From Thermoplasmata archaeon (GTDB lineage: Archaea > Thermoplasmatota > Thermoplasmata > Thermoplasmatales > Thermoplasmataceae), in assembly GCA_021818715.1 (NCBI GenBank), contig JAKATN010000005.1, forward strand, positions 1-64,000: 64,000 nt of DNA, read 5' to 3'. Position 1 is the stretch's first letter. Every line of letters starts with the position of its first letter. Below, piece by piece: positions 1 to 64,000 of this stretch. The position numbers and the translations under genes are program-made. The notes beneath the pieces are model-generated. The model was not told where the DNA came from. It saw nothing but the letters and a program-made list of their open reading frames with translations, and searched no databases.

Positions 1-664
1 AACTCATGTTCACCACCCTTGCGTCAATGCCCTTTTCCTTAAGGGACATGGCTGCATCAATCGCAAACCGTACCATCGCGCCGATTGCAAATATTGTTAT
101 GTCGGAGCCATCCTTGAATGTCACGGATTTTCCGGGAACGTATTCGTAGTTCCGGTCGTTAATCACGGGGAACTTTTCTCTGGACAGTCTCACGTAATAC
201 GGCGTCTTTGTAGAATCGTGAAGATATTGAATGACGCTCCTGGTTTCAACGGAATCAACCGGGACTATAACCGACATGTTCGGAAGACCAGACATTATCC
301 CTATGTCCTCGATTATCTGGTGTGTTGCACCGTCCTCACCGACGGTTATTCCGGCGTGCGTGGTCACAAATTTGGCATCCACGTAATTGTAGCAGACAGA
401 CTGCCTCAACTGTTCGTAGGCCCTCATCAGGAAGACCGCGAAAGTGGAGGCAAACACTTTCTTGCCCGATAATGCCAGCCCTGCAGCTGTAGCCACCATT
501 GACTGCTCGCTTATCCCCATGTTGAAAAACCGATCAGGAAATTTCTTTCCAAAAGCCGCTGTCTTTGTCGAGGAAGATAGATCAGCGTCCATAACTACAA
601 GATCCTTGTTCTTTCCCCCGAGCCTGACAAGCTCATCTCCGTATGCATCCCTAAGACTTTCCAT
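1..664 (-). CDS. Transketolase, C-terminal subunit (3' end outside window)
   Basis: Pyrimidine-binding and C-terminal part of a split thiamine-diphosphate transketolase, which moves two-carbon ketol units between sugar phosphates in the non-oxidative pentose phosphate pathway. Read on the minus strand, the protein starts MESLRDAYGDELVRLGGK and contains the typical FFNMGISEQSMVATAAGLA and THAGITVGEDGATHQ stretches (the Glu that activates ThDP and the THAGI motif). It begins 8 nt after the stop of the N-terminal subunit gene, so the two are surely cotranscribed and form one enzyme. The gene runs off the window at base 1, leaving about 221 codons. The split architecture is usual in archaea. Confidence 0.93.
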   Translation of the reverse strand, partial: MESLRDAYGDELVRLGGKNKDLVVMDADLSSSTKTAAFGKKFPDRFFNMGISEQSMVATAAGLALSGKKVFASTFAVFLMRAYEQLRQSVCYNYVDAKFVTTHAGITVGEDGATHQIIEDIGIMSGLPNMSVIVPVDSVETRSVIQYLHDSTKTPYYVRLSREKFPVINDRNYEYVPGKSVTFKDGSDITIFAIGAMVRFAIDAAMSLKEKGIDARVVNMS

Positions 665-672
665 TACGTAGC

Positions 673-1500
673 TCAAGCAAGTTCCTCCATAGCTTTGTTG
701 AACAGGTCCTCGCTCTCAGGAGGCTGTCCGTGATATTTTGGATTGTTCTCCATGTAGCTAACGCCCTTCCCCTTCACGGTATGAGCAACTATGAGGGTGG
801 GCAGATCTGTGCACTCTTTAGCATTAAGAAGGGCGGCATATATTTCCTGATAGTTATGCCCATCTATTTCTATTACGTTCCAGCCGAATGATCTCACCTT
901 TTGTGCTATATCTGGAGTTGGCATGATGTCCTCGGTAAAGCCGTCCAGCTGTACCATATTCCTGTCAAGTATCACTGTAAGGTTGGAAAGCCTGTATTTG
1001 TATCCTGCCATAAGGGACTCCCAGACGCTGCCTTCTTCGCTCTCCCCGTCGCCGATTATTGCGTACACCCTGTATTGAGCGTTATCCAGCTTTCCAGCCA
1101 TTGCCATGCCCACTGCGATACCGATGCCCTGCCCTAAGGACCCAGTGGATGCTTCCACTCCGGGAACACCGTAATGTACATGACCTTCGAGTTTGGAAGA
1201 CAGTTTGCGGAATCCGGCGAGCAGGCTTACGGGAAAGAATCCTCTCAGGGCAAGCGCAGAATACATCGCAGGAGAGGCGTGACCCTTGCTCATGACCAGT
1301 CTGTCGCGGTCAGGCATTGTTGGGCTGGAAGGGTCAATATTCATTACCTTTGAATACAGCACGGCAAGAATATCCGCTATACTTAGAGAACCACCGGGAT
1401 GCCCGCTCTTTGCCTGCCAGACCATTCTCACTGAATTCAGCCGTATTTTTCTGGCAAAATCTGCAATTTCCGCAAGATCCTCTGACCCAAGTTTATTCAA
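673..1500 (-). CDS. Transketolase, N-terminal subunit
   Basis: 275-aa ThDP-binding half of a split transketolase. Visible motifs are KSGHPGGSLSIADILAVLY near residue 32, MSKGHASPAMYSAL near residue 70, and the diphosphate/Mg-binding motif GDGESEEGSVWE near residue 150. The start is TTG at 1500. It was chosen because a strong GGAGG ribosome site sits about 10 nt upstream (around 1511-1515) and no ATG lies near it. It is followed after 8 nt by the C-terminal subunit gene. The region further upstream on the minus strand holds A/T-rich TATA-like stretches (around 1580-1600), so this is probably the first gene of the operon. Confidence 0.94.
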   Translation of the reverse strand: MNKLGSEDLAEIADFARKIRLNSVRMVWQAKSGHPGGSLSIADILAVLYSKVMNIDPSSPTMPDRDRLVMSKGHASPAMYSALALRGFFPVSLLAGFRKLSSKLEGHVHYGVPGVEASTGSLGQGIGIAVGMAMAGKLDNAQYRVYAIIGDGESEEGSVWESLMAGYKYRLSNLTVILDRNMVQLDGFTEDIMPTPDIAQKVRSFGWNVIEIDGHNYQEIYAALLNAKECTDLPTLIVAHTVKGKGVSYMENNPKYHGQPPESEDLFNKAMEELA

Positions 1501-1998
1501 AGCCCGGAACCTCCTCAGGAATTTCCTTCTCGTAAAATGAAAAGAATCTATGCATTTGCTCCGGGTATATTCATGAACGCATTAAAAAGGTTTATTTGTG
1601 CATAAAGCAAAATACTCCCGCAGAAAGAATGGTAATGCCCACTAGACGATCAGATAGAAACTCGCGGAATAATCAGCAGGCATGCATTGAGTTCGTACGG
1701 AACACCATTCTTCAGGATGCAAATCATTTCCAAGCGAATCAACTTCGGGCTGGCATCGCGGCCGGTTATGCCTTGTGAGACCATGGTGCTTGAACGTGAG
1801 GTGAACAACTGCGATCTGCGATTAAGGGAATCGCAAACGGTCTATGATACAATTGCATGGGGATATGACATTCTAATCACTGCCCATTCGCTCAGAGGGC
1901 TATCCGTAAACTCATTATACGCCAATGATTCCGGCGATCTAAAATCAGGTTTCACAAAATTGCCAGGCATCCTGGAATGAAAGAAAGGAACCCCACAG
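1501..1998. other. Intergenic stretch with one unresolved ORF
   Basis: About 500 nt between tkt and the 3' end of ftsZ. The first 100 nt hold the tkt promoter and ribosome site on the minus strand. The rest contains one plus-strand ORF (1687-1980, 97 codons) that I do not recognise. It has no clear ribosome site, no low-complexity or membrane segment, and ends in a short inverted repeat (ccaggcatcctgg, 1962-1974). It may be a decayed gene or chance. No RNA gene is visible. Confidence 0.3.
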
Positions 1999-3063
1999 TC
2001 AGGATATGTAATCTATGTCCTCTTCTCCCCCAGTGCCAGTCTCAGACTTTGAGGAGGCTGAAGTGACACCGGTGACGATTAGGGTGACACGCATTTTATT
2101 CTGGTACGAAGGGTCACGCCCTCCCCCCCAGATTATCCTCGCATCCTTGGAAACCATCTTCCTGACTTCGTCAACTACGTAATTCGTCGCATTAAGTGGA
2201 AGATCGGAGCCGGTGATATTGATGATGACTCCGCGTGCAGTGGAAAGATCCACCTCGAGGAATGGAGAAGAGAGTGCATTCTTAAGTGCCTCGGATGCAC
2301 CATCCTGGGGATCCCCGCCCCCAATGCCTATGCCAATCATGGCCTCCTTGCTGTTCTTTATCACCTCACGCAGGTCATTTATGTCGAGATTCATGGTCTG
2401 CGGCCTGGAAACTATCTCGGTAACCGCGCTTATGGCGCTGATCACAATTTCATCGATAGCCTTGAACCCTTTCTCAAATGGAAGATCGGGACTTACCTTG
2501 TTCAGCTTTTCGTTTGGAATTACAATAACTGTATCGGAAGATTGCTTGAGCCTCCTGAGGCCCGCAAGCGCATTTCTGGACCTCTCCTTTCCCTCTATCT
2601 CAAATGGAAGGGTCACGACGGAGATGGTTATTGGGCCGTGGTCCTTTGCAAGGCCTGCAATAACGGGAGCCGCCCCTGTTCCGGTGCCACCGCCGAGGCC
2701 GGTAGTCACAAAAACGATCTCTCCTCCCTGCACATATGACAGAATTTCCTGTTCTGATTCCCTGGCAGCCGCCTCACCAGCCCTTGGATCGCCTCCTGTT
2801 CCCCACCCCTTTGTAAGATTCTCTCCCAGGAGAACCTTGTAATTTGAATGCACCCTTTTCAAATGCCTTGCATCAGTATTGCACGCGATCAGATCCACGC
2901 CTTTGATGCCTTCCTTGAAAAGCCTGTTGATTGTGTTGGAACCACCGCCACCTACACCAAAAACCTTGATTTTTGACTGTGAAGCATTCACAAATTTCTG
3001 CAATTCCTCGTCTGAAGTGCCAATCCACTGTGTGCCGGTATCCGGATCAGCCTCATGGGACAT
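1999..3063 (-). CDS. ftsZ: Cell division protein FtsZ
   Basis: 354-aa tubulin-like GTPase that polymerises at mid-cell. The nucleotide-binding loop VFGVGGGGSNTINRL lies near residue 34 and the tubulin signature GGGTGTGAAPVIAGLAK near residue 124. The T7-type region around residues 230-260 (NLDINDLREVIKNSKEA) is also present. Start is ATG at 3063. The N-terminal extension of about 30 residues is polar, and the C-terminus ends in a short acidic tail (GGEEDIDYIS), where FtsZ usually binds partners such as SepF. It stands alone, convergent with nothing obvious upstream. Length and motifs are normal for archaeal FtsZ. Confidence 0.97.
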   Translation of the reverse strand: MSHEADPDTGTQWIGTSDEELQKFVNASQSKIKVFGVGGGGSNTINRLFKEGIKGVDLIACNTDARHLKRVHSNYKVLLGENLTKGWGTGGDPRAGEAAARESEQEILSYVQGGEIVFVTTGLGGGTGTGAAPVIAGLAKDHGPITISVVTLPFEIEGKERSRNALAGLRRLKQSSDTVIVIPNEKLNKVSPDLPFEKGFKAIDEIVISAISAVTEIVSRPQTMNLDINDLREVIKNSKEAMIGIGIGGGDPQDGASEALKNALSSPFLEVDLSTARGVIINITGSDLPLNATNYVVDEVRKMVSKDARIIWGGGRDPSYQNKMRVTLIVTGVTSASSKSETGTGGEEDIDYIS

Positions 3064-3219
3064 AAGCGAGTTAAGAATGTGAGCAATATTAACTTTCCCA
3101 GGTTTTTTTTCGCTTTCCAGCTTTGTAGTTGCGTTTCGTCACCGTTAGGATGGTTCATCAAATGTCTATAAAGCCAATATTTCTATCTACGAGGGATATT
3201 TAACTGTTGTTGTGAGTCA

Positions 3220-3257
3220 GAAGTCCTACGCTCTTCAGTGGCGGGATTAAAGCGGAC
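3220..3257 (+). repeat. Degenerate IS200/IS605-type end hairpin, copy A
   Basis: GAAGTCCTACGCTCTTCAG followed by TGGCGGGA at 3220-3246 aligns by eye, base for base, with the better preserved hairpin at 34322-34358 and with the one that follows the TnpB relic at 3791. Stem partners TCCTACGC and GTGGCGGGA flank a CTTCA loop. It lies upstream of the TnpB relic, so it may be the right end of another lost element. Resemblance is clear; the element of origin is inferred. Confidence 0.45.
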
Positions 3258-3292
3258 TGATTTCTATATATTCACCTAATGTATATAATGGC

Positions 3293-3808
3293 ATGCCGAG
3301 GTGGTATGCAGGTTCCAATTCAGCGTTTCACTTCATGGACTATAATTTTGTTTGTCGCCGTAAATACACTTGGGATATTGTGGAAAACAGCGATCTCAAT
3401 GTTCTTGAGGAGCTCAGCATAAAGGGAATAGTAATGAACCGCTGCCATGCAAGGAACTTAGGGGATGCAAGAAGGAACCGGATTGCTCGATATGCAACGC
3501 ACAGAGCTAAGAGTGCCGGTCGGTTTACCGTACCGACTGATCTGAAACACAAATTGCAGGAATGCTCCGAGTGTAGAAGCATAAAGCATGACCTGAAACT
3601 TTCGGAGCCCACTTATCAATGTGAAATATGTGAACTCACCATCGACGGGGGTCTCAATGCCGTAAAAAATATAGAGAGAAATGGTATGGAATGGCTGAAA
3701 GGAATCATGTACGTAAGTGAAGGCATTTCTGAATTCACATGCCTGGAGATCCAAGGTCAAACCGGAAGGGCAACTCCAATCGTTGAAACGGGAAACCCAT
3801 ACCTTTAG
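3293..3808 (+). pseudogene. Decayed TnpB (IS200/IS605-type RNA-guided nuclease) C-terminal half
   Basis: 171 codons that match only the C-terminal third of TnpB proteins and are missing the N-terminal part. The stretch ENSDLNVLEELSIKG then MNRCHARNLGDARRN corresponds to the helix after the second RuvC motif. The zinc knuckle is present as ECSECRSIKHDL and YQCEICELTIDGG (C4). It is followed by LNAVKNIER, where intact TnpB has the catalytic Asp as DRDLNAS/DxNA; here the Asp is changed (DGGLNA). The tail PIVETGNPYL followed by TAG matches the usual VEAGSPxL end. Truncation and the altered catalytic residue indicate an inactive relic. Confidence 0.72.
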
Positions 3809-3832
3809 GTGGCAGGGCATGTCGCAGTCAGC
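3791..3832 (+). repeat. Right-end / omega-RNA-type hairpin after TnpB relic
   Basis: Overlaps the last codons and stop of the TnpB relic: GGAAACCCATACCTTTAGG followed by TGGCAGGGCATGTCGCAGTC. It aligns with the hairpin at 34322-34358 including the trailing ATGTC(A/G)CA(G)TCAG. In TnpB elements this position holds the right end, which also encodes the guide-RNA scaffold (established knowledge). The stem here is partly decayed, in line with an inactive element. Confidence 0.55.
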
Positions 3833-3972
3833 AATCTATCCCAAAGTGTTCTCCGAAAGTGCTGCATATCAAGTTTACTATCCGCCTTTAGAAAGGATGA
3901 TCTCCTGTTCTCACTGGTCAGATACAGGTATATTACCATCAGTCCTGCAAAGTCTTGGGGAGGGTTGAAAGA

Positions 3973-5052
3973 GTGTTTTTCCTTCATCTGATCATCTACC
4001 TGGCAATATTTCTTCTTACCGTTTTCCTATCGCTCAGGATTTACCTGACCCTATACTGGAAGAAAAATTACTATCGATCGTCGACCGACGAGCCTCATGA
4101 TCTATCTGCAATTGTAATTGTGCCGTGCAGGGGGATCGACCATGAAATGGAGGCTAACCTCAGGAGCTTACAGGAACAGGATTACGGGAATTTTCATCTG
4201 GTGGCGGTAATCGACTTTCCCGATGATCCTGCCTCAAGTGTACTTTCAGGCCTGAAAATAGAGACGCTGATAACGGAAAGATACTCAAGTGCGTCAAGCG
4301 GAAAAGTGATGGCGATTACGACGGCAATAAGAAAGAAGAAGGGTTACGACATCATCGTTATCGCAGATTCTGACATCATGGTACCGCATTACTGGCTCAG
4401 GGAAATGATCCATCCTTTCCTGAACAGTAACGTCAGTGCAGTGAGCACATACCCGAGATTCCAGGCCGATGGTGGATTCTGGGCAAAAGTGAAGGAAATT
4501 TGGGGGTACATGGGTACCACCCTGATGGAGTTCAGGCCCACGCGCTTTATCTGGGGAGGATCTGCTGCTTTCCGGCGATCGCTGTTGGATGACGCTTCCC
4601 TTGAATACTTTGCGAGTGCAGTTTCCGATGATGCAGCAATTACAAAGATATGCAGGGATAAGCGTGCGAGGATCGCCTATGCTCCTGCGGCAAGCCCCAG
4701 GATTAAGGTAAGCGACGACAGACGCGCATTTCTTGCATGGGCTGAAAGACAGATGGCAGTAAGCATAGTCTTCGACAGGAATGCACTTTTTGCCGCCGTC
4801 GGTATTTATGCCGGCGTCATCGTCTATCTGGCAATGATCACATACCTTTCCATCTTTTACGGTTATCTGTACATGCTTGGGTTGGTTCCCTACGTGCTTA
4901 ACCTTTTAAATTCAGTCATAAGAACCCCAAAAAATGCTCTCTGGATTGTACCCATGAGCCTGTTTCTGCCCTTTGTCTATCTTTACAACGTAATAGCAGG
5001 AGCCAGATCACATGAAATCAGATGGCGTGGCGTCAGTTATAAAATCAGATAA
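3973..5052 (+). CDS. Membrane glycosyltransferase, family 2 (GT21-like)
   Basis: 359-aa membrane-bound glycosyltransferase. A hydrophobic segment at the extreme N-terminus (residues 1-22) is followed by a GT-A domain. Its motifs are IVIVPCRGIDHEMEANL (donor-site start), VIADSDIMVP (DxD-like), GGSAAFRRSLL, VSDDAAITKI (third Asp) and WAERQMA in the place of the (Q/R)xxRW motif. Two or three membrane helices follow (AVGIYAGVIVYLAMITYLSIF, LVPYVLNLL, WIVPMSLFLPFVYLYNVI). The pattern D-D-D-QxxRW resembles ceramide-glucosyltransferase/HpnI-like enzymes, so a lipid or polyprenyl acceptor is likely. GTG at 3973 is preferred over TTG 3955 because GGGGAGG lies 9-14 nt upstream. It precedes the surface repeat protein on the same strand, so a role in glycosylating surface molecules is possible. 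Confidence 0.8.
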   Translation: MFFLHLIIYLAIFLLTVFLSLRIYLTLYWKKNYYRSSTDEPHDLSAIVIVPCRGIDHEMEANLRSLQEQDYGNFHLVAVIDFPDDPASSVLSGLKIETLITERYSSASSGKVMAITTAIRKKKGYDIIVIADSDIMVPHYWLREMIHPFLNSNVSAVSTYPRFQADGGFWAKVKEIWGYMGTTLMEFRPTRFIWGGSAAFRRSLLDDASLEYFASAVSDDAAITKICRDKRARIAYAPAASPRIKVSDDRRAFLAWAERQMAVSIVFDRNALFAAVGIYAGVIVYLAMITYLSIFYGYLYMLGLVPYVLNLLNSVIRTPKNALWIVPMSLFLPFVYLYNVIAGARSHEIRWRGVSYKIR

Positions 5053-5158
5053 ATAATGTTTTGGATAACCAAAAATTCAACAAGTGACAAGTCTGTATGT
5101 CATCCCGTTTCGGAAAAATGCGAGTACACGGAAAAAACAGTCCCGGGAGCAAAAAGAA

Positions 5159-5167
5159 CATTTAAGT
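5159..5167 (+). promoter_or_regulatory. TATA-like box of the surface repeat protein
   Basis: CATTTAAGTA around 5158-5167 precedes ATG 5201 by about 37 nt. That places transcription start near 5186-5190 and gives a very short leader. This supports ATG 5201 rather than the in-frame GTG at 5084, which would put 39 basic and polar residues before the signal segment. Confidence 0.45.
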
Positions 5168-5200
5168 ACATTCCTTCCAATTACTCGAACGGTACGAAGC

Positions 5201-8200
5201 ATGTTTCAACGCGTTTTATCCAGTAAGAGCGGTTATATTGCTGTCATTGCCTGCTTCCTTGCGGTTGCGCTGTTCATCACCCCAACCGGGCTGCTTTACG
5301 GCACCGGCGGATCTCACCAGCAGGGTGTGCCACAATCCGCAGGGGCTTTGCCAGCATATTCTGTTTCATTCGAGGAAACCGGTCTCCCTTCTGTTGGATC
5401 AGGTAATGCAGTATGGGCCGTGACCTTCAATAATTCCACGGAAAGAAGCAATACAGGGGTGATCAGTTTTTCCGCACAGGACGGCACATATAACTACACG
5501 ATTGAAAACATAAGCGGTTTTTCCTCCACACCGAGACATGGGACTGTCACAGTGAGTTCATCCAACATTGCAGTCCAAATCGCCTTTTCAAGCACGTATT
5601 ATAAAGTTACGTTCACACAGAGCGGCTTGCTGACGGGTGCAAACTGGCAGGTTACTGTCGACAATTTGACCGAAAGAACGAACGGCAGCAGCATAGCTTT
5701 CAATCTGAAGAACGGCAGCCATTCCTATTCAATTTCAGGGACGGCCGGATACTATCCTACGCCCAGTTCTGGTAAATTAAATGTTTCCGGAAACAACCTT
5801 GCAATTCCGGTGAAATTCAATAGTAACCTTGAAAAGATTACTTTCTTCGAGGCTGGTCTGCCATCGGGAACGCAGTGGGGCGTTTCCATTAATGAAGTCA
5901 CCACTTCATACAGTACTGATCCAAGCATTGTGTTCTCTCTTCCCAATGGAACATACAGCTACGCTGTCCACCTGAGCAGGCAGTCAAACAAGAACGGCGT
6001 TGTCGCTTTCTTTCCCACGCCCGCATCTGGTACCGTGTATTCCAATAATTCGTATCAAAACGTGACCATCGTATTTACCAGGGGATACAACACGCTCTAT
6101 TTCAATGAAACCGGGTTACCACGAACCTCCGCAAGCAACGTTTCGATGTGGTCGGTCAATCTCTCTGGCATTGTGCAGACAGCCAACACTTCATCAATGC
6201 TATTCTACGTGGCCAACGGCACTTATACCTTCGGCATTCCATCTGTCGGCGGATACCTGTACATGTATCCTGCGAAGAGCATAACCGTCTCTTCCAACTT
6301 TTATTCCGAGCCAGTTATTTTCACACAGAATTATTCCTATGTGAAGTTCATAGCCAAGACCCTTCCACATGGAACTAACTTTGTCTGGGGGGCAACGATA
6401 GGATCAATCAAGGAAATTACTGAAAACAACACGCTGGTCTTCACAGTTCCAGCATCTAAGTCCTTTTCGTACAGTGTGCTTGCAAACCCTGATTTTTCAT
6501 TGACCGCAAACAGCAGTGGGTCAGGCACCAGTAAGTCTCTTGGCGGGGTATATTTAATAAACCTATCATTTGCCGGCAGTACCTCTCCGACCGGTACCCT
6601 TGGTGTGCAGAACGACAATGAGATTCAGTTCTACGGTCTTGGCCTGCCTTATGGCACTGGATATTCTGTTTCTCTAAATGCGAGCAACAGGAATCAGACA
6701 GAAAGTTCAGGTTTAGGAGGTCTTCTGACATTCACCGGTCTTTCCTCGGGATCTTATGTTTACTGGGTTTCTTCAACATCCGGGTACATCCCAATTGTGA
6801 GGTCGGGCACCGTTGATCTGGCTGGCTCCTACACTTCTGTAAACGTCACCTTCACTCCAATCGCCTTCAAGGTCAACTTTGCAGAAAGCGGGCTGCCCTC
6901 TGGGGTATCATGGAGCGTCGGGCTGAACTCATTCTACTTTGGTACCACCTCGTATGTTTCCAATACGCTCGGTGATATAACCGCACGTCTCTCAAACGGT
7001 TCATATTATTATTTCGCGCAGCCGGTCAAGACGAACGGCACGGTCTATTATCCTACCGTAAAATCCGGATTCCTTCACGTCAATGGTACAAGCACCCAGA
7101 TAAACATCAAGTTCGTTTCAGCCGAATATCCTGTAACTTTTGTTGAGCTGGGGCTTCCGGCAGGGATTCCATGGGCCGTGAACCTGTCCGGAACATTGCA
7201 TGACTCCAATTCGACAGGCACCGTCACTGCCAACCTTCTTAACGGCACCTACTCGTACATCATATTGGGGCAACCGGGATACAGGGCAAATGCATCCGTG
7301 GGCATTGTGGGCATTTATGGATTGCCTGTGACAGTTTACATTCAGTTCTACAACGTATCATATTCAGTTAACTTCGTTGAATCCGGACTTCCTGCGAACA
7401 CCAACTGGCACGTCGAGATTTCTGGCGTCTCCTACAGCTCATTCGGCACCGGGGTGGTATCGGTCGAGCTTGAGAACGGAACCTACCAGTTCGTGGTTCC
7501 CAACGAACTCACATATTATGTTTCCAATGTATCCGGAGGCCACATAATCGTAAACGGTTCTCAGGTAGGCTCGGTCATATACCTGGGCTTCCACAGCGTA
7601 GTTGACCAGCTTACTATCAGTGAGACTGGGCTGCCTAGCGGAATAGCATGGGATTACTCCATCTCAGGTTCCTCGCCATCGACAGTTGTAGCTAACCAAA
7701 CTTCAGTGTACCTGCAGAATGGTTCATATACTCTCTTATTTGATCCTTCTTTTGACCCTTTCTCCGGACTTACGTATTATCCGATACAGTCTGTGATTCA
7801 GATTTCTCTCAATTCTTCTGAAACCGTGACAGTAAACTTCAGCGCGTTCGTCTACCCGATTGTCGTCAGTGAATCTGGCCTGCCGGTAAATGCATCATGG
7901 TCGGCAATTGTGGATCAAAAGACATATCACTCCATGAACTCTCAGATATCAGTTAACCTTCCAAACGGGACATACAGCTATTACATCCCCAACGTCTATG
8001 TGAATTATTACCCGAATGTCAGAGACGGGAACATAACAGTGTCAGGCCATTCTGTAACTTTACCGATAAAATTCCACGAGCAGAACTATACGGTAACATT
8101 TCAGGAGACTGGTATTAGTGGGGTAAGTTGGAATGTGACCGTGTCGAACTCCACAGTGACCCTGATCAAATCCACCACAGCGTCTTCAATAGAATACTCA

Positions 8201-8716
8201 CTGCCCAACGGTTCATACAGTTATAGAATAGCGTCCAGCAACAGAGATTACGCTCCAACAAATTACAGCGGCAGCCTTGATGTGAGTGGTGCGGCCGTAA
8301 CCGTGAATGAAACCTTCATTGCGTATGAATTCAGCGTTGTCTTCAGGGAAACTGGACTGGCAACCCTCACACTGTGGAGCGTCACATTTAACGGTAAGCA
8401 GTATACGCAGTGGTCCAACAATTCCACCACAATTACTATCACGCATCTCTTCAACGGGACATATACCTACTCAGTATCCCCGATCAGCGGCTACACGGAA
8501 ACTAGTGGGCCTCCGCAGAGCCCATTTAATGTAACAGGAAAGAACGTTACCATACCACTATACTATACCTCTACCACGCCATCATACCAGCCGCCGACTA
8601 CGAGCAGTGGTTTCCACCTCCCAGGGTATGCCATCATCGTAATTGTTGCGGTGGCGGTGGTCGGAATTGCTGTGGCCATTGCGGTAGTCGCGTCGCAGAG
8701 AAGAAAGAGGATGTGA
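5201..8716 (+). CDS. Giant cell-surface protein with 13 FxETGLPxGxxW repeats
   Basis: 1171-aa secreted, membrane-anchored protein. The N-terminus MFQRVLSSKSGYIAVIACFL is a signal or anchor segment, and the C-terminus is a hydrophobic helix (GYAIIVIVAVAVVGIAVAIAV) followed by SQRRKRM, so the body faces outside. I count 13 repeats of about 75-95 aa, each opening with a motif such as VNFAESGLPSGVSWSVGLNS. Each continues with a NGTYSYxI strand pair, a GYxPxPxSG turn and a V(S/N)G...I.F strand, an all-beta Ig-like unit. Examples start near 5350, 5600, 5850, 6100, 6870, 7130, 7370, 7610 and 7860. Ser/Thr/Asn content is high, with many NxS/T sequons, so it is probably heavily glycosylated. Repeats of this kind are common in Thermoplasmata surface proteins; their ligand is unknown. 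Confidence 0.85.
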   Translation: MFQRVLSSKSGYIAVIACFLAVALFITPTGLLYGTGGSHQQGVPQSAGALPAYSVSFEETGLPSVGSGNAVWAVTFNNSTERSNTGVISFSAQDGTYNYTIENISGFSSTPRHGTVTVSSSNIAVQIAFSSTYYKVTFTQSGLLTGANWQVTVDNLTERTNGSSIAFNLKNGSHSYSISGTAGYYPTPSSGKLNVSGNNLAIPVKFNSNLEKITFFEAGLPSGTQWGVSINEVTTSYSTDPSIVFSLPNGTYSYAVHLSRQSNKNGVVAFFPTPASGTVYSNNSYQNVTIVFTRGYNTLYFNETGLPRTSASNVSMWSVNLSGIVQTANTSSMLFYVANGTYTFGIPSVGGYLYMYPAKSITVSSNFYSEPVIFTQNYSYVKFIAKTLPHGTNFVWGATIGSIKEITENNTLVFTVPASKSFSYSVLANPDFSLTANSSGSGTSKSLGGVYLINLSFAGSTSPTGTLGVQNDNEIQFYGLGLPYGTGYSVSLNASNRNQTESSGLGGLLTFTGLSSGSYVYWVSSTSGYIPIVRSGTVDLAGSYTSVNVTFTPIAFKVNFAESGLPSGVSWSVGLNSFYFGTTSYVSNTLGDITARLSNGSYYYFAQPVKTNGTVYYPTVKSGFLHVNGTSTQINIKFVSAEYPVTFVELGLPAGIPWAVNLSGTLHDSNSTGTVTANLLNGTYSYIILGQPGYRANASVGIVGIYGLPVTVYIQFYNVSYSVNFVESGLPANTNWHVEISGVSYSSFGTGVVSVELENGTYQFVVPNELTYYVSNVSGGHIIVNGSQVGSVIYLGFHSVVDQLTISETGLPSGIAWDYSISGSSPSTVVANQTSVYLQNGSYTLLFDPSFDPFSGLTYYPIQSVIQISLNSSETVTVNFSAFVYPIVVSESGLPVNASWSAIVDQKTYHSMNSQISVNLPNGTYSYYIPNVYVNYYPNVRDGNITVSGHSVTLPIKFHEQNYTVTFQETGISGVSWNVTVSNSTVTLIKSTTASSIEYSLPNGSYSYRIASSNRDYAPTNYSGSLDVSGAAVTVNETFIAYEFSVVFRETGLATLTLWSVTFNGKQYTQWSNNSTTITITHLFNGTYTYSVSPISGYTETSGPPQSPFNVTGKNVTIPLYYTSTTPSYQPPTTSSGFHLPGYAIIVIVAVAVVGIAVAIAVVASQRRKRM

Positions 8717-9271
8717 TCATGCCTGGAGCAAACGCTTCAGGCTTTCAAATTCCTCCTCGTTTATCTCTCCTTTAGCCAGTCGGAGCTTTAATGCCTTCAG
8801 TGGATCAGTTTCGGATGACGCGACCGGATGATCCGTTGCGTGCGTAATTCTGTTCTGGATAACAATGGACAGTGCTTTTGTCAAATCCCTGATTTTCCTC
8901 CTGAAAACCCACCTCTCCTTCACGCCTATGCCAGACAGAATGAGGACATCATCCATCACGCCTTCCTGGATCTCTATTGAAGAAAGTTGCCTGAACTGAA
9001 ATGTTCTTACCTCAAATGACATAAAACCCTTTGAGACCATAAGCAGGCGCATGTTGGAGATCACCAGCCATGCATGGCCGTACTGCCTCCCCCTGCTGGA
9101 TCCTCTTACATTAATATTTGACCCCTCGAAATGCGTGAGCCCCCAGGACCTGACGCTTGCCTCAATAACTTCTCCTGGCTGCAGGTAAGGCCTGAGCCTC
9201 AACAGATAAGATTCGGGCATATCCACGAATCTTGAATCCTGCCTTCCGGCCAAACTGGAAAACGTCTCCAC
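8717..9271 (-). CDS. PH-like domain protein with C-terminal SHOCT motif
   Basis: 184-aa soluble protein. Residues 25-150 form a beta-rich domain (YLQPGEVIEASVRSW, HAWLVISNMRLLMVSKG, QLSSIEIQEGVMDDVLIL) that resembles bacterial PH-like domains. The last 30 residues (DPLKALKLRLAKGEINEEEF, then ESLKRLLQ) are a typical SHOCT motif, a short helical oligomerisation element. No membrane segment is visible. Its stop codon abuts the stop of the surface repeat gene with no base between them (TGA at 8714-8716, then the complement of TGA at 8717-8719). Function is unknown; in other proteins SHOCT often marks envelope- or membrane-associated factors. Confidence 0.7.
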   Translation of the reverse strand: METFSSLAGRQDSRFVDMPESYLLRLRPYLQPGEVIEASVRSWGLTHFEGSNINVRGSSRGRQYGHAWLVISNMRLLMVSKGFMSFEVRTFQFRQLSSIEIQEGVMDDVLILSGIGVKERWVFRRKIRDLTKALSIVIQNRITHATDHPVASSETDPLKALKLRLAKGEINEEEFESLKRLLQA

Positions 9272-9377
9272 TGTGAGCTAGAACAATCACGGAATCTAAT
9301 AACTTTCGGGTAGCTGTCAGTCTTGAATCAGTGACACAGGTCTCAAAGAAAAAGATATGCAGGACCATTTTGAGAGT

Positions 9378-11489
9378 CTACAGGTTAAGCAGCACGGCGA
9401 GGTACTCAAACTGGAATGCCTGCAGGTTCAAACCGGTAAAACCTGTACCCGAAAGAGAAAGCGGCAGGGTAGAGATGTAAATACTGTCAGATCCAACTAT
9501 TACCCTGAAGGGAAGACCCTGCAATTGCCAGTGAGTCCCGCTTGGATTTGAGTTGAATGATGCGCCAGCAGTGCTATAGTATTGATATAGCGAGTAATTC
9601 CAGGCAGCTACCGATGGAGTTCTGATCACCACTGTCATGTTGTTGAGCAGTATGCTTGTAACAGTGGCAGAATAGAGCTTTCCACCACTGAGTATGTTGA
9701 GCACCTGCCCTCTTGTCCAGATCTGATTGTTAAGGCTTGTTACCCTTCCAGAGAGCAGGAAGCTACCTGTCTGGGAGATAGAGGTTTCAGATCCTGACAT
9801 GTTTATGATGGTAGAACTCAAAGTGTACAGCCCTTTTGCACCTTTGATGTCAAGAGGCAGGTTACTCAATATGTGCCCTGACGAATTTCCAGATCCCTGC
9901 TCTAGAGGTAAGCCGTCTTGCAGGTAGTAATAATTCTGTGAGACAAATTGAGTGGTTCCGTATGACTCAATCTCCCCTGTGCTGTTAAGGGTATCAACGG
10001 GCTTGAAGTTGTTGTCGGCAGATGCAAACTGATTGGTAATGCTTGTACTCCCTGAAATAACCGAAACTGTTCCACTGTTCCAGTTTGGAACGAATATCTG
10101 GCCGGTGATTGGATCCCAGTCCATGGCATTTGGACCGTTACCAGGTCCTGCATTGCTTGGGTAATTTGCAACGAAACCAACATACTTTCCCGTTACGCCG
10201 TTGAACAGATATACTGAACTATTTCCGAAGTCAGCAACGTAGACCATCTGGTTCGCACGATCGTACACAAGTGAAACAGGGGTATCAAATTGACCATAAT
10301 AGGCGGTTAGTTGCTGATCGTTTGCGCCGTTAAGCGAAAACACGGTTCTACCTCCCGGATAACTGTAATAATAATTGCTCAATGGTTCATTTCCGTAGCT
10401 AATATAAGATTCCGTGGCGAAAATAGATCCCGTGGAAGTATCATAGGCTAGGCTCCAAGGTGTTTCTGCATAGAGGTATCCTATAACCTGTTCAACTATG
10501 GGATTGATGATGGCAATTCCCTCAGGGCCCCCTCCCAACGCAACATACACATACCCGTTTGCCGGGTCATATGATATGCTGGACGGTATTACGCCGCTGC
10601 CCGAAGTCGAAGGGTGTGCTACCACGATATAGCCAGTCTGGGCAAAAGTTGTGGCATTCAGGGTGACCACAGCTCCCCCATATACGCTGAAATATGTGGT
10701 TATCATAACAGAATTCAAGTAAGGCACAAATGTGACATCGTCCGGTGCTGACGAGAAATATACTGTCTGCACAACTTTCAATGAATTTCCATCAATGACC
10801 TGAATAAACCCGTTCTGGAAAGTTGGGGCTTGATTGCCAAAGTTGTAGGGGGCTGAAAGGTTTCCCTCCGCGATAAATATTAGATTGTTATATGGGTCAA
10901 AAGCCATGCCAGATGGATATCCACTCAGCGGGATAGAGGCACCCACTGTGTCTGTTGCGCCATTCAGTACGCTTACATATCCTGGGGAAATTGTGCCTTG
11001 AGAATCAGACGTATAGTTGGAGTTCAAAACAAATATCAGGTTATTCACTGTGTCCACTACCACACCATTTGGGTTCTGGCCCACTGGCACATTGGCAACC
11101 AGTTTATTTGAAACCACCCCGCTTGGGGTGCTGTTGCTGAACGTTGCCTCGATTGTTACGTTATAGTGAAGGGAAAGGCTGAAACCTTTCGAATAAGACA
11201 GCGTCGAAGAAGTTGGGTTATTGAAGAAGGCACCCTGAATCCCCATCGGGATATTCTGGTGTACAATTGAATTATTCTGGATGTCGGTTGCCGTCAGCTG
11301 ATTTGAGAATCCAGAAAGTGCCTGCTTTGTACTCACTTCGAATTGAGTTTCATTCAATCCGCTGGCGTAAGGCACATACCACAGAATGAAGGAACCCGAG
11401 ATAGTGACCACTATGGAGAAGACGAATAGAGTGCCGATGATTTCGGAGACCCCGTGATCTCCTTTTTTCATTAACCTAGGTTTCTTCAT
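9378..11489 (-). CDS. Pilin-like protein with a seven-bladed YVTN beta-propeller
   Basis: 703-aa surface protein, third gene of the operon. The N-terminus is a type IV pilin/archaellin-type (class III) signal: basic MKKPRLMKKGDHG, then VSEIIGTLFVFSIVVTISGS, then FILWYVP. Cleavage is expected after the Gly before VSEIIG. From about residue 130 to 480 I count seven YVTN-type repeats: VVDTVNNLIFVLN, MAFDPYNNLIFIAE, VTFVPYLNSVMITT, ISYDPANGYVYVAL, LAYDTSTGSIFATE, LVYDRANQMVYVAD and MDWDPITGQIFVPN. That number fits one closed propeller. A beta-rich domain ends in LQAFQFEYLAVLLNL, similar to the ends of the other two proteins of the operon. It starts 9 nt after the 1211-aa gene. Fusion of a pilin N-terminus to a propeller suggests a tip or decoration subunit (inference). 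Confidence 0.78.
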   Translation of the reverse strand: MKKPRLMKKGDHGVSEIIGTLFVFSIVVTISGSFILWYVPYASGLNETQFEVSTKQALSGFSNQLTATDIQNNSIVHQNIPMGIQGAFFNNPTSSTLSYSKGFSLSLHYNVTIEATFSNSTPSGVVSNKLVANVPVGQNPNGVVVDTVNNLIFVLNSNYTSDSQGTISPGYVSVLNGATDTVGASIPLSGYPSGMAFDPYNNLIFIAEGNLSAPYNFGNQAPTFQNGFIQVIDGNSLKVVQTVYFSSAPDDVTFVPYLNSVMITTYFSVYGGAVVTLNATTFAQTGYIVVAHPSTSGSGVIPSSISYDPANGYVYVALGGGPEGIAIINPIVEQVIGYLYAETPWSLAYDTSTGSIFATESYISYGNEPLSNYYYSYPGGRTVFSLNGANDQQLTAYYGQFDTPVSLVYDRANQMVYVADFGNSSVYLFNGVTGKYVGFVANYPSNAGPGNGPNAMDWDPITGQIFVPNWNSGTVSVISGSTSITNQFASADNNFKPVDTLNSTGEIESYGTTQFVSQNYYYLQDGLPLEQGSGNSSGHILSNLPLDIKGAKGLYTLSSTIINMSGSETSISQTGSFLLSGRVTSLNNQIWTRGQVLNILSGGKLYSATVTSILLNNMTVVIRTPSVAAWNYSLYQYYSTAGASFNSNPSGTHWQLQGLPFRVIVGSDSIYISTLPLSLSGTGFTGLNLQAFQFEYLAVLLNL

Positions 11490-11498
11490 CTTTTGCCC

Positions 11499-14400
11499 TC
11501 AGACATTTATCACCTGCAGACTCTCATACACAATATTCACTGAATAGAGTGACATGTAATCCTGGGCTGGCATGGTTATGGACAGTTTAGTCCCGGCAGG
11601 ATCGAGGGTAACGTTCAGCGGAAAACCGGAAAAGGCCCAGGAATAAAGATTGCCCTTCATGTCTTTATTGAATTCCGAGAAGAGCACCCTGTCAATTTCA
11701 CTTGCATAGTTTGAATTGATCACGTAAGAGAAATGTATCAGCGTAAGGTTTGTGACCATTGCAGGATATGGATTTCCGTAAAGATCATAATGGGTAAACT
11801 TCTCGCCCTGATATCTGTGATTACTTTCGAATTGGGATACGCTGAGCGTGAGCTGGTTGGTTTCAATCCCTGAGGCGGAAGAAGTCTGCCCTCCAAGATT
11901 TAGCAGGAAGGAGGAGAAAAATAACTTTCCGGAATTATTGACAATTGAGATGGGTACATTGGCTGAGCTTGTAACGTACTGATTGTTGGAATAGTTTGAA
12001 AGCACCATCCCATCCTGCATGTAGTAAGCGACAGGATTAACAAATGCCGTGTACCCGTAAGCAGTAAGCTGCCCGCCTCCTGTTAATGTAGATACATTTA
12101 TAGTCCCCGGTTTCTGGTTGAAATAGATGCTGCCGCCGTTGATAATTGTCATTTTGTTGGAAAGTGTGTCGAGAGCATAAATGAGCCCATTTTCGCTATC
12201 ATAAGCCAGCGCAGAAGGGTCATTCCCAGTTGCGATGGAATTTATGGTCTGGGAAGTGAACGTGTTTTCAAGAGTGATATTGTTGGAATTGTTGTTTCCA
12301 ATATACACGTAACCATTGCCGTTATCCATTGTAAGGCCCATCGGGTATGCTGGTACATTCGCAGATTCGACGCTGAAAGTTCCCTTGTTGTTATTGAGAA
12401 CGTCTATTACGGATACATTCCCCGAACCGGAGTTGCCCACATATATGTTGTTGTCGAGTGGGTCGTACACAATATCTCTTGGCAGCAGTCCAACACGGTA
12501 GAAATGGTAGAACGGATATGCTGTTGAAGAGAGATTTATTGCACTAACATTTGCATTACCATAGAAGGTAACATACATAATATTGCGATAGACCAGCGGA
12601 CTTATCACTGCTGCGGTAGGGTATGGTGGTGATGAAGAGCTTGAAGCTGGGCTTTTGTATTCTATTTCGTATCCGAACTGCACGTTGCTGTCCTGAACAA
12701 AAAATCCGTTACTGTTGAAATGGAAGCTGCTGATATCATTAAGTTGTAAGGCCTTTGAGGAGGATGTACTTGCCAGAACCCAGTTTAAAGTGGAGGTACA
12801 GTCCACATTAATATAATAAGTTCCAGCCGGCAGACTAAAGAGGCTTATGGGAATTGATTCCATGAACCCCTTTCTGCCGCCCTTATTCACCGAAATGGGG
12901 ACACTAACTGAAAACTCGCTGTTCCATTCAGAGGATGTTAAATTTCCGGTTCCAATACCCACTGTTAAGGTGCCGCTGCCCTTCAGCTGAAGCGACAAAT
13001 AATTTACAGATCCACCGGCAATCATTTTGAATTCCTCAGAACCGCTGCTGTAGTAGGGAGGCTTTTCCCTTCCAAATTGCCCCTTAGGGCCTTTGACATA
13101 GGAATATTCCGCGGGGTAGGAAGGAGACGGATTAATCGTAAAAGTATAGGTTGTAAATTGATTCTTCCCGATCTGAACGATTTGCGTAATATTCCCACTG
13201 CCATTGTCCAGAACATAAACCGACTGGTTATGCGGATCGTAGACAGCGTATGACGGATCAGGAAACAGCCGAGGAACAGTACCAGGAGCTACAAGTGAGA
13301 TATTTGCAACAGTATATCCCGCCGATGGGTTTCCCAGCGAAGGATTAATTATAGTAACGTTCTCGGAGAGATTGTTGGTGACGTACAGGTAACCATTGGA
13401 GGGATCGTATGCAACGCTTGTGGGCTCCTGCCCGACGCCGTAATTTCCTACTACTGTATAGTTATTAAGGGTATCAATCACAATAACATTATCCGAACCT
13501 GAATTTACCACAGCAAGATACTGTGTCCCGTTAATATAAGTGATTGCGACCGGATCGTTCAACATATTATTCCACACATATGAAGGGGGAGAGGACCCGG
13601 AAATACCAGAAATAGGAAGGAACACCGTATTGGAGGTAAAATTGCTAGAAATAATCAGTTGTCCGGCGCTGATATCAAGAGCATCTGGACCTTCAAGATA
13701 AGGAAGAGTGCCATTTGGATAATTGAAACTCATTGCCTTGTCTATCTGGTAAGCTCCGGATCCGGAATTATACAAAGCAACAATCGGTGAATAATAGAAT
13801 CCTCCCGTTCCATTAAATGAGACATTATATCCTGTGACGTAAACTGTAGATGTCCCTGCTTGAGAGCTTGCATTTATAGCTATGGCAAGCGGCTCTGAGA
13901 TATTCAGATTTACTGTGCCGGAAACCGCAGGCGTACCCAATGCCGCGTTCACCACTGTCATCTTTCCGCTTTGAGGGCCGGCACCGTTAATAGCCTGATT
14001 TGGATGGGGAATTCCCGAAGAAGTGAGCAGGTAACTGGAATCTGTCACCAAAATATTTTGTGAAACAGGATCATAGGCTATTCCATAAGGTTCGGGGACA
14101 GATGAAACATAAGAGAGCAGTGGGGCCGTAAAGGAACCACCGGAACTGCCAATAGAAATACCCAGCACAGTCAGGCTGTTCTGCCAGTAATCAGTCGAAA
14201 ATATCTCAAGGTATAAGCCCGATAGGCCTGAGACGGCAATTACATTGCTCTCTTCCAGTCCAGCAGGGGGAAGGCTTGTCTCAATTAGGTTAACGGTGGA
14301 AGTATCGCTTAAGTCGATTATTGCGATATCAGGCGTGTAGCCTGCGCTAACCCCTCCTGACGTGAGGTTCATTACGCTGACATAGAGGTAACCTCCAGAA

Positions 14401-15134
14401 CCAGAAGGCTGGGGAACAAAGGTTATCCCGCTGGGATACAGCAACTGGGTGTTCAGACCACCTGAATTGATAGTGTTTACTATTTTGTTGCTCTCTGTAT
14501 TAAATACGGTAATCGTGGAAAACAGATACCCGTTGTAATTGGTGTAAGCAAAAAAATTTGAAATGTAAAGATTGCCGTTTTGCTGATCATAGGCTATCCC
14601 GCTTGGATTAAGGCCGACCCTGAAGTTGCCAATAACGGTATGGGTCGTATCGTCAATTTCTTCCATGCTGTTCGAGTTGTAGTCAATTATGTAAGTAATT
14701 CCATTTTCGGTAAGGGACTGAGAAGGTCCCAGTCCGTTCATGTCGGGGATGGTACCTACCACTTCGTTTGTGATGGCAGTGGGAACCGTGTTCTCAAGCA
14801 ACTTGTAGTTTATCCCTAAACCATAGGAAAGAGAGGCGCTGAACCCACCTTCCTGATATGCTATAGACGATGGTTGCGAAGGCGACAGCAAAGTTCCCTG
14901 AATGCCCAAAGGAATATTCTGGGAGATCACGTCCCCGTAGGAGAGGGAGGGAGACTCGATCTGAGAAATCAGAGAAACAAGTGAAGCCTGGGATTCCTGC
15001 TGGAATTGCTGTTCATATGCACCCTCGGTATTCGGAACGTACCACAGTTCCAGTGCAGAAAAAGATGTGATGACCATTGCAAAGACCAGCATGGTCCCTA
15101 TGATCTCAGACACACCGGCTTCATGCTTTCGCAC
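11499..15134 (-). CDS. Giant pilin-like protein with multiple YVTN-type propeller repeats
   Basis: 1211-aa surface protein, second gene of the operon. The N-terminus MRKHEAG then VSEIIGTMLVFAMVITSFSA then LELWYVP is again a class III signal with Glu at +3 of the predicted mature form. Propeller-type repeats (SGIAYDQQNGNLYISN, YGIAYDPVSQNILVTD, TSVAYDPSNGYLYVTN, YAVYDPHNQSVYVLD, RDIVYDPLDNNIYVGN, LTMDNGNGYVYIGN, ALAYDSENGLIYALD) occur in two blocks. A non-repeat beta domain of about 170 aa separates them (around 12600-13100). The C-terminus ends YESLQVINV. Start is GTG at 15134, in a tight operon (39 nt after the upstream gene, 9 nt before the next). Confidence 0.76.
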   Translation of the reverse strand: MRKHEAGVSEIIGTMLVFAMVITSFSALELWYVPNTEGAYEQQFQQESQASLVSLISQIESPSLSYGDVISQNIPLGIQGTLLSPSQPSSIAYQEGGFSASLSYGLGINYKLLENTVPTAITNEVVGTIPDMNGLGPSQSLTENGITYIIDYNSNSMEEIDDTTHTVIGNFRVGLNPSGIAYDQQNGNLYISNFFAYTNYNGYLFSTITVFNTESNKIVNTINSGGLNTQLLYPSGITFVPQPSGSGGYLYVSVMNLTSGGVSAGYTPDIAIIDLSDTSTVNLIETSLPPAGLEESNVIAVSGLSGLYLEIFSTDYWQNSLTVLGISIGSSGGSFTAPLLSYVSSVPEPYGIAYDPVSQNILVTDSSYLLTSSGIPHPNQAINGAGPQSGKMTVVNAALGTPAVSGTVNLNISEPLAIAINASSQAGTSTVYVTGYNVSFNGTGGFYYSPIVALYNSGSGAYQIDKAMSFNYPNGTLPYLEGPDALDISAGQLIISSNFTSNTVFLPISGISGSSPPSYVWNNMLNDPVAITYINGTQYLAVVNSGSDNVIVIDTLNNYTVVGNYGVGQEPTSVAYDPSNGYLYVTNNLSENVTIINPSLGNPSAGYTVANISLVAPGTVPRLFPDPSYAVYDPHNQSVYVLDNGSGNITQIVQIGKNQFTTYTFTINPSPSYPAEYSYVKGPKGQFGREKPPYYSSGSEEFKMIAGGSVNYLSLQLKGSGTLTVGIGTGNLTSSEWNSEFSVSVPISVNKGGRKGFMESIPISLFSLPAGTYYINVDCTSTLNWVLASTSSSKALQLNDISSFHFNSNGFFVQDSNVQFGYEIEYKSPASSSSSPPYPTAAVISPLVYRNIMYVTFYGNANVSAINLSSTAYPFYHFYRVGLLPRDIVYDPLDNNIYVGNSGSGNVSVIDVLNNNKGTFSVESANVPAYPMGLTMDNGNGYVYIGNNNSNNITLENTFTSQTINSIATGNDPSALAYDSENGLIYALDTLSNKMTIINGGSIYFNQKPGTINVSTLTGGGQLTAYGYTAFVNPVAYYMQDGMVLSNYSNNQYVTSSANVPISIVNNSGKLFFSSFLLNLGGQTSSASGIETNQLTLSVSQFESNHRYQGEKFTHYDLYGNPYPAMVTNLTLIHFSYVINSNYASEIDRVLFSEFNKDMKGNLYSWAFSGFPLNVTLDPAGTKLSITMPAQDYMSLYSVNIVYESLQVINV

Positions 15135-15173
15135 ATAGTGTTAAGTGAATGGTGAGAAATAAACTTTTCAGAT

Positions 15174-16166
15174 TCAGATCTGAAGCAGCCTGAGAACAAA
15201 GTACCCGAAATTGACAGAAAATGGATACAGGATATGGGTTATGCCTATGTTCAATAGGTTGCCTTTCGGGTTAGCCGTAATGTCGATAGAGCCAATGGAT
15301 GAGGGTTGCCAGCTGAATGGCTTGTTTTCCCAAGCGTGCTGGCTTGCGGTTAAGTTATAAAGAGAAGCAAGTGCATAATTCCATGCAAACGCCTGCGGCG
15401 ATACAATGGTGTAGTTGAACGAGTTAAGCGTAATGTTATCCACGATTGCCGAGGTATAACCACCTGTCAGGTTGGAGACTGTAACGTTTTCACCGAGGAA
15501 GAAACTGCTCTGGTTTATGTTAGAGTACTGCATGGTCATGAGGGTTACGCCATACCCTCCGGTAGAGGAATTGGTTCCTTCGATGGAAAACTGCGATGCA
15601 TTCAGATATAGGTTCTTGGCGTGGCCGCCAAATGAAATGGGAAGGGAACCAACTATTTCAGAATAATTGGAAGCGGGCTGCTGAAGGATTATAGTGTCAG
15701 ACTGGTAGTAAAAATTGGTAGGGGTGACAAATGGTGTTTCTGTATCAAGGTAGAACTCCCCTGTGCAGTTGAATGTATAATTCATAGGTATAGTGCGTAT
15801 AACCTTGTCATAGGATACAGTGACACTCATGTTATACGACATTGTGATTATGAACCCAGATCCGTTGGAGTACCCTATAAAGGAATCTGTACTCGATGAA
15901 AATGGGGGAGTACCGGGAACTCCAAGCGTGAAACTTTGGCCGACGAAATCGTTGGGATATGGTGTCGTGTTGCTGATCTGATCCTGCAGCTGTAGGAAGG
16001 AATTCTCGGTTTCACTGATATACTGTAGATCCTGCTGCTGCCCATTGGATGGCACATACCACAGTACGTAAGCAGTCATCAGAGAGGCAACTATCACAAA
16101 GGTAAGCAATGCACCGATTATGACGGCAACCGCACCATCCCTTTTTCTGACTGGAAGTTTTGCCAA
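15174..16166 (-). CDS. Pilin-like surface protein, first gene of operon
   Basis: 330-aa protein with a class III type signal: MAKLPVRKRDGA then VAVIIGALLTFVIVASLMTA then YVLWYVP. The +5 Glu-like residue seen in the other two (VSEIIG) is replaced here (VAVIIG). The rest is Ser/Thr/Asn-rich, probably beta, with many sequons, and ends FGYFVLRLLQI. There are no propeller repeats, so this could be the main filament or base subunit while the two following proteins are adhesive (inference). The start is TTG at 16166. A TATA-like AGATATATCGG about 25 nt upstream supports a leaderless start there. No prepilin peptidase or assembly ATPase gene is in the window. Confidence 0.72.
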   Translation of the reverse strand: MAKLPVRKRDGAVAVIIGALLTFVIVASLMTAYVLWYVPSNGQQQDLQYISETENSFLQLQDQISNTTPYPNDFVGQSFTLGVPGTPPFSSSTDSFIGYSNGSGFIITMSYNMSVTVSYDKVIRTIPMNYTFNCTGEFYLDTETPFVTPTNFYYQSDTIILQQPASNYSEIVGSLPISFGGHAKNLYLNASQFSIEGTNSSTGGYGVTLMTMQYSNINQSSFFLGENVTVSNLTGGYTSAIVDNITLNSFNYTIVSPQAFAWNYALASLYNLTASQHAWENKPFSWQPSSIGSIDITANPKGNLLNIGITHILYPFSVNFGYFVLRLLQI

Positions 16167-16187
16167 CTATGAGAGCATGCAATTGCC

Positions 16188-16200
16188 CGATATATCTATT
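16188..16200 (-). promoter_or_regulatory. TATA-like box of the pilin-propeller operon
   Basis: On the minus strand AATAGATATATCGG lies about 25 nt upstream of the TTG start at 16166. That is the spacing expected for a leaderless archaeal transcript. No other TATA-like box is seen in the short gaps inside the operon. Confidence 0.42.
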
Positions 16201-16386
16201 TTCGGTAATGGCTTATCGCGATATAGCAATCACGAAAGTGGAATGCACCTGAACCAAAGTTCAAAATTTCATTCCGGGGGAAAGGATAATTAAAATTATA
16301 TTATGATTGACCTATTGGAGATAAGTGTTTCCTGAAATCTGCATACTATTGTCCGCGGAAATCTCTCACCAGCTAGAGGTGGAATC

Positions 16387-17775
16387 GTGACGGGCATGGT
16401 TTCCCCTCTAGATTACAGATATGGGAGGGATGAGGTAAAGAGGATATTCACGGAGGAGCACAGGTTTGAACTCATGCTCGAAGTCGAGCTTGCCATATGC
16501 CAGGCTGAGGAGGAACTAAATCTAATTCCCTCCGGGATTTCTGAAAAGGTACGTGCTGCATTGAATTCTGGAAAAGTCAAACTCAGCAGGGCAAAGGAAA
16601 TTGAGGCAGAGATCAGGCATGACGTGATGGCTGTCGTGAAAGCAATGAGCGAGGCAATCCCTGACGCTGCGCCATATATACATGTGGGTGCTACTTCTCA
16701 GGACGTCAGCGACACTGTTACAGCAGTGCAACTGAGAGATTTCCTCCCAATTCTGATCGGAGACCTGTTGAACCTCCAGAGCACCATCTCAGGACTTGTC
16801 AGTAGATATAGGGATACCATAATGGTGGGAAGAACACACGGCCAGCATGCAAGCCCCATCACGTTTGGGCTTAAAATGGCAGTATACCTCTCGGAGATAA
16901 ACAGGCATCTCGAAAGACTTATTGAATCAGGCAAGAGATTCCTGGTTGGCAAGTTCATGGGGCCCGTTGGTACAGGCGGGTTTATCGGGGAGCAATCCCT
17001 GAAGCTTCAGGAGAAGATCATGTCCGGGCTCAGGCTGAATCCCGAGAGCAACCCGACGCAACTTGTAAACAGGGACAGATACCTTGAACTCCTGTCCATT
17101 ATAGCAATGATAACGGTCACCCTTGAAAAATTATTCACTGAGATAAGGAACCTTCAAAGGCCGGAAATTGGCGAGGTTGCAGAGTCTTTTGATCCAAAAT
17201 CACAGGTTGGATCATCCTCCATGCCAAGTAAAACCAACCCTATAGACTCAGAGAACATATGCAGCCTGAGCCGGCTCACAAGATCATTCATATTGCCAGA
17301 ATATGAATCCTCAATACAGTGGCATGAAAGAGACCTGACTAACAGCGCTTCAGAAAGATTTGTGATACCATATACCTGTATCCTCATAGATCACGTTTGC
17401 TTCAAAAGCAACGATGTACTGCGCAAGCTTCGAGTACATGAGGATCGCATGAAGGCGAACATTGCCTCGGACGACCTTTCCATGTCTGAAGCAATTGTCA
17501 ACTTCCTCTGGAAACGGGGTATGTCGCGGCAGGATGCCCATGAAATTGTAAGGGAGGCGGCCATGAAATCAATAGAAAGTGGGTCGACCTTCAGGGATGC
17601 CCTCACTGTTTCGTTTGTCAAACATGGAATATCACGGGAGGGACTGCAAAAAGCATTCGAGCCGGCGGAATTCCTTGGGGCATCTGTGCAGATTTGCAGC
17701 GCAACGATAAAAGCTTCAGAGGAGACAGCGAAAAAGGCCAAAAAATACATTGAGGGGACTGGATGGATAATCTAG
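16387..17775 (+). CDS. purB: Adenylosuccinate lyase
   Basis: 462-aa lyase of the fumarase/aspartase superfamily. It releases fumarate from SAICAR and from adenylosuccinate in purine synthesis. Motifs seen: HVGATSQDVSDT (conserved region 1), MVGRTHGQHASPITFG (region 2, catalytic His) and the signature GSSSMPSKTNPIDSEN (region 3). GTG 16387 follows a GAGGTGG ribosome site by 4-5 nt; ATG 16396 is the alternative and loses only three residues. The downstream gene overlaps its last 13 nt. purC lies elsewhere in the window at 32.0-32.9 kb. Confidence 0.95.
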   Translation: MTGMVSPLDYRYGRDEVKRIFTEEHRFELMLEVELAICQAEEELNLIPSGISEKVRAALNSGKVKLSRAKEIEAEIRHDVMAVVKAMSEAIPDAAPYIHVGATSQDVSDTVTAVQLRDFLPILIGDLLNLQSTISGLVSRYRDTIMVGRTHGQHASPITFGLKMAVYLSEINRHLERLIESGKRFLVGKFMGPVGTGGFIGEQSLKLQEKIMSGLRLNPESNPTQLVNRDRYLELLSIIAMITVTLEKLFTEIRNLQRPEIGEVAESFDPKSQVGSSSMPSKTNPIDSENICSLSRLTRSFILPEYESSIQWHERDLTNSASERFVIPYTCILIDHVCFKSNDVLRKLRVHEDRMKANIASDDLSMSEAIVNFLWKRGMSRQDAHEIVREAAMKSIESGSTFRDALTVSFVKHGISREGLQKAFEPAEFLGASVQICSATIKASEETAKKAKKYIEGTGWII

Positions 17776-18356
17776 GGCAGGGAAAGAATCTGAAGGAAGG
17801 TATAATTGAATCCATCTCAAGTGAGGAGAAATCAATTGCGGGGATCATAAAGTACCTTGATGAACACGGAAACAAAGTTCACAGGCTGGTTTTGACCGGT
17901 TATCTGAGTGCGATGGTCGATTTTGGCTACCTGAGAGAGAAGAACCTGAAACCTTCTCGCATTTTTACATATGAAACTCCGGCAGGCCAGGATTTATACA
18001 GGGCGGTTGGAGGACTTTCAAAGACACAGGATGGGGAAAGTAGCGGTGACACATGTCTTCTCCTTCTTTATTTTCTTCTCGGCAGGCCCGTATTCATGAG
18101 GGAAATTGAAAGGTGCGGGGCAGACCTGCCTAAGGATTACAAGCAGGCAAATACAAGCAACAGGACAAAATACATAGAAATGCTCCTGAAGAAAGGCATC
18201 CGCATACCTGTCAATAATCCAATGATAGAACCAAAGAGCACCAACATTACGCAGCTGTGCCAGTTGCTCAGGCAGATGATTATTGATCATTTTGACACAA
18301 ACCAGATAGTAGATGAGGAGTCAGTGGGAAGACAGAAAACCCTTGACCAGGATTGA
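17763..18356 (+). CDS. Conserved-looking hypothetical protein, possible winged helix
   Basis: 197-aa soluble protein that overlaps the end of purB by 13 nt, so it is translated from the same mRNA. Residues 8-60 (EGIIESISSEEKSIAGIIKY, then VHRLVLTGYLSAMVDFGYL) look like a winged-helix fold: a helix, a recognition-helix-like segment and a possible wing (REKNLKPSRIFTYE). The rest is alpha-helical with two Cys (CLLLLYFLL, RCGADLP) and shows no metal motif I recognise. A DNA-binding regulator role is only an inference from the fold guess. Confidence 0.6.
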   Translation: MDNLGQGKNLKEGIIESISSEEKSIAGIIKYLDEHGNKVHRLVLTGYLSAMVDFGYLREKNLKPSRIFTYETPAGQDLYRAVGGLSKTQDGESSGDTCLLLLYFLLGRPVFMREIERCGADLPKDYKQANTSNRTKYIEMLLKKGIRIPVNNPMIEPKSTNITQLCQLLRQMIIDHFDTNQIVDEESVGRQKTLDQD

Positions 18357-18390
18357 TTACTTTTTTATTCCGGAGTAATATTGGCTGCAG

Positions 18391-19455
18391 ATGAAGAGAT
18401 TGGGTGGTGGATCAGCGTATAGCGGCAGTCTGCCAACGGGATGCATCCAGTGCGCAAAAGGCCAGAAGATGGTTCTCTTCATTTCCGGTATATGTGATGC
18501 AAAATGCTTTTACTGCCCCATTTCTGAGCCCAGAAAAATGAATGACGTACTTTTCGCCGATGAGATGCCAGTGAGAGAGATGCATGACGCAATCCTTGAG
18601 GCGAAGATGATTGATGCCGCAGGAACAGGTATTACCGGCGGAGATCCGATGAAGTTTTCGCACAGGACGGCCGAATACATCAGAATGCTCAAGGCTGAAT
18701 TTGGAGAAGGACATCACATTCATCTTTACACAATAAGCGGATCAAAGGAGGGCATTGAGGAAGTTGCGGCAGCAGGTCTTGACGAGATCAGGTTTCACCC
18801 GCCCGAGGAAATCTGGAAGGTAATGGATAAATCAGTATTCAGAGACAGGATCAAATGGGCCAGAGATGCCGGGCTTTCGGTCGGCATTGAAGTTCCCAGC
18901 CTCCCTGGAAGAACGGAGGATACGAGAGCACTGATAGATTTTGCCCGATCCATGGATCTGGACTACCTAAACCTCAATGAACTGGAATTCTCTGAGACCA
19001 ATGCTGCGTCCCTGATCGGCAGAGGATATGCTGTCAAGAATGATTATCAGTCTGGCGTAAAGGGCAGTGCTGCTCTGGCGCTAGAGATGGTAAGGGAATA
19101 TAATGACTTCACTGTTCACTACTGTTCCTCAAGTTTCAAGGACGCCGTACAGCTTAAGAACAGGCTCAAGCGGAGGGCAAAGAATGTGGCAACCCATCAG
19201 GACATAGTGACCCGGGATGGGACAATAATCAGGGGGATCATAGAGGGGGGAGACCTTCAGCAGATAGTGAGCGACCTGAGGTCAATAGACTTCCCTGAGG
19301 AAATGGTCAGGGTAAACAGTGTCAGGAGACGCGTGGAAGTTCCTTCATGGTTCCTGCCGAAAATCAAGCGTGAACTCAAGACCGGTTATGAAATCTACCA
19401 GGTTGAGGAATACCCTTCCTGGGATGCGATTGAAGTTGAAAGACTTAGAATTTGA
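18391..19455 (+). CDS. Radical SAM protein of the COG2108 type
   Basis: 354-aa radical SAM enzyme. The cluster-binding motif CDAKCFYCP (CxxxCxxC) is at about residue 32. It is preceded by another Cys pair, TGCIQCAKGQKMV near residue 17, which is characteristic of the uncharacterised archaeal family related to pyruvate-formate-lyase activase. A GGDP motif (TGITGGDPMKF) follows the first beta-alpha unit. The C-terminal 120 residues hold a separate domain (CSSSFKDAVQLKNRLKRRA). Substrate is unknown. It starts 34 nt after the previous gene and is convergent with dph6. Confidence 0.8.
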   Translation: MKRLGGGSAYSGSLPTGCIQCAKGQKMVLFISGICDAKCFYCPISEPRKMNDVLFADEMPVREMHDAILEAKMIDAAGTGITGGDPMKFSHRTAEYIRMLKAEFGEGHHIHLYTISGSKEGIEEVAAAGLDEIRFHPPEEIWKVMDKSVFRDRIKWARDAGLSVGIEVPSLPGRTEDTRALIDFARSMDLDYLNLNELEFSETNAASLIGRGYAVKNDYQSGVKGSAALALEMVREYNDFTVHYCSSSFKDAVQLKNRLKRRAKNVATHQDIVTRDGTIIRGIIEGGDLQQIVSDLRSIDFPEEMVRVNSVRRRVEVPSWFLPKIKRELKTGYEIYQVEEYPSWDAIEVERLRI

Positions 19456-19486
19456 ATCTGGTGTGACACATTGCCTTTCAGTGATT

Positions 19487-20176
19487 TCAGCTTTTTCTGG
19501 AAATTGACCCGTCAGCCTTGTCGCTTCTCGGGACGACCCTTGCATCCAGTATCTTGAGATAGCCATATGATCCTGACCATTCCTTCGCGGACCTGGTGAT
19601 CTCAATCCTGTATTCAGAACCCGAGAATTCCGTCACAAATGTCTCGAATTCCCCTCCTTCTCCTACAGGGTTTATCCCGTATTTTTCCGAAACATTGATC
19701 AGATGCCCTGTGAATTCAGGATCCATTCTCATGCCTAGGTCAGTATAATCAAGACCCTCAGCAGATACCGACACCATGATTGCGCCGATGCCGCGCAGGA
19801 GGATCTCGCTAAGTATTGATATCGGGGAGACTCTCCAGAGTGGCGCATAAAGTAACATCCCTATCTTACTGCAGAGGTATTCCATCCTTGTTTTCTGGTA
19901 GTCCGACGCAGCGGCTCCAATCACTAAAACTGTGTACCCTTCCTCCTTCAGAGATAGAAGCGAATTCTCAAGATCCGCCTCCTGGATGCTTCTCCACCCC
20001 GTATTGAGAATTACCGCAACCAGTTTGGCCCAGGAAGCATTGGGGTAGTGGTACATCATCGAGAATTCTTCGGGAATCACGGTCAGGGAAAGATCGACAT
20101 CTATGCCCTGCTCCATGGCTATCACGGTTGACAAAAAGGAGTCCTTTCCGCCGGAAAGCAGGGATAAACCTTTCAC
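19487..20176 (-). CDS. dph6: Diphthine--ammonia ligase (Dph6), ATP-pyrophosphatase family
   Basis: 229-aa enzyme that amidates diphthine on the translocation factor aEF2, the last step of diphthamide synthesis. The PP-loop is SLLSGGKDSFLS near residue 6. The family signature VGEGGEFETFVTEFSG is near residue 172, together with GAAASDYQKTRMEYLCSKIG. Start is GTG at 20176. It is divergent from the peroxiredoxin gene, and the 48-nt space between them carries an A/T-rich TTTTATAA. It is at the short end of the family, with no extra RidA-like domain. Confidence 0.88.
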   Translation of the reverse strand: MKGLSLLSGGKDSFLSTVIAMEQGIDVDLSLTVIPEEFSMMYHYPNASWAKLVAVILNTGWRSIQEADLENSLLSLKEEGYTVLVIGAAASDYQKTRMEYLCSKIGMLLYAPLWRVSPISILSEILLRGIGAIMVSVSAEGLDYTDLGMRMDPEFTGHLINVSEKYGINPVGEGGEFETFVTEFSGSEYRIEITRSAKEWSGSYGYLKILDARVVPRSDKADGSISRKS

Positions 20177-20195
20177 CGCAACAGATACATAACTG

Positions 20196-20203
20196 TTTTA
20201 TAA
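20196..20203 (+). promoter_or_regulatory. TATA box of the peroxiredoxin gene
   Basis: TTTTATAA ends 21 nt before ATG 20225, giving a predicted leaderless mRNA. This supports ATG 20225 over TTG 20219 as the start. Confidence 0.5.
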
Positions 20204-20224
20204 CCATGTGCCATAAAATTGCCA

Positions 20225-20698
20225 ATGACAGCAGAAATAGGAAAACCAGCGCCGGATTTCAGCCTGGTGGGTTCTGACCTGAAAATAAGGAGTCTTAAGG
20301 ATTTTGCGGGCTCAAAGACACTGATTCTGTTCTTTCCCGGGGCATTCACCGGAGTGTGCACCAAGGAGATGTGCAGCATAAGGGATAACATCTCAAAGTA
20401 CAACCGTGTTAAGGCAAAGGTCGTGGGTATAAGCGTGGATTCACCCTTTTCCCTTGCACAGTTCGCCAAGGAGAACAACCTCACCTTCGAACTGCTCAGC
20501 GACGCTAACCGCACGGTTTCTAAAAGCTATGGTGCCCTTCATGAGAATTTCATCAACATAAGTACGCTTACCGCATCCAAGAGGGCGGCATTCATCCTTG
20601 ATTCTTCGGGAATAGTGAGGTACAAATGGATAAGCGAGGACCCCAAGGTTGAGCCGGACTACGAGAAGCTCATCTCTGAACTGGGAAAGGTATCGTAA
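20225..20698 (+). CDS. Peroxiredoxin, Bcp/AhpC-TSA type
   Basis: 157-aa thiol peroxidase that reduces hydrogen peroxide and organic peroxides. The active-site stretch FFPGAFTGVCTKEMC carries the peroxidatic Cys at residue 45. A second Cys lies five residues later (Cys50), the spacing of Bcp-type atypical two-Cys enzymes that form an intramolecular disulfide. The thioredoxin fold is evident from KTLILFFPGA and RAAFILDSSGIVRYKW. No reductase partner is adjacent. Confidence 0.93.
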   Translation: MTAEIGKPAPDFSLVGSDLKIRSLKDFAGSKTLILFFPGAFTGVCTKEMCSIRDNISKYNRVKAKVVGISVDSPFSLAQFAKENNLTFELLSDANRTVSKSYGALHENFINISTLTASKRAAFILDSSGIVRYKWISEDPKVEPDYEKLISELGKVS

Positions 20699-20742
20699 CT
20701 CTGACCTGTGAAGTTTTAATTCCTGTTCATCAATAGCGATCA

Positions 20743-21207
20743 ATGGATCTAGTAACAGGAAGAAAGCTCATATCGTATGCCTTCAGATCCAAAAAAGGGA
20801 AGTCAGAGCTCAGCAGGCAGGAGTTCATCAACGAGATCGCTTTCAAGGGGAAATTCCTGAGCGAGGAAGATACGGCAAGATTCATTGAGGAAGCGGTCAA
20901 AGCTGCCCTGATTTCCACAGACGGAAACACAATTAACCCGATGTTCAGCACATCCGGTATTGTTATCCCGCTGGATTTCAGTGTCAGTGCTGCCGACCTT
21001 TTCGCAGCCAGCCGGGATTCGCCAATTGGAGACCGGATGCTTGACAGCCTGATTGCCACGGGGAAGCTCACCAGGCAGGAAGCTCTCTCAAAGGTAAGGA
21101 GCCTGCAGGAGAACATGCGATACATAAACTATGAGATAGCTCTCCTTTCGCTTTTGACCGATTATTGTGTGGATACCTCTGAATTCATGAAGGAAATGGG
21201 CGCGTGA
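20743..21207 (+). CDS. DUF2240-type archaeal protein
   Basis: 154-aa soluble protein resembling the archaeal DUF2240 family. It has an N-terminal helical part (TGRKLISYAFRSKKGKSELS), then a central segment with a Pro-rich strand (INPMFSTSGIVIPLDFSVSA) and a C-terminal helical part ending in YEIALLSLLTDYCVDTSEFM. Function of the family is unknown. ATG 20743 lies 45 nt after the peroxiredoxin stop. The gene is convergent with the TPR gene, with zero gap (21207/21208). Confidence 0.65.
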   Translation: MDLVTGRKLISYAFRSKKGKSELSRQEFINEIAFKGKFLSEEDTARFIEEAVKAALISTDGNTINPMFSTSGIVIPLDFSVSAADLFAASRDSPIGDRMLDSLIATGKLTRQEALSKVRSLQENMRYINYEIALLSLLTDYCVDTSEFMKEMGA

Positions 21208-21948
21208 TTATTCGGCAGCCAGTTTTTGGGCTATCTTGATCGCCTCATCGACGTCGCCGTTTTCCATGGCAATGTCTGAGGCAAGGTCGAAGAGGTACGA
21301 AAACGAATCCTTGAAGCTCTTCTTTTCCCTCTGATTCTTAATTGTACCACTTATCTTTATGATTTCTTCGATGGAATCATACGCGACCCTGTAGGACTCA
21401 TCGCTATTCCCCATTTCCCGCATTATTGTGGCTATGCCATGCTGCGCCTCGAAGTATGCTTCCCAGTCTTCTGATTTTTTTGAAATCTGGGAGATATCCC
21501 TGTATATTTCGAGGGCTTTTTCCCTGCCGCCGGGCCTTTTGCTGATGAACTCGGCCTGGGTGAGTCTGGCCATGGTCACAAGCGGAGGATCGTTTGAATC
21601 CCCAGCTGTTTTTATCGCCTCATTTATTGCATTTTCGGCCTGCTGCTTTGAACCGGAATCTCCGTAAATGTATGCCAGGTTGATGAGATCCATCACGACC
21701 ATTGCGGCATCATTCAGTTTCCTGTGAATATCTATGCTCATGAGGCAGTACTTTTCAGAATTCGCCGGATCCTTAGGGTTCAGGGCATAGTATGCCTGAG
21801 ACAGGCGAGAGTAAAGTTCGCCTATAACTTCAGGCTGCGCACCATCTGCAAGTTTTACAGCTTCAGTAAGCTCCCGGATGGCATCCATGAATTTCTCCTT
21901 CTCGAGAAGCTGGATTCCCTTCTTTGCGTGAGCTTCATATTCTTCCAT
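21208..21948 (-). CDS. TPR-repeat protein
   Basis: 246-aa all-helical protein made of tetratricopeptide-like repeats. Segments such as KGIQLLEKEKFMDAIRELTE, GELYSRLSQAYYALNPKD, AMVVMDLINLAYIYGD and WEAYFEAQHGIATIMREMG carry the small/large residue pattern of TPR helices (roughly residues 5-200). There is no signal peptide or membrane helix. TPR proteins are protein-interaction scaffolds; the partner is unknown. It sits 51 nt downstream of the HMG-CoA reductase gene on the same strand and may be cotranscribed. Confidence 0.8.
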   Translation of the reverse strand: MEEYEAHAKKGIQLLEKEKFMDAIRELTEAVKLADGAQPEVIGELYSRLSQAYYALNPKDPANSEKYCLMSIDIHRKLNDAAMVVMDLINLAYIYGDSGSKQQAENAINEAIKTAGDSNDPPLVTMARLTQAEFISKRPGGREKALEIYRDISQISKKSEDWEAYFEAQHGIATIMREMGNSDESYRVAYDSIEEIIKISGTIKNQREKKSFKDSFSYLFDLASDIAMENGDVDEAIKIAQKLAAE

Positions 21949-21999
21949 TTTCAGCCGGAATGCTTTCCTTCGTATTTATTCCTTTAGAATGTCAGGGGC

Positions 22000-23307
22000 T
22001 CATCCCGGTCCTCGGCCGATATCATCCCTATGCAGGCCCTCCAGAATTTCCCTTGCCCTGGAGACCGAGATCTTTCCTTCACCCACCATGATCTGTGCGA
22101 CCCTGTCTATTTCTTCCCCCTCGGCGCCGGCCGAAACTGCAATGTTCCTGGAATGGAGCTTCATGTGGCCCTTCTGAATCCCCTCCATTGAGAGTGCTCT
22201 CACAGCTGCAAAATTCTGTGCAAGCCCAACTGCGGCGAGCAGGGACGCAAATTCCCTGGAGTCAGTCACATTGAGTATCTTTCTAAGAACCTTTACCCGG
22301 GGTACTGTGTTGACGGCACCCCCGACAGTGCCTACCGCCATGGGTATTTCAATACTTCCCCTGACGTTGCCATCATCGGTTCTTGAGAACCTGGTGAGTG
22401 ATCTGTATCCTCCGGAAAGATATGGGTACGAATGAGCTCCTGCCTCAGCAGCTCTCCAGTCGTTCATGGTCGCCAGCAGTACGGCATCGATTCCGTTCAT
22501 AATTCCCTTGTTGTGTGTTGCAGCCCTGTAAGGATCAAGCTCTGCCATCCGGCATGCCAACAGGAATCTGTCAACCCCACTGCTTCCCCCGAAATGCTCC
22601 TTGGCAAACACTGCCGATGCTCTCGATATCCTGAGGGACGAAAGATTGGACAGAATCTTCATGAAAACCTCGCCTCCGGTCAGCTGCTCCACCATCGGGG
22701 CAATTCCTTCCGCCATTGTATTGACAATATTGGCACCCATAGCGTCCCTGACATCGACTATCAGGTGCAGGCACATTATCCCGTCTATTTTCCTTATTTC
22801 CAGGTCGCGTGCACCTGCTCCGAGGGTGCTTAGGGTCCTCGAAAATGAATTGGCGAACTTCAGAATCTCTTTCTTTGCTGAGATGATTTTCTTTGAGGCA
22901 GCTTCAAAATCTGCAACGCGGGAAATGAAAATCTGTCCAATCATGAGAGGATCCGTACTGTCTGCCGAGAAACCGCCTGTTTCACCCGCTAATTTTGCCG
23001 AATAGGAGCAGGCAGCAACTATGGAAGGCTCCTCCACTGCCATCGGAATTATGTATGGTTTGCCGTTGATTACAAAATTCGTTGCCAGGCCCACAGGGAA
23101 CTCTATCCGGGTAAACACGTTCTCAATCATCCTTAATGCTGTATCATCAGTGAGAGCCGGGCCGGAGAGCAGGGAAACCTCCTCCTCTGAGAGACTGGAG
23201 AACTGCGAGATGAGGTCAATCCTCTCCTTTACGGTTTTGTCCTTAAATCCACTGAAACTGCTGGGAAACGGCATTTTCAATCCAACACCAAGAACATCGC
23301 AGTTCAT
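22000..23307 (-). CDS. hmgA: Hydroxymethylglutaryl-CoA reductase, class II
   Basis: 435-aa enzyme that makes mevalonate for archaeal isoprenoid lipids. Class II character is seen in ENVFTRIEFPVGLATNF, the catalytic Glu motif MAVEEPSIVAACSYSAKLAG, the cofactor region DAMGANIVNTMAEG, GGYRSLTRF and GTVGGAVNTVPRVKVL. The C-terminal catalytic His lies in KGHMKLHSRNIAV. Class II enzymes in Thermoplasmatales are usually explained by transfer from bacteria (established view). ATG 23307 is used; the Met at residue 12 is an alternative. It is divergent from pyrB, with a shared A/T-rich space at 23308-23353. Confidence 0.93.
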   Translation of the reverse strand: MNCDVLGVGLKMPFPSSFSGFKDKTVKERIDLISQFSSLSEEEVSLLSGPALTDDTALRMIENVFTRIEFPVGLATNFVINGKPYIIPMAVEEPSIVAACSYSAKLAGETGGFSADSTDPLMIGQIFISRVADFEAASKKIISAKKEILKFANSFSRTLSTLGAGARDLEIRKIDGIMCLHLIVDVRDAMGANIVNTMAEGIAPMVEQLTGGEVFMKILSNLSSLRISRASAVFAKEHFGGSSGVDRFLLACRMAELDPYRAATHNKGIMNGIDAVLLATMNDWRAAEAGAHSYPYLSGGYRSLTRFSRTDDGNVRGSIEIPMAVGTVGGAVNTVPRVKVLRKILNVTDSREFASLLAAVGLAQNFAAVRALSMEGIQKGHMKLHSRNIAVSAGAEGEEIDRVAQIMVGEGKISVSRAREILEGLHRDDIGRGPG

Positions 23308-23353
23308 AACAGTTTCACAATCGATGTGTGTTTAGCCCGCAAACCAATAAATA

Positions 23354-24298
23354 ATGATGCAGGTTATGTCCCAACAGATGATAAAAAACAGGAGCATAGT
23401 CACTATCGATGATGTCGGCGACGATGATCTGAACGAGATATTCACTGCTGCCGAGGAAATGGATAAGCTCATAAAGTCCGGCAAGAAGATCAGCATCCTT
23501 GAGTCAAGGATCATGTGCACCCTCTTCTACGAGCCTTCCACAAGGACGAGGCTGTCCTTTGAAAGCGCTATGCACAGACTCGGAGGGGGCGTGATCACCA
23601 TGGCTGACGTTAAGACATCTTCAGTGTCAAAAGGCGAGACGCTTGCCGATACTATCCGGATGGCCGATGCCTACTCTGACGTCATTGTGATAAGACATCC
23701 GCTCGAGGGCGCTGCGAGGCTGGCTTCCAGATTCACGAGCAAGCCTGTAATTAACGCCGGTGACGGTTCGGGGCAGCACCCGACGCAAACCATCATGGAT
23801 CTGTACACAATCAGAAAGGAACTGGGGAAAATCAGGGGGCTGAAAGTTACCCTTCTGGGTGACCTCAAGTATGGGAGGACTGTACACTCGCTGATCCTCG
23901 CTCTTTCCAAGTACGACGCAAAAATAAAATTGATATCGCCGCCATCTCTCAGGATTCCGGAATACCTTCTCCACAGGATCGGGGACAAGAGTTCGGTGGA
24001 AGTCCTTGACACGTTGGAAGGGAACATCGCTGATACGGACGTACTGTATGTCACCAGGATTCAGAAGGAGAGATTCACCGATCCGAATGAATACCAGAGC
24101 CTGATAGGCTCATATTCAGTGAATAATAATGTTCTGGAATCTATGAAGAGAAATTCAATCATCATGCACCCGCTGCCCAGGGTGGATGAGATAGCACCAG
24201 AGGTGGATCAGGATGCCAGGGCTGCATATTTCCGGCAGGCCGCAAATGGTGTACCTGTGAGAATGGCCATTATCTCTAAAGTGCTGGGGGGGATCTGA
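23354..24298 (+). CDS. pyrB: Aspartate carbamoyltransferase, catalytic chain
   Basis: Catalytic subunit of ATCase, second step of pyrimidine synthesis (carbamoyl phosphate plus aspartate). Carbamoyl-phosphate site FYEPSTRTRLSFESAMHRLG is near residue 55, with SVSKGETLADTIRMADAYSD, GDGSGQHPTQTIMDLYTI, the aspartate-site LLGDLKYGRTVHSLILAL and the MHPLPRVDEI loop. Four in-frame ATGs occur between 23354 and 23378. With the A/T-rich box at 23344-23353, ATG 23378 (MIKNRSIVTIDDV) would suit a leaderless start and the family N-terminus better. pyrI follows immediately. Confidence 0.96.
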   Translation: MMQVMSQQMIKNRSIVTIDDVGDDDLNEIFTAAEEMDKLIKSGKKISILESRIMCTLFYEPSTRTRLSFESAMHRLGGGVITMADVKTSSVSKGETLADTIRMADAYSDVIVIRHPLEGAARLASRFTSKPVINAGDGSGQHPTQTIMDLYTIRKELGKIRGLKVTLLGDLKYGRTVHSLILALSKYDAKIKLISPPSLRIPEYLLHRIGDKSSVEVLDTLEGNIADTDVLYVTRIQKERFTDPNEYQSLIGSYSVNNNVLESMKRNSIIMHPLPRVDEIAPEVDQDARAAYFRQAANGVPVRMAIISKVLGGI

Positions 24299-24766
24299 AT
24301 GACTGAGGATCAGACACTCAAGATATCCAAGATCAAGGAGGGGATTGTCATAGATCACATACCTGCCGGGAAGGCCATCAAGGTGCTTTCCCTACTGAAC
24401 GTCGGGGAGCACAGCGGCCATACCGTAAGTCTTGCGATGAGGGTTAAAAGCAAAAAGAGGGGCTTCAAGGACGTTGTCAAGATAGAGAACAGAAACGTAG
24501 CAGAAAGCGAACTTTCCGTCATCTCTCTTATAGCCCCGGAAGCAACCGTAAGCTACATTGAGAATTATAACATAAAGGAAAAGCGGATGCTGAGCATCCC
24601 GGACCAGATCACCGGGATACTAAAATGCCCGAACCAGAACTGCATATCGAACACGAAGGAGCCCGTGCAGAGTTCATTTAGAGTGCTAAGCCGGGAACCG
24701 CTGTTGGCCCGCTGCGAATACTGCGAAAGGGAATTCAGGGGGAATGAACTGCTGGGAAAACTGTAA
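24299..24766 (+). CDS. pyrI: Aspartate carbamoyltransferase, regulatory chain
   Basis: 155-aa regulatory subunit that binds nucleotide effectors and joins PyrB trimers. The allosteric domain opens with KISKIKEGIVIDHIPAGKAI. The C-terminal zinc domain has CPNQNC (x4 spacing) and, after about 29 residues, RCEYCER (x2 spacing), the usual four-Cys site. The ATG directly follows the pyrB stop, so the two are translationally coupled. Confidence 0.95.
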   Translation: MTEDQTLKISKIKEGIVIDHIPAGKAIKVLSLLNVGEHSGHTVSLAMRVKSKKRGFKDVVKIENRNVAESELSVISLIAPEATVSYIENYNIKEKRMLSIPDQITGILKCPNQNCISNTKEPVQSSFRVLSREPLLARCEYCEREFRGNELLGKL

Positions 24767-24883
24767 TCGCCTTCCTGCACATTTACGGAGTGCCGCAGAA
24801 CGGTCCAGATTCCAGTCTGCTCATTGTGGTGGCAAGGGATCCTTGCCTCTGACGTGATTGTCACCGGGCATCGCCAAAAAGGG

Positions 24884-24890
24884 TTAATAA
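24884..24890 (+). promoter_or_regulatory. TATA-like box of the thiamine transport operon
   Basis: TTAATAA, preceded by an AAAAAGGG stretch (BRE-like), sits about 25 nt before 24912. The TPP riboswitch fold begins there, so the transcript probably starts right at the aptamer. Confidence 0.5.
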
Positions 24891-24911
24891 TCACTCACGC
24901 ATAACGATAGG

Positions 24912-25004
24912 TAGCTAGGGGAGCGCCAGAAGTAGCTGAGAGGGCAGGATACTGCCGACCCTTGAACCTGATCCGGGTAATGCCGGCGAAGGAAAGCATG
25001 CTTT
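24912..25004 (+). ncRNA. TPP riboswitch (THI box)
   Basis: All conserved blocks of the thiamine pyrophosphate aptamer are present in order. TAGGGGAGCGCC (P1/P2 5' side) is at 24915-24926 and the pyrimidine-sensing CTGAGA at 24936-24941. A variable GGGCAG..CTGCC arm follows, then ACCCTTGAACCTGATC (24958-24973) and the P4/P5 hairpin CCGGGTAATGCCGG followed by CGAAGGAA. It precedes a ThiB-type gene, so it should repress thiamine uptake when TPP is high. TPP riboswitches are among the few riboswitches known in archaea, and Thermoplasma is a known host. Confidence 0.96.
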
Positions 25005-25013
25005 GTAAATCGC

Positions 25014-25029
25014 TTCTCTGGTAGGAGAA
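25014..25029 (+). promoter_or_regulatory. Hairpin covering the Shine-Dalgarno site of thiB-like gene
   Basis: TTCTC (25014-25018) pairs with GAGAA (25025-25029) across the loop TGGTAG. The Shine-Dalgarno-like GGAG (25024-25027), 9 nt before ATG 25037, lies in the loop edge and 3' arm. It follows the riboswitch by 10 nt and could be the translational switch (inference). No U-rich terminator is seen here. Confidence 0.4.
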
Positions 25030-25036
25030 TGGTGAT

Positions 25037-26188
25037 ATGAATCCTACAGGAGAAAGAGGATCAGGCCGGTTAAGGCTGAAACCTTATGAAAAGAAATTGA
25101 TTGCAATCGGTTTTGCCGTTATCATTGCTGCAGCGGGTTTTACGGTATATTTCAATGAAAATACCCCGCATGCCGGGGGTAACTCGCTGGTCATATATGT
25201 TTACGACTCCTTCCTGGCATACGGTCCAAGTTACCAGGAGGCATACAGCACTGTATTTGGAACATTTGAAAAGCAGTACGGTGTCAACATTGTCCTTAAG
25301 AATATTTCCGCCGCTTACCTGCTGCCCACTCTCCTGGCGCAGAAATCAAACCCGCAGGCCGATCTGGTGATTGGCCTGACTGAGGCCAACGGCATGGAGG
25401 CGATACACGATGGCGTCCTTCAGGAATTCAGTTCAACCGCTGACCCGTACATCAATTCCTCACTCCTTGCAGACATGGGCCCTGCCGCCTCCTACCTGAC
25501 CCCATATGAATACTCATACCTGGGGATTGATTTCAACAAAAGCAATCCATCAGGACCGGTATTTGTCCCTTCCTTCCCTGATCTGCTTTCCCAGGGGAAT
25601 CTCTCCAGCCTTATAATCGAAAATCCCACCCAGAGCGATACCGGGCAGGAGTTCCTTCTCTGGGAGATCTCATATTATGAATACCTGATGAAGGAAAACT
25701 GGACCGCGTGGTGGAACGCCTCCATGCCGGTGATCTCGAGCAATGGGAACATATACCAGTCATGGGGCTCGGCTTTCAATCAGTTTGAGAGCAATGGAAC
25801 CACGCGATCCCTCCTGGTCAGTTATCTGACCGACCCCGCATACAATTATTACTTTGGATACGGCAATTACACGGGATCCACTGTAACGCAGTACAACGGA
25901 AAGGAATACGGCTGGAGGACAATCTATAACATCGGGATAGTAAACGGTAGCAGCAAACTGTCGATCGACAGAAAATTCATAAACTATTTTCTGAACTCCA
26001 CGGTGCAGGACGCTCTTCCCACAAATGAATGGATGTTTCCTGCAAACTCAACCGTTGTTCTCCCGGTTTCCTTTTCCGTGCTGCCCAATCAGTCGAATAT
26101 AGTACCTCTGAACAACTATCTCAACGCCCTGGCAATATACAGGGAACTGCCAACATGGATACAGGAGTGGCTTGACCTCTACGGATGA
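25037..26188 (+). CDS. Thiamine ABC transporter, substrate-binding protein (ThiB-like)
   Basis: 383-aa extracellular binding protein. A membrane anchor (KLIAIGFAVIIAAAGFTVYF, residues 20-40) is followed by a periplasmic-binding fold. It opens with NSLVIYVYDSFLAYGPSYQE, close to the LxVYTYDSF start of ThiB, and has NPQADLVIGLTEAN, the ThiB-type substrate-site strand. Many NxS/T sequons fit an extracellular location. It is the first gene after the TPP riboswitch and overlaps the permease gene by 4 nt, so thiamine (or TPP/thiamine phosphate) as substrate is well supported by context. Confidence 0.88.
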   Translation: MNPTGERGSGRLRLKPYEKKLIAIGFAVIIAAAGFTVYFNENTPHAGGNSLVIYVYDSFLAYGPSYQEAYSTVFGTFEKQYGVNIVLKNISAAYLLPTLLAQKSNPQADLVIGLTEANGMEAIHDGVLQEFSSTADPYINSSLLADMGPAASYLTPYEYSYLGIDFNKSNPSGPVFVPSFPDLLSQGNLSSLIIENPTQSDTGQEFLLWEISYYEYLMKENWTAWWNASMPVISSNGNIYQSWGSAFNQFESNGTTRSLLVSYLTDPAYNYYFGYGNYTGSTVTQYNGKEYGWRTIYNIGIVNGSSKLSIDRKFINYFLNSTVQDALPTNEWMFPANSTVVLPVSFSVLPNQSNIVPLNNYLNALAIYRELPTWIQEWLDLYG

Positions 26189-27816
26189 TCAGCATGGACA
26201 GAAAAATTTACTGGCTGTCACTTTTCATTCTCCCGTCAGTATTTCTTGCCGTGTTGATCATTTATCCATTCATTTCATTAATCGACAGGTTTCCAGGCAG
26301 TTTGAACACCCTCCTCGTATTCGGAAATTCGATTTCTTCCCAGCTTGCATCCAAAGCCATGTACAACTCGCTGCTGCAGGGTGGGCTGGGGGCAGGGTTT
26401 TCCTTTGCAGCCGGTGTGCCCCTTGGAATTTCACTTGGCAGGTATTCATACAGATATAAGAGGGCCTTAAGGTCAATGGTAATCCTGCCGTTCTTCCTGC
26501 CTTCGGTCGTTGTGGTTGTGGCCTTTGAATCATTCTTCCGCATGCTGTACGCGATCGGGATCGGCCATCCATTGCTTGCCCCTTTTGCCTCAGGCCTGGG
26601 AGGAATAACGCTAATCAACGTCTTCTTTAACGCCCCGCTTGTGGCTTTTCTCGTGTCGATTGCGCTGGAAAGGGCTGACCGGTCTGTGGAGGAATCAGCA
26701 AAAACCCTCGGGGCAGGCACTTTACGGCTCTTCACCTCGGTATGGGGACGAAATGGCCTTCTGGCCGGGGTTACTGGTGCACTTCTTGCATTTCTGTATT
26801 CATTCGCTGGATTCACGGCGCCGCTGATGATTGGTGGCCAGGGAAATTATACATTCGAGGTGCTTATCTATACCATGGTAGGACTTGGCAACCCGTCCTT
26901 CGCTGTTGCGCTATCGGTACTGCAGTCAGTGATCCTCATTTTCCCGGTTATGCTCTATTCCTTCTTTTGGTCGAAGGAAAGCCGCGTAACTGCGGGCATG
27001 CCTTCAGCAACTGGAGAAGGCCGTGGTATTCCCTACCGTGCTTCAATGGCTTATATCTTTATTTTCATAATGGCGGAATTTGCCGTCATTGCTGCGCTTG
27101 TTGTCTCTTCGGTAGATTACAGGTGGAACTGGCAGATCAGCCTCAATGCATATTCCCAGCTGTTCAGCAACACCGTGTCCTCCCGTCTGAATTATCCGGC
27201 ATTGCAGCCGCTCATTAACATGCTGTTCTATGGTGTGTCTGCAACAATTATAGTTACCGCGATCGGGATGCTTTGGATCACAGGGAAACGGAGATTGAGG
27301 ATTAAGCCAGATTCCCCTGCAGACATTTTCCAGTTCATTCCACTCGTGGTGCCATCGGTTGTAATGGCGTTCTCTGTTCTGCTAGTAGCCGGGGATGCTC
27401 TGCCACCATCCTATACATGGATCCTCATAATCCTGGTGCAGGCTGCGGTGGGAATACCGGTCGTGCTCAGGGTAATCTCATCCGGTTTCATGAATATACC
27501 TGATACCATGTGGGAGGCGGCATCGACACTCAATGGGAATGCATTTTTTGAGATTGAACTGCCTTTGGCCGGGACGACTCTTGCGACTGCGCTGATGTTC
27601 GGTTTTGCAATCAGCATTGGAGAATTCACCGCAACAAATTTTCTCTCGACGTATACCTCCTCAATTTTTGTTCCGTTGGGCATTGAAATATACCAGCTGC
27701 AGGGGCTGCGGTTGTTTTCCGCCTCATATGCCGCGGCTTCCGTGCTGCTGATTTTTAGCGTAATATTCTTTTACCTGATACAGGTGGCGGGTGACAGATT
27801 CATTGCCTTACGTTGA
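26185..27816 (+). CDS. Thiamine ABC transporter, fused permease (ThiP-like)
   Basis: 543-aa integral membrane protein with about twelve hydrophobic segments, made of two fused MetI-type permease halves as in bacterial ThiP. Each half has an EAA-type loop that contacts the ATPase: ESAKTLGAGTLRLFTSVWG (near residue 168) and EAASTLNGNAFFEIELPLAG (near residue 450). The ATG at 26185 overlaps the binding-protein stop (ATGA); ATG 26194 is an alternative. It overlaps the ATPase gene by 26 nt at the other end. Confidence 0.87.
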   Translation: MISMDRKIYWLSLFILPSVFLAVLIIYPFISLIDRFPGSLNTLLVFGNSISSQLASKAMYNSLLQGGLGAGFSFAAGVPLGISLGRYSYRYKRALRSMVILPFFLPSVVVVVAFESFFRMLYAIGIGHPLLAPFASGLGGITLINVFFNAPLVAFLVSIALERADRSVEESAKTLGAGTLRLFTSVWGRNGLLAGVTGALLAFLYSFAGFTAPLMIGGQGNYTFEVLIYTMVGLGNPSFAVALSVLQSVILIFPVMLYSFFWSKESRVTAGMPSATGEGRGIPYRASMAYIFIFIMAEFAVIAALVVSSVDYRWNWQISLNAYSQLFSNTVSSRLNYPALQPLINMLFYGVSATIIVTAIGMLWITGKRRLRIKPDSPADIFQFIPLVVPSVVMAFSVLLVAGDALPPSYTWILIILVQAAVGIPVVLRVISSGFMNIPDTMWEAASTLNGNAFFEIELPLAGTTLATALMFGFAISIGEFTATNFLSTYTSSIFVPLGIEIYQLQGLRLFSASYAAASVLLIFSVIFFYLIQVAGDRFIALR

Positions 27817-28771
27817 GGTCAATTCGCTTTCAAGAAGGTACGGGAATTTCGCGCTCCATGACATATCCTTCAGCATGGAGAGCGGCGAGATTCTGGCGAT
27901 CCTTGGACCCAGCGGTGCAGGAAAAACCTCGATACTGAGGAATATCTGCGGGCTGGACAGGCCAGACAGGGGCACTGTAAGCATTGAAGGCGAAGACGTA
28001 ACCAGCGTCCCCGTGGAGAAGAGAGGGATCGGAATGATATTTCAGGATCTGGCTCTTTTTCCTCACCTGACCGCGTTCGACAATATTGCATTTGGCCTGA
28101 GGGCACTTAGAAAGCCGCCGTCTGAGGTGAGGTCAGCAGTGAACGAGATTGCCGACCTTTTCAGGGTCAAGGATGTTCTTGGCAGGCTCCCTTCTCAGAT
28201 CTCTGGAGGGCAGAGGCAGAGAGTCGCCCTCGCACGATCTGTTGTCGTTTCGCCAAAGGCAATTCTGATGGATGAACCATTGAGTTCGCTTGATCCATCC
28301 CTGAGGATTGAGATAAGGAACGAGATCAAGAGCATTGCACAGACAATTGGGCTTACGGTAATTTATGTAACGCATGATATCCATGAGGCGCTGTATCTTG
28401 GCGACAGGGTTGGCATAGTCATGGATGGAAGGCTCAGAAGGATCGGGTCACAGAGGGAAGTCTTTCTCAATCCAGGCAAGGCAGACGTGGCCAGTTTCCT
28501 GGGATATAATTTAATTAAAATTGAGGGCCGCATGGTTGGTGTCTTCCCTTCGGACTTTGACCTTTCGGTTGCAAAGGAAGACCTTGAAGGGTCTGTCACT
28601 GCCGTCGGATTCGAAGGGGACCGTTTGAGAATGCTGGTTGACTGCGGCGCCTATTCGCCGGTCACAGTGTTTTTGCCTTACGATACTGCTTTACCTGACC
28701 TCAGAAAAGGGAAGAAAGTCAGGCTGAAAATAAGGCGGCGTATTGACCTCGATGATACGGAGTTGTCTTGA
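27791..28771 (+). CDS. Thiamine ABC transporter, ATP-binding protein (ThiQ-like)
   Basis: 326-aa ABC ATPase. Walker A is LGPSGAGKTSIL (near residue 39), Q-loop IFQDLALFPHLTAFDN, signature ISGGQRQRVALARS, Walker B AILMDEPLSSLDP and switch His YVTHD. Residues 235-326 form an extra C-terminal domain of the TOBE type seen in importers of this class (VTAVGFEGDRLRMLVDCGAY). GTG 27791 lies inside the end of the permease gene, indicating coupled translation. It is the last gene of the riboswitch-led operon. Confidence 0.9.
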   Translation: MTDSLPYVEVNSLSRRYGNFALHDISFSMESGEILAILGPSGAGKTSILRNICGLDRPDRGTVSIEGEDVTSVPVEKRGIGMIFQDLALFPHLTAFDNIAFGLRALRKPPSEVRSAVNEIADLFRVKDVLGRLPSQISGGQRQRVALARSVVVSPKAILMDEPLSSLDPSLRIEIRNEIKSIAQTIGLTVIYVTHDIHEALYLGDRVGIVMDGRLRRIGSQREVFLNPGKADVASFLGYNLIKIEGRMVGVFPSDFDLSVAKEDLEGSVTAVGFEGDRLRMLVDCGAYSPVTVFLPYDTALPDLRKGKKVRLKIRRRIDLDDTELS

Positions 28772-28928
28772 TCTTCACCAATCTGCTGAAGGAATGATCA
28801 ATCATCATTTCAGGAATTAAATTTTCGATATTTGCGGCAAAAAATTCATGATTCGCAGAGATAAAATGCCAGGCGTCAATTACTGCAGGACGCCACTTTA
28901 TGGTTGCCCAGCCGGCAAGCCCGTATTC

Positions 28929-28938
28929 TTTTAAATAA
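28929..28938 (+). promoter_or_regulatory. TATA box of the CBS-domain gene
   Basis: TTTTAAATAA is centred about 23 nt before ATG 28957, giving a leaderless transcript. Confidence 0.48.
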
Positions 28939-28956
28939 CCTCCTGCTATAACCATA

Positions 28957-29382
28957 ATGATGGTACTCAGCGCAGGCGACATAATGAGAAAGGATTTGAG
29001 CACCGTATCAGGTGATATCTCAGTCCTTGATGCTTCCCGGATAATGATGAACGACGGTGCCGGTTTTCTTATCATAACGAATAATGGGGTGCCTGACGGC
29101 ATCATCACCGAGTGGGATGTTCTCGTTAAAGTCACTGCCAAGCAGCTTGACCCGTCAAAGACCCTGATAAGGGAGGTAATGACGAGAAATTTCATCTATG
29201 TTGGGCCCGACTCCCCAACCAACAGGGTTGTCTCCATAATGAAGGAGAACAAGATCAGGAGGCTGCCGGTGATCGAAAACGGAAAGGTTGTTGGCGTTAT
29301 CACTTCAAGGGATATCATCAGGATTTTTGAGGATTATATGGACAATATTGCAGAGGTTTCATCCAGGTACGGAATGGCCTGA
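28957..29382 (+). CDS. Two-CBS-domain protein
   Basis: 141-aa protein made of one CBS pair (Bateman module) and nothing else. Domain 1 covers LSAGDIMRKDLSTVSGDISV through PDGIITEWDVLVKVTAKQL. Domain 2 covers LIREVMTRNFIYVGPDSPTN through VVGVITSRDIIRIFEDY. Both end in the ITxxD(I/V) pattern that contacts the ribose of adenine nucleotides. Stand-alone CBS pairs sense AMP/ATP or SAM and act on partner enzymes; the partner is not evident here. It is convergent with the exonuclease gene (4 nt between stops). Confidence 0.92.
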   Translation: MMVLSAGDIMRKDLSTVSGDISVLDASRIMMNDGAGFLIITNNGVPDGIITEWDVLVKVTAKQLDPSKTLIREVMTRNFIYVGPDSPTNRVVSIMKENKIRRLPVIENGKVVGVITSRDIIRIFEDYMDNIAEVSSRYGMA

Positions 29383-29386
29383 GCTT

Positions 29387-30034
29387 TCAGGAAAATATAT
29401 CATCGAAAATAGCGAGGATGTCGTGCGTATCTCCTTCGCAGTATTTCACAAACGCATCCCTTTCATTTTCCCACAGGTGCTTTATCGCCTCCCCTTTATT
29501 CTTTCCGTCTAGCCTGACCAGATTCTTGACTCTTTTTAATGGTAGTCCAGCATATCTTTCATTCACCACAACGTCGTCCAGCTTCCTTAAGTAATAATCG
29601 CCGTTATATTTCCAGAGGTCGTCGGCAACTACGTACATCATGTCGAGGCACCATGCGGTCCCAAAGTAGAATAGAATGTTTCTTGGCCTGCTCCCATAGT
29701 TGAATGTTCTGGTCTTTCCCTGAATCAGAGGAATATCGTATCCTGTATGATTGTATCCGATGATAATCTCCGGATCCAGGATGGCAAGCTTACCATCAAG
29801 CCATTTTAGCAGGTCTGCCTCTGCAAGTTCGGTGGCATCCTCCGCAACTCTCACTTCCGTCGCGATGGATGCGGGTGAACTCCCTGGATGGTAGCTCAGG
29901 GATATTGCAATGATCCTTTCACCGGATAGAAAGGATTTTCCGTCGGTTATCAGCGTTTCAAGGTCAAGGGCTACCACTCTCCTTCTGTCTACCTGAGCCC
30001 TGCCCTTGAGTATTTCATAATATTCCCTTGGCAT
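29387..30034 (-). CDS. PolB-like DEDDy 3'-5' exonuclease
   Basis: 215-aa stand-alone exonuclease domain resembling the proofreading domain of B-family polymerases. ExoI is VVALDLETLITDG (Asp and Glu, near residue 22), ExoII is IIIGYNHTGYDIPLIQGK (near residue 92), and ExoIII is YCEGDTHDILAIF near residue 200 (Tyr and Asp). All four acidic residues are present, so it should be active. It starts 28 nt downstream of the small helical gene at 30063-30530 on the same strand and is probably cotranscribed with it. A role in DNA repair or RNA trimming is possible. Confidence 0.8.
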   Translation of the reverse strand: MPREYYEILKGRAQVDRRRVVALDLETLITDGKSFLSGERIIAISLSYHPGSSPASIATEVRVAEDATELAEADLLKWLDGKLAILDPEIIIGYNHTGYDIPLIQGKTRTFNYGSRPRNILFYFGTAWCLDMMYVVADDLWKYNGDYYLRKLDDVVVNERYAGLPLKRVKNLVRLDGKNKGEAIKHLWENERDAFVKYCEGDTHDILAIFDDIFS

Positions 30035-30062
30035 GGAGCCTGATTTTGTCTTGGTATATTGC

Positions 30063-30530
30063 TCATTCCGTCTGTTCTATTTTATCGATGTATTTGGCAC
30101 GGGTGAGTATCAAACTCTTTCGCAGTTCGCTGGAAATTATAAGCTTCTTGATGTGCAGCAGCGATTTGATGTACTTATCAAAATTCTCATTTGAAACTGC
30201 CGACAAATCGAGCTTGTCTACGTTGCTGAACGCAACTGGTTTGCCAAGTTCCTTCAGGTCTGCGTCAGAAATTGTGAGCTCGCTGAAATTCGAGACAACC
30301 TCGAAATCCCTCTTCAGCACGTTTGAAGACTTCTGCAGGGCAAATTCCATGGTTGAAAGTAGGGTTTTGTAGGCATCATTTGTTATTTCACCAATGGTTT
30401 TGCCTGTTTCGATGGCCTTCTCAATCACCTTCCTGTAAAGGTCTGAATTGACACCTTTAACGGAAATGCTCTTGCTTTCCTTTCCGTCCGTGGATTCATT
30501 CTTTCCGGTTCTCTTTGTTTCATTAGTCAT
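30063..30530 (-). CDS. Hypothetical helical protein with ribbon-helix-helix-like N-terminus
   Basis: 155-aa protein of unknown function. After a polar, Lys/Ser-rich leader of about 20 residues, SKSISVKGVNSDLYRKVIEK then AIETGKTIGEITNDAYKTLL has the strand-helix-helix pattern of ribbon-helix-helix DNA-binding proteins. The rest (residues 65-155) is helical and Leu/Lys-rich (LLHIKKLIISSELRKSLILT). There is no membrane segment. It precedes the PolB-like exonuclease with 28 nt spacing. Confidence 0.6.
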   Translation of the reverse strand: MTNETKRTGKNESTDGKESKSISVKGVNSDLYRKVIEKAIETGKTIGEITNDAYKTLLSTMEFALQKSSNVLKRDFEVVSNFSELTISDADLKELGKPVAFSNVDKLDLSAVSNENFDKYIKSLLHIKKLIISSELRKSLILTRAKYIDKIEQTE

Positions 30531-30624
30531 GCCTGGGTATTAACAACTGGTATTCAAGATTTCCGGTAATCCAGATTACCCGATACACCAAAAAGATTAA
30601 CACAGATGACCGCATCAATACACA

Positions 30625-31017
30625 ATGAAAGAAGTAATAAGGGATTTTCAGGGAAAGAACGTGGAACTCAAAAAGGTTGCAGAACTGGTAAACAGCTTCT
30701 TTACAGATGAAGGCTTCAGAGTGCAGTCCGCGGAACATCCAAACGGATACCTGGTCCAGGCCGCGAAGGGGGGTTTCCTCAGGACGCTGCTGGCGATGGA
30801 TCGGGCTTTCACGGTTGTCATTGAGGGGGAACCTTCTGATTTTAAGATAAGGCTTGGAGTCGGGAAGTGGCTGAAGGATCTTGGCGTGGCAGCCATCGAG
30901 GCATTTATCCTTACACCGCTGGTCGCCTTTGTCGAAGTCCCGGAGGCACTCTGGTCATACGAGATTGAGCACCAGTTCTGGCACTACATCGAGACTCAGA
31001 TAGAACTGGGAGCCTAG
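30625..31017 (+). CDS. Hypothetical protein, conserved-looking
   Basis: 130-aa soluble alpha/beta protein. A helix (VELKKVAELVNSFFTDEGF) is followed by beta strands (FRVQSAEHPNGYLVQAAKG, AFTVVIEGEPSDFKIRLGVG) and a hydrophobic C-terminal half (AAIEAFILTPLVAFVEVPEA) that ends in an amphipathic helix. I do not recognise the family. The single C-terminal hydrophobic stretch could touch a membrane. It is divergent from the small helical gene, and convergent with the aldo/keto reductase gene (10 nt between stops). Confidence 0.6.
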   Translation: MKEVIRDFQGKNVELKKVAELVNSFFTDEGFRVQSAEHPNGYLVQAAKGGFLRTLLAMDRAFTVVIEGEPSDFKIRLGVGKWLKDLGVAAIEAFILTPLVAFVEVPEALWSYEIEHQFWHYIETQIELGA

Positions 31018-31027
31018 GCATTAATAT

Positions 31028-32008
31028 TCAGATTGATCTTGACATCACGATCCTGAGAAGCGTATTGGGAATTGCCCGGGGTATAAGCAACTTGGGGCTG
31101 CCGGTGGCATACTGCATGCTCAGGGAGTCGATCCTGCCGAATATCCCCTCGGGAATGTGAGCATCCATCGCCTCCGAGTTCTGCCTCGCCTGCAAAGGGT
31201 TCTTCGCGCCTGGTATGGGGAGAATCCCCTTGCTTATGATGTACCTGATTGCCAGGGCGGGGATGGGAACGCCCAGCGACGCTGATTGTTCCTGAAGATA
31301 TTCCTTCAGGGGCTGCGAGAGTGAATGGCCGGACGTAAAACTGTTCAGTGACCTCGAAAGGGTAAAGGGCATCCTGGAGTTGAAATACTTGCCTGTCAGT
31401 TCTCCGCGTGCAAGAGGGCTCCATGCAATCATCTCAATACGGTTCTTGCGACAGTATTGAAGCAATTCGGTCTCTGCTTCACGGTGTACTATTGAATACT
31501 GAACCTGGTCTGAAACTATTTCCTCCTTTTCCATGAAGTTCTGCGCCTTCTCAAGATACTTGAGTGGAAAATTGCTCACCCCAATATGCTGTACCTTTCC
31601 TGCCTTAACGGATTTCTCGATGGCCCTGAACAGCCTTCCCAGGTTTGTATAAATGCTTGGCACCCAATGAACCTGGTAAAGGTCTATGGTTCTTCCGAGG
31701 TTACGGAACGATCTCTCTATGCTCTTTTCCACCACGGAGGAGTTATATCCGGCAAGCTTTGTGGCGATGATGGCATCCCTTCCCTTGAGTGATTCTCCGA
31801 GAATTTTTTCAGAAATCCCCGATCCGTAGGCTTCAGCGGTGTCAAAGAAATTGATTCCATTCTCATGTGCTGCAATTATGGCATCTCCCGCGTCCCGGCG
31901 GGTGTAATCATGCCCCCAGGCAGACATGCCGGCCTGCCAGCAGCCAAAACCAACCTTCGATATCTTCAGACCGGTCTTCCCGAATTCTCTGTATTCCAAT
32001 TTCACCAC
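31028..32008 (-). CDS. Aldo/keto reductase
   Basis: 326-aa NADP-dependent oxidoreductase with a TIM-barrel fold. The catalytic tetrad can be placed: Asp and Tyr in GINFFDTAEAYGSGISEKIL, Lys in DAIIATKLAGYN, His in IDLYQVHWVPS. The cofactor end shows IPIPGAKNPLQARQN. Substrate cannot be told from sequence; members of this subgroup act on varied carbonyl compounds. Start is GTG at 32008, overlapping the end of purC by 7 nt, so it is in an operon with purC although no metabolic link is known. Confidence 0.9.
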   Translation of the reverse strand: MVKLEYREFGKTGLKISKVGFGCWQAGMSAWGHDYTRRDAGDAIIAAHENGINFFDTAEAYGSGISEKILGESLKGRDAIIATKLAGYNSSVVEKSIERSFRNLGRTIDLYQVHWVPSIYTNLGRLFRAIEKSVKAGKVQHIGVSNFPLKYLEKAQNFMEKEEIVSDQVQYSIVHREAETELLQYCRKNRIEMIAWSPLARGELTGKYFNSRMPFTLSRSLNSFTSGHSLSQPLKEYLQEQSASLGVPIPALAIRYIISKGILPIPGAKNPLQARQNSEAMDAHIPEGIFGRIDSLSMQYATGSPKLLIPRAIPNTLLRIVMSRSI

Positions 32009-32895
32009 TTGCTACCGGTCAGCCTCTCGTACATAGAGCGATAAAGATCTGACACCTTTACAACCATCTCAGCAGGCAAAGGTGGAATATCGGGCTCCTT
32101 CAATCCGCCGGATCGCATCTCGTAGAGCTTCCCATGATAGCCGGAGTTCCTGTAATACTGCCTCACAAATTCCTTTGAGAGTTCCACGACCTTTCCGCTG
32201 TCCAGGGATGACTTTTCCCAGAATCTGTCCTCGTCCAGGGTCCCGAAGGTGTCAACCACCACCGGTGTCCGGTCCCAGTCAAGTGCAAACTCCTTTTTGC
32301 CGTCTGCATGAATGAGTCCGTTCCTTGCGACCTGCGATTCAATTATCCTGTCAATCCTCAGGCAGGATTCCATGATATCTGTTAGCTCCCAGTGCTTCAA
32401 ACCCGATATTTCACACGCTTCACTGTATTCGAGGTATCTGTCAAATGTTTCAAACTTTGTCGTGACTTCAAAGAATGGATCGGGCAGCTTCTCACCGTAT
32501 TCCGGCATATTGCTGAGTCCAAGTTTACGAAAATCAATCCTCCCTGACTTCAGCTTGTCCATAAGTGAACCAGCTGCATAGTAGCGAACGACAAACTCAA
32601 GGGGAATAAGGTACCCTCCGTACACGGATGAATCGACCTTTTCCCGGACCATGAACTTGCTAACTTCCATTTCATCATCCTTTGCGGATATGAAGTGCGT
32701 CTTGATACCACGGTCCTTCAGTCTCTGGAACCAGTAGGTGGATGTCCTGCATAGCGATCTCCCTTTATCAGGTACCGTTGTGGGGATAATCTTGTCAAAA
32801 ACTGAAATTCTGTCCGAGAATTTGAACAGCAGCCTGTCGCCCAGATCATAAACGTCCTTGACCTTTCCCTTCCTGACCGGTTCCCTTGAATTCAT
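32002..32895 (-). CDS. purC: Phosphoribosylaminoimidazole-succinocarboxamide synthase
   Basis: 297-aa SAICAR synthetase (ATP, CAIR and aspartate to SAICAR). The N-terminal ATP-binding strand RKGKVKDVYDLGDRLLFKFS and SDRISVFDKIIPTTVPDKG are typical, as are GGYLIPLEFVVRYYAAGSL and GLIHADGKKEFALDWDRTPV (catalytic and Mg-binding part). It overlaps the aldo/keto reductase gene. The start (ATG 32895) is divergent from the methyltransferase gene, with 49 nt between. Confidence 0.95.
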   Translation of the reverse strand: MNSREPVRKGKVKDVYDLGDRLLFKFSDRISVFDKIIPTTVPDKGRSLCRTSTYWFQRLKDRGIKTHFISAKDDEMEVSKFMVREKVDSSVYGGYLIPLEFVVRYYAAGSLMDKLKSGRIDFRKLGLSNMPEYGEKLPDPFFEVTTKFETFDRYLEYSEACEISGLKHWELTDIMESCLRIDRIIESQVARNGLIHADGKKEFALDWDRTPVVVDTFGTLDEDRFWEKSSLDSGKVVELSKEFVRQYYRNSGYHGKLYEMRSGGLKEPDIPPLPAEMVVKVSDLYRSMYERLTGSKW

Positions 32896-32920
32896 ATCCC
32901 TCCAATGGGGAAAAACAGAT

Positions 32921-32928
32921 TATATTTT
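32921..32928 (+). promoter_or_regulatory. TATA box of the THUMP-like methyltransferase gene
   Basis: TATATTTT centred about 21-24 nt before ATG 32945 supports a leaderless start there. The longer reading from 32858 would overlap purC on the opposite strand. Confidence 0.5.
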
Positions 32929-32944
32929 CTATGTTCCCGATCCA

Positions 32945-34123
32945 ATGGATCCGGTCATTGAATTTCTTTATGATCTTACCGGGAACGATTCCCTTAAGTC
33001 AGAGATTTCCGAAAAGGTTTCCATTGTAGCCGAAAGGCTGAGAAGCGGCTGGGCAGATTCGAAGGCAATTCAGGATATTGACCTACAGATGGAACTTAAG
33101 AAACTCCTGCTGGAGCTTGCCAGGGGGAGAATATCCGCTGCCGGCAGGTTCAGCAATTCCTGCGCGCTTTGGCTGGATCGTTTTTCCTCCATGTATTCGA
33201 CGCCTGAGATTGTAGCCAGATACAGGAGTTCCCGGTTGAAGGGAAGCAGCATCGTTGACATAGGATCAGGTGCAGGAATGCAGTCCATATTTTTCGGGTT
33301 GAGTTCTACCGTTCAGGGGATTGAGGAATCAGAAAGGAGATATCTTCTCTCACTGCTGAACCTGAAAGAATTCGGGGAATTGCCCGTAAAGTTTGTAAAT
33401 GGCAGATATCCGGGGAATTCAGAATATATAACCGCCGACCGGAATACAACGGTGTATTCCGATCCCCTCAGGGGCAGCGGAAGGAAATCCGATCCCCAGA
33501 CTCTTGAACCTGACCCCCGATCCATTATTCATTCATACATGGAGAGGGTGAAGGGATTTGTATTTGACATTCCGCTCATGATGAACCCGGATAAATTTGG
33601 AATCAGAGGAGAAACTGAGTACATCAGCGTTGACGGCATATTGGCGAGGGCAACCTTCTATTCTCACCCAATCGCAGAGGCCTCCAGCAGCGCGGTTCTT
33701 CTACCTTCAGGCATGCGCCTGACGGGGGAACCCAGAACCATGACATTCAAAGATGGAATTGCACCTGCACTTGTCATACCGGATCCTGCAATCGTCAGGG
33801 CAAACGTCCTTTACAGGGTCGCGGAGGATAGACAATTATGTCTGGTGCACTCAGACAGCAGACGCCTTGTGCTGGCATCCAGGGATCATGACTGGGACAT
33901 TCCGGGTGAGCACTTTGATCTGATTTCCCTTTGCAGTGAGCACTCCCTTCGTTCAGAAATCGCCAGGCTGAAGCCGTCTAAAGTGATACCACGCTACAGC
34001 GTTCCGCCGGAGACATATTACCGGTTTGTCAATTCACTGGTATACGACACGAACGAACCTAACCCCCTGTATCTTATCAGAAACGGTGACAAGATAGCCA
34101 TTTGCAGGAAGGTCACCAGGTAG
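32945..34123 (+). CDS. SAM-dependent methyltransferase with C-terminal THUMP-like domain
   Basis: 392-aa protein. The N-terminal helical part (to about residue 85) is followed by a Rossmann methyltransferase core with motif I SSIVDIGSGAGMQSIFFGLS. Motif IV is TVYSDPLRGSGRKSDPQTLE, which matches the DPxR...R...L.EP pattern of the bacterial family with a THUMP-like domain. The C-terminal 130 residues (PSKVIPRYSVPPETYYRFVN then LYLIRNGDKIAICRKV) fit that THUMP-like domain, so RNA or ribosomal RNA is the likely substrate. Start chosen from the TATA spacing. It is divergent from purC. Confidence 0.75.
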   Translation: MDPVIEFLYDLTGNDSLKSEISEKVSIVAERLRSGWADSKAIQDIDLQMELKKLLLELARGRISAAGRFSNSCALWLDRFSSMYSTPEIVARYRSSRLKGSSIVDIGSGAGMQSIFFGLSSTVQGIEESERRYLLSLLNLKEFGELPVKFVNGRYPGNSEYITADRNTTVYSDPLRGSGRKSDPQTLEPDPRSIIHSYMERVKGFVFDIPLMMNPDKFGIRGETEYISVDGILARATFYSHPIAEASSSAVLLPSGMRLTGEPRTMTFKDGIAPALVIPDPAIVRANVLYRVAEDRQLCLVHSDSRRLVLASRDHDWDIPGEHFDLISLCSEHSLRSEIARLKPSKVIPRYSVPPETYYRFVNSLVYDTNEPNPLYLIRNGDKIAICRKVTR

Positions 34124-34688
34124 CATTGGCCCGGCACTGGAACAATTTCGACGGCGTTCTGACCGTACATCAATGGCATCACCACCATAATTCTGCAGAA
34201 AATACGGGCAAGGCGTTTTTAGCCATTCTAATGAAATGCATCATTCAGTGCATTTGATCCCGGAATGTTTTGATTATTATTCAGATATCGTTCCTTGGCC
34301 ATCTTTTAACATTTGTGAGCGAGAAATCCCACACCCTTTAGGGGTGGGAGGATGTCACTCAGGCTGCGAACTGACCCTTACTTCGATGCTGGATCATGGA
34401 ATGCATAATTTGTCTCTTGTTCTCTGCAGCCGTTGTGATATTGAGGTTCTTAAATCACTTTTCCTGGAGATCCTGAGAAGTTGAACCGGCCCATGAGCCA
34501 TCAGGTAACATTAGGGCAGCCCCATTATTCAATATCATCGGTCCAGTGGAGCCCTTCAATTGCTTATAATTGCATTCCTATCCTCTGATATGTACCGTGA
34601 CCGGGGCAGTGCCGAAACCTTGTAGCGGAAATTGACAAAATATTTGTCTATTGCAGACATATGTCCTCTTAGTTAGTGATTGATCAAG
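34124..34688. other. Intergenic stretch with IS-end relic
   Basis: 565 nt without a convincing gene. It contains the hairpin at 34322-34358. The bases just upstream (atttgtgagcgagaaatccc) resemble, with a shift of frame, the last codons of TnpB that precede this hairpin at 3781-3808. The rest shows no ORF with coding character. The last 60 nt before ribA hold A/T-rich sequence but no clear TATA-ribosome site pair. Confidence 0.4.
34322..34358 (+). repeat. Well-preserved IS200/IS605-type right-end hairpin, solo
   Basis: CCCACACCC-TTTA-GGGGTGGG forms an 8-bp stem with one bulged A and a TTTA loop (34328-34348), followed by AGGATGTCACTC. This is the typical right-end sequence of archaeal IS200/IS605 and TnpB-only elements, where it also encodes the scaffold part of the guide RNA (established knowledge). 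No transposase ORF is left beside it. It aligns with the copies at 3220 and 3791. Confidence 0.65.
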
Positions 34689-35267
34689 ATGCTGAAATTA
34701 TACGCGTCGGCTAACCTGCCGACAAGATTTGGCACATTCAGGATTTTCACCTTTACCGACGGCAACAAGAACGAAAATGCCGTCCTTGTGAAAGGGGATG
34801 TGACCGGAAAGCCAGCTGTTCCAGTCAGGATACATTCGGAATGCCTGACGGGCGATGTTTTTGGGTCAAAGCGCTGCGACTGCAGGGAGCAGCTGGAGAA
34901 GTCTCTGGAGTTCATCGAGAGCAAGGGATTTGGAATGCTCATATACCTGAGGCAGGAAGGCCGCGGCATCGGGCTTTTGAAAAAGATAAGGGCTTACAGC
35001 CTGCAGGAACAGGGTTACGACACCATTGAGGCAAACCTGCTTCAGGGGCTTCCAGTTGACCAGAGGGATTACTCATTCGCAAAGGAGGTCCTGGACTATT
35101 TCCAGATTAAATCCGTCATTCTGATGTCAAATAACCCTACAAAATTTGAATTCCTTGAGCACAGCGGAATTGAAGTCGTTGGAAGGGTCCCAGTGCTCAC
35201 TGACCCTAACCCATTTGACAAATTCTACCTGGAGACAAAGAAGGAGAAACTTGGACACCAGCTTTAG
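34689..35267 (+). CDS. ribA: GTP cyclohydrolase II
   Basis: 192-aa enzyme for the first step of riboflavin synthesis (GTP to the diaminopyrimidine, formate and pyrophosphate). The zinc site is seen in [20 protein letters not shown] (C-x10-C-x-C). The substrate motif is [15 protein letters not shown], then [19 protein letters not shown] and [23 protein letters not shown] 34689 is preferred to TTG 34680. Many archaea use the unrelated GTP cyclohydrolase III (ArfA) instead; this gene is of the bacterial type. It stands alone and is convergent with the ABC permease gene. Confidence 0.94.
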
Positions 35268-35274
35268 CATTGTA

Positions 35275-36054
35275 CTACTGTATGCCCGTCCTTACGTTCC
35301 CATAGAGCAATATTGAGACTGGGAGCACTACCGCCATGAGTGCGGTTATTATCCCCAGGTCGAAAAGTGTCGAATAGGAGATACCGTACACCATCGAATC
35401 CCTCATCACGTCCACTATGTAGCTCAGCGGATTCCCGGCCGACACAATCCTCAACGGCAAGGGCGTATTGCTGGTGATGGGATAGAATGCGGTGCTTGCA
35501 AAATCAAGCAGGAAGAAAAGCAGGAAAGTGATGGTGCTGTACGCATTCATCGATCTGGCTTTTATGGATATAATCAGGAAGAGAGAACTGAAGAGGATGG
35601 TGCCTGTGACGAGGGCAGCAATCAGGTACGCATAGGAAAGCAGGGACATGCTGAAGGTGGCGCTCTTGATCAGCGACGCGAGGATTATCATTATCAGGCT
35701 TCCGCCGATGGCGAATATCACGCTAAGAAATATGATCCCGAAAAGGTACTCGGATCTCCTGAAAGGGCCAACAAGAAGCTGCTCGAACATGCCCCATCTG
35801 CGGTCGGCCCACAGCATCCCGCCGCCTATGTTGCCGGCAGTGAAAGCCTGCATCCCCACAATTCCCGGTGCAAGAAAAGTCGTATAGGGGATGAGCACTC
35901 CGTTTACCGGGATACCGGTGATTATGCCCTGGTAAAGCAGCCCCATCACCAGAAGGTAGAATATGGGTATCCCGAACATGAAGAACATTGTACCCGGGTC
36001 GGTGTTCACCATGACATTCCTTACCGTGAGCCTGACGAAGGCTGGAAGCTTCAT
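35275..36054 (-). CDS. ABC-2 type transporter permease
   Basis: 259-aa membrane protein with six predicted helices (for example MFFMFGIPIFYLLVMGLLYQ, LLSYAYLIAALVTGTILFSS, IITALMAVVLPVSILLYG). It has the ABC-2 arrangement: an N-terminal cytoplasmic end, an amphipathic segment after the second helix (GMFEQLLVGPFRRSEYLFG) and the AGNPLSYIVDVMR stretch before the last helices. It overlaps the ATPase gene by 4 nt and together with it forms an exporter of the DrrAB kind (drug, lipid or polysaccharide). Substrate unknown. Confidence 0.88.
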   Translation of the reverse strand: MKLPAFVRLTVRNVMVNTDPGTMFFMFGIPIFYLLVMGLLYQGIITGIPVNGVLIPYTTFLAPGIVGMQAFTAGNIGGGMLWADRRWGMFEQLLVGPFRRSEYLFGIIFLSVIFAIGGSLIMIILASLIKSATFSMSLLSYAYLIAALVTGTILFSSLFLIISIKARSMNAYSTITFLLFFLLDFASTAFYPITSNTPLPLRIVSAGNPLSYIVDVMRDSMVYGISYSTLFDLGIITALMAVVLPVSILLYGNVRTGIQ

Positions 36055-37004
36055 TTCTTCACTGCCTCCAGGAATACGTCATCGAGGCTTGGCATATCCA
36101 GGCTAATGTGATCAATGCTCACGTCCAGCGAACCTATTACGTCAATTATTGCTTTGACGTTGCTGCCAAGGTCCAGGCCCAGAATATTCATTTCCCTGCC
36201 TGTCACAGTAATGCTGGTAATACCGCCTACCAGTTCTATAGATCGGGAGATTCTCTCTGCTATCTCATGGGGAACCGGGTCAGTAAGACCGATTGAAAGC
36301 TTTTTCATGGAACCGAATTTTTCCTTGAGTTCACGCGATGTGCCCTCAGCAACCATCCTGCCCTTATCCATTATGCCAATTCTGTCGCAGACGAAATCCG
36401 CCTCCTCAAGTATCTGCGTTGTAAAGATTATGCTCAGCCCGTCCCTTACCTTTTCCCTGATGAAATTAAGCACGTCCCTTCTCATCACTGGGTCCATGCC
36501 GACTGTGGGTTCGTCAAGGAAAAGAACATCAGTATCATGGATGAATTCCCTCGCCACCTGCAGCCTCTTTTTCTGCCCGCCAGAAAGCTCGAATGCCCTT
36601 TTTTTTCTTGATTCTGTCAGGTTGAAGAATTCGATCAGTTCCTCTTTCCTGCTGGCTATTATGTGCCTGGGGACTTCCCATAGCATTCCGTATATGTCGA
36701 AATTCCTCTCGACAGTCGCATAATCGAAAGATTCTTCCTGCTGGACGACGCCAATGCGCTTTCTGATCCGGATTGCATCTCTCCTGACGTCCAGACCGTT
36801 GACCATTGCGCTGCCGGAAGTCGGTGGGATCAAGGTTGTCAGAACCTTGATCACCGTGCTTTTTCCAGCTCCGTTTTTTCCGAGGAGCCCATATATTTCC
36901 CCTTGCCTGACATGGAAAGAAACACCGTCTACAGCCCTCCTGCGTCCATCGTAGGATTTTACGAGATCGCTTACCTGGATGGCATATTCTGGGCTGTCAG
37001 TCAT
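36051..37004 (-). CDS. ABC exporter ATP-binding protein (DrrA-like)
   Basis: 317-aa ABC ATPase. Walker A is LLGKNGAGKSTVIKVL (near residue 37), Q-loop VVQQEESFDYATVERN, signature FELSGGQKKRLQVAREF, Walker B VLFLDEPTVGMDP and switch region IIFTTQILEEADFVCD. The usual switch His is replaced by Gln (TTQ), a variant common in this exporter subgroup. The C-terminal 85 residues are the DrrA-type accessory domain. It is the first gene of the two-gene operon. Confidence 0.9.
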   Translation of the reverse strand: MTDSPEYAIQVSDLVKSYDGRRRAVDGVSFHVRQGEIYGLLGKNGAGKSTVIKVLTTLIPPTSGSAMVNGLDVRRDAIRIRKRIGVVQQEESFDYATVERNFDIYGMLWEVPRHIIASRKEELIEFFNLTESRKKRAFELSGGQKKRLQVAREFIHDTDVLFLDEPTVGMDPVMRRDVLNFIREKVRDGLSIIFTTQILEEADFVCDRIGIMDKGRMVAEGTSRELKEKFGSMKKLSIGLTDPVPHEIAERISRSIELVGGITSITVTGREMNILGLDLGSNVKAIIDVIGSLDVSIDHISLDMPSLDDVFLEAVKK

Positions 37005-37057
37005 CGCGCTGAATTAATGTTCATGATATAACCATTTTGAGATTCCGCGTGCATTCC

Positions 37058-38314
37058 TCAGACAAAATCGTTATGGGGAATGCGGATAACATTGGTCAGT
37101 TTCCCATGCCTCTTTACAAATTTCCCGTCGATTATCACCGAATCCACGTTCCCTGCATTTGCCGAATATACAATGTTGCTGACGGCATTTTCGATGCCGG
37201 TGGGAATAAGATTGGGCCTGGTAGCGTCGATCAGCACAAGGTCAGCCTTCTTACCTGCCTCTATCGAACCGATTTTGGTGTTTCCAATAGCACGTGCACC
37301 ATTGACAGTGGCCATGTCCAGGGAGACCTGTGCGGGAATAACGGTGGAGTCCCAGCGTGCGTTTTTTGTCATCAGCGAGGAGAATTTCATCAGCTGAAAC
37401 ATGTCAAGGGAGTTGTTGGAGGCTGAACTGTCAGTGCCGAGTGAAACGGTAATGCCGTTCGACATCATTTCAGGCACAGCAGGCATACCGCCTGATGCGA
37501 GCTTTGCATTGCTCAGGGAATTCCAGGAAACGCTGGAATGTGCCTTGGAGAGCAGCCTAATCTCCCTGAGCGTAAGCCAGACGCCATGTGCAGCAAGCAG
37601 TCTTTCCGGAAGAAGATTCATATAAGAAAGGTGCTCCACTATTCTCTGGTTGTTCTTTTTCACAAAGTCGTAAACCTCCTTTCTCGTCTCTGATAGGTGC
37701 ATGTGCACAAGTGTGCCATGCGACTCCGATACTTCAATAGCCCTTGCGATTGTCTCGTCGGAGGCGGCATATATCCCCTGTATGCCGATCGAAGGCGTGA
37801 TCAGTTCCTTTCCCTTGAAAGAAGAGATGAACTGGCCCGCATTGCTCACGGGGTCACCACGTTGCGTGGTCAGTTCCCTGTCCAGGGTATTCCATGCAAG
37901 GTTCGCCCTGATCCCGGAATCCTGGCAGGCTCTGGCAATAACGTCCTCAGAATAATACATATCTGCAAAGCATGTGATGCCTGCATCTATCATCTCGGAA
38001 ATTCCCAGAACGGCTGAATTATAAATCCCCTTTTCCGATCTTTCTGCATCAAGCTGGTACGTCCTCCTGAGGAAAGTTTCCAGGTCAATATCATCCAGCT
38101 GCCCTTTCATGTGGGACATTGCAACATGTGCATGGGTGTTGATGAAACCGGGTAAAACAATGAACCCGTTTCCATCGATCTCTTCATCGGCGCCCTGTTT
38201 CGTCTGGCCCACATACTCTATCCTGTCGTTGACGACCAGAACACTGCCCCTGATTACTTCCCGGGTTTCGTTCTGGGTGACAATCAGGGCTCCGTTAATG
38301 GCTATGGAGGACAC
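37058..38314 (-). CDS. 5-methylthioadenosine / S-adenosylhomocysteine deaminase (MtaD-type amidohydrolase)
   Basis: 418-aa metal-dependent deaminase. Metal ligands are in GFINTHAHVAMSHMKG (HxH near residue 62), LVHMHLSETRKEVYD and LLAAHGVWLTLREI, with the Asp in SLGTDSSASNNSLDMF. The C-terminal beta strands (IGSIEAGKKADLVLIDATRP) are the amidohydrolase composite domain. It recycles adenosine products of SAM use. GTG 38314 is the start; a TATA box 25 nt upstream overlaps the stop codon of the preceding gene, so it can be transcribed alone. Guanine or other purine deaminases of the same family are the alternative. Confidence 0.85.
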   Translation of the reverse strand: MSSIAINGALIVTQNETREVIRGSVLVVNDRIEYVGQTKQGADEEIDGNGFIVLPGFINTHAHVAMSHMKGQLDDIDLETFLRRTYQLDAERSEKGIYNSAVLGISEMIDAGITCFADMYYSEDVIARACQDSGIRANLAWNTLDRELTTQRGDPVSNAGQFISSFKGKELITPSIGIQGIYAASDETIARAIEVSESHGTLVHMHLSETRKEVYDFVKKNNQRIVEHLSYMNLLPERLLAAHGVWLTLREIRLLSKAHSSVSWNSLSNAKLASGGMPAVPEMMSNGITVSLGTDSSASNNSLDMFQLMKFSSLMTKNARWDSTVIPAQVSLDMATVNGARAIGNTKIGSIEAGKKADLVLIDATRPNLIPTGIENAVSNIVYSANAGNVDSVIIDGKFVKRHGKLTNVIRIPHNDFV

Positions 38315-38330
38315 AGCCCCCTATTATCAC

Positions 38331-38340
38331 CTTATATATT
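38331..38340 (-). promoter_or_regulatory. TATA box of the MTA/SAH deaminase gene
   Basis: Minus-strand AATATATAAG is centred about 22-25 nt before GTG 38314. It overlaps the TAA stop of the upstream membrane-protein gene. A leaderless mRNA is expected. Confidence 0.5.
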
Positions 38341-39234
38341 TGTTATACTGGATCTGGAGGACTTTCTGATTACATGAGCAGCATACAGCCATGCAATGGC
38401 AAGAAGGATGGAAAGCGCAAGAAACTGATAACCGGAGTTCTGCATCATCCTCATAATGAACAGAAACACAATGGCCACAGCAACTCCAGTTGTCATTGAT
38501 ACAGCTATGCCTGACAGCCTGAATCTACGATCCCTTTCCCCAGTAAGGTAGAAGCCGGAAGCAATCGCTACGAAAGAGATCACAAAAGAGACCAGTATGA
38601 CAAAGTTGTACGGCTCTGAAAGTGCATTAAGAGGAAGCTGGATTCCCTCCGCACCCAGGAAAATAAGGGTATAGATGGCATAGTACTGCATCAGGAGGCT
38701 CATCTCATAAGCGAACTGGAATCCTGAACCTGGAACCAGAGGAAGTGAAGATAGGTACGGCAGCAGTTGAGTATACAGCAACGGAAACTCGCTGGAAGTG
38801 TACAGGTAAACAGCGGAAAGCTGCTCGGCAAGCAGGAAGAATGAGAAAAGCATGTATGATACGGCCCCTCCTCCCCTGCCTGTCAGTGTGCCTTCAATGA
38901 GCGATATGAACGCAAGGGACATTTCGAAGGACAATATATTCGGAAACGTAAGGAGAAGGGACAGAAAATAAGGATCCCCAAATCCCCCCAACAGGCCGGC
39001 ATATGAGAACTCAGCATACAAAAAAAGAAGAAGTACCAGCACAAGGACAGCGCGATAGAGATACTGCCTGACCGCCTTCGGCATAAACTGCTTTACCAGT
39101 GGGAGCACGAACAGCGGGATCCAGACGTATGGATTCATATTGGGAATGAGATACGGGATGACATAGGCAAAAACAGCAAAAGAAGGCATCATTATGAAAA
39201 AATTGGAAACCTTGCCGCCTATCCTGATATCCAT
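38332..39234 (-). CDS. Polytopic membrane protein of the MoxR-DUF58 operon
   Basis: 300-aa membrane protein with about nine hydrophobic segments (FFIMMPSFAVFAYVIPYLIP, AVLVLVLLLFLYAEFSYAGL, GIAVSMTTGVAVAIVFLFIM, FLALSILLAIAWLYAAHV) and short basic loops (ERDRRFR, RKSSRS). No family motif is recognised. It is the last gene of the six-gene operon and begins 4 nt after the DUF58 stop. By position it may be the membrane component served by the MoxR-DUF58 pair. Confidence 0.72.
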   Translation of the reverse strand: MDIRIGGKVSNFFIMMPSFAVFAYVIPYLIPNMNPYVWIPLFVLPLVKQFMPKAVRQYLYRAVLVLVLLLFLYAEFSYAGLLGGFGDPYFLSLLLTFPNILSFEMSLAFISLIEGTLTGRGGGAVSYMLFSFFLLAEQLSAVYLYTSSEFPLLYTQLLPYLSSLPLVPGSGFQFAYEMSLLMQYYAIYTLIFLGAEGIQLPLNALSEPYNFVILVSFVISFVAIASGFYLTGERDRRFRLSGIAVSMTTGVAVAIVFLFIMRMMQNSGYQFLALSILLAIAWLYAAHVIRKSSRSSITNI

Positions 39235-39238
39235 TCTT

Positions 39239-40546
39239 TTACCTCACTATCTTTCCATACTGGTACTCCATCATCATTCTTGCAAAGAGGTGCGATTCCC
39301 TCACGACGTAAGACGGAGTCCCGAGGGAACGGATCATGGAAGCATAGCTCTTCAGCTCTATTTCTCTTCTTTTAAGCGTTTCGGCCATTATCCTGTTGTA
39401 TGGATCTTCAAGAGTCTCCATCTTTATGAACTCTGACGGTTCCACAATGAATACAGTTATCTGTTTTCCTTTCTGTATCATGGACACCCTGGGAATTCTG
39501 AAGGCGCCTTCCGATGACAGGGGAGTAAGGATTATGACCAGTGAACTCTTTTTCACGGTGTCCCTAACAATCCCAAGGGCCTGATGAAGGTCGAAGTCCC
39601 CGGCAGGCCTTATTTCAGAAACCAGTCTCTCCAGTGCGTTTATGGATACCTGCGATCTTGAGGCTTTGATCAATTCACTGAACTCGGAGGACAGAAGCAG
39701 GAAACCCACGCCGTCATGATTCCTTAGTATGGAATATCCAGCATTGATGGAGTTAATTATGAACCGATCGTACATCCGCCTCGCATTGTAGCCGAAGTTG
39801 GTTCCGAGACTGTAATCGATTGCGAAGTATACGTCAAGCTGCCTCTCTTCCTCCATCTGTTTCACGTAAATGTCTTCACCGTTGACAAGGCCGTATCTCG
39901 ACCAGGAGACATGCCTGAGATCGTCTGAATCGATGTATGGTCGAATTCCGTAAAAGTTATATCCCTGCCCTACAGACCTGGATTTGTGCAGTCCCTCAGT
40001 GAAGCGGACATTGCTCATCCTGTCGGTCCTTGCGCTGTATATGTCCGATGGAGATGGCGCAACCCGTATCTCAGTGGCCCTTTCCGCCACATAATTAAGG
40101 ACGCTGAGTCGAAGGGGGTCCTCTGAATACATGTTAACGGGGCCCACATAATACTTGCCCACTGCCTGTGGCGAAATTTCATAGTTAAAGGTGAGCGTTT
40201 CGCCCGGGCTGATAACCACATAACCCCGGTAATCACCACGGGCTCCGAAAACGTCGGAAAGTGTGTCAAAATAGTTGAAAGCAACTGATTTCTTTCCATT
40301 ATTCTGCATCACAAGCTTAACTGGGACCCACTGGTTCTTTCTTCCATAGGTTTCCCTGAGTGCCCTGGTAATAGTGACACCCTTCATCTTCTTTCCCTGA
40401 TTTAAATGAAACCCGACAATGTCAGCCCAGAGAGCCATAAGCAGGGCGATGGAAAACAGAACGAGGTATGTATATCCAAGGAAAAGCCCTTCGTATACTG
40501 CAGCAGAGAAGGCCGCAAGCAAACCATAAGCCTGCTTCTTGATCAT
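39239..40546 (-). CDS. DUF58 family protein
   Basis: 435-aa protein. Two N-terminal membrane helices (YGLLAAFSAAVYEGLFLGYT and LVLFSIALLMALWADIVGF) are followed by a beta domain (residues 60-160). The DUF58 core follows (GIRPYIDSDDLRHVSWSRYG then LVNGEDIYVKQMEEE) and runs into a von Willebrand A-like fold (LDVYFAIDYSLGTNFG, near residue 225). DUF58 proteins nearly always accompany MoxR ATPases, as here: this gene overlaps moxR by 4 nt. Confidence 0.86.
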   Translation of the reverse strand: MIKKQAYGLLAAFSAAVYEGLFLGYTYLVLFSIALLMALWADIVGFHLNQGKKMKGVTITRALRETYGRKNQWVPVKLVMQNNGKKSVAFNYFDTLSDVFGARGDYRGYVVISPGETLTFNYEISPQAVGKYYVGPVNMYSEDPLRLSVLNYVAERATEIRVAPSPSDIYSARTDRMSNVRFTEGLHKSRSVGQGYNFYGIRPYIDSDDLRHVSWSRYGLVNGEDIYVKQMEEERQLDVYFAIDYSLGTNFGYNARRMYDRFIINSINAGYSILRNHDGVGFLLLSSEFSELIKASRSQVSINALERLVSEIRPAGDFDLHQALGIVRDTVKKSSLVIILTPLSSEGAFRIPRVSMIQKGKQITVFIVEPSEFIKMETLEDPYNRIMAETLKRREIELKSYASMIRSLGTPSYVVRESHLFARMMMEYQYGKIVR

Positions 40547-41526
40547 TCAGGAACCTTGACCGAGGAGACAAAGCCATCGATCATGCGGGCAATGAATTTC
40601 TGCAGGTCCGGTCCTGCCTCTATCACCGCTTCCGAATTGAGTATCAGTCGATGGTTGAGGAGTTCATACGCAATCATCCTCACGTCCTCAGGGATAACGT
40701 ACTTTCTCCCGTTGAGCAGTGCATTGGATTTCGCTGCCCTGTGGAATTTTCCGGTTGTCCTTGGACTGGCCCCCAGGTATATCTTCTCGTTCTCCCTTGT
40801 TGCACGGCATATGTCAACGATGTACTCCTTTATCCGGTCTGAGACGTAGACCTGATCCCTGAGCCTACGCAGGCGCATAATCTGGTCAGCATCCATTGTC
40901 AAAGTACCCTTCTGCTGTGACAGCATCTTCCTCTCCTCAAGGATCATCAGTTCATCCTTCTTGTCAGGATACGTAAGGAAGTACCGGAACAGGAATCGGT
41001 CCATGAGCGCTTCGGCCAGTGGGAAGGTCCCCTCCTGTTCTATCGGGTTCTGCGTGGCTATAACCAGAAAGGGCTGCGGAAGCTTCTCCGTGACCCCACC
41101 CTGGGATACCTGTTTCTCCTCCATGCTCTCCAGCAGCGCAGACTGAACCTTGGGCGGCGTCCTGTTAAGTTCATCTGCCAGAACCACGTTCGCAAAAATA
41201 GGTCCATGCCGGAACTCCATTTTCCTGGTTTCCAGGTTGAATGCCATGCTGCCGGTTATATCAGAAGGAAGCATGTCTGGCGTAAACTGAATTCTCTTGA
41301 ACGGAAGTTTAAGGAAAGAAGCAAACTCGGATGCTATCATGGTCTTTGCGAGACCCGGAACCCCTTCAAGCAGGACATGGTTTTCAGAAATGAGCGAAAT
41401 GAGCATGAACCGGACAATTCTTTCGGACCCGATGACGCTGTTTCCAATGGACTTTTCAATTCCCATCACTGTGTTCCTGACCTGCTGAAGGTCTTCCGTC
41501 TCGATATCTTCTTCAGCTTTGCTCAT
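40543..41526 (-). CDS. MoxR-type AAA+ ATPase
   Basis: 327-aa AAA+ ATPase. Walker A is LEGVPGLAKTMIASEF (near residue 55), Walker B is NVVLADELNRTPPKVQSALL, sensor 1 is LVIATQNPIEQEGTFPLAEA, and the arginine-finger region is ALMDRFLFRY. MoxR proteins act as chaperones that insert metals or assemble partner proteins having VWA domains. The overlaps (14 nt with the upstream gene, 4 nt with DUF58) show a single translational unit. Confidence 0.93.
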   Translation of the reverse strand: MSKAEEDIETEDLQQVRNTVMGIEKSIGNSVIGSERIVRFMLISLISENHVLLEGVPGLAKTMIASEFASFLKLPFKRIQFTPDMLPSDITGSMAFNLETRKMEFRHGPIFANVVLADELNRTPPKVQSALLESMEEKQVSQGGVTEKLPQPFLVIATQNPIEQEGTFPLAEALMDRFLFRYFLTYPDKKDELMILEERKMLSQQKGTLTMDADQIMRLRRLRDQVYVSDRIKEYIVDICRATRENEKIYLGASPRTTGKFHRAAKSNALLNGRKYVIPEDVRMIAYELLNHRLILNSEAVIEAGPDLQKFIARMIDGFVSSVKVPE

Positions 41527-42004
41527 TTCTGGATTCCCCCTCCCCGAAATTCATCTTTATGCTTCTGATCTCGTCGTAAACTGCAATTATTTCAGAAAAT
41601 GCGTTTTTTCTCTCCTCTTCGCCCTTTCTGATCCTGTATTTCGGTGATCCTCGCAACTTCCTGATAATCTTGTTATATCGCTTGCGGGCGTTTGCATACC
41701 TTCTTTCAAGATCTTTTATCTTTTCGATACTGGAATCCACTTCGTTCAGAAAATACTGGTCATCCATTTTAGTCACTCTCGCTACTTGCATGTTAAACCT
41801 GTTACCTGGAACCAGGAATTTCTCCCTTTTCTGCTCAAATGAGGGAGGAGCGGTGAGAGATGATTTCCTGGCGTAGTGTTTCATTACCAGCGAAATCACC
41901 AGAAGCGAAATAACAGGGATTAGAAATTTAGCATCTGTGAGCGGATTGTACAGCAAGTCCGGGATCAACTGGCTTGCCGTCGGTAAGGCAGCGGATTCTA
42001 TCAT
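41513..42004 (-). CDS. Small membrane-anchored protein of the MoxR-DUF58 operon
   Basis: 163-aa protein. After a short N-terminal segment there is one membrane helix (FLIPVISLLVISLVMKHYA, residues 29-47). A cytoplasmic, highly charged helical domain follows (SSIEKIKDLERRYANARKRY, then RIRKGEEERKNAFSEIIAVY), probably a coiled coil. It overlaps the MoxR gene by 14 nt and the preceding gene by 4 nt. Not recognised; in position it resembles the small DUF4129-like or accessory proteins of bacterial MoxR operons. Confidence 0.65.
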   Translation of the reverse strand: MIESAALPTASQLIPDLLYNPLTDAKFLIPVISLLVISLVMKHYARKSSLTAPPSFEQKREKFLVPGNRFNMQVARVTKMDDQYFLNEVDSSIEKIKDLERRYANARKRYNKIIRKLRGSPKYRIRKGEEERKNAFSEIIAVYDEIRSIKMNFGEGESRNEQS

Positions 42005-42507
42005 TTCTTTTCCTCAAAATAAAGTTTCACGATATTCAGGAAGCTGTAGAATTCTGTTGCCTTTTCCATAATGGCCTCGGGATTCGGGACTGGGCTAATG
42101 GAGTAGTTGGCAGGCTCATAATAGTCAAGGTAAAAATATGTAAGTTTTCTCAGAGCATTGTACTGGTTGATCTTATCCTCGTTTATCGGTGGAGGAGCCG
42201 CTATTGCATCTACCAGGTAAAAATTATCTGTGTATGCTCTGCGGTCCAGATCCATGCCGAATTCCCTGTAGCTCTCGATCAGGAATTGCCTGTTCAGCAC
42301 CGATTCCTTTATGCTGGAATTGTAGAATCTGGTATAATCCGCCCTCATTGCCTTAAAGAGTAGGGATATGGCGCGGCGGTAATCCTGGTTGAGTAGAATC
42401 CTGTTTGCCTCAATAATTGGTGGGATGTCCTCTACGCGCTTTACCTCCACTACCGTATCCACAGACTTCCGCTGTCCATAGAGAAGTCTTGAAAGAAATC
42501 CTGGCAC
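42001..42507 (-). CDS. Small soluble helical protein of the MoxR-DUF58 operon
   Basis: 168-aa soluble protein, mainly helical (IIEANRILLNQDYRRAISLL, FKAMRADYTRFYNSSIKESV, NQYNALRKLTYFYLDYYEPA). The pattern of the middle part recalls the cytoplasmic domain of DUF4129-type proteins found beside DUF58 genes, but the match is weak. It starts 2 nt after the stop of the giant secreted protein gene and overlaps the next gene by 4 nt. Confidence 0.6.
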   Translation of the reverse strand: MPGFLSRLLYGQRKSVDTVVEVKRVEDIPPIIEANRILLNQDYRRAISLLFKAMRADYTRFYNSSIKESVLNRQFLIESYREFGMDLDRRAYTDNFYLVDAIAAPPPINEDKINQYNALRKLTYFYLDYYEPANYSISPVPNPEAIMEKATEFYSFLNIVKLYFEEKK

Positions 42508-42509
42508 TT

Positions 42510-45365
42510 TCAGATCACCACACTGATGTTACCCGTTACATAAGATATGCTTATATTACTTGCTTGATAGGGGCTGACAGACTGGCTAAACTTCACCAAT
42601 ACCGAAAGGGTCACGCTCGAAGAGATCTGGAGCGGACTGGACAGGTTTATGAGAGTTCCAGAATAACCTTTGAAATTTGCCTGCGAATAGCTGGAATACT
42701 GCAGGGGATTTCCGTTTAACTCAAGATAGAAATTGGTAATCGTGGCATTGAACGTCAGGTTGTACATGAAGCCTGAATTAAGATTAACCGTATATGAATA
42801 ATTTACGTACTGGTTGCCGCTCGTATCCGATTCGGCAATAAGGGGGAAAAGAGTGGAGCTGTTGGTTATGTTGATGTATGCAGTCTTTGAGGGGTTTGTG
42901 CTGACAACAGAGAAGGCTGAGCTCTTAACAGGAAGCGGTTTACCGCCGAAATATACCCATGCCTCAAGGGCATATGATCCCGTGATCGCGTCAGCGCTTC
43001 CTGAGTAGGGACCCGGAGTGAGGTTCGGAGCGGAAAGGACAGAGCCATTGGGGAAGGTGAGGTTGTATCCCCAGAGTACTGATGAAGCTCCAATTACATA
43101 GATCAGCCTGGGTTCTATACTTATGTAGGTTGAGTTTGCTTTGCCTTCTACATTAAAACTGAAGCTCCTGGAGACATATCCCGGATTACTGTAGCTGAAA
43201 TTATACAGCCCGCTTGGAAGATAATAGCTGAAATTTGTCTCGTTGGAAGCATACGAAATGTTGAAAGCTATTTGAACGGCAGAATTCGTCAGGTTGAGAT
43301 ATATATCCGGAACTTTGGAATGTGTAGCCGAATTGTACAGTGCTATTAGTACGTTATAAACCTGCCTCTCGTAAACTACCACAGTAAGGCTGGAATTTGC
43401 CGTCACTGACATGTTTGCCATTCCGGCACTGTAGAATCTCTGGCTCTCAACGAGTATTGTGAACTTGCCTGAAAATCCCAGATGCAGGGAGTAGGAACCG
43501 GTCTGGTTGGTCAGAATTGGACTGAAAAAGTACAACCCGTCAGTTGCCAGGTACAGGCCAATGGACTGGTTCTTTAGCGGCAGCCCTTTATAAAGGAAAT
43601 TCAACTGCAGGGTGACGGCTGAATAGTTATAGGTAAGGCTGTCGGAAGTCAGATTCTTTTCAAGTTCTGTCTGCGTGAGCCCCTGTATTCCTTCAGTGTC
43701 CCGATTTCCCGGAATCTTCACGAAACCAGCAGAAGGTATGAGTACGGGGGTTATGTAAAATATCATGGGATTTCCAGATGATATAGCGGTGCCCGATACC
43801 GGTATGTAAAGATTCTGATACCCCGGCCCAGATACCACGAATGTGTAATTCCCAATTATTAGGTAGATGGAAAATGAACCCGCCTGTGAATAGAAGGTTG
43901 ATGAAACAACCTCAGATCCGTTCAACGATCCGCGAAAATTAATGGTCGAATTCTGCACATCCCTGTGGAGTATGGAATTCTGGATCGAACCGGTAACAGT
44001 GTAAATAGTCCCAGGTCGCGGGATCAGGGTCATATTGTAGAATGTGAGACTTTTCGATACCGCTATGGCCGGCGTCTTGAATGGGTATGTCAGATATGTG
44101 GTGACAAGGAACTGGTAAGTTCCCCGGTATACGAGGCCAAGGCTGTACCAGCCAGTGGAATTGGTCCTTACTGTTACATTGAAGAACGATCCATTGATTG
44201 AGGTGTAGAAGGTAATGTTTACGCCCCCCAGAAATATGATCCTCCCTCCTGGGGCAGAGACCCCGACCTTTCCCGTCAGGACGTAGTTTCCGCTTGAGCT
44301 CTGGACAATGGTTGAGGAGTTGTTTCCAAGGTAATTATACAGCGTGGTTCCGTTGATCGTGCTGTTGCCGCTGATATTGTAACCATTGACACCGAAGGGA
44401 TTGGCCATGTGCAGGGTAACGTTGAAGTCGGTGATGTTTCCCTTTATGTTGAGAAAAGTTGAATTCGTAGCATAACCCGCATGGCTGAAGGCAATGGAGT
44501 TTACGCCGAGCGAAACGCTCAGGCTGTAATAGCCGTTTCCGGATGAATAACTGGACTTGAAATTAGAATTATCAGATACCAGGGCTCCCCCAATCGGGTT
44601 GCCGGAGGTATTATGAATGTACCCGGAAACGATATAGCCATTCACGAGGGGAGAAATGATCAGTACAAGGCCAGTGATGGATTTCCCAGAAACGTTTAGA
44701 TCATGGGGAGAAGGGACTGTATTATAGTTCGGGTAATACACTGAAATGGCGTAGGTATCGTTGTAAAGGCTGGCTGAAAAGTCGCCATTTGAAGAGGAGA
44801 CGGCCTGGCTCGCGTAGAAGAAGCCATTGAAAGAAATGCGAGCAGAAGGAACAGCACTTCCATTGCTGGAAACCAAGGTGCCCGAGATCTGGTAGCTTAT
44901 GTCCCTGCTAAAGGAGAGATTTACCCATATCGCGGGCGGAACGAGATTGAGGGGGCGATATATGGCTTTATAATAAGGTATCTTGAATCCGAACGTGCCA
45001 CTACCCGCATATAGCGCGTCAAATGAAAAAAAACCGTCTGGCCCGGTGGTAGTTTCTGCAGTTGCCGGGAAAATCGTGATCGCAATCTTCTGGTTTGCCA
45101 ATGGCTGGCCAGTGGCAGCAGCCGTTGCATAACCCTCGATCGTGACATTCGCCTGTACTGTGGGGGTGAAACCGGTAATATTGGTATTGTTTATGCCAAA
45201 CTTACCAAGCGGGGGGATCTGAGGGGTACTCCCCCCAAAGAATTTCTGGTTGGTAACCTGAACAGTTTCATTCGGGTTATATGGATAAACCACAGTGAAC
45301 TGAGTGAGAAGCACCGTAAGGAGCACAGCTGCAATGACCACTGCGGCTATGGGCTTTTTATCCAT
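42510..45365 (-). CDS. Giant secreted protein with carboxypeptidase-regulatory-like repeats
   Basis: 951-aa exported protein, first gene of the MoxR-DUF58 operon. The N-terminus MDKKPIAAVVIAAVLLTVLL is an uncleaved anchor or signal. The body is a series of beta-sandwich units of the carboxypeptidase-regulatory type (VTIEGYATAAATGQPLANQK, YQISGTLVSSNGSAVPSARI, YIVSGYIHNTSGNPIGGALV, GFFSFDALYAGSGTFGFKIP). Later come looser units (YTVTGSIQNSILHRDVQNST). Asn/Ser/Thr-rich with many sequons. There is no C-terminal membrane helix (ends NISVVI), so anchoring would be N-terminal. Its linkage to MoxR is unusual and suggests the ATPase helps assemble this surface component (inference). Confidence 0.78.
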   Translation of the reverse strand: MDKKPIAAVVIAAVLLTVLLTQFTVVYPYNPNETVQVTNQKFFGGSTPQIPPLGKFGINNTNITGFTPTVQANVTIEGYATAAATGQPLANQKIAITIFPATAETTTGPDGFFSFDALYAGSGTFGFKIPYYKAIYRPLNLVPPAIWVNLSFSRDISYQISGTLVSSNGSAVPSARISFNGFFYASQAVSSSNGDFSASLYNDTYAISVYYPNYNTVPSPHDLNVSGKSITGLVLIISPLVNGYIVSGYIHNTSGNPIGGALVSDNSNFKSSYSSGNGYYSLSVSLGVNSIAFSHAGYATNSTFLNIKGNITDFNVTLHMANPFGVNGYNISGNSTINGTTLYNYLGNNSSTIVQSSSGNYVLTGKVGVSAPGGRIIFLGGVNITFYTSINGSFFNVTVRTNSTGWYSLGLVYRGTYQFLVTTYLTYPFKTPAIAVSKSLTFYNMTLIPRPGTIYTVTGSIQNSILHRDVQNSTINFRGSLNGSEVVSSTFYSQAGSFSIYLIIGNYTFVVSGPGYQNLYIPVSGTAISSGNPMIFYITPVLIPSAGFVKIPGNRDTEGIQGLTQTELEKNLTSDSLTYNYSAVTLQLNFLYKGLPLKNQSIGLYLATDGLYFFSPILTNQTGSYSLHLGFSGKFTILVESQRFYSAGMANMSVTANSSLTVVVYERQVYNVLIALYNSATHSKVPDIYLNLTNSAVQIAFNISYASNETNFSYYLPSGLYNFSYSNPGYVSRSFSFNVEGKANSTYISIEPRLIYVIGASSVLWGYNLTFPNGSVLSAPNLTPGPYSGSADAITGSYALEAWVYFGGKPLPVKSSAFSVVSTNPSKTAYINITNSSTLFPLIAESDTSGNQYVNYSYTVNLNSGFMYNLTFNATITNFYLELNGNPLQYSSYSQANFKGYSGTLINLSSPLQISSSVTLSVLVKFSQSVSPYQASNISISYVTGNISVVI

Positions 45366-45534
45366 TGCGTTAAAAGGAGATAGGCTTATTTAATTGTTGA
45401 GGTGCATTCCCCCGAATCATTCTGCAGAAATGAAAATGGGGCACCCCAAAATGCTGGGAATATACCTTTATGTGATGATAACACCGCGCCCGTTCAAAAC
45501 TATATTACCCAGAGGAATACCATAGAAGAGAATG

Positions 45535-45545
45535 TTTAATAATTT
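45535..45545 (+). promoter_or_regulatory. TATA-like box of the MetE-like gene
   Basis: TTTAATAATTT is centred about 25 nt before the in-frame ATG 45564, which may be the leaderless start. ATG 45552 is the alternative. Confidence 0.42.
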
Positions 45546-45551
45546 GCGTTG

Positions 45552-46721
45552 ATGAAAGAATTAATGACAGTAATAGCAACGATGACGGGCAGCTATTTTC
45601 GTGACGATTCTATAAAGGCTCTGATCTCCAGTTCAAGGACTGGAGAGATCGATTATTCCCACAGCCGGGAGATTCTGGAAGCTGAGAGAAAGGCGATACG
45701 CGACCAGCTTCATCCGGGGGGATCCAGGGAAGGGCTTGGCTGGGTTAGCAACGGGGAACAACGCAAAAGCGGATACACTACGTATCTTCCCAACAGGTTC
45801 AACGGGTTTTCCAGGAAAGAAAGAGTCCTGCCGGAACTCTCGGCAGATTTTTTCAGGGAGATCACTGAGACCAACCCCGCAATAGCATCAACACTGGGTG
45901 AAGGTTCACCCCTCTCATCCGCAAAAATAATTGACAGACTCTCATATACTGGAGCGGATCTTGCACGTCGTGAGGCAAACGATGCGGCCCGGCTCGCCAG
46001 GGAAGAAAACGCCAAAAGGATTTTCATTCCTTCACCCTCGCCCGGCGTCATAACTATCTTCTACCCTCCGGGAAAGGTGTACAAAGACCACAGGGAATAC
46101 CTGTTCGATATTTCCAGGGAGATACGGAAGGAATATTCCGCCATACTATCAGTGGATGGCGTTGACCTCCAGATAGACGCCCCGGACCTTGCCATGGCAA
46201 AAAGCATTGGGGTGCAGTGGGGGGTAGACTTCTATGAAGCTCTGTCGGACCATGTCGATGCAATCAATGAATCCATTGCTGGCCTCCCAGCAGGGAGGAT
46301 CAGGGTCCATTATTGCTACGGCAACTATTCCTCTTCGCACCTGCTTGACCCTCCATACCGCAAGGTGCTTCCCGAGTTGGTCAGGCTCAAGGCTGGAACC
46401 ATTGTCGGTGAGATGTCCAACGGCAGGCACGAGGGAGACTCTCTCATCCTGAAGGAATACGCTGAGGAAAACGGGTGGCGAAAGGATCTCAGCTTTGCGG
46501 CAGGTGTGATAGACGTGAAGAGCCCATTTGTGGAGACGCCTGAAACTGTCGCCGTTAGGCTTGGAAGGATTGCAGGAATTGATTCAATAGGCCCGGAACG
46601 CACGATTGGCGGCACAGACTGTGGATTTGAGACGTTCATCGGTATGGGAAACGTTCCAAAGTCGATAGCACTGGAAAAACTGTCCTCACTCGCCAAGGGT
46701 GTTAAACTGATAAAGGACTGA
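45552..46721 (+). CDS. Cobalamin-independent methionine synthase-like protein (MetE catalytic family)
   Basis: 389-aa TIM-barrel methyltransferase related to the catalytic half of MetE. Zinc ligands can be placed: His and Cys in IRVHYCYGNYSS (HxC), Glu in TIVGEMSNGRHEGD, Cys in TIGGTDCGFETFIGMGN. Substrate-binding IDAPDLA follows the LQIDAPDLAM pattern (usually IDEPAL). The N-terminal MetE domain is absent, as in archaeal folate-independent methionine synthases, which take the methyl from a methylcobamide or other donor. The closely related epoxyalkane-CoM transferase family shares HxC and remains an alternative. ATG 45552 is used; ATG 45564 is also possible. Confidence 0.78.
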   Translation: MKELMTVIATMTGSYFRDDSIKALISSSRTGEIDYSHSREILEAERKAIRDQLHPGGSREGLGWVSNGEQRKSGYTTYLPNRFNGFSRKERVLPELSADFFREITETNPAIASTLGEGSPLSSAKIIDRLSYTGADLARREANDAARLAREENAKRIFIPSPSPGVITIFYPPGKVYKDHREYLFDISREIRKEYSAILSVDGVDLQIDAPDLAMAKSIGVQWGVDFYEALSDHVDAINESIAGLPAGRIRVHYCYGNYSSSHLLDPPYRKVLPELVRLKAGTIVGEMSNGRHEGDSLILKEYAEENGWRKDLSFAAGVIDVKSPFVETPETVAVRLGRIAGIDSIGPERTIGGTDCGFETFIGMGNVPKSIALEKLSSLAKGVKLIKD

Positions 46722-46723
46722 CG

Positions 46724-48289
46724 TCAATTCCTCACTTTCACGGCCACGCCCTTGGAAAGTGAAATCATTGCCTCCCTGGGCATCTTTGCTATACCGACGC
46801 CACGTACATCCCCGTCATGGCAGATCACGACTTCATCCTCCTGCCTGATCCGGGGGCTGGCTCCTGTAACGCCAACTGCGTAAACATTTGCTGTAGGCTT
46901 GAAATCGTCTATTTCAACTACGTTCCTGCCAGATTCAAGGAAGAACGGGGCTGCATTCCTGGTAATGGTGAGTTTTCCCCTTTCGGGGACAATCACAAAA
47001 TTTACCTTATTGTCGATGAGAACCTGATCGAGATTGAAATTCCTCACTACCCTGATGCTGCCGGAGACGTCAGGGAACCAACTTCCAAACTGCAGCCTGA
47101 GCTTGCTGACCACGTCCCATCTCCCTGCACGCTGAGGTTTCGTGCTTAGTCCTGAGACCACTGCCGACATCCTTTCCTTCAGCTTTGCAAGATCGTCATC
47201 CCGGTTATATTTTCCAAATATTATATCTGCAGGGTCAAGCACTTCTGATACAAATCCATATTCCTTCGGGAGAAACGCCACAATTCTTTCGTATTTCGAT
47301 CGGGACAGATAAGATCTAAGCATATCGTTTATCAGGGACATTTCCTCGCGGTTCCAGTCGCCTGTTACAGGGATATCGTAGAATGAAGGGGGGTACATCT
47401 CCTCCAGTTCCCTTGGGACGAGCCCAATAGGGGAAGTCAGTATCAGTTCATGAAGATATTTTCTGAATGGCTGGATTGCGTCCGCGATTCTCCTGTGGGA
47501 CTTGGAAGTTGAATATGGCTTCCTGGCCGAGCACGGAATGATCAGCAGTATCGGAAGGTGAGAAGGTGGTGCATACTCTCCCGAAATGTAAGACCTGTAG
47601 CGGCGAATATCAGGCCTGTTTAACGACTGATTGCCATATGCAAGTATTTTGCCGGAATATGAAGGATAAACGCCGTTCTCAGGCTCGTTCATTGTTCTGT
47701 CTGCCAGCCTGAGAAATTCGATCGCGGTGGCGGAGAGTTGATAATTTTCCACGAGATTTCTGAGGCTGAGGTTCTTTATAGATAGTGAAAGTGTCTTCAG
47801 AATCTCCTTCACAAATTTCCGGTTTTCTTTCTCGCTGTCCCCTTCCCCATTCAATGCGCCCATGGCACCATAAAAAATTCCAAGCGCGGACTCGGTCCTG
47901 AGCTGCAGGTCATCGAACACGGATATCCCAAGATACACAAGGACAGGCATAAGGTACGGATCGGAAATTCCTGGAAGATAAAGCAACCGGTGGTAACTAT
48001 TTGCTGCGTGGGCCTCTAAAAGGTATTTGTAGAATGACTTCGGATGTTTAATGAGAGAGGTCCCACGGGTCAGAACCATAAAATTATCTGTCTCGTCATA
48101 GCCTTTGGAAGAACCGTCAAACCCAGAGACAAATTTTCGTCCCAGTTGCAGGTGATCTCCGAGGATCACCATGCCGGTGTCCTCTTTTTTAATTTCGCCT
48201 CCTCTTGAATCCAGCAGGATAGGGTACTGATACTTTCCGTCCACAGTGCCGGTGCGTGCCAGCCCGAAGAATGCAGTGTCAAGTATCAT
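46724..48289 (-). CDS. arcS: Archaeosine synthase ArcS (tRNA modification)
   Basis: 521-aa tRNA-modifying enzyme that converts preQ0-15 in tRNA towards archaeosine, using an amine donor. The N-terminal part is a TGT-like barrel that lacks the usual catalytic motifs. The central signature is PILLIIPCSARKPYSTSKSH followed by HELILTSPIGLVPRELEEMY and PPSFYDIPVTGDWNREE, typical of the DUF5591 domain. The C-terminal 75 residues form a PUA domain (YAVGVTGASPRIRQEDEVVI). The start at ATG 48289 fits a TATA box 23 nt upstream and family N-termini (DxxxxGLARTG); a TTG at 48352 would add 21 residues. Confidence 0.87.
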   Translation of the reverse strand: MILDTAFFGLARTGTVDGKYQYPILLDSRGGEIKKEDTGMVILGDHLQLGRKFVSGFDGSSKGYDETDNFMVLTRGTSLIKHPKSFYKYLLEAHAANSYHRLLYLPGISDPYLMPVLVYLGISVFDDLQLRTESALGIFYGAMGALNGEGDSEKENRKFVKEILKTLSLSIKNLSLRNLVENYQLSATAIEFLRLADRTMNEPENGVYPSYSGKILAYGNQSLNRPDIRRYRSYISGEYAPPSHLPILLIIPCSARKPYSTSKSHRRIADAIQPFRKYLHELILTSPIGLVPRELEEMYPPSFYDIPVTGDWNREEMSLINDMLRSYLSRSKYERIVAFLPKEYGFVSEVLDPADIIFGKYNRDDDLAKLKERMSAVVSGLSTKPQRAGRWDVVSKLRLQFGSWFPDVSGSIRVVRNFNLDQVLIDNKVNFVIVPERGKLTITRNAAPFFLESGRNVVEIDDFKPTANVYAVGVTGASPRIRQEDEVVICHDGDVRGVGIAKMPREAMISLSKGVAVKVRN

Positions 48290-48307
48290 GGAACGGGATT
48301 GAAGCCC

Positions 48308-48316
48308 TTTAATTAA
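48308..48316 (-). promoter_or_regulatory. TATA box of arcS
   Basis: Minus-strand TTAATTAAA is centred 23 nt before ATG 48289, consistent with a leaderless start and against the longer TTG 48352 reading. Confidence 0.48.
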
Positions 48317-48461
48317 TGGTAATGGGTTGGGAAGCGTAAAGAGTTCAGGCAATCCTTATACGGGTTAAGAAAATCTGGACTGAAATTCCGGACCAAAGCA
48401 GATTTCTGCATCGCAGGTGTCCGGTTGGACACTGAACATTTAATAAAGTTATCTTCATTGA

Positions 48462-49076
48462 GTGGGGAATAGTGGTGATTCATTGCTGAACAAAGAGCCG
48501 GGAAATCTACCGGACAAGTATGTTTTGCCGGGCGACGAGATAGGAATTTCTGAGGAATATCTTCCAGGACGCAACGTTATTGACCTGGATGGAAAGTTAT
48601 TCTCTCTTGCATATGGAAAGGTACAAAAGGACGACGTAAGGCTGGTCATGTCCGTAAGGACAGGCAAGGAGAAAATGAGGCCAAGAATGGGAGAACTCGT
48701 TTTTGGGCAGGTTGTCAAGGACGACAGGGGCTCTCAGACCGTCAGGGTGGGGGCATACGCCGACAGGGAAGGGCATCTGCACGAAATTGACTTTACAGGC
48801 ATTATCAGACAGCCAAGAGGTCACGGGGAAGAACGCATGCCGCCAATCAAAGTTGGTGATTACGTCCGGGCAAAGATTATCAGGGAAGGGGATTTCCCTG
48901 AGCTGGGTGTACTCGCGCCTAACCTTGGTGTTATTATGGCCCTGTGTTCCAATTGCAGGACGCTTCTCGTGAAAAGCTCGTCTGGCCTGAAGTGCCCGAA
49001 TTGCGATAACATGGAGCAGAGGAAGACTGCAAAGGATTACGGAATAGTGCTTCTCCCTAATGAGAAGGGTGAATGA
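48462..49076 (+). CDS. csl4: Exosome RNA-binding subunit Csl4
   Basis: 204-aa cap subunit of the archaeal RNA exosome. The N-terminal beta domain (YVLPGDEIGISEEYLPGRNV) is followed by an S1 RNA-binding fold (PRMGELVFGQVVKDDRGSQT). The C-terminal zinc ribbon has CSNC and CPNC (MALCSNCRTLL, LKCPNCDNME). GTG 48462 is kept; TTG 48483 directly after GGTGAT is the alternative and would remove seven residues. A TATA-like ATTTAATAAA lies at 48438-48447. The next two genes follow within 10 nt. Confidence 0.93.
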   Translation: MGNSGDSLLNKEPGNLPDKYVLPGDEIGISEEYLPGRNVIDLDGKLFSLAYGKVQKDDVRLVMSVRTGKEKMRPRMGELVFGQVVKDDRGSQTVRVGAYADREGHLHEIDFTGIIRQPRGHGEERMPPIKVGDYVRAKIIREGDFPELGVLAPNLGVIMALCSNCRTLLVKSSSGLKCPNCDNMEQRKTAKDYGIVLLPNEKGE

Positions 49077-49077
49077 A

Positions 49078-49230
49078 ATGGAAGCTGGAAAACCTGCAGA
49101 TTTTGAACGGATGAACAGGGAAATCACGCATATGCGTAAGGAGATAGATGACATGAAGGAAGTCATCAAGGGCCTGATACGAATTATAATGAGCAGGGAA
49201 GGAGATACGGAAGAAGAGGATTACAACTGA
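49078..49230 (+). CDS. Small coiled-coil protein between csl4 and Lsm
   Basis: 50-aa ORF starting 1 nt after the csl4 stop, with a ribosome site GGGTGA 6-8 nt upstream. The middle (RMNREITHMRKEIDDMKEVI) has a heptad-like pattern of M/I/L residues and is strongly charged, so a short coiled coil is likely. The tail is acidic (EGDTEEEDYN). It ends 9 nt before the Lsm ATG. Tight packing on both sides and the regular coding pattern argue that it is real. Function unknown; by context it may accompany RNA-processing factors. Confidence 0.7.
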   Translation: MEAGKPADFERMNREITHMRKEIDDMKEVIKGLIRIIMSREGDTEEEDYN

Positions 49231-49239
49231 GGTACACCA

Positions 49240-49452
49240 ATGCTGCCTAACAAAATGCTTGAGGAGAGCCTGAACAAGAAGGTATCGATACTGTTGAAGG
49301 ACAACACAGTGCTGGAAGGTACACTGGCCGGATTTGACGATTACATGAACATGGTTGTCGAAGAGGTTGAGGAAACTGGAGAAAACACCTCAAGGAAGGT
49401 CGGCACAATAGTGATCAGGGGCAGTAACGTAGTAAGAATTTCACAGAAATAA
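49240..49452 (+). CDS. Archaeal Sm-like protein (Lsm)
   Basis: 70-aa Sm-fold RNA-binding protein that forms a heptameric ring. The Sm1 motif is VSILLKDNTVLEGTLAGFDD then YMNMVVEE. The Sm2 motif is KVGTIVIRGSNVVRIS, with the conserved RG. A GAGGTAC ribosome site is 6 nt upstream of the ATG. It is last in the csl4 operon, which links RNA degradation and RNA chaperone functions. Confidence 0.96.
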   Translation: MLPNKMLEESLNKKVSILLKDNTVLEGTLAGFDDYMNMVVEEVEETGENTSRKVGTIVIRGSNVVRISQK

Positions 49453-49472
49453 TGCGGAAATAGCTGAAATCC

Positions 49473-50528
49473 CTATTCCATCTGATCCAATTTTTCGATG
49501 AGTACAGGTTCAATCTTACTGTATGAGGCTAAGAGCTGATTCCTTGTATTGGAAATGGAATAATACGATGCAAATTGGATCAGTTCATCCCGATTCCTTT
49601 TGTGGTTTAATGCATCTAAAACTTTGTCGGCGATGTTGTCCTCCTCAGTAAAGTAGAATGATTTATCTTTCAGGAATTCCCTGAACACTGGGATGTCATT
49701 CACCAGTGTGTTTGTGCCGCAAGCCATCGCCTCGACGGGCGGCATCCCTATCCCCTCATCAACCGTATGGTAAACAAATAGGTCGGCTGCGGAGAGATAT
49801 GCCCGCATTCCTTCAAATTCAAGATAGCCGAGTATGTGTATGTTCTTGAACCTGTCCGAGTATTCCTTTGCGTAGGAGTACTGCCTTGGCCAGACGTCTG
49901 TTCTCCCGATTATGTAAATATCCATATCGCTCCTGCCGGAAAGTTCCGGGAGCAGCTTATCCAGTCTTTTTCTTGGGTTATAATCCGTGACCAGGATCAG
50001 ATGTATCTTACCGTCATCGGGAAACGGGTTGCCAGATATGCGATGGTAGAGCGTAGTATCTACGTTAAAATACACTACGTCGATGCGATCCGGATCAACA
50101 CCGAACATCCTGATTATGTCATCCTTCACATGGTGGGAGACTGCAATAATCCTTTTTTTTTCGAGTGACCGCCTTATGATGTATTCAGCGTACTTCCTGT
50201 CCAGAGGCAGGCTGGGGTAGATATCCTGCAGCTTGTAACGGATGAGATCATGGATCGTCACCACGTTTGTTCTTCGCGCTACGACGTGCGGGGATGTGGA
50301 ATGCACTATAACTCCGTGTGGTCGGGTAAGCATAGAACCAATTTCCTGGGAGATCCATCCTCCAATGGGCTTGCCAAAAATGACGGGCTGTACATATCTA
50401 ATCGGAAATTCCTCCACATTCAGACCTGTTCCCTGAAGCACGTTTATCAGGCTCTTTGAATACCTGTATACTCCGGTTTTCTGCTTGGGAGATTCGTAAA
50501 GTATGGAGACTGTTTGCGAATTTTTCAA
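49473..50528 (-). CDS. Glycosyltransferase, family 1/GT4
   Basis: 351-aa GT-B glycosyltransferase without membrane segments. The N-terminal half shows SILYESPKQKTGVYRYSKSL and VVTIHDLIRYKLQDIYPSLP. The C-terminal donor domain has ILVTDYNPRKRLDKLLPELS, HILGYLEFEGMRAYLSAADL and the E-x7-E motif in DEGIGMPPVEAMACGTNTLV. It uses a nucleotide-sugar; the acceptor is unknown. The start is TTG at 50528 with A/T-rich sequence upstream. It is convergent with the Lsm gene (20 nt between stops). Confidence 0.88.
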   Translation of the reverse strand: MKNSQTVSILYESPKQKTGVYRYSKSLINVLQGTGLNVEEFPIRYVQPVIFGKPIGGWISQEIGSMLTRPHGVIVHSTSPHVVARRTNVVTIHDLIRYKLQDIYPSLPLDRKYAEYIIRRSLEKKRIIAVSHHVKDDIIRMFGVDPDRIDVVYFNVDTTLYHRISGNPFPDDGKIHLILVTDYNPRKRLDKLLPELSGRSDMDIYIIGRTDVWPRQYSYAKEYSDRFKNIHILGYLEFEGMRAYLSAADLFVYHTVDEGIGMPPVEAMACGTNTLVNDIPVFREFLKDKSFYFTEEDNIADKVLDALNHKRNRDELIQFASYYSISNTRNQLLASYSKIEPVLIEKLDQME

Positions 50529-50598
50529 TGTTTCAAGATGAACAACAGCTTTTTAACCTGTTCTGTTTATAATTTAGTTCAGGTGTATTTGATAGCTT

Positions 50599-51651
50599 TC
50601 AGGTGGGGGTTTCACCGTGCAGACTATGACCTTGCGATTCGACAAAATCCCTTAAACCCGTCTGGTATGCGCAAAATGAACATCTTCCATCAGGATCCAA
50701 ATTGATTTCAAGCGTATGCATCATGTCTCTCATTACAATTGCTCTGCCGCACGACGGACAGTAAGTGTTCTGTTTCTCCGAACCGGGAACGTTTCCAATG
50801 TAAACATACCTGAAACCCTTTCTTCTTGCAGCATCATAATGATCATTTAGTGTAGATAAAGGGGTGCTTTGGAAATTCATCATCTTGTAATCCGGATGGA
50901 ATCTCAGGAATGATATCGGGATGTCCCTGTCAGCGATAGCCATAATTCTTTCAAGCATATTATCCAGTGCGGTGAGCGAATCTCCCCCATTTGGAACTAC
51001 CAGATCGGTGATCTCCGTATGCACTCCGTGTTTAATGAACAACTCAAGGGTATCAAAAACATCCTCCGCGTGAGGAACGGACATGTATTGCCTGTAAAAC
51101 TGTTCAGAGGCGTTTCCCTTGAAGTCTACGGTCGCATAGTCCAGGAAATCCGAGATGTACCTCACCGCTTCAGGCGTCTCATAACCGTTTGTGACAAAGA
51201 TATTGAACAGTCCATGGTCGTGTGCGATCTTTCCCACCACTGCAGCAAACTCCGAAAAAATTGTGGGTTCATTGTAGGTATAGGCAATGCCGCTGCAGCC
51301 ATAATCAACAGCCTCTTCGACAATTTCTGCCGGAGAAATCTCGTAGCCTTCCGGCGACCTCCTCTGGCTTATGTCATAGTTCTGGCAGAATTTACAGGCA
51401 AAATCGCATCCAGATGTGCCTATTGAATAAATGAGAGAATTCGGGTGAGCATGGATGATGGGCTTCTTTTCAATGGGGTCAAGCTGCTTCGCAACTATCC
51501 TTCCAAAGTTGGCAAGATAAAGCTTTCCGTCTATGTTAGTCCGGACACCACAGAAACCTGTCTGCCCGTTGGCAAGAAGACAGTAGCGTCTGCATGCCGT
51601 GCACCGGACTTTAAGTTCTGGCATTGGCGAATACAGGGTGGCCTCTTGCAT
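50599..51651 (-). CDS. AmmeMemoRadiSam system radical SAM enzyme
   Basis: 350-aa radical SAM protein of the triad that also includes Memo and AMMECR1. The N-terminal metal-like motif is CTACRRYCLLANGQTGFCG (four Cys, near residue 17). The radical SAM motif is GCDFACKFCQNYDIS (CxxxCxxC near residue 82), then GIAYTYNEPTIFSEF. The C-terminus has another Cys motif (CPSCGRAI and CSFCAYQTG). It resembles the pyruvate-formate-lyase activase family. It lies 120 nt downstream of the Memo gene on the same strand. Reaction not established. Confidence 0.9.
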   Translation of the reverse strand: MQEATLYSPMPELKVRCTACRRYCLLANGQTGFCGVRTNIDGKLYLANFGRIVAKQLDPIEKKPIIHAHPNSLIYSIGTSGCDFACKFCQNYDISQRRSPEGYEISPAEIVEEAVDYGCSGIAYTYNEPTIFSEFAAVVGKIAHDHGLFNIFVTNGYETPEAVRYISDFLDYATVDFKGNASEQFYRQYMSVPHAEDVFDTLELFIKHGVHTEITDLVVPNGGDSLTALDNMLERIMAIADRDIPISFLRFHPDYKMMNFQSTPLSTLNDHYDAARRKGFRYVYIGNVPGSEKQNTYCPSCGRAIVMRDMMHTLEINLDPDGRCSFCAYQTGLRDFVESQGHSLHGETPT

Positions 51652-51771
51652 AAGATATTATCAAAACCGCTGATAATAACCTGTGCAAAAATTTCAAGAT
51701 CAATACCTCCGGTCAAGAAAAAGCCTGCACTTTATCTCCGGGGCTGCGCGTATTTGTGAGATCTAGATGGA

Positions 51772-52605
51772 TCAATTCTTTTCGTAACATACAAGGGAAG
51801 AATACCCCACCACTGAAGATAAATCCCCAGTGGCATCGGCGGATGTGCCGTAGTCGATCTTTTCGATAGCGCATCCATTCTCCTTCGCGAACGTCATGAG
51901 CAAAGCAATGGGTCCATATCCACAGGGAGTTGCACCTTCGTGAATAATTGAATAAAGGCCTTCAATGTCAAGGTGCACTATTCTGTCTATTATCTCGCGG
52001 TCAATCTTTCTCGCTACGCTGTCGGGCATGTAATGCGTAAGATCGGAACTTATCACTACAGTCATTTCGCCGAAAAGGCCCTTCACTGAATCGTACAATT
52101 GCAGGACAGACTCTGCCTCCTGATCGCCCATGATTATTGGAACTATGCTTCTTGCCTCAGTGAAAGCAAGGATCATGGGAATCTGTACCTCCAGGGAGTG
52201 CTCGATCTGATGGGCTTTCCTGTCAATTATGAGTCCTGTTGAGGATGACAGCCCTCCAATCACATCAGTGATCAGGGCAATCCTGCCGTTGGGAACGGAC
52301 CAGTATGCATGGTCGTCCATCACAGAAAATGGTGGAAATCCCCTGTGATTTGGCCCGACCAGCAGAAGAGTATCAGTTGTACCTTTTTCAGCAGCTGCCA
52401 TTGTAAGGTATCCGGACGCGGCAACTGATCCTGAGTAGATGAATCCGGCATGGGGGACTACAATCCCCCTGATGTCCTGCCTCTCCACTGGGCGTGCCCT
52501 GCTTCTGCATTGTTCAAGCAAAGATTCAAGATCCTGCAATCCCTCTGGATAAAAACTGCCGCTGAAGCGTGGAAACCTGGTGTCTTCTTTAGCTTTAACG
52601 GTCAT
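51772..52605 (-). CDS. AmmeMemoRadiSam system protein B (Memo family)
   Basis: 277-aa protein of the Memo family, whose fold is related to extradiol dioxygenases. The metal-site His is in GIVVPHAGFIYSGSVAASGY. Others are in LLLVGPNHRGFPPFSV, IEHSLEVQIPMILAFTEA and SSDLTHYMPDS, all diagnostic of Memo. It is divergent from the AMMECR1-type gene with 66 nt between, so the two share one control region. Human MEMO1 binds copper and iron; the role of the archaeal protein is open. Confidence 0.92.
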   Translation of the reverse strand: MTVKAKEDTRFPRFSGSFYPEGLQDLESLLEQCRSRARPVERQDIRGIVVPHAGFIYSGSVAASGYLTMAAAEKGTTDTLLLVGPNHRGFPPFSVMDDHAYWSVPNGRIALITDVIGGLSSSTGLIIDRKAHQIEHSLEVQIPMILAFTEARSIVPIIMGDQEAESVLQLYDSVKGLFGEMTVVISSDLTHYMPDSVARKIDREIIDRIVHLDIEGLYSIIHEGATPCGYGPIALLMTFAKENGCAIEKIDYGTSADATGDLSSVVGYSSLVCYEKN

Positions 52606-52671
52606 TCAAGATCAGCATCCATCACTCTGATGATAGGAAAAGTATTCCTACTTATTTAGTGATGCTTATCC

Positions 52672-53232
52672 ATGCATCCTGAAACTATCATTGATGGCAG
52701 TGACACTTCTTTAGATATGGAAATTCTTGAATCTGCCAGAAAAGGAATCAGGGATGCCGTTCAAGGAAATTGGAACTCTCCAGCCAAGGATGAAGGGCCG
52801 GAGATAGGCGTATTCGTCACGATAAATGAGGAAATGCACCTCAGGGGCTGTATAGGTTTTCCGGAGGCTGCTAACGGAATATTTTACCAGACATATCTAG
52901 CCGCCAGGTACGCCGCAACCGAAGACCCGCGTTTTCCTCCGCTGAATGAAAACGAGCTTGAGAAAATTGACATCGAAATCACACTTCTCAGCCCGCTAAA
53001 ACAGATCGATCCAGCGAAGTGGAAAGACTTCAGGAGGGGGGTTCACGGCCTGATGATCAGAAAGGGATTTTATTCAGGGCTGCTTCTTCCACAAGTGGCA
53101 GAAGAGTACAATTTCGGCTGGGAGGAATTTCTTGAAGAGACCTGCGTTAAAGCTGGGCTGCCACCGAGATCGTATCTGGATCGGGATTCAAGGGTCTACG
53201 TTTTCTCAGGAAGGATCATCAGGAATCACTGA
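52672..53232 (+). CDS. AmmeMemoRadiSam system protein A (AMMECR1 family)
   Basis: 186-aa AMMECR1-domain protein. The hallmark LRGCIG motif is in EEMHLRGCIGFPEAANGI. It is followed by AARYAATEDPRFPPLNENEL, IDIEITLLSPLKQID, the KGFYSGLLLPQVAEEYNFGW region and ETCVKAGLP. It completes the triad with the Memo and radical SAM genes and is divergent from them. Overlaps the convergent SDR gene by 7 nt at its 3' end. Function of the triad is not settled. Confidence 0.93.
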   Translation: MHPETIIDGSDTSLDMEILESARKGIRDAVQGNWNSPAKDEGPEIGVFVTINEEMHLRGCIGFPEAANGIFYQTYLAARYAATEDPRFPPLNENELEKIDIEITLLSPLKQIDPAKWKDFRRGVHGLMIRKGFYSGLLLPQVAEEYNFGWEEFLEETCVKAGLPPRSYLDRDSRVYVFSGRIIRNH

Positions 53233-54077
53233 GATTTTTTCCCCCTCATACTGTCGATAAAATTCCAGAACTCATCTCCAAGGTTCATCAGCGAATTGAA
53301 CTGACCTGCACCCATCAGCCATTCACCTCCGTCGATTGTTACAACTTCGCCATTTATGAATCCAGATCCATCTGAGATGAGGAATACCGCGAGGTTAGCA
53401 ATCTCGTCAAGTTCCCCGAGTCTTTTCATGGGATTTTTGTTCCTGACCGCATCAACCATTTCCTCTGTGGGCATCAGTCTGCTTGCCATTCCTTCAGTCA
53501 GGAACGGGCCAGGAGCGATAGCGTTCATTCTTATTCCCTTTGGCCCCCATTCCACAGCAAGAGAACGTGTCATCGCGAGAACGCCCGCCTTTGCCACGGC
53601 AGACGGAACGACAAATGCTGACCCAGTCCAGGCGTATGTCGCGACTATACTTAGTACCGTACCGCTTCTTCCCTCGCTGATCCATTTCTTTCCCAGGTGT
53701 GTGGTGCAGTTCAAAGTGCCGTTCAGCACTGTTTCTGTTATAGCCCTAAACCCGTTTTCGCTGATATTTTCTGTTCGATTTAGAAAATTTCCGGCTGCGT
53801 TGTTGATTAGCACATTGAGGTCCCCCGCCTCGGAATATAAGGAATCAATCGCCTGCTTCACCTGGCTGCTATCCCTGATGTTGGCGACTCTGTATCCCGC
53901 ATTCACGCCATTCACTCTCAGGGATGCAACCGCCTTCTGAAGGTTAGCTTCGTTACGGCTCATCAGGAATATGTTGGCGCCAAGCCTGCTGGCTGCATCA
54001 GCTATTGCGTATCCTATCCCTGTGGCTCCCCCTGTAACGAGTATATTTTTACCTTTCAGCAAATCTTTTTGGAACAT
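53226..54077 (-). CDS. SDR oxidoreductase, 2,4-dienoyl-CoA reductase-like
   Basis: 283-aa short-chain dehydrogenase. The Rossmann motif GGATGIGYAIADAASRLGA and NNAAGNFLNRTENIS are typical. The normal YxxxK catalytic pair is replaced: in SIVATYAWTGSAFVVPSAVA followed by K, the Tyr lies 15 residues before the Lys and a Ser stands at K-4. That is the Tyr/Ser/Lys arrangement of mitochondrial-type 2,4-dienoyl-CoA reductases. ISDGSGFINGEVVTIDGGEW is the C-terminal signature. A role in lipid or acyl-CoA metabolism is inferred. Confidence 0.85.
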   Translation of the reverse strand: MFQKDLLKGKNILVTGGATGIGYAIADAASRLGANIFLMSRNEANLQKAVASLRVNGVNAGYRVANIRDSSQVKQAIDSLYSEAGDLNVLINNAAGNFLNRTENISENGFRAITETVLNGTLNCTTHLGKKWISEGRSGTVLSIVATYAWTGSAFVVPSAVAKAGVLAMTRSLAVEWGPKGIRMNAIAPGPFLTEGMASRLMPTEEMVDAVRNKNPMKRLGELDEIANLAVFLISDGSGFINGEVVTIDGGEWLMGAGQFNSLMNLGDEFWNFIDSMRGKKSQ

Positions 54078-54726
54078 TCGCTGTTATTTCAGGTGTATAT
54101 TAAACGCTGATTATCAGTGTATAGATCGATAGATCAAAATTCATTATTCCTTTCCACAAGCATAAATATTCACCAAATGTTCATAGAAAGTTGAACTGGA
54201 CACGGAAGACGAAAGCTATGGCCATTGCAGTCATAGCTTTTGGAATATTCACCGATGTGGAGTATGGCTATGAACCTGAGGCATGGAATCAGGATTCATC
54301 CCTCTATTCATTCATCAATTCGAATATTTATGAATGAAAATATACAATCATCTGACCAGGCAATACCGCCTAAACCGTCACCGCACTGAACATGGTTTCC
54401 CTTTATGATTTCAGCGAGTTCCTGCCTCAGGTCAGCCCAGGGTACTCTCTATTTACCTATATTGGAAATGGTACCACAGTTAAGACCTGTGGTCTGACTG
54501 CTGGCATGAATTATTTGAGGATGCATTCTGGATACAAAGAGAAAGACTTGCCTGGCCATATCAGGCGGTAACCATAAAGACAGACAGTTCTATGCTCTCG
54601 GCGATCTAGATTGGTGCCAGCGTCGAATGCTGTTAAGCAGGAATAGGAAAAAGGTTTAACATATTAAAGAATCTATAGGGTGACTGTTCGCGCTGAACCG
54701 GGAACAGTTCATAATGAAATGAAAAG
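54078..54726. other. Intergenic stretch, probably relic DNA
   Basis: About 650 nt without a convincing gene. A 39-codon ORF (54219-54338, MAIAVIAFGIFTDVEYGYEP) has no recognised relative. The stretch 54166-54185 shares 17 of 20 bases with 3267-3286, next to the TnpB relic. AGCTATG and CATAGCT at 54213-54237 form an inverted repeat. The last 75 nt hold the promoter of the DUF211 gene. Confidence 0.35.
54655..54669 (+). promoter_or_regulatory. TATA-like box of the DUF211-VIT operon
   Basis: TTTAACATATTAAAG lies about 60 nt before GTG 54727, predicting a leader of about 40 nt. AAAAGG at 54722-54727 may serve as ribosome site but is very close to the start. Confidence 0.35.
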
Positions 54727-55017
54727 GTGCTTAAGCTGGTTAACCTCAGAAGATTAGTGCTGGATATACATAAATCAGTCAACAGGCCCAGCCTGGTGGA
54801 ACTGTCGGAAGTCATAACCAGGGTATCTGGCGTCGAGGCTATCAACATAACTGTTACAGAGATGGACGTCGGCACAATGGGGCTTAATGTCACGGTTGAG
54901 GGGCAGAACATTGATCACGAAGCACTGATGAAGAATATTGAGGAACTTGGCGCGGTTATCCAGTCTATTGATGAGGTAGCTGCAGGGAAGAGGCTTATTG
55001 AGAACATAAAACGATAG
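54727..55017 (+). CDS. DUF211 family protein
   Basis: 96-aa protein of the archaeal DUF211 family, a ferredoxin-like fold with ACT-like topology: RRLVLDIHKSVNRPSLVELS, then VEAINITVTEMDVGTMGLNV, then IEELGAVIQSIDEVAAGKRL. Start is GTG at 54727; the family normally begins M.KL.. just before RRLVLD, which agrees. It is followed after 8 nt by a VIT-like membrane protein gene, a pairing that suggests it modulates transport (inference). Confidence 0.82.
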   Translation: MLKLVNLRRLVLDIHKSVNRPSLVELSEVITRVSGVEAINITVTEMDVGTMGLNVTVEGQNIDHEALMKNIEELGAVIQSIDEVAAGKRLIENIKR

Positions 55018-55025
55018 GCTGGGCA

Positions 55026-55541
55026 ATGAAACATCTTTTCCCTACAATTCTTGGGCTAACTGACGGCATAATAACAGCACTCATTTTTACTTCGGGATTG
55101 ATATCAGGACACTCCAGAATCCCATTACAATTGATAATAAAGTTTTCACTTGGATCAAGCATCATCAGTGCATTCAGTTACTTCATTGCGAAGTACTCAG
55201 AGTTGAGGGAAGAGCTTATTGACACATCGATCCGGCTTAATCCTAGTTCACCGTTGCATCTGCTGAAGGGAAGGCAGGGGATCCTAATTATGATGGAGGC
55301 TGTTACTGAGGCCGGGATATCTGTGGCGAGCGGCTTCTTCGGGGCATTCATTACTATGTTTCCCTCATTCCTTTTTCCTGGAGTCGGGCACGTTTCAATA
55401 ATATCTGCGATAATAATTCTTGGAGTGCTGGGCTCGTTGATATCGCGCTCTCTTGAAGGGGGGTGGGTCAGATGGTCAGTAACCTTTGTATTGATTGGGA
55501 TCTCTGCATCCTTGATGGGGATATACCTCAATATATTGTAG
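55026..55541 (+). CDS. VIT1/CCC1-like membrane protein
   Basis: 171-aa membrane protein with five hydrophobic segments. It opens LGLTDGIITALIFTSGLISG, which resembles the GxxDGIVT motif of VIT/CCC1 iron and manganese transporters. A polar, charged segment (FIAKYSELREELIDTSIRLN) follows the second helix, as in that family. The later helices include VSIISAIIILGVLGSLIS and WSVTFVLIGISASLMGIYL. It is shorter than typical VIT proteins and lacks their long metal-binding insert. Probably cotranscribed with DUF211. Confidence 0.65.
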   Translation: MKHLFPTILGLTDGIITALIFTSGLISGHSRIPLQLIIKFSLGSSIISAFSYFIAKYSELREELIDTSIRLNPSSPLHLLKGRQGILIMMEAVTEAGISVASGFFGAFITMFPSFLFPGVGHVSIISAIIILGVLGSLISRSLEGGWVRWSVTFVLIGISASLMGIYLNIL

Positions 55542-55738
55542 GATTTACATCTAAATATTATGTTATGATGTTGCGATGCAAAGATAAATTCCCATCTGTA
55601 CCGCGATTGATGCAATTGCCAAAACAGTATGATAAGGGTTAGCTTTCGCACCCTTAGAGCGAATGATGCGTAAAAAAATAATAAAAGAAAAAAATAACAG
55701 TAAGTATTATTCTTAGATCGGAGAGGGGAGAAGTGATA

Positions 55739-58700
55739 ATGAAGACTAAAGGTGCTCGGATGCTTGCATTTTCAATAGTAGTGTTCGTCCTTCTTTCACC
55801 ATTAATGGCCTTAGATAACCCATATTCTAACGGTACTTCAAAGCAAGATAATAGTATTGTTGAACACGCTACAATGCAAGATAGGGCCTTGCCCCGCACT
55901 ATAAATTCAACTAACTCCGATTTGCACTTTTTTAGTACTGGGAACCAAAGTGAACCCTTAAATTATTCAAGTCAGTTATCGTCCTTGCTAGTCTGGTCAG
56001 CCGAAGGTGTGACTGATGGGAATCAACTTATAATTACTGGTGGCAATGGTCTCGTAAATGTCAATACCACAGCAAATTCTTCAGGTATATTACTGGGTTC
56101 TATTTCTGGAATTAGCGGGTATACCCAATTTATTGTGGCATTTAATTCTCAACTATTAATCGGGGGAAACAATCCAGGCGCGCAATTTTATTCTTACCAT
56201 CCTGGGTCGGGCAATGTCAGCAGCTCTGACTCGCTGCTATCTTCCGGTTGGAGTGGCCAAGGATCGGATCTTCTCATGTCCATGAGTGCTGGCGATAACC
56301 TGACTCTTGTAATAGAAGAGCACAATGGCACGAGTACTGGAATCTCTCCTCCTCAGGTAGGATTGATAGTGAATAATACATTTCTGAATATTACCGCAAA
56401 ATTCCCGCATCTTCCAGCGGTTGGAGCCGGATATTTTTCTGCTTATGGAGATCACAGCTTTCTAGTACTTACTAATGGATTTGGATATCTCTACAATGTT
56501 ACTGATAGTACGGTGAAGAATGTGACTTCAATCCTTAATTATGGGTTCATCACCCCCTTAGGATTATGGTCTCCTTCTTCAATCACTTATTTTGACGGTC
56601 AGTTCATAATCGCTTATTCTAGTAACTTAGTTATATACAATCCCTTAACAGGTTACGCCCAGACATTACTAACCGCTAGCCCCAACTCATTCTTTAGCTT
56701 TGTCTCAATTGCAAACAATAGAATCTTTGTCGGGGAGACTAACGGTACCTTTACTCAAATTCTGATTTCAACTGTTAACTGGGGCTTTACCTCTTTCACT
56801 GACCTGTGGGGGAAGATAACCGATGTATGCTATTCAGGCGGTAATTTCTGGGCAATGGGAATATGGGGGAGTCAATCAGTTTTATACAGTGTGCCTCCAC
56901 CTGTATTGCTCTCTGTAAATGTTACTCCCTCCTCTGATACCCTTGGCGTTGATGAGACTGCGAACTTCACCGCTAATGCCTTTTTTGCCGTCGGTTCGTC
57001 CGTTATTGAAAACTATGAGGAACTGACCTATAGTTGGGCACTTTCTAATAATTTTGGATATATTAATAATGCGTCAGGAAACGATGTTGTTTTTTTGGCG
57101 GGGAATTTCACCGGGAATGAAACTCTCTCGGTAAATGCTTCGTTTAACGGTGTGATGGTCAAGGAGGTCAACGCCGCGATAGAGATCGTTAAATCCCCAC
57201 CAACCTTAATCTCACTATTTATCAGTCCACCCTCAGATACAATGGCAGTGGATTCCATGGCTGAATTTAATGCAACTCCTGAGTTCTACGGTACCTTCTC
57301 TCCAAACGGTACAGTAATCCAATGGCTATTGTCTAACGGTCTTGGTAGACTTAATGCATCCACGGGTTCGAATGTTAGTTTTTTTGCGTTCGGTTCGATT
57401 GGTAACGTTACTCTTTCCGCCAAGGCGACTTTAAATGGAATTACCGTCTACAGCACCCCAATAAAGATAGTAATCGTAGCTAGGGGAATCTGGTATCAAC
57501 AACTTACGTCCATTTTTCCAGAATCAAGTCGTATCTTTTACCCCGATTCCCAAAACGGACAAACGGGCATTGATTTCGAAGTATTGGGTGGGAATGCGAC
57601 CTTCAATTTGTCTCAAGGCAATACACTGATAACTTCAATTAATGTAACTGGCGGGCCAATCAATTATGGTGTTACGGGGAATACTACGAGTTATTCTTAT
57701 GTGAACTTTATTGGCAATGGCGAATCGCTTCGGCTAACCGTGAATAGCCTGAGCAATAGCATAATACTGGTTGCATATAGCGAGTTCGCCGGATTCATCT
57801 CGAAGTGGACAGCGTCCATGATAACGGACCCTCCACAATGGGGAATATCCTTTGTATCAGCGGATAGCCCACCATACAATACAGGAATGTCTTTCACAAT
57901 AATTGCCCCTGGCGACAACACTATTTGGATGGCCTCCTCCATAAACGAAGGATATGGAAGCATATGGTCCTCACAGGTGGGATTCGACAGGATCAATGGA
58001 GTTTCCTATGCAGGATGGGGGGTAGACTTTGGAGGCATCAGCCATGGAGGAATAGATCCGAATATAGCACTTATCCCGGGACATGCTTATAACTTTACAA
58101 TTGAACTGATGAGCGGGACAACCTGGGGATATTTTGTTAATGGAATTCCAATAAATGATACTGGAATTGGTTATGAATGGAATATGACAACCACAACAGC
58201 CCAACCAGGTGTTGTCGGCATTGAAACGCAAAGCTTCAATGCACCAACCTTAAATCTAACCAGCCCCGTAATAATTCCTGTTGCCAGTTCTTTTAGATAC
58301 AATGGAAAATGGTATATTTCCCATGACGAGTATTTATCCAGCGGAGTCTCAGAGGACTGGTATAATGGGAATTTTTCTGAGGTCCCTACTCTGGATCTGT
58401 GGAATATTGCAGGGCATCTCGAAAATTCCTCTATTCCTAACGGGACAATTATAATTGGTCAATCCCAGTCACCAATTTATGCACCGCCTCCTCTTGGAAC
58501 CGAGCCAATTTTTGGGAATTTCAAAATTACTCCGGTGAACCAGGGTCAAGGATTATTACAGGCATATTGGAATGACAACAAGGTTAGACTGGTTCCTCTT
58601 GACCCTTGTGAAATTACCGGGTTGTATTTTCTGGACAGCACTGGTAAAGTTATCGGAATATTCAATATGAAAATCACAAGTCTGGTTGACACCTCTGTAC

Positions 58701-59371
58701 CCTCTGGCACCAAGGAAATCGTTTTATTTGTCTCCTTATCAGATGGGACCGATAATAGAGAGATGGTGCTATTGCCTTCTGCCTACACAATTAGATTCGC
58801 TGAGTCTGGCCTGCCATTGTGGACAAAATGGTCAATAACATTCAACGGAACAAACGTTACTTCAACTAATAGCGTGATTAACTTCCAGGAGCCAAATGGA
58901 ACATATGCTTACCATATTCTCGGAATTTCAGGATACAGGGCAAGCATGTATTACGGGACATTAACAGTGAATGGTAACTCTGTCAGCGAAAGCGTGATCT
59001 GGGCAGCTGTTCTCTACGAGATTGCATTCAGTGTGAACGGCATACCAAACGGTAGTACCTGGTCTGTTGAATTGACAGGCAGTGCATTCAATGGCATTGA
59101 TGTCAACGAAACACTGAGTTCAACCAATAATACCATATCGTTCTATGAACCTAATGGATCATATTCTTATGTGGCGCAGTTGCCGTCTGGATACACCAGT
59201 ACTAACCTTAGTAGAACCTTCGAAGTGGCGGGTGGCGTTATTCACCTTTCTATCCTGGCAAAACCAATCATTTCAAGTAATAGCAGCAACCTTGAGTACG
59301 CAATATTGATAGTAGTAGTAACCACAGCAATAGCTGGAACTGTGTTGTTTGTGGAGAGGAAGAAACAATGA
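55739..59371 (+). CDS. Second giant surface protein with propeller-like, Ig-like and ETGLP-type domains
   Basis: 1210-aa exported protein. The N-terminus MKTKGARMLAFSIVVFVLLS is a signal segment. Residues 60-380 are beta-rich with propeller-like strands. Two Ig-like units begin SVNVTPSSDTLGVDETANFT and ISLFISPPSDTMAVDSMAEF. Near the C-terminus are two repeats of the kind found in the 5.2-8.7 kb protein (TIRFAESGLPLWTKWSITFN, EIAFSVNGIPNGSTWSVELT), then a membrane helix (LEYAILIVVVTTAIAGTVLF) and ERKKQ. ATG 55739 is 8 nt after GGGGAG. The sequence is visibly richer in A/T than the flanking genes, suggesting relatively recent acquisition. Confidence 0.78.
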   Translation: MKTKGARMLAFSIVVFVLLSPLMALDNPYSNGTSKQDNSIVEHATMQDRALPRTINSTNSDLHFFSTGNQSEPLNYSSQLSSLLVWSAEGVTDGNQLIITGGNGLVNVNTTANSSGILLGSISGISGYTQFIVAFNSQLLIGGNNPGAQFYSYHPGSGNVSSSDSLLSSGWSGQGSDLLMSMSAGDNLTLVIEEHNGTSTGISPPQVGLIVNNTFLNITAKFPHLPAVGAGYFSAYGDHSFLVLTNGFGYLYNVTDSTVKNVTSILNYGFITPLGLWSPSSITYFDGQFIIAYSSNLVIYNPLTGYAQTLLTASPNSFFSFVSIANNRIFVGETNGTFTQILISTVNWGFTSFTDLWGKITDVCYSGGNFWAMGIWGSQSVLYSVPPPVLLSVNVTPSSDTLGVDETANFTANAFFAVGSSVIENYEELTYSWALSNNFGYINNASGNDVVFLAGNFTGNETLSVNASFNGVMVKEVNAAIEIVKSPPTLISLFISPPSDTMAVDSMAEFNATPEFYGTFSPNGTVIQWLLSNGLGRLNASTGSNVSFFAFGSIGNVTLSAKATLNGITVYSTPIKIVIVARGIWYQQLTSIFPESSRIFYPDSQNGQTGIDFEVLGGNATFNLSQGNTLITSINVTGGPINYGVTGNTTSYSYVNFIGNGESLRLTVNSLSNSIILVAYSEFAGFISKWTASMITDPPQWGISFVSADSPPYNTGMSFTIIAPGDNTIWMASSINEGYGSIWSSQVGFDRINGVSYAGWGVDFGGISHGGIDPNIALIPGHAYNFTIELMSGTTWGYFVNGIPINDTGIGYEWNMTTTTAQPGVVGIETQSFNAPTLNLTSPVIIPVASSFRYNGKWYISHDEYLSSGVSEDWYNGNFSEVPTLDLWNIAGHLENSSIPNGTIIIGQSQSPIYAPPPLGTEPIFGNFKITPVNQGQGLLQAYWNDNKVRLVPLDPCEITGLYFLDSTGKVIGIFNMKITSLVDTSVPSGTKEIVLFVSLSDGTDNREMVLLPSAYTIRFAESGLPLWTKWSITFNGTNVTSTNSVINFQEPNGTYAYHILGISGYRASMYYGTLTVNGNSVSESVIWAAVLYEIAFSVNGIPNGSTWSVELTGSAFNGIDVNETLSSTNNTISFYEPNGSYSYVAQLPSGYTSTNLSRTFEVAGGVIHLSILAKPIISSNSSNLEYAILIVVVTTAIAGTVLFVERKKQ

Positions 59372-59518
59372 TAGATATTTGTAGAAGAATATCAAATTTA
59401 CGCCAAAACCTATGACGGTCATTTAGTGTTATAAAATCAGCAATTTGATCGACAATTTTCTCTTTGTTTGAATGAGTGACCGAAAGATCTTTAGAGTATG
59501 TAGTAATTACTATATACT

Positions 59519-59833
59519 ATGACAGTGATACCTGTAAAGAGAAAATCGAAGAGTGGAAAGGTTTACTACAACCTTGTCGACGAGAAGAGGGTCAATGGGA
59601 AGGTTGTGCAGAACTATGTCGGATACCTTGGGAAATCTCTCAATTCGAAGACAGAGGTGGATCCCGATCAACTCGTAAAGTATGTTTCCCGCCTGTTAAA
59701 GAAAGGGATAAGCCAGGAAGAGATCGACGAGATACTGAAGAAGATCGGGATCGATTACGATGCATGGCCCATAACTAAGATCATCATAGAGAACGATTTG
59801 AAGCTGCAGAAAGTATTCCTGAAACTGAAATGA
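59519..59833 (+). CDS. IS-associated small ORF (transposase N-terminal-like)
   Basis: 104-aa protein. It opens MTVIPVKRKSKSGKVYYNLV then DEKRVNGKVVQNYVGYLGKS, which resembles the N-terminal beta domain of IS1634-type transposases (KxGKxYxxLVExxRxxGKxxQ). The rest is helical (LVKYVSRLLKKGISQEEIDE) and it ends in LKLK with a normal stop. It overlaps the next ORF by ATGA, as the first of two coupled IS reading frames would. It is complete as a short ORF but no full transposase follows. Confidence 0.55.
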   Translation: MTVIPVKRKSKSGKVYYNLVDEKRVNGKVVQNYVGYLGKSLNSKTEVDPDQLVKYVSRLLKKGISQEEIDEILKKIGIDYDAWPITKIIIENDLKLQKVFLKLK

Positions 59834-60078
59834 ATATGGAGATCAGCTTCTCACCCGGATTCACAACATGCCCGAAATGCGGTTCCAGGGACATTGCGTC
59901 TGTCTTCGCAAAGCTGAGAAAACCATTCATGAAGAAAGGCATGACTACACAAAGGAAAAAAGAGCTGATGAAAAATGGAACGGAGATGTTGATGAAAGAT
60001 TCACTTCCCAATACTCCATATACGCCGGAATTCATGGAACAGGCTTATTCGTCAAGGAGAAGTTCCGGTATGATCTAA
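59830..60078 (+). pseudogene. Truncated IS ORF with zinc-ribbon start
   Basis: 82 codons, starting in the ATGA overlap with the previous ORF. A zinc-ribbon half site TTCPKCGSRDIAS is followed by a very basic helical stretch (FMKKGMTTQRKKELMKNGTE). It ends early. The +1 frame stays open to 60110 and reads GIHGTGLFVKEKFRYDLTVY, so a frameshift may have split a longer protein. Probably the remains of the second IS reading frame; the family is not certain. Confidence 0.4.
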
Positions 60079-60094
60079 CGGTCTATGTCCGCCA

Positions 60095-60361
60095 TTGGCC
60101 AATAGAATAAATATAATAACCATAATTCACGGTAGCAAAGAAACAAACAACGTTGACGAACCTTTAATTACTGGCATTGAAGAGAATAACTATCTGGAAT
60201 ATCATAATGTCAGGGAATTCTATGGCTGTGTCCTGACATTGAAGTCAAAGGAGGTAAAGGATATGGGAATGTCACAACAATCCCTTTATAAAATCAAAGC
60301 AAAGATGAAGAGTGAAAAGCCTCTAAACCCTAAGGTCAAGGTTGTGAGAATTCTATTATGA
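60095..60361 (+). pseudogene. Possible Cas1 C-terminal fragment
   Basis: The last 60 codons (about 60155-60358) read VLTLKSKEVKDMGMSQQSLY, then KIKAKMKSEKPLNPKVKVV. From memory this resembles the C-terminal end of type I-B Cas1 proteins (EWKKMGFSKGTLHYxKxNAKSxKPF-type). The catalytic part of Cas1 is absent, and no cas genes or CRISPR repeats are near. The start TTG 60095 is only the edge of the open frame. If right, this is a remnant of a lost CRISPR locus or casposon-like element. Confidence 0.35.
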
Positions 60362-60468
60362 ATGTACAAAGATTCAAGGACGGGCTCAGGTAATAATTAT
60401 TGTTTGATTAATATAGTATTATTGAAATTCACACTTTTTTTCATCTTTTCTATATCCCCAAAATGGAA

Positions 60469-60541
60469 TGGGCCCGACCGGATTCGAACCGGTGACCACC
60501 GCCTTGTAAGGGCGGTATCATAACCACTAGACTACGAGCCC
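60469..60541 (-). tRNA. tRNA-Val (anticodon TAC)
   Basis: 73-nt cloverleaf on the minus strand. The acceptor arm GGGCTCG pairs with CGGGCCC (one G-U type pair at position 5), discriminator A. The D arm contains AGTGGTTATGAT. The anticodon arm is CCGCC-CTTACAA-GGCGG, giving anticodon TAC (valine). The T arm is CCGG-TTCGAAT-CCGG. No intron, and CCA is not encoded (ATTCC follows). Its 3' end faces the A/T-rich, IS-bearing stretch to the left, a usual place for integration. Confidence 0.96.
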
Positions 60542-60644
60542 TCAATCTTCGGAAATTGTATGTTATTCTTAACCTCTCGCTGGCATTATAGCATCATTCC
60601 AGTCAATTATATGAAATACCAATGGAGAATCAGTCTCAATTAGA

Positions 60645-60653
60645 TTTTTATAG
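60645..60653 (+). promoter_or_regulatory. TATA-like box of the Rieske-cytochrome b operon
   Basis: TTTTTATAG is centred about 30 nt before ATG 60679, predicting a leader of about 5 nt for the first gene. The spaces inside the following operon are 10-70 nt and hold no similar box except A/T-rich bases before the Rieske gene. Confidence 0.42.
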
Positions 60654-60678
60654 CTAACACTAATCAGATTGCCATATT

Positions 60679-61203
60679 ATGAAGATTCCAAAGCTGCCTC
60701 TGAAACCTGAACTCACACCGGTTGTAGTAATAGGTGGAATAATATTCATTTCTATACTGGCTGTCGGTGGCATATTCTATTTCGCAGGCTTTTTCAGTTC
60801 TACCTCAACTTCCGCCCCATCCGGAGTTGTATCTGTCTCAAACGAAAGTTCTGGGTCATCCCTGAAATATGTTGCAACGTTTTCCAACCTCAGCCTATCC
60901 TCTGTAAACGTTTCGAATCTTGAAATCGTGTTGAACGTGTCGACGTCTTCCGGCCCAGACATAGTGATTTTGCAGTACAGCGGAAACAATACTCTTGGCT
61001 CCAATACTGGTACCAGCGCGTTCTGGTACGCATTTTCATCATCTTCTTCCATTAAGGACGGTTCTTCGATGACAATAGCGTATTCGGCATCTCCTGGATA
61101 TGGGGGCAGCCTTTCAGCGACAGCATTGTTTGGGCCGTTGTATAGCGTACAGTTTTACGTTCTTGGATTTGGCGGAGGCGAATTCGCTTCCTATTCCTTC
61201 TAA
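60679..61203 (+). CDS. Membrane-anchored Ser-rich protein of the Rieske-cytochrome b cluster
   Basis: 174-aa protein. One N-terminal helix (VVVIGGIIFISILAVGGIFY, residues 14-36) is followed by an outside Ser/Gly-rich domain, probably beta (LKYVATFSNLSLSSVNVSNL, SGPDIVILQYSGNNTLGS). There is no Cys, His pair or heme motif, so it is not an electron carrier by itself. By position, 68 nt before the Rieske start, it may be a structural subunit of the complex. No family is recognised. Confidence 0.6.
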   Translation: MKIPKLPLKPELTPVVVIGGIIFISILAVGGIFYFAGFFSSTSTSAPSGVVSVSNESSGSSLKYVATFSNLSLSSVNVSNLEIVLNVSTSSGPDIVILQYSGNNTLGSNTGTSAFWYAFSSSSSIKDGSSMTIAYSASPGYGGSLSATALFGPLYSVQFYVLGFGGGEFASYSF

Positions 61204-61271
61204 TTTATCATGATTACTACATTCAAGCTGTAATATCATAAAATCTATTATAAGTGAACTTATTTCGCTTT

Positions 61272-62039
61272 ATGGTGGAATCGCAGAATGCGAAATCCAA
61301 GACTTCTGATCAGCCATCCGACCAGGGGAGGAGAACTTTCCTGAAAACTATGATTGTAGTTGCTGCCGGAGCAGCCCTGGCCGGGGTTCTCAAGGGTGTG
61401 GTGAGTGAAATAATAGCACCCCAGGTGGGTCTTTCTACTTTTCCAACGCTTCAATTGGTGAATTCCGCAGGCACTCCAATCAAGTACAGTGACATCCCGG
61501 TAAATACGCCCACCACATGGCTCTTTTACTATCCGCTTTCCAATGACCCTAATTTCCTGCTTAAGCTTGGGGACAAAAACGGAAGCCCGATAAGCGTAGG
61601 CCCAGCAAGCGTTACAATTCCTGCTGATGGATCGACATTCGTTTTCCCGGGTGGCGTTGGCCCGGAAGGGAGCCAGTCTATAGTTGCATACAGTGCAATT
61701 TGCCAGCATCTTGGATGTGTCCCGCCTGAGATTCACTATTATCCGCCGGGGCAGGCGATACCAGGCACTTCTTATGGAGCCGCTCAGAACAACTACGGCA
61801 TAATCCACTGTTCCTGCCATGGTAGCACTTATGACCCTAAAAGCGGCTGCGCTGTGCTAACAGGCCCGACTTCGCGCCCGCTGCCGAATACTATTTTGAG
61901 GTACAACCAGGACGGCACAATTTCTGCGGTTGGTATGATTGGACCGACGATTTATGGAAAGGCAAGCGATCTGACCGGAGGAACCCCGTTCCCGGCCGGC
62001 CAGGTTACAACCGTGGTTACCAACACCGGGGAGGCCTGA
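61272..62039 (+). CDS. Rieske iron-sulfur protein
   Basis: 255-aa [2Fe-2S] protein. A twin-arginine-type signal (GRRTFLKTMIVVAAGAALAG, residues 20-40) anchors it in the membrane. The cluster motifs are AICQHLGCVPPE (CxHxGC) and IHCSCHGSTYDPKSG (CxCHGS), the standard two-Cys two-His set plus the disulfide Cys pair. It carries electrons to or from quinones with the cytochrome b encoded 9 nt downstream. ATG 61272 is chosen over GTG 61254, which adds six residues. Confidence 0.94.
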   Translation: MVESQNAKSKTSDQPSDQGRRTFLKTMIVVAAGAALAGVLKGVVSEIIAPQVGLSTFPTLQLVNSAGTPIKYSDIPVNTPTTWLFYYPLSNDPNFLLKLGDKNGSPISVGPASVTIPADGSTFVFPGGVGPEGSQSIVAYSAICQHLGCVPPEIHYYPPGQAIPGTSYGAAQNNYGIIHCSCHGSTYDPKSGCAVLTGPTSRPLPNTILRYNQDGTISAVGMIGPTIYGKASDLTGGTPFPAGQVTTVVTNTGEA

Positions 62040-62048
62040 GGGATAACT

Positions 62049-63728
62049 ATGGTTACAGAGACTGAAAACCAGGACAGCTTCATAACGAGAACTTTTGGCG
62101 ATGATCCTCTTAAGATTTCAGAGCTGCCATTGAAGGTCCAGCCCGACTATGTCAGGAAGAAAGGGGGGATTTGGTACTGGACAGGGGCACTCATTTCCAT
62201 AGCTTTCATATACCAGGTAGTAAGCGGCCTTCTTCTTCTGATATATTACAACCCGGGTAATCCGTATGTGTCAACAGAGAACATAATCAACTCCGTTCCG
62301 TACGGTGCGCTAATGAGTGCTACGCATCTGTACGGTGCGTACGCAATGATTGTCCTGATTTACGTGCATATGTTCAGGAATTACTTCAAGGGAGCCTATA
62401 AAAAGCCCAGACAGATTCAGTGGATCCTTGGCGTACTGCTGCTTGCAGTTACCATGGGAGTTGGCTATTACGGATATTCGCTGCCTGGAGATGTGCTGGC
62501 GTATGATGCCACCGATGTTGGTCGTGGCATTGCCCAATCGATTCCTCTGTTTGGTAACTATCTCGTTTCTATGGGCTTCGGAGACGGAACCACGACTGGC
62601 CTCTTTGTGAGGGCACTGGGTCTGCACATAATACTGGCCGCTGTTCTCGGCGGGCTTTTCGGGCTCCACTTCTTCCTGGCCGAAGCCAACAACATGATGC
62701 CTTCCAACAGGGAAGCTAAATACAGGGCCCCAGCAATGCTGAAGGATGATCCTTCGTACAAACCCTGGTACCCGTTCAATTTCGTATACATGATTCAGCT
62801 TGGGATGTTTACGCTAGGATTCCTGATCCTGGTTCCATCCATCATTGCCCTGCTTCCCAATGTACCGGCACTGTTTTCCCCGTTCCCGGGTCCTCCCCCG
62901 TCAAGCCCTCTGGCACTGTACGTGCCTCCGTATCCCCCATGGTTCCTCCTGCCTATATACAAGGCAGTGGATTTCTTCGATTTCACCGGGTCGTTTGCAA
63001 GACTGAACCTTTACGGACCGCTGCTGGCAACCTACTTCTTTGCGATCATCCCTCTGCTGTATTTCCTCGGTCTTCCTTTCATTGACGCAAAGGATGATCT
63101 CCATCCTATCTCAAAGCCACTGATCACTTCATTTGGAATTCTGAGCATCATCTACCTGGTCATACTGTCCGCATGGGGGGCGCTCACTCCCGGAGTTCCA
63201 ATACCGTTCTCCGAGGTAGCTGTCGTTCTCGGGGTGCCATTCGTCATTGTGGTCGCAGGCATGTATGGACTCAACAGATTGCACAGGATAGGCAGACTCA
63301 AGATCAGCATTGACAGGGTGATAGGTTCATTCTTCGTTTTCCTCGCCATACTGGTAATAGGCGTTATACTGCTTTCCGAGAACGTCTCGGCGTTCATGGG
63401 TAATTCGAGCATGCTTAACCTGGTCTCCACCATCTTCACTGGTAGCGTTGCAGTGTTCGGAGCGGCCGGGACAATGAAATCGGCAAATATCGTGTCCAAC
63501 GGCCAGAGCAGTGGAATTCCAAGGCAGAGGAAGTACTTTACGATGAGAACCGGTTCAGCCAATGTTCTGGGCCTGATACTTGTTATTATAGTGGTTGCGA
63601 TCACATATCTGATGTTTTCGCTTAATCCGGTGTCTCAGTCAATGGAATTCGGTGTTGGTCTCGGTGTTGATCTCATTATCGGCGGTATTCTGGTGAGGAT
63701 TTACAGGCTGGTAGCCTATAATGAGTGA
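62049..63728 (+). CDS. Cytochrome b, long form
   Basis: 559-aa quinol-binding membrane protein. The heme ligands are all visible: MSATHLYGAYAMIVLIYVHM gives two His 14 residues apart, and LGLHIILAAVLGGLFGLHFF gives the second pair, also 14 apart. It combines the cytochrome b6 part and a subunit-IV-like part in one chain. The Qo-site PEWY motif appears as PPWF (YPPYPPWFLLPIYKAV), an unusual form. Extra helices at the C-terminus (residues 420-559) extend it beyond the common length of about 400. It overlaps the next gene by 8 nt. Confidence 0.93.
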   Translation: MVTETENQDSFITRTFGDDPLKISELPLKVQPDYVRKKGGIWYWTGALISIAFIYQVVSGLLLLIYYNPGNPYVSTENIINSVPYGALMSATHLYGAYAMIVLIYVHMFRNYFKGAYKKPRQIQWILGVLLLAVTMGVGYYGYSLPGDVLAYDATDVGRGIAQSIPLFGNYLVSMGFGDGTTTGLFVRALGLHIILAAVLGGLFGLHFFLAEANNMMPSNREAKYRAPAMLKDDPSYKPWYPFNFVYMIQLGMFTLGFLILVPSIIALLPNVPALFSPFPGPPPSSPLALYVPPYPPWFLLPIYKAVDFFDFTGSFARLNLYGPLLATYFFAIIPLLYFLGLPFIDAKDDLHPISKPLITSFGILSIIYLVILSAWGALTPGVPIPFSEVAVVLGVPFVIVVAGMYGLNRLHRIGRLKISIDRVIGSFFVFLAILVIGVILLSENVSAFMGNSSMLNLVSTIFTGSVAVFGAAGTMKSANIVSNGQSSGIPRQRKYFTMRTGSANVLGLILVIIVVAITYLMFSLNPVSQSMEFGVGLGVDLIIGGILVRIYRLVAYNE

Positions 63729-64000
63729 TCTCAGGGTAACCGGCTTCAGCCATATCTCCTTCTGGCAGGAGGACGGCATCGGGGTGATAGTCCTCAGGAC
63801 GAAGAACGGGCTGGCTGATCCATCTATTTTTAGTGAGCTTGTTTTATCTGTCAGCCAGGCAGCCATAGACGACAAGGTGAGGTGCATCGCCTTCACGGGA
63901 CTGAACCTGAAGTTCATGAACCGGATAGACAGAAGGGCTGCTACGCTCGCAGAATTGATTGAGTATCTGGAAGCGCTTAGAACTTTCGTGTCCGTCATAT
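63721..64000 (+). CDS. Crotonase-like protein (5' part only)
   Basis: Open to the window end, 93 codons seen. GIGVIVLRTKNGLADPSIFS then DDKVRCIAFTGLNLKFMNRI follows the strand-helix pattern of the enoyl-CoA hydratase/isomerase superfamily (VITLNRP..N.., DDxVRxxVLTG). The usual FSAGxD oxyanion-hole motif is replaced by KFMNRID, so hydratase activity is doubtful unless later residues say otherwise. ATG 63721 lies inside the end of the cytochrome b gene, so the two are cotranslated. Confidence 0.5.
   Translation, partial: MSDLRVTGFSHISFWQEDGIGVIVLRTKNGLADPSIFSELVLSVSQAAIDDKVRCIAFTGLNLKFMNRIDRRAATLAELIEYLEALRTFVSVI

Follow-up and report, generated by a model that had tools for sequence, protein, structure and literature searches.

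Three pilin-like proteins encoded in one operon of a Thermoplasmata archaeon, two of them with beta-propellers in the same slot of a common body

The window, a stretch of 64,000 nucleotides from an acid-loving archaeon, includes three minus-strand genes that lie head to tail and are transcribed in the order 330, 1211 and 703 aa, with gaps of 39 bp between the first and the second gene and 9 bp between the second and the third. Gene 1 (15174–16166, TTG start) encodes a body-only pilin-like protein of 330 aa, relatives of which were found in 28 of the 61 genomes. Gene 2 (11499–15134) encodes a pilin-like protein of 1211 aa with two inserted propellers, recognised by Pfam/NCBIfam scans, HMM, structure model and fold match, and gene 3 (9378–11489) one of 703 aa with a single inserted propeller, recognised by Pfam/NCBIfam scans and HMM. 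All positions given below for these genes are likewise on the minus strand. The coordinates and lengths of the original prediction were exact. It had also pointed to the gene order in other genomes as a check, and the three-gene order recurs in nine other contigs with similarly tight gaps (−26 to 164 bp). Five of these carry close orthologues (L074–L078) and four more distant ones (L080, L081, L083 and L086), and they come from Thermoplasmatales, Thermoplasmata or Candidatus Thermoplasmatota archaea. Several other genera have a single body gene, often adjoining purB, and a purB-like gene also adjoins the operon of the window.

All three proteins begin with the common pilin-type N-terminus that had been predicted: a charged leader, a hydrophobic helix from V(S/A)xIIG, and LWYVP (RKRDGA/VAVIIG...LWYVP, RKHEAG/VSEIIG...LWYVP and KKGDHG/VSEIIG...LWYVP, the slash standing before the V(S/A)xIIG motif). 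In gene 1 the leader covers residues 1–12 (MAKLPVRKRDGA; 16131–16166), with candidate class III cleavage at DG/A or GA/V, and the helix ending in LWYVP residues 13–39 (16050–16130). Leader and helix with LWYVP correspond to residues 1–7 and 8–34 in gene 2 (15033–15134), and to residues 1–13 and 14–40 in gene 3 (11370–11489). The archaeal class III rule calls for Gly, Ala or Ser at position −1 and a charge at −2 (PMC4371748). Genes 1 and 2 can conform to this rule when the cut is moved one residue upstream; gene 3 has His, which is no classic charged residue, at −2. Relative to V(S/A), position −3 is acidic in 45 of the 45 family members (Asp in 43, Glu in two), and 35 of them have a [KRDE][GAS] pair within one residue of the expected cut, the strict motif being missed by the other ten. 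Judged from these motifs, class III processing of the three proteins is likely. The Pilin_N model (PF07790) remained below its cut-off in every body scored (gene 2 with 13.8 bits against a cut-off of 25.2, relatives with 18.7 at most). Pilin_N is one Pfam family, and many archaeal pilins diverge from it.

Also the C-terminal half of about 200 aa is common to the three proteins, which the original prediction had overlooked. BLAST comparisons among the three align the 330-aa sequence to the two ends of both the 1211- and the 703-aa protein. An HMM of the body, built only from single-domain relatives of 288–363 aa, matches every insert-bearing protein as two pieces, model positions about 10–128 and about 133–325, with the insert always between them. 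Because the 703- and 1211-aa proteins are matched as two halves, the propellers are placed at one slot. The domains had been thought to hang on the end of a pilin N-terminus; instead they lie in a single loop of a conserved body that continues after them with its C-terminal half. The N-terminal half of the body covers residues 35–117 in gene 2 (14784–15032; model positions 13–129) and 41–126 in gene 3 (11112–11369; HMM). The C-terminal half, delimited by BLAST and HMM, covers about residues 1007–1211 in gene 2 (11502–12116) and about residues 490–703 in gene 3 (9381–10022; model positions 128–325 on residues 492–691). In gene 1 the empty slot falls at about residues 119–133 (15768–15812), as placed by the HMM break at about 128–133 in the insert-bearing relatives. 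The family is thus built on one body with one slot, and the 330-aa protein is this body without an insert.

The contents of the slot vary. It is empty in gene 1 and in most single-copy relatives, and holds one propeller in gene 3 and two in gene 2. In three of the more distant clusters (L083, L081 and L080) the slot of the first gene holds a DUF2341-like domain, either singly or in two copies; these copies are below the cut-off (best 22.0 bits against 23.4), yet four of the five were matched. In L048 and L049 the slot holds a segment of about 650 aa with Ig-like ETGLP repeats, by eye of the same kind as those in the 1210-aa neighbour of the operon in the window. The L048 locus (7883–13748) has a tandem pair of body proteins of about 960 aa, with another insert of about 650 aa in the same slot.

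In the Pfam and NCBIfam scans both large proteins matched propeller repeats of the YVTN, NHL and Lactonase kinds, and the 330-aa protein had no match. TIGR02276 scored 37.7 bits in the 703-aa and 52.5 bits in the 1211-aa protein (cut-off 27.85), and PF01436 scored 32.8 and 32.6 bits (cut-off 20). The seven repeats predicted for the 703-aa protein were recovered as blade motifs at residues 140, 192, 249, 302, 344, 404 and 453, while shuffled versions of the sequence gave a mean of 0.3 motifs and a maximum of three in 1000. Pfam/NCBIfam matches and the motif scan place this seven-blade YVTN/NHL propeller at about residues 127–486 (10032–11111).

In the 1211-aa protein 14 blades were distinguished by eye, ten before and four after an extra beta domain; a stricter motif scan found ten, the rest being degenerate. 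The 14 blades are read as two seven-blade propellers. The first, with blades 1–7 at about residues 125–515 (13590–14762), is delimited by motifs, model strands and two-propeller fold matches. The second, delimited by motifs, model strands and a profile match, consists of blades 8–10 at about residues 516–655 (13170–13589) and blades 11–14 at about residues 837–1000 (12135–12626), with the extra beta domain between them at about residues 656–836 (12627–13169), as outlined by comparison with relatives. Two propellers and a further beta domain were thus correctly predicted, but this domain lies inside the second propeller and does not separate the two. It is present in the window protein and L074–L076, and missing from six of the nine relatives (L077, L078, L080, L081, L083 and L086).

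AlphaFold models, which had been suggested as a check, were informative for one of the two proteins considered. That of the 1211-aa protein (residues 12–1211) has a pLDDT of 55.6 overall and mostly 60–86 in the propeller blocks, and is compatible with two propellers. Its best fold matches include WD40 proteins with two tandem seven-blade propellers (e.g. TMt 0.65 over 945 columns), which support the two-propeller layout only and imply neither relationship nor descent. The model of gene 1 was poor (pLDDT 52), showing a helix over residues 10–66 and then strands, and as regards a pilin fold of the body it may offer only the predicted long N-terminal helix. The best solved sequence relative of the propellers is the surface-layer propeller 1l0q of Methanosarcina mazei (E = 3.4e-42 with the profile of the 1211-aa protein), which is a YVTN propeller of the same kind but part of a surface-layer protein, not of a pilin-type chain. 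The propellers might also be enzymes of a lactonase- or YncE-like type on the cell surface or on pili, as the original prediction had suggested among its options and as matches to Lactonase (PF10282) and to PQQ-associated propeller models would agree with. These matches concern the repeats only, and the best solved match is the surface-layer propeller; furthermore, eight proteins of the 703-aa type have no invariant position with His, Cys, Glu, Lys or Arg. Because no catalytic-type residue is invariant in this family, the enzyme reading was set aside as very improbable.

No pilus assembly genes are present in the window, as had been noted, and the machine that was expected elsewhere is found in the same genome, with ATPase and platform genes on contig C38 and the gene of a prepilin peptidase on contig C42. 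The C38 genes form a tight operon of ATPase, platform, platform and ATPase, with a gene for a 186-aa Pilin_N pilin about 310 bp upstream. The 186-aa Pilin_N protein upstream of the genome's own pilus operon (L040, 8708–9268), with the sequence KKDKA/VSPIIA, is likely the major pilin; a close relative of it is present in L157 and absent from the other operons examined. By its layout the C38 operon is of the Cuniculiplasma (CdiP) type. The CdiP machine of Cuniculiplasma divulgatum likewise has two ATPases and a split platform protein, and its pilin genes lie about 500 kb away from the machine, pilin genes distant from the machine being another feature common to both (PMC12448462). The subunits described for CdiP are a major pilin of 135 residues and a single minor pilin, CdiPA; propeller-bearing subunits do not figure in the available text (PMC12448462).

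PF01478 identified no prepilin peptidase in the genome of the window, nor in most of its relatives. Absence of the enzyme was rejected when an alignment of weak PF01478 hits from relatives was used as the query: it found the peptidase on C42 (E = 1.7e-46), and in 34 of the 61 genomes, this one included. The seeming absence was therefore a limit of the Pfam model. The peptidase of the clade (L060–L065 and L067) has diverged beyond the reach of PF01478, and its gene adjoins an imidazolonepropionase-like gene in most of the genomes inspected.

In four other families of the order (f3–f6; L160–L166 and L058) the gene directly adjoining the ATPases encodes a body homologue of 279–313 aa, matched by the body HMM with E-values from 2e-11 to 2e-16. 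When the helix was left out of the body HMM, only one operon pilin was matched (E = 4.9e-7), which means that the scores of the plain HMM depended largely on the helix. When profiles of the body and of the operon homologues were compared, E was 1.4e-19 with the helix and still significant with the helix removed (E = 1.7e-11, calculated for a single comparison; 97% probability, 202 columns). One locus, L167, has one ATPase and no body gene within the stretch covered. The operon-encoded body of L164 resembles DUF7289 (PF23960), a family of euryarchaeal minor pilins, at just under the cut-off (E = 7e-6, 26.1 bits against 27), whereas the window proteins themselves have no DUF7289 match. A probable minor-pilin group of euryarchaea, arCOG02911, is FlaFind-positive, prone to duplication and 250–550 aa long (PMC4858521).

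Within the family of the window, 29 genomes have a strong pilus-type ATPase, and the body gene was found in 26 of them, against none of the eight genomes that lack such an ATPase; the three ATPase-bearing genomes without the body gene are 62–68% complete. Among the 23 near-complete genomes of the family, body and machine are both present in 17 and both absent in six (17/17 against 0/6, Fisher p about 1e-5, with genomes that are not independent). The prepilin peptidase is also missing from seven of the eight ATPase-less genomes, the eighth (G022, 79% complete) having a peptidase. In G003 (96% complete) the three genes and the ATPase pair are present while the family alignment found no peptidase, probably because of an assembly gap. 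In the PurB tree the ATPase-less genomes fall into at least two groups, requiring at least two changes, so the independent losses are few, about two co-losses rather than eight. Archaellum-type ATPases are included in the T2SSE counts, so what the body gene co-occurs with is type IV filament machinery in the broad sense. With operon-encoded homologues in four families and co-occurrence with pilus ATPases and peptidase, the proposed relationship to pilins is supported. A 13,409-aa open frame in G015 proved to be a run of N and not a giant protein.

Several observations count against the pilin reading: the poor model of the body, the Pilin_N scores below the cut-off, His at −2 in gene 3, the ten relatives that miss the strict motif, the position of the genes apart from the machine in the family of the window, and G003, with the three genes but no peptidase found. 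The weak Pilin_N scores, the His at −2 and the distance from the machine would also suit plain membrane-anchored surface proteins, with the helix serving as an uncut anchor and the resemblance to pilins being a relic. For such a free-standing anchored protein it would be unexpected that the body gene is missing from near-complete genomes of the family without pilus ATPases and peptidase, and also the invariably acidic −3 position of the leader argues against it; this explanation is considered improbable.

The reading preferred here, with reasonable though far from full confidence, is that the three proteins are paralogous pilin-like minor subunits of an archaeal type IV pilus of the CdiP type, with the propellers as binding modules. 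Each protein would be made with the short charged leader and the hydrophobic helix and placed in the membrane by Sec, after which the PibD/FlaK-like prepilin peptidase encoded on C42 would cut just before the helix. The two ATPases and the split platform protein encoded on C38 would then feed the subunits into the pilus. They would be minor components, probably at the tip or near it, with the helix packed in the filament and the body at its surface, gene 1 contributing the bare body and genes 2 and 3 bodies with two and one seven-blade propellers, respectively, in the single loop. The tip or near-tip placement is suggested by the large size of the inserts, as proposed for bacterial modular pilins (PMC8179133). 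The filament would present the propellers outward as binding modules for a surface, a neighbouring cell or a matrix; we infer this role because of the types of modules, the surface-layer propeller 1l0q as the closest solved relative, and the occurrences of DUF2341, a domain present in proposed pilus-tip adhesins of archaea (PMC4858521) and in a gene of a Methanococcus maripaludis pilus locus that came up in a transformation screen (PMC10133366).

It is less probable, though deserving of serious consideration, that the three are surface proteins processed like pilins which form no long filament but an assembly like a bindosome or pseudopilus, or which belong to the unordered layer of proteins outside these wall-less cells; the machine would then only extract or arrange them near the membrane. 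In Sulfolobus the bindosome subunits have class III signal peptides and are processed by the peptidase that also cuts pilins (PMC4371748), the exterior protein layer of Thermoplasmatales is dense and little characterised in its composition (PMC12448462), and for a shaft subunit the 1211-aa protein would be very large. With a homologous body encoded inside the pilus operon of other families, it is simpler to assume that the proteins act in the filament or at its tip, although a subunit located at the base would agree with this as well.

Type IV pilins with modular architecture are known and widespread in bacteria (PMC8179133); a term search of the available text of that account gave no mention of archaea. 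Given that the body is a pilin, the proteins combine, as modular pilins do, a pilin part with a domain known outside pili. Like PilB and PilC of Streptococcus sanguinis, they would use the filament to present a large binding domain of known type that is carried by a small pilin part. In PilB and PilC a short loop attaches this module at the C-terminus of the pilin (PMC8179133), whereas here the module interrupts a loop and half of the body comes after it. The proteins described here are also archaeal, their modules are propellers, and one slot holds different modules in paralogues. A functional analogue is proposed in the tip adhesin PilY1/PilC of bacterial type IVa pili, a beta-propeller presented by the pili with the aid of minor pilins. 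PilY1 is not a pilin, and its propeller belongs to family IPR008707 (PMC8179133), while here the propeller is within the pilin-like chain; the Pfam and NCBIfam scans gave no match to a PilC/PilY1 model, only to YVTN, NHL, Lactonase and YncE-type models. A search of literature that was mainly open-access found no description of propeller-bearing pilins in Thermoplasmatales, and insertion of exchangeable modules in a loop at one shared slot of archaeal pilin-type proteins is, as far as found, undescribed.

More tentatively, and with somewhat less than even confidence, the proteins may represent a lineage-specific minor-pilin family in which unrelated binding modules are exchanged in one standard slot (none, one propeller, two propellers with an inner domain, DUF2341-like or Ig-like), and which forms a three-part propeller-bearing tip complex doing the job of PilY1 within pilin chains. 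The presence of different modules in the same loop of two proteins suggests that the cell may swap different gripping tools onto a shared pilus part. The operon would supply candidate minor or tip subunits for a pilus little known beyond its major pilin, in cells without an ordered S-layer, as well as a testable convergent parallel to the PilY1 propeller. Loading of large modules by loop insertion at one slot would differ from the C-terminal grafting of bacterial modular pilins, and the empty, one- and two-propeller versions in one operon offer a handy system for studying how much cargo a pilus machine tolerates.

Elsewhere in the window there are two large surface proteins, of 1210 aa (5084–8716) and 1212 aa (55733–59371), with Ig-like repeats of the ETGLP(S) type and a C-terminal membrane helix. 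The gene of the 1210-aa protein adjoins the operon, and a similar neighbour is present in several relatives. The gene immediately downstream of the operon (8717–9271), which shares its strand, encodes a 184-aa protein of the SHOCT/bPH type, and a similar gene follows the cluster in L041. The region 38332–45365 includes a cluster of MoxR-like ATPase, DUF58-like and membrane-protein genes, the last of which encodes a 951-aa protein in which carboxypeptidase-like beta repeats were recognised by eye.
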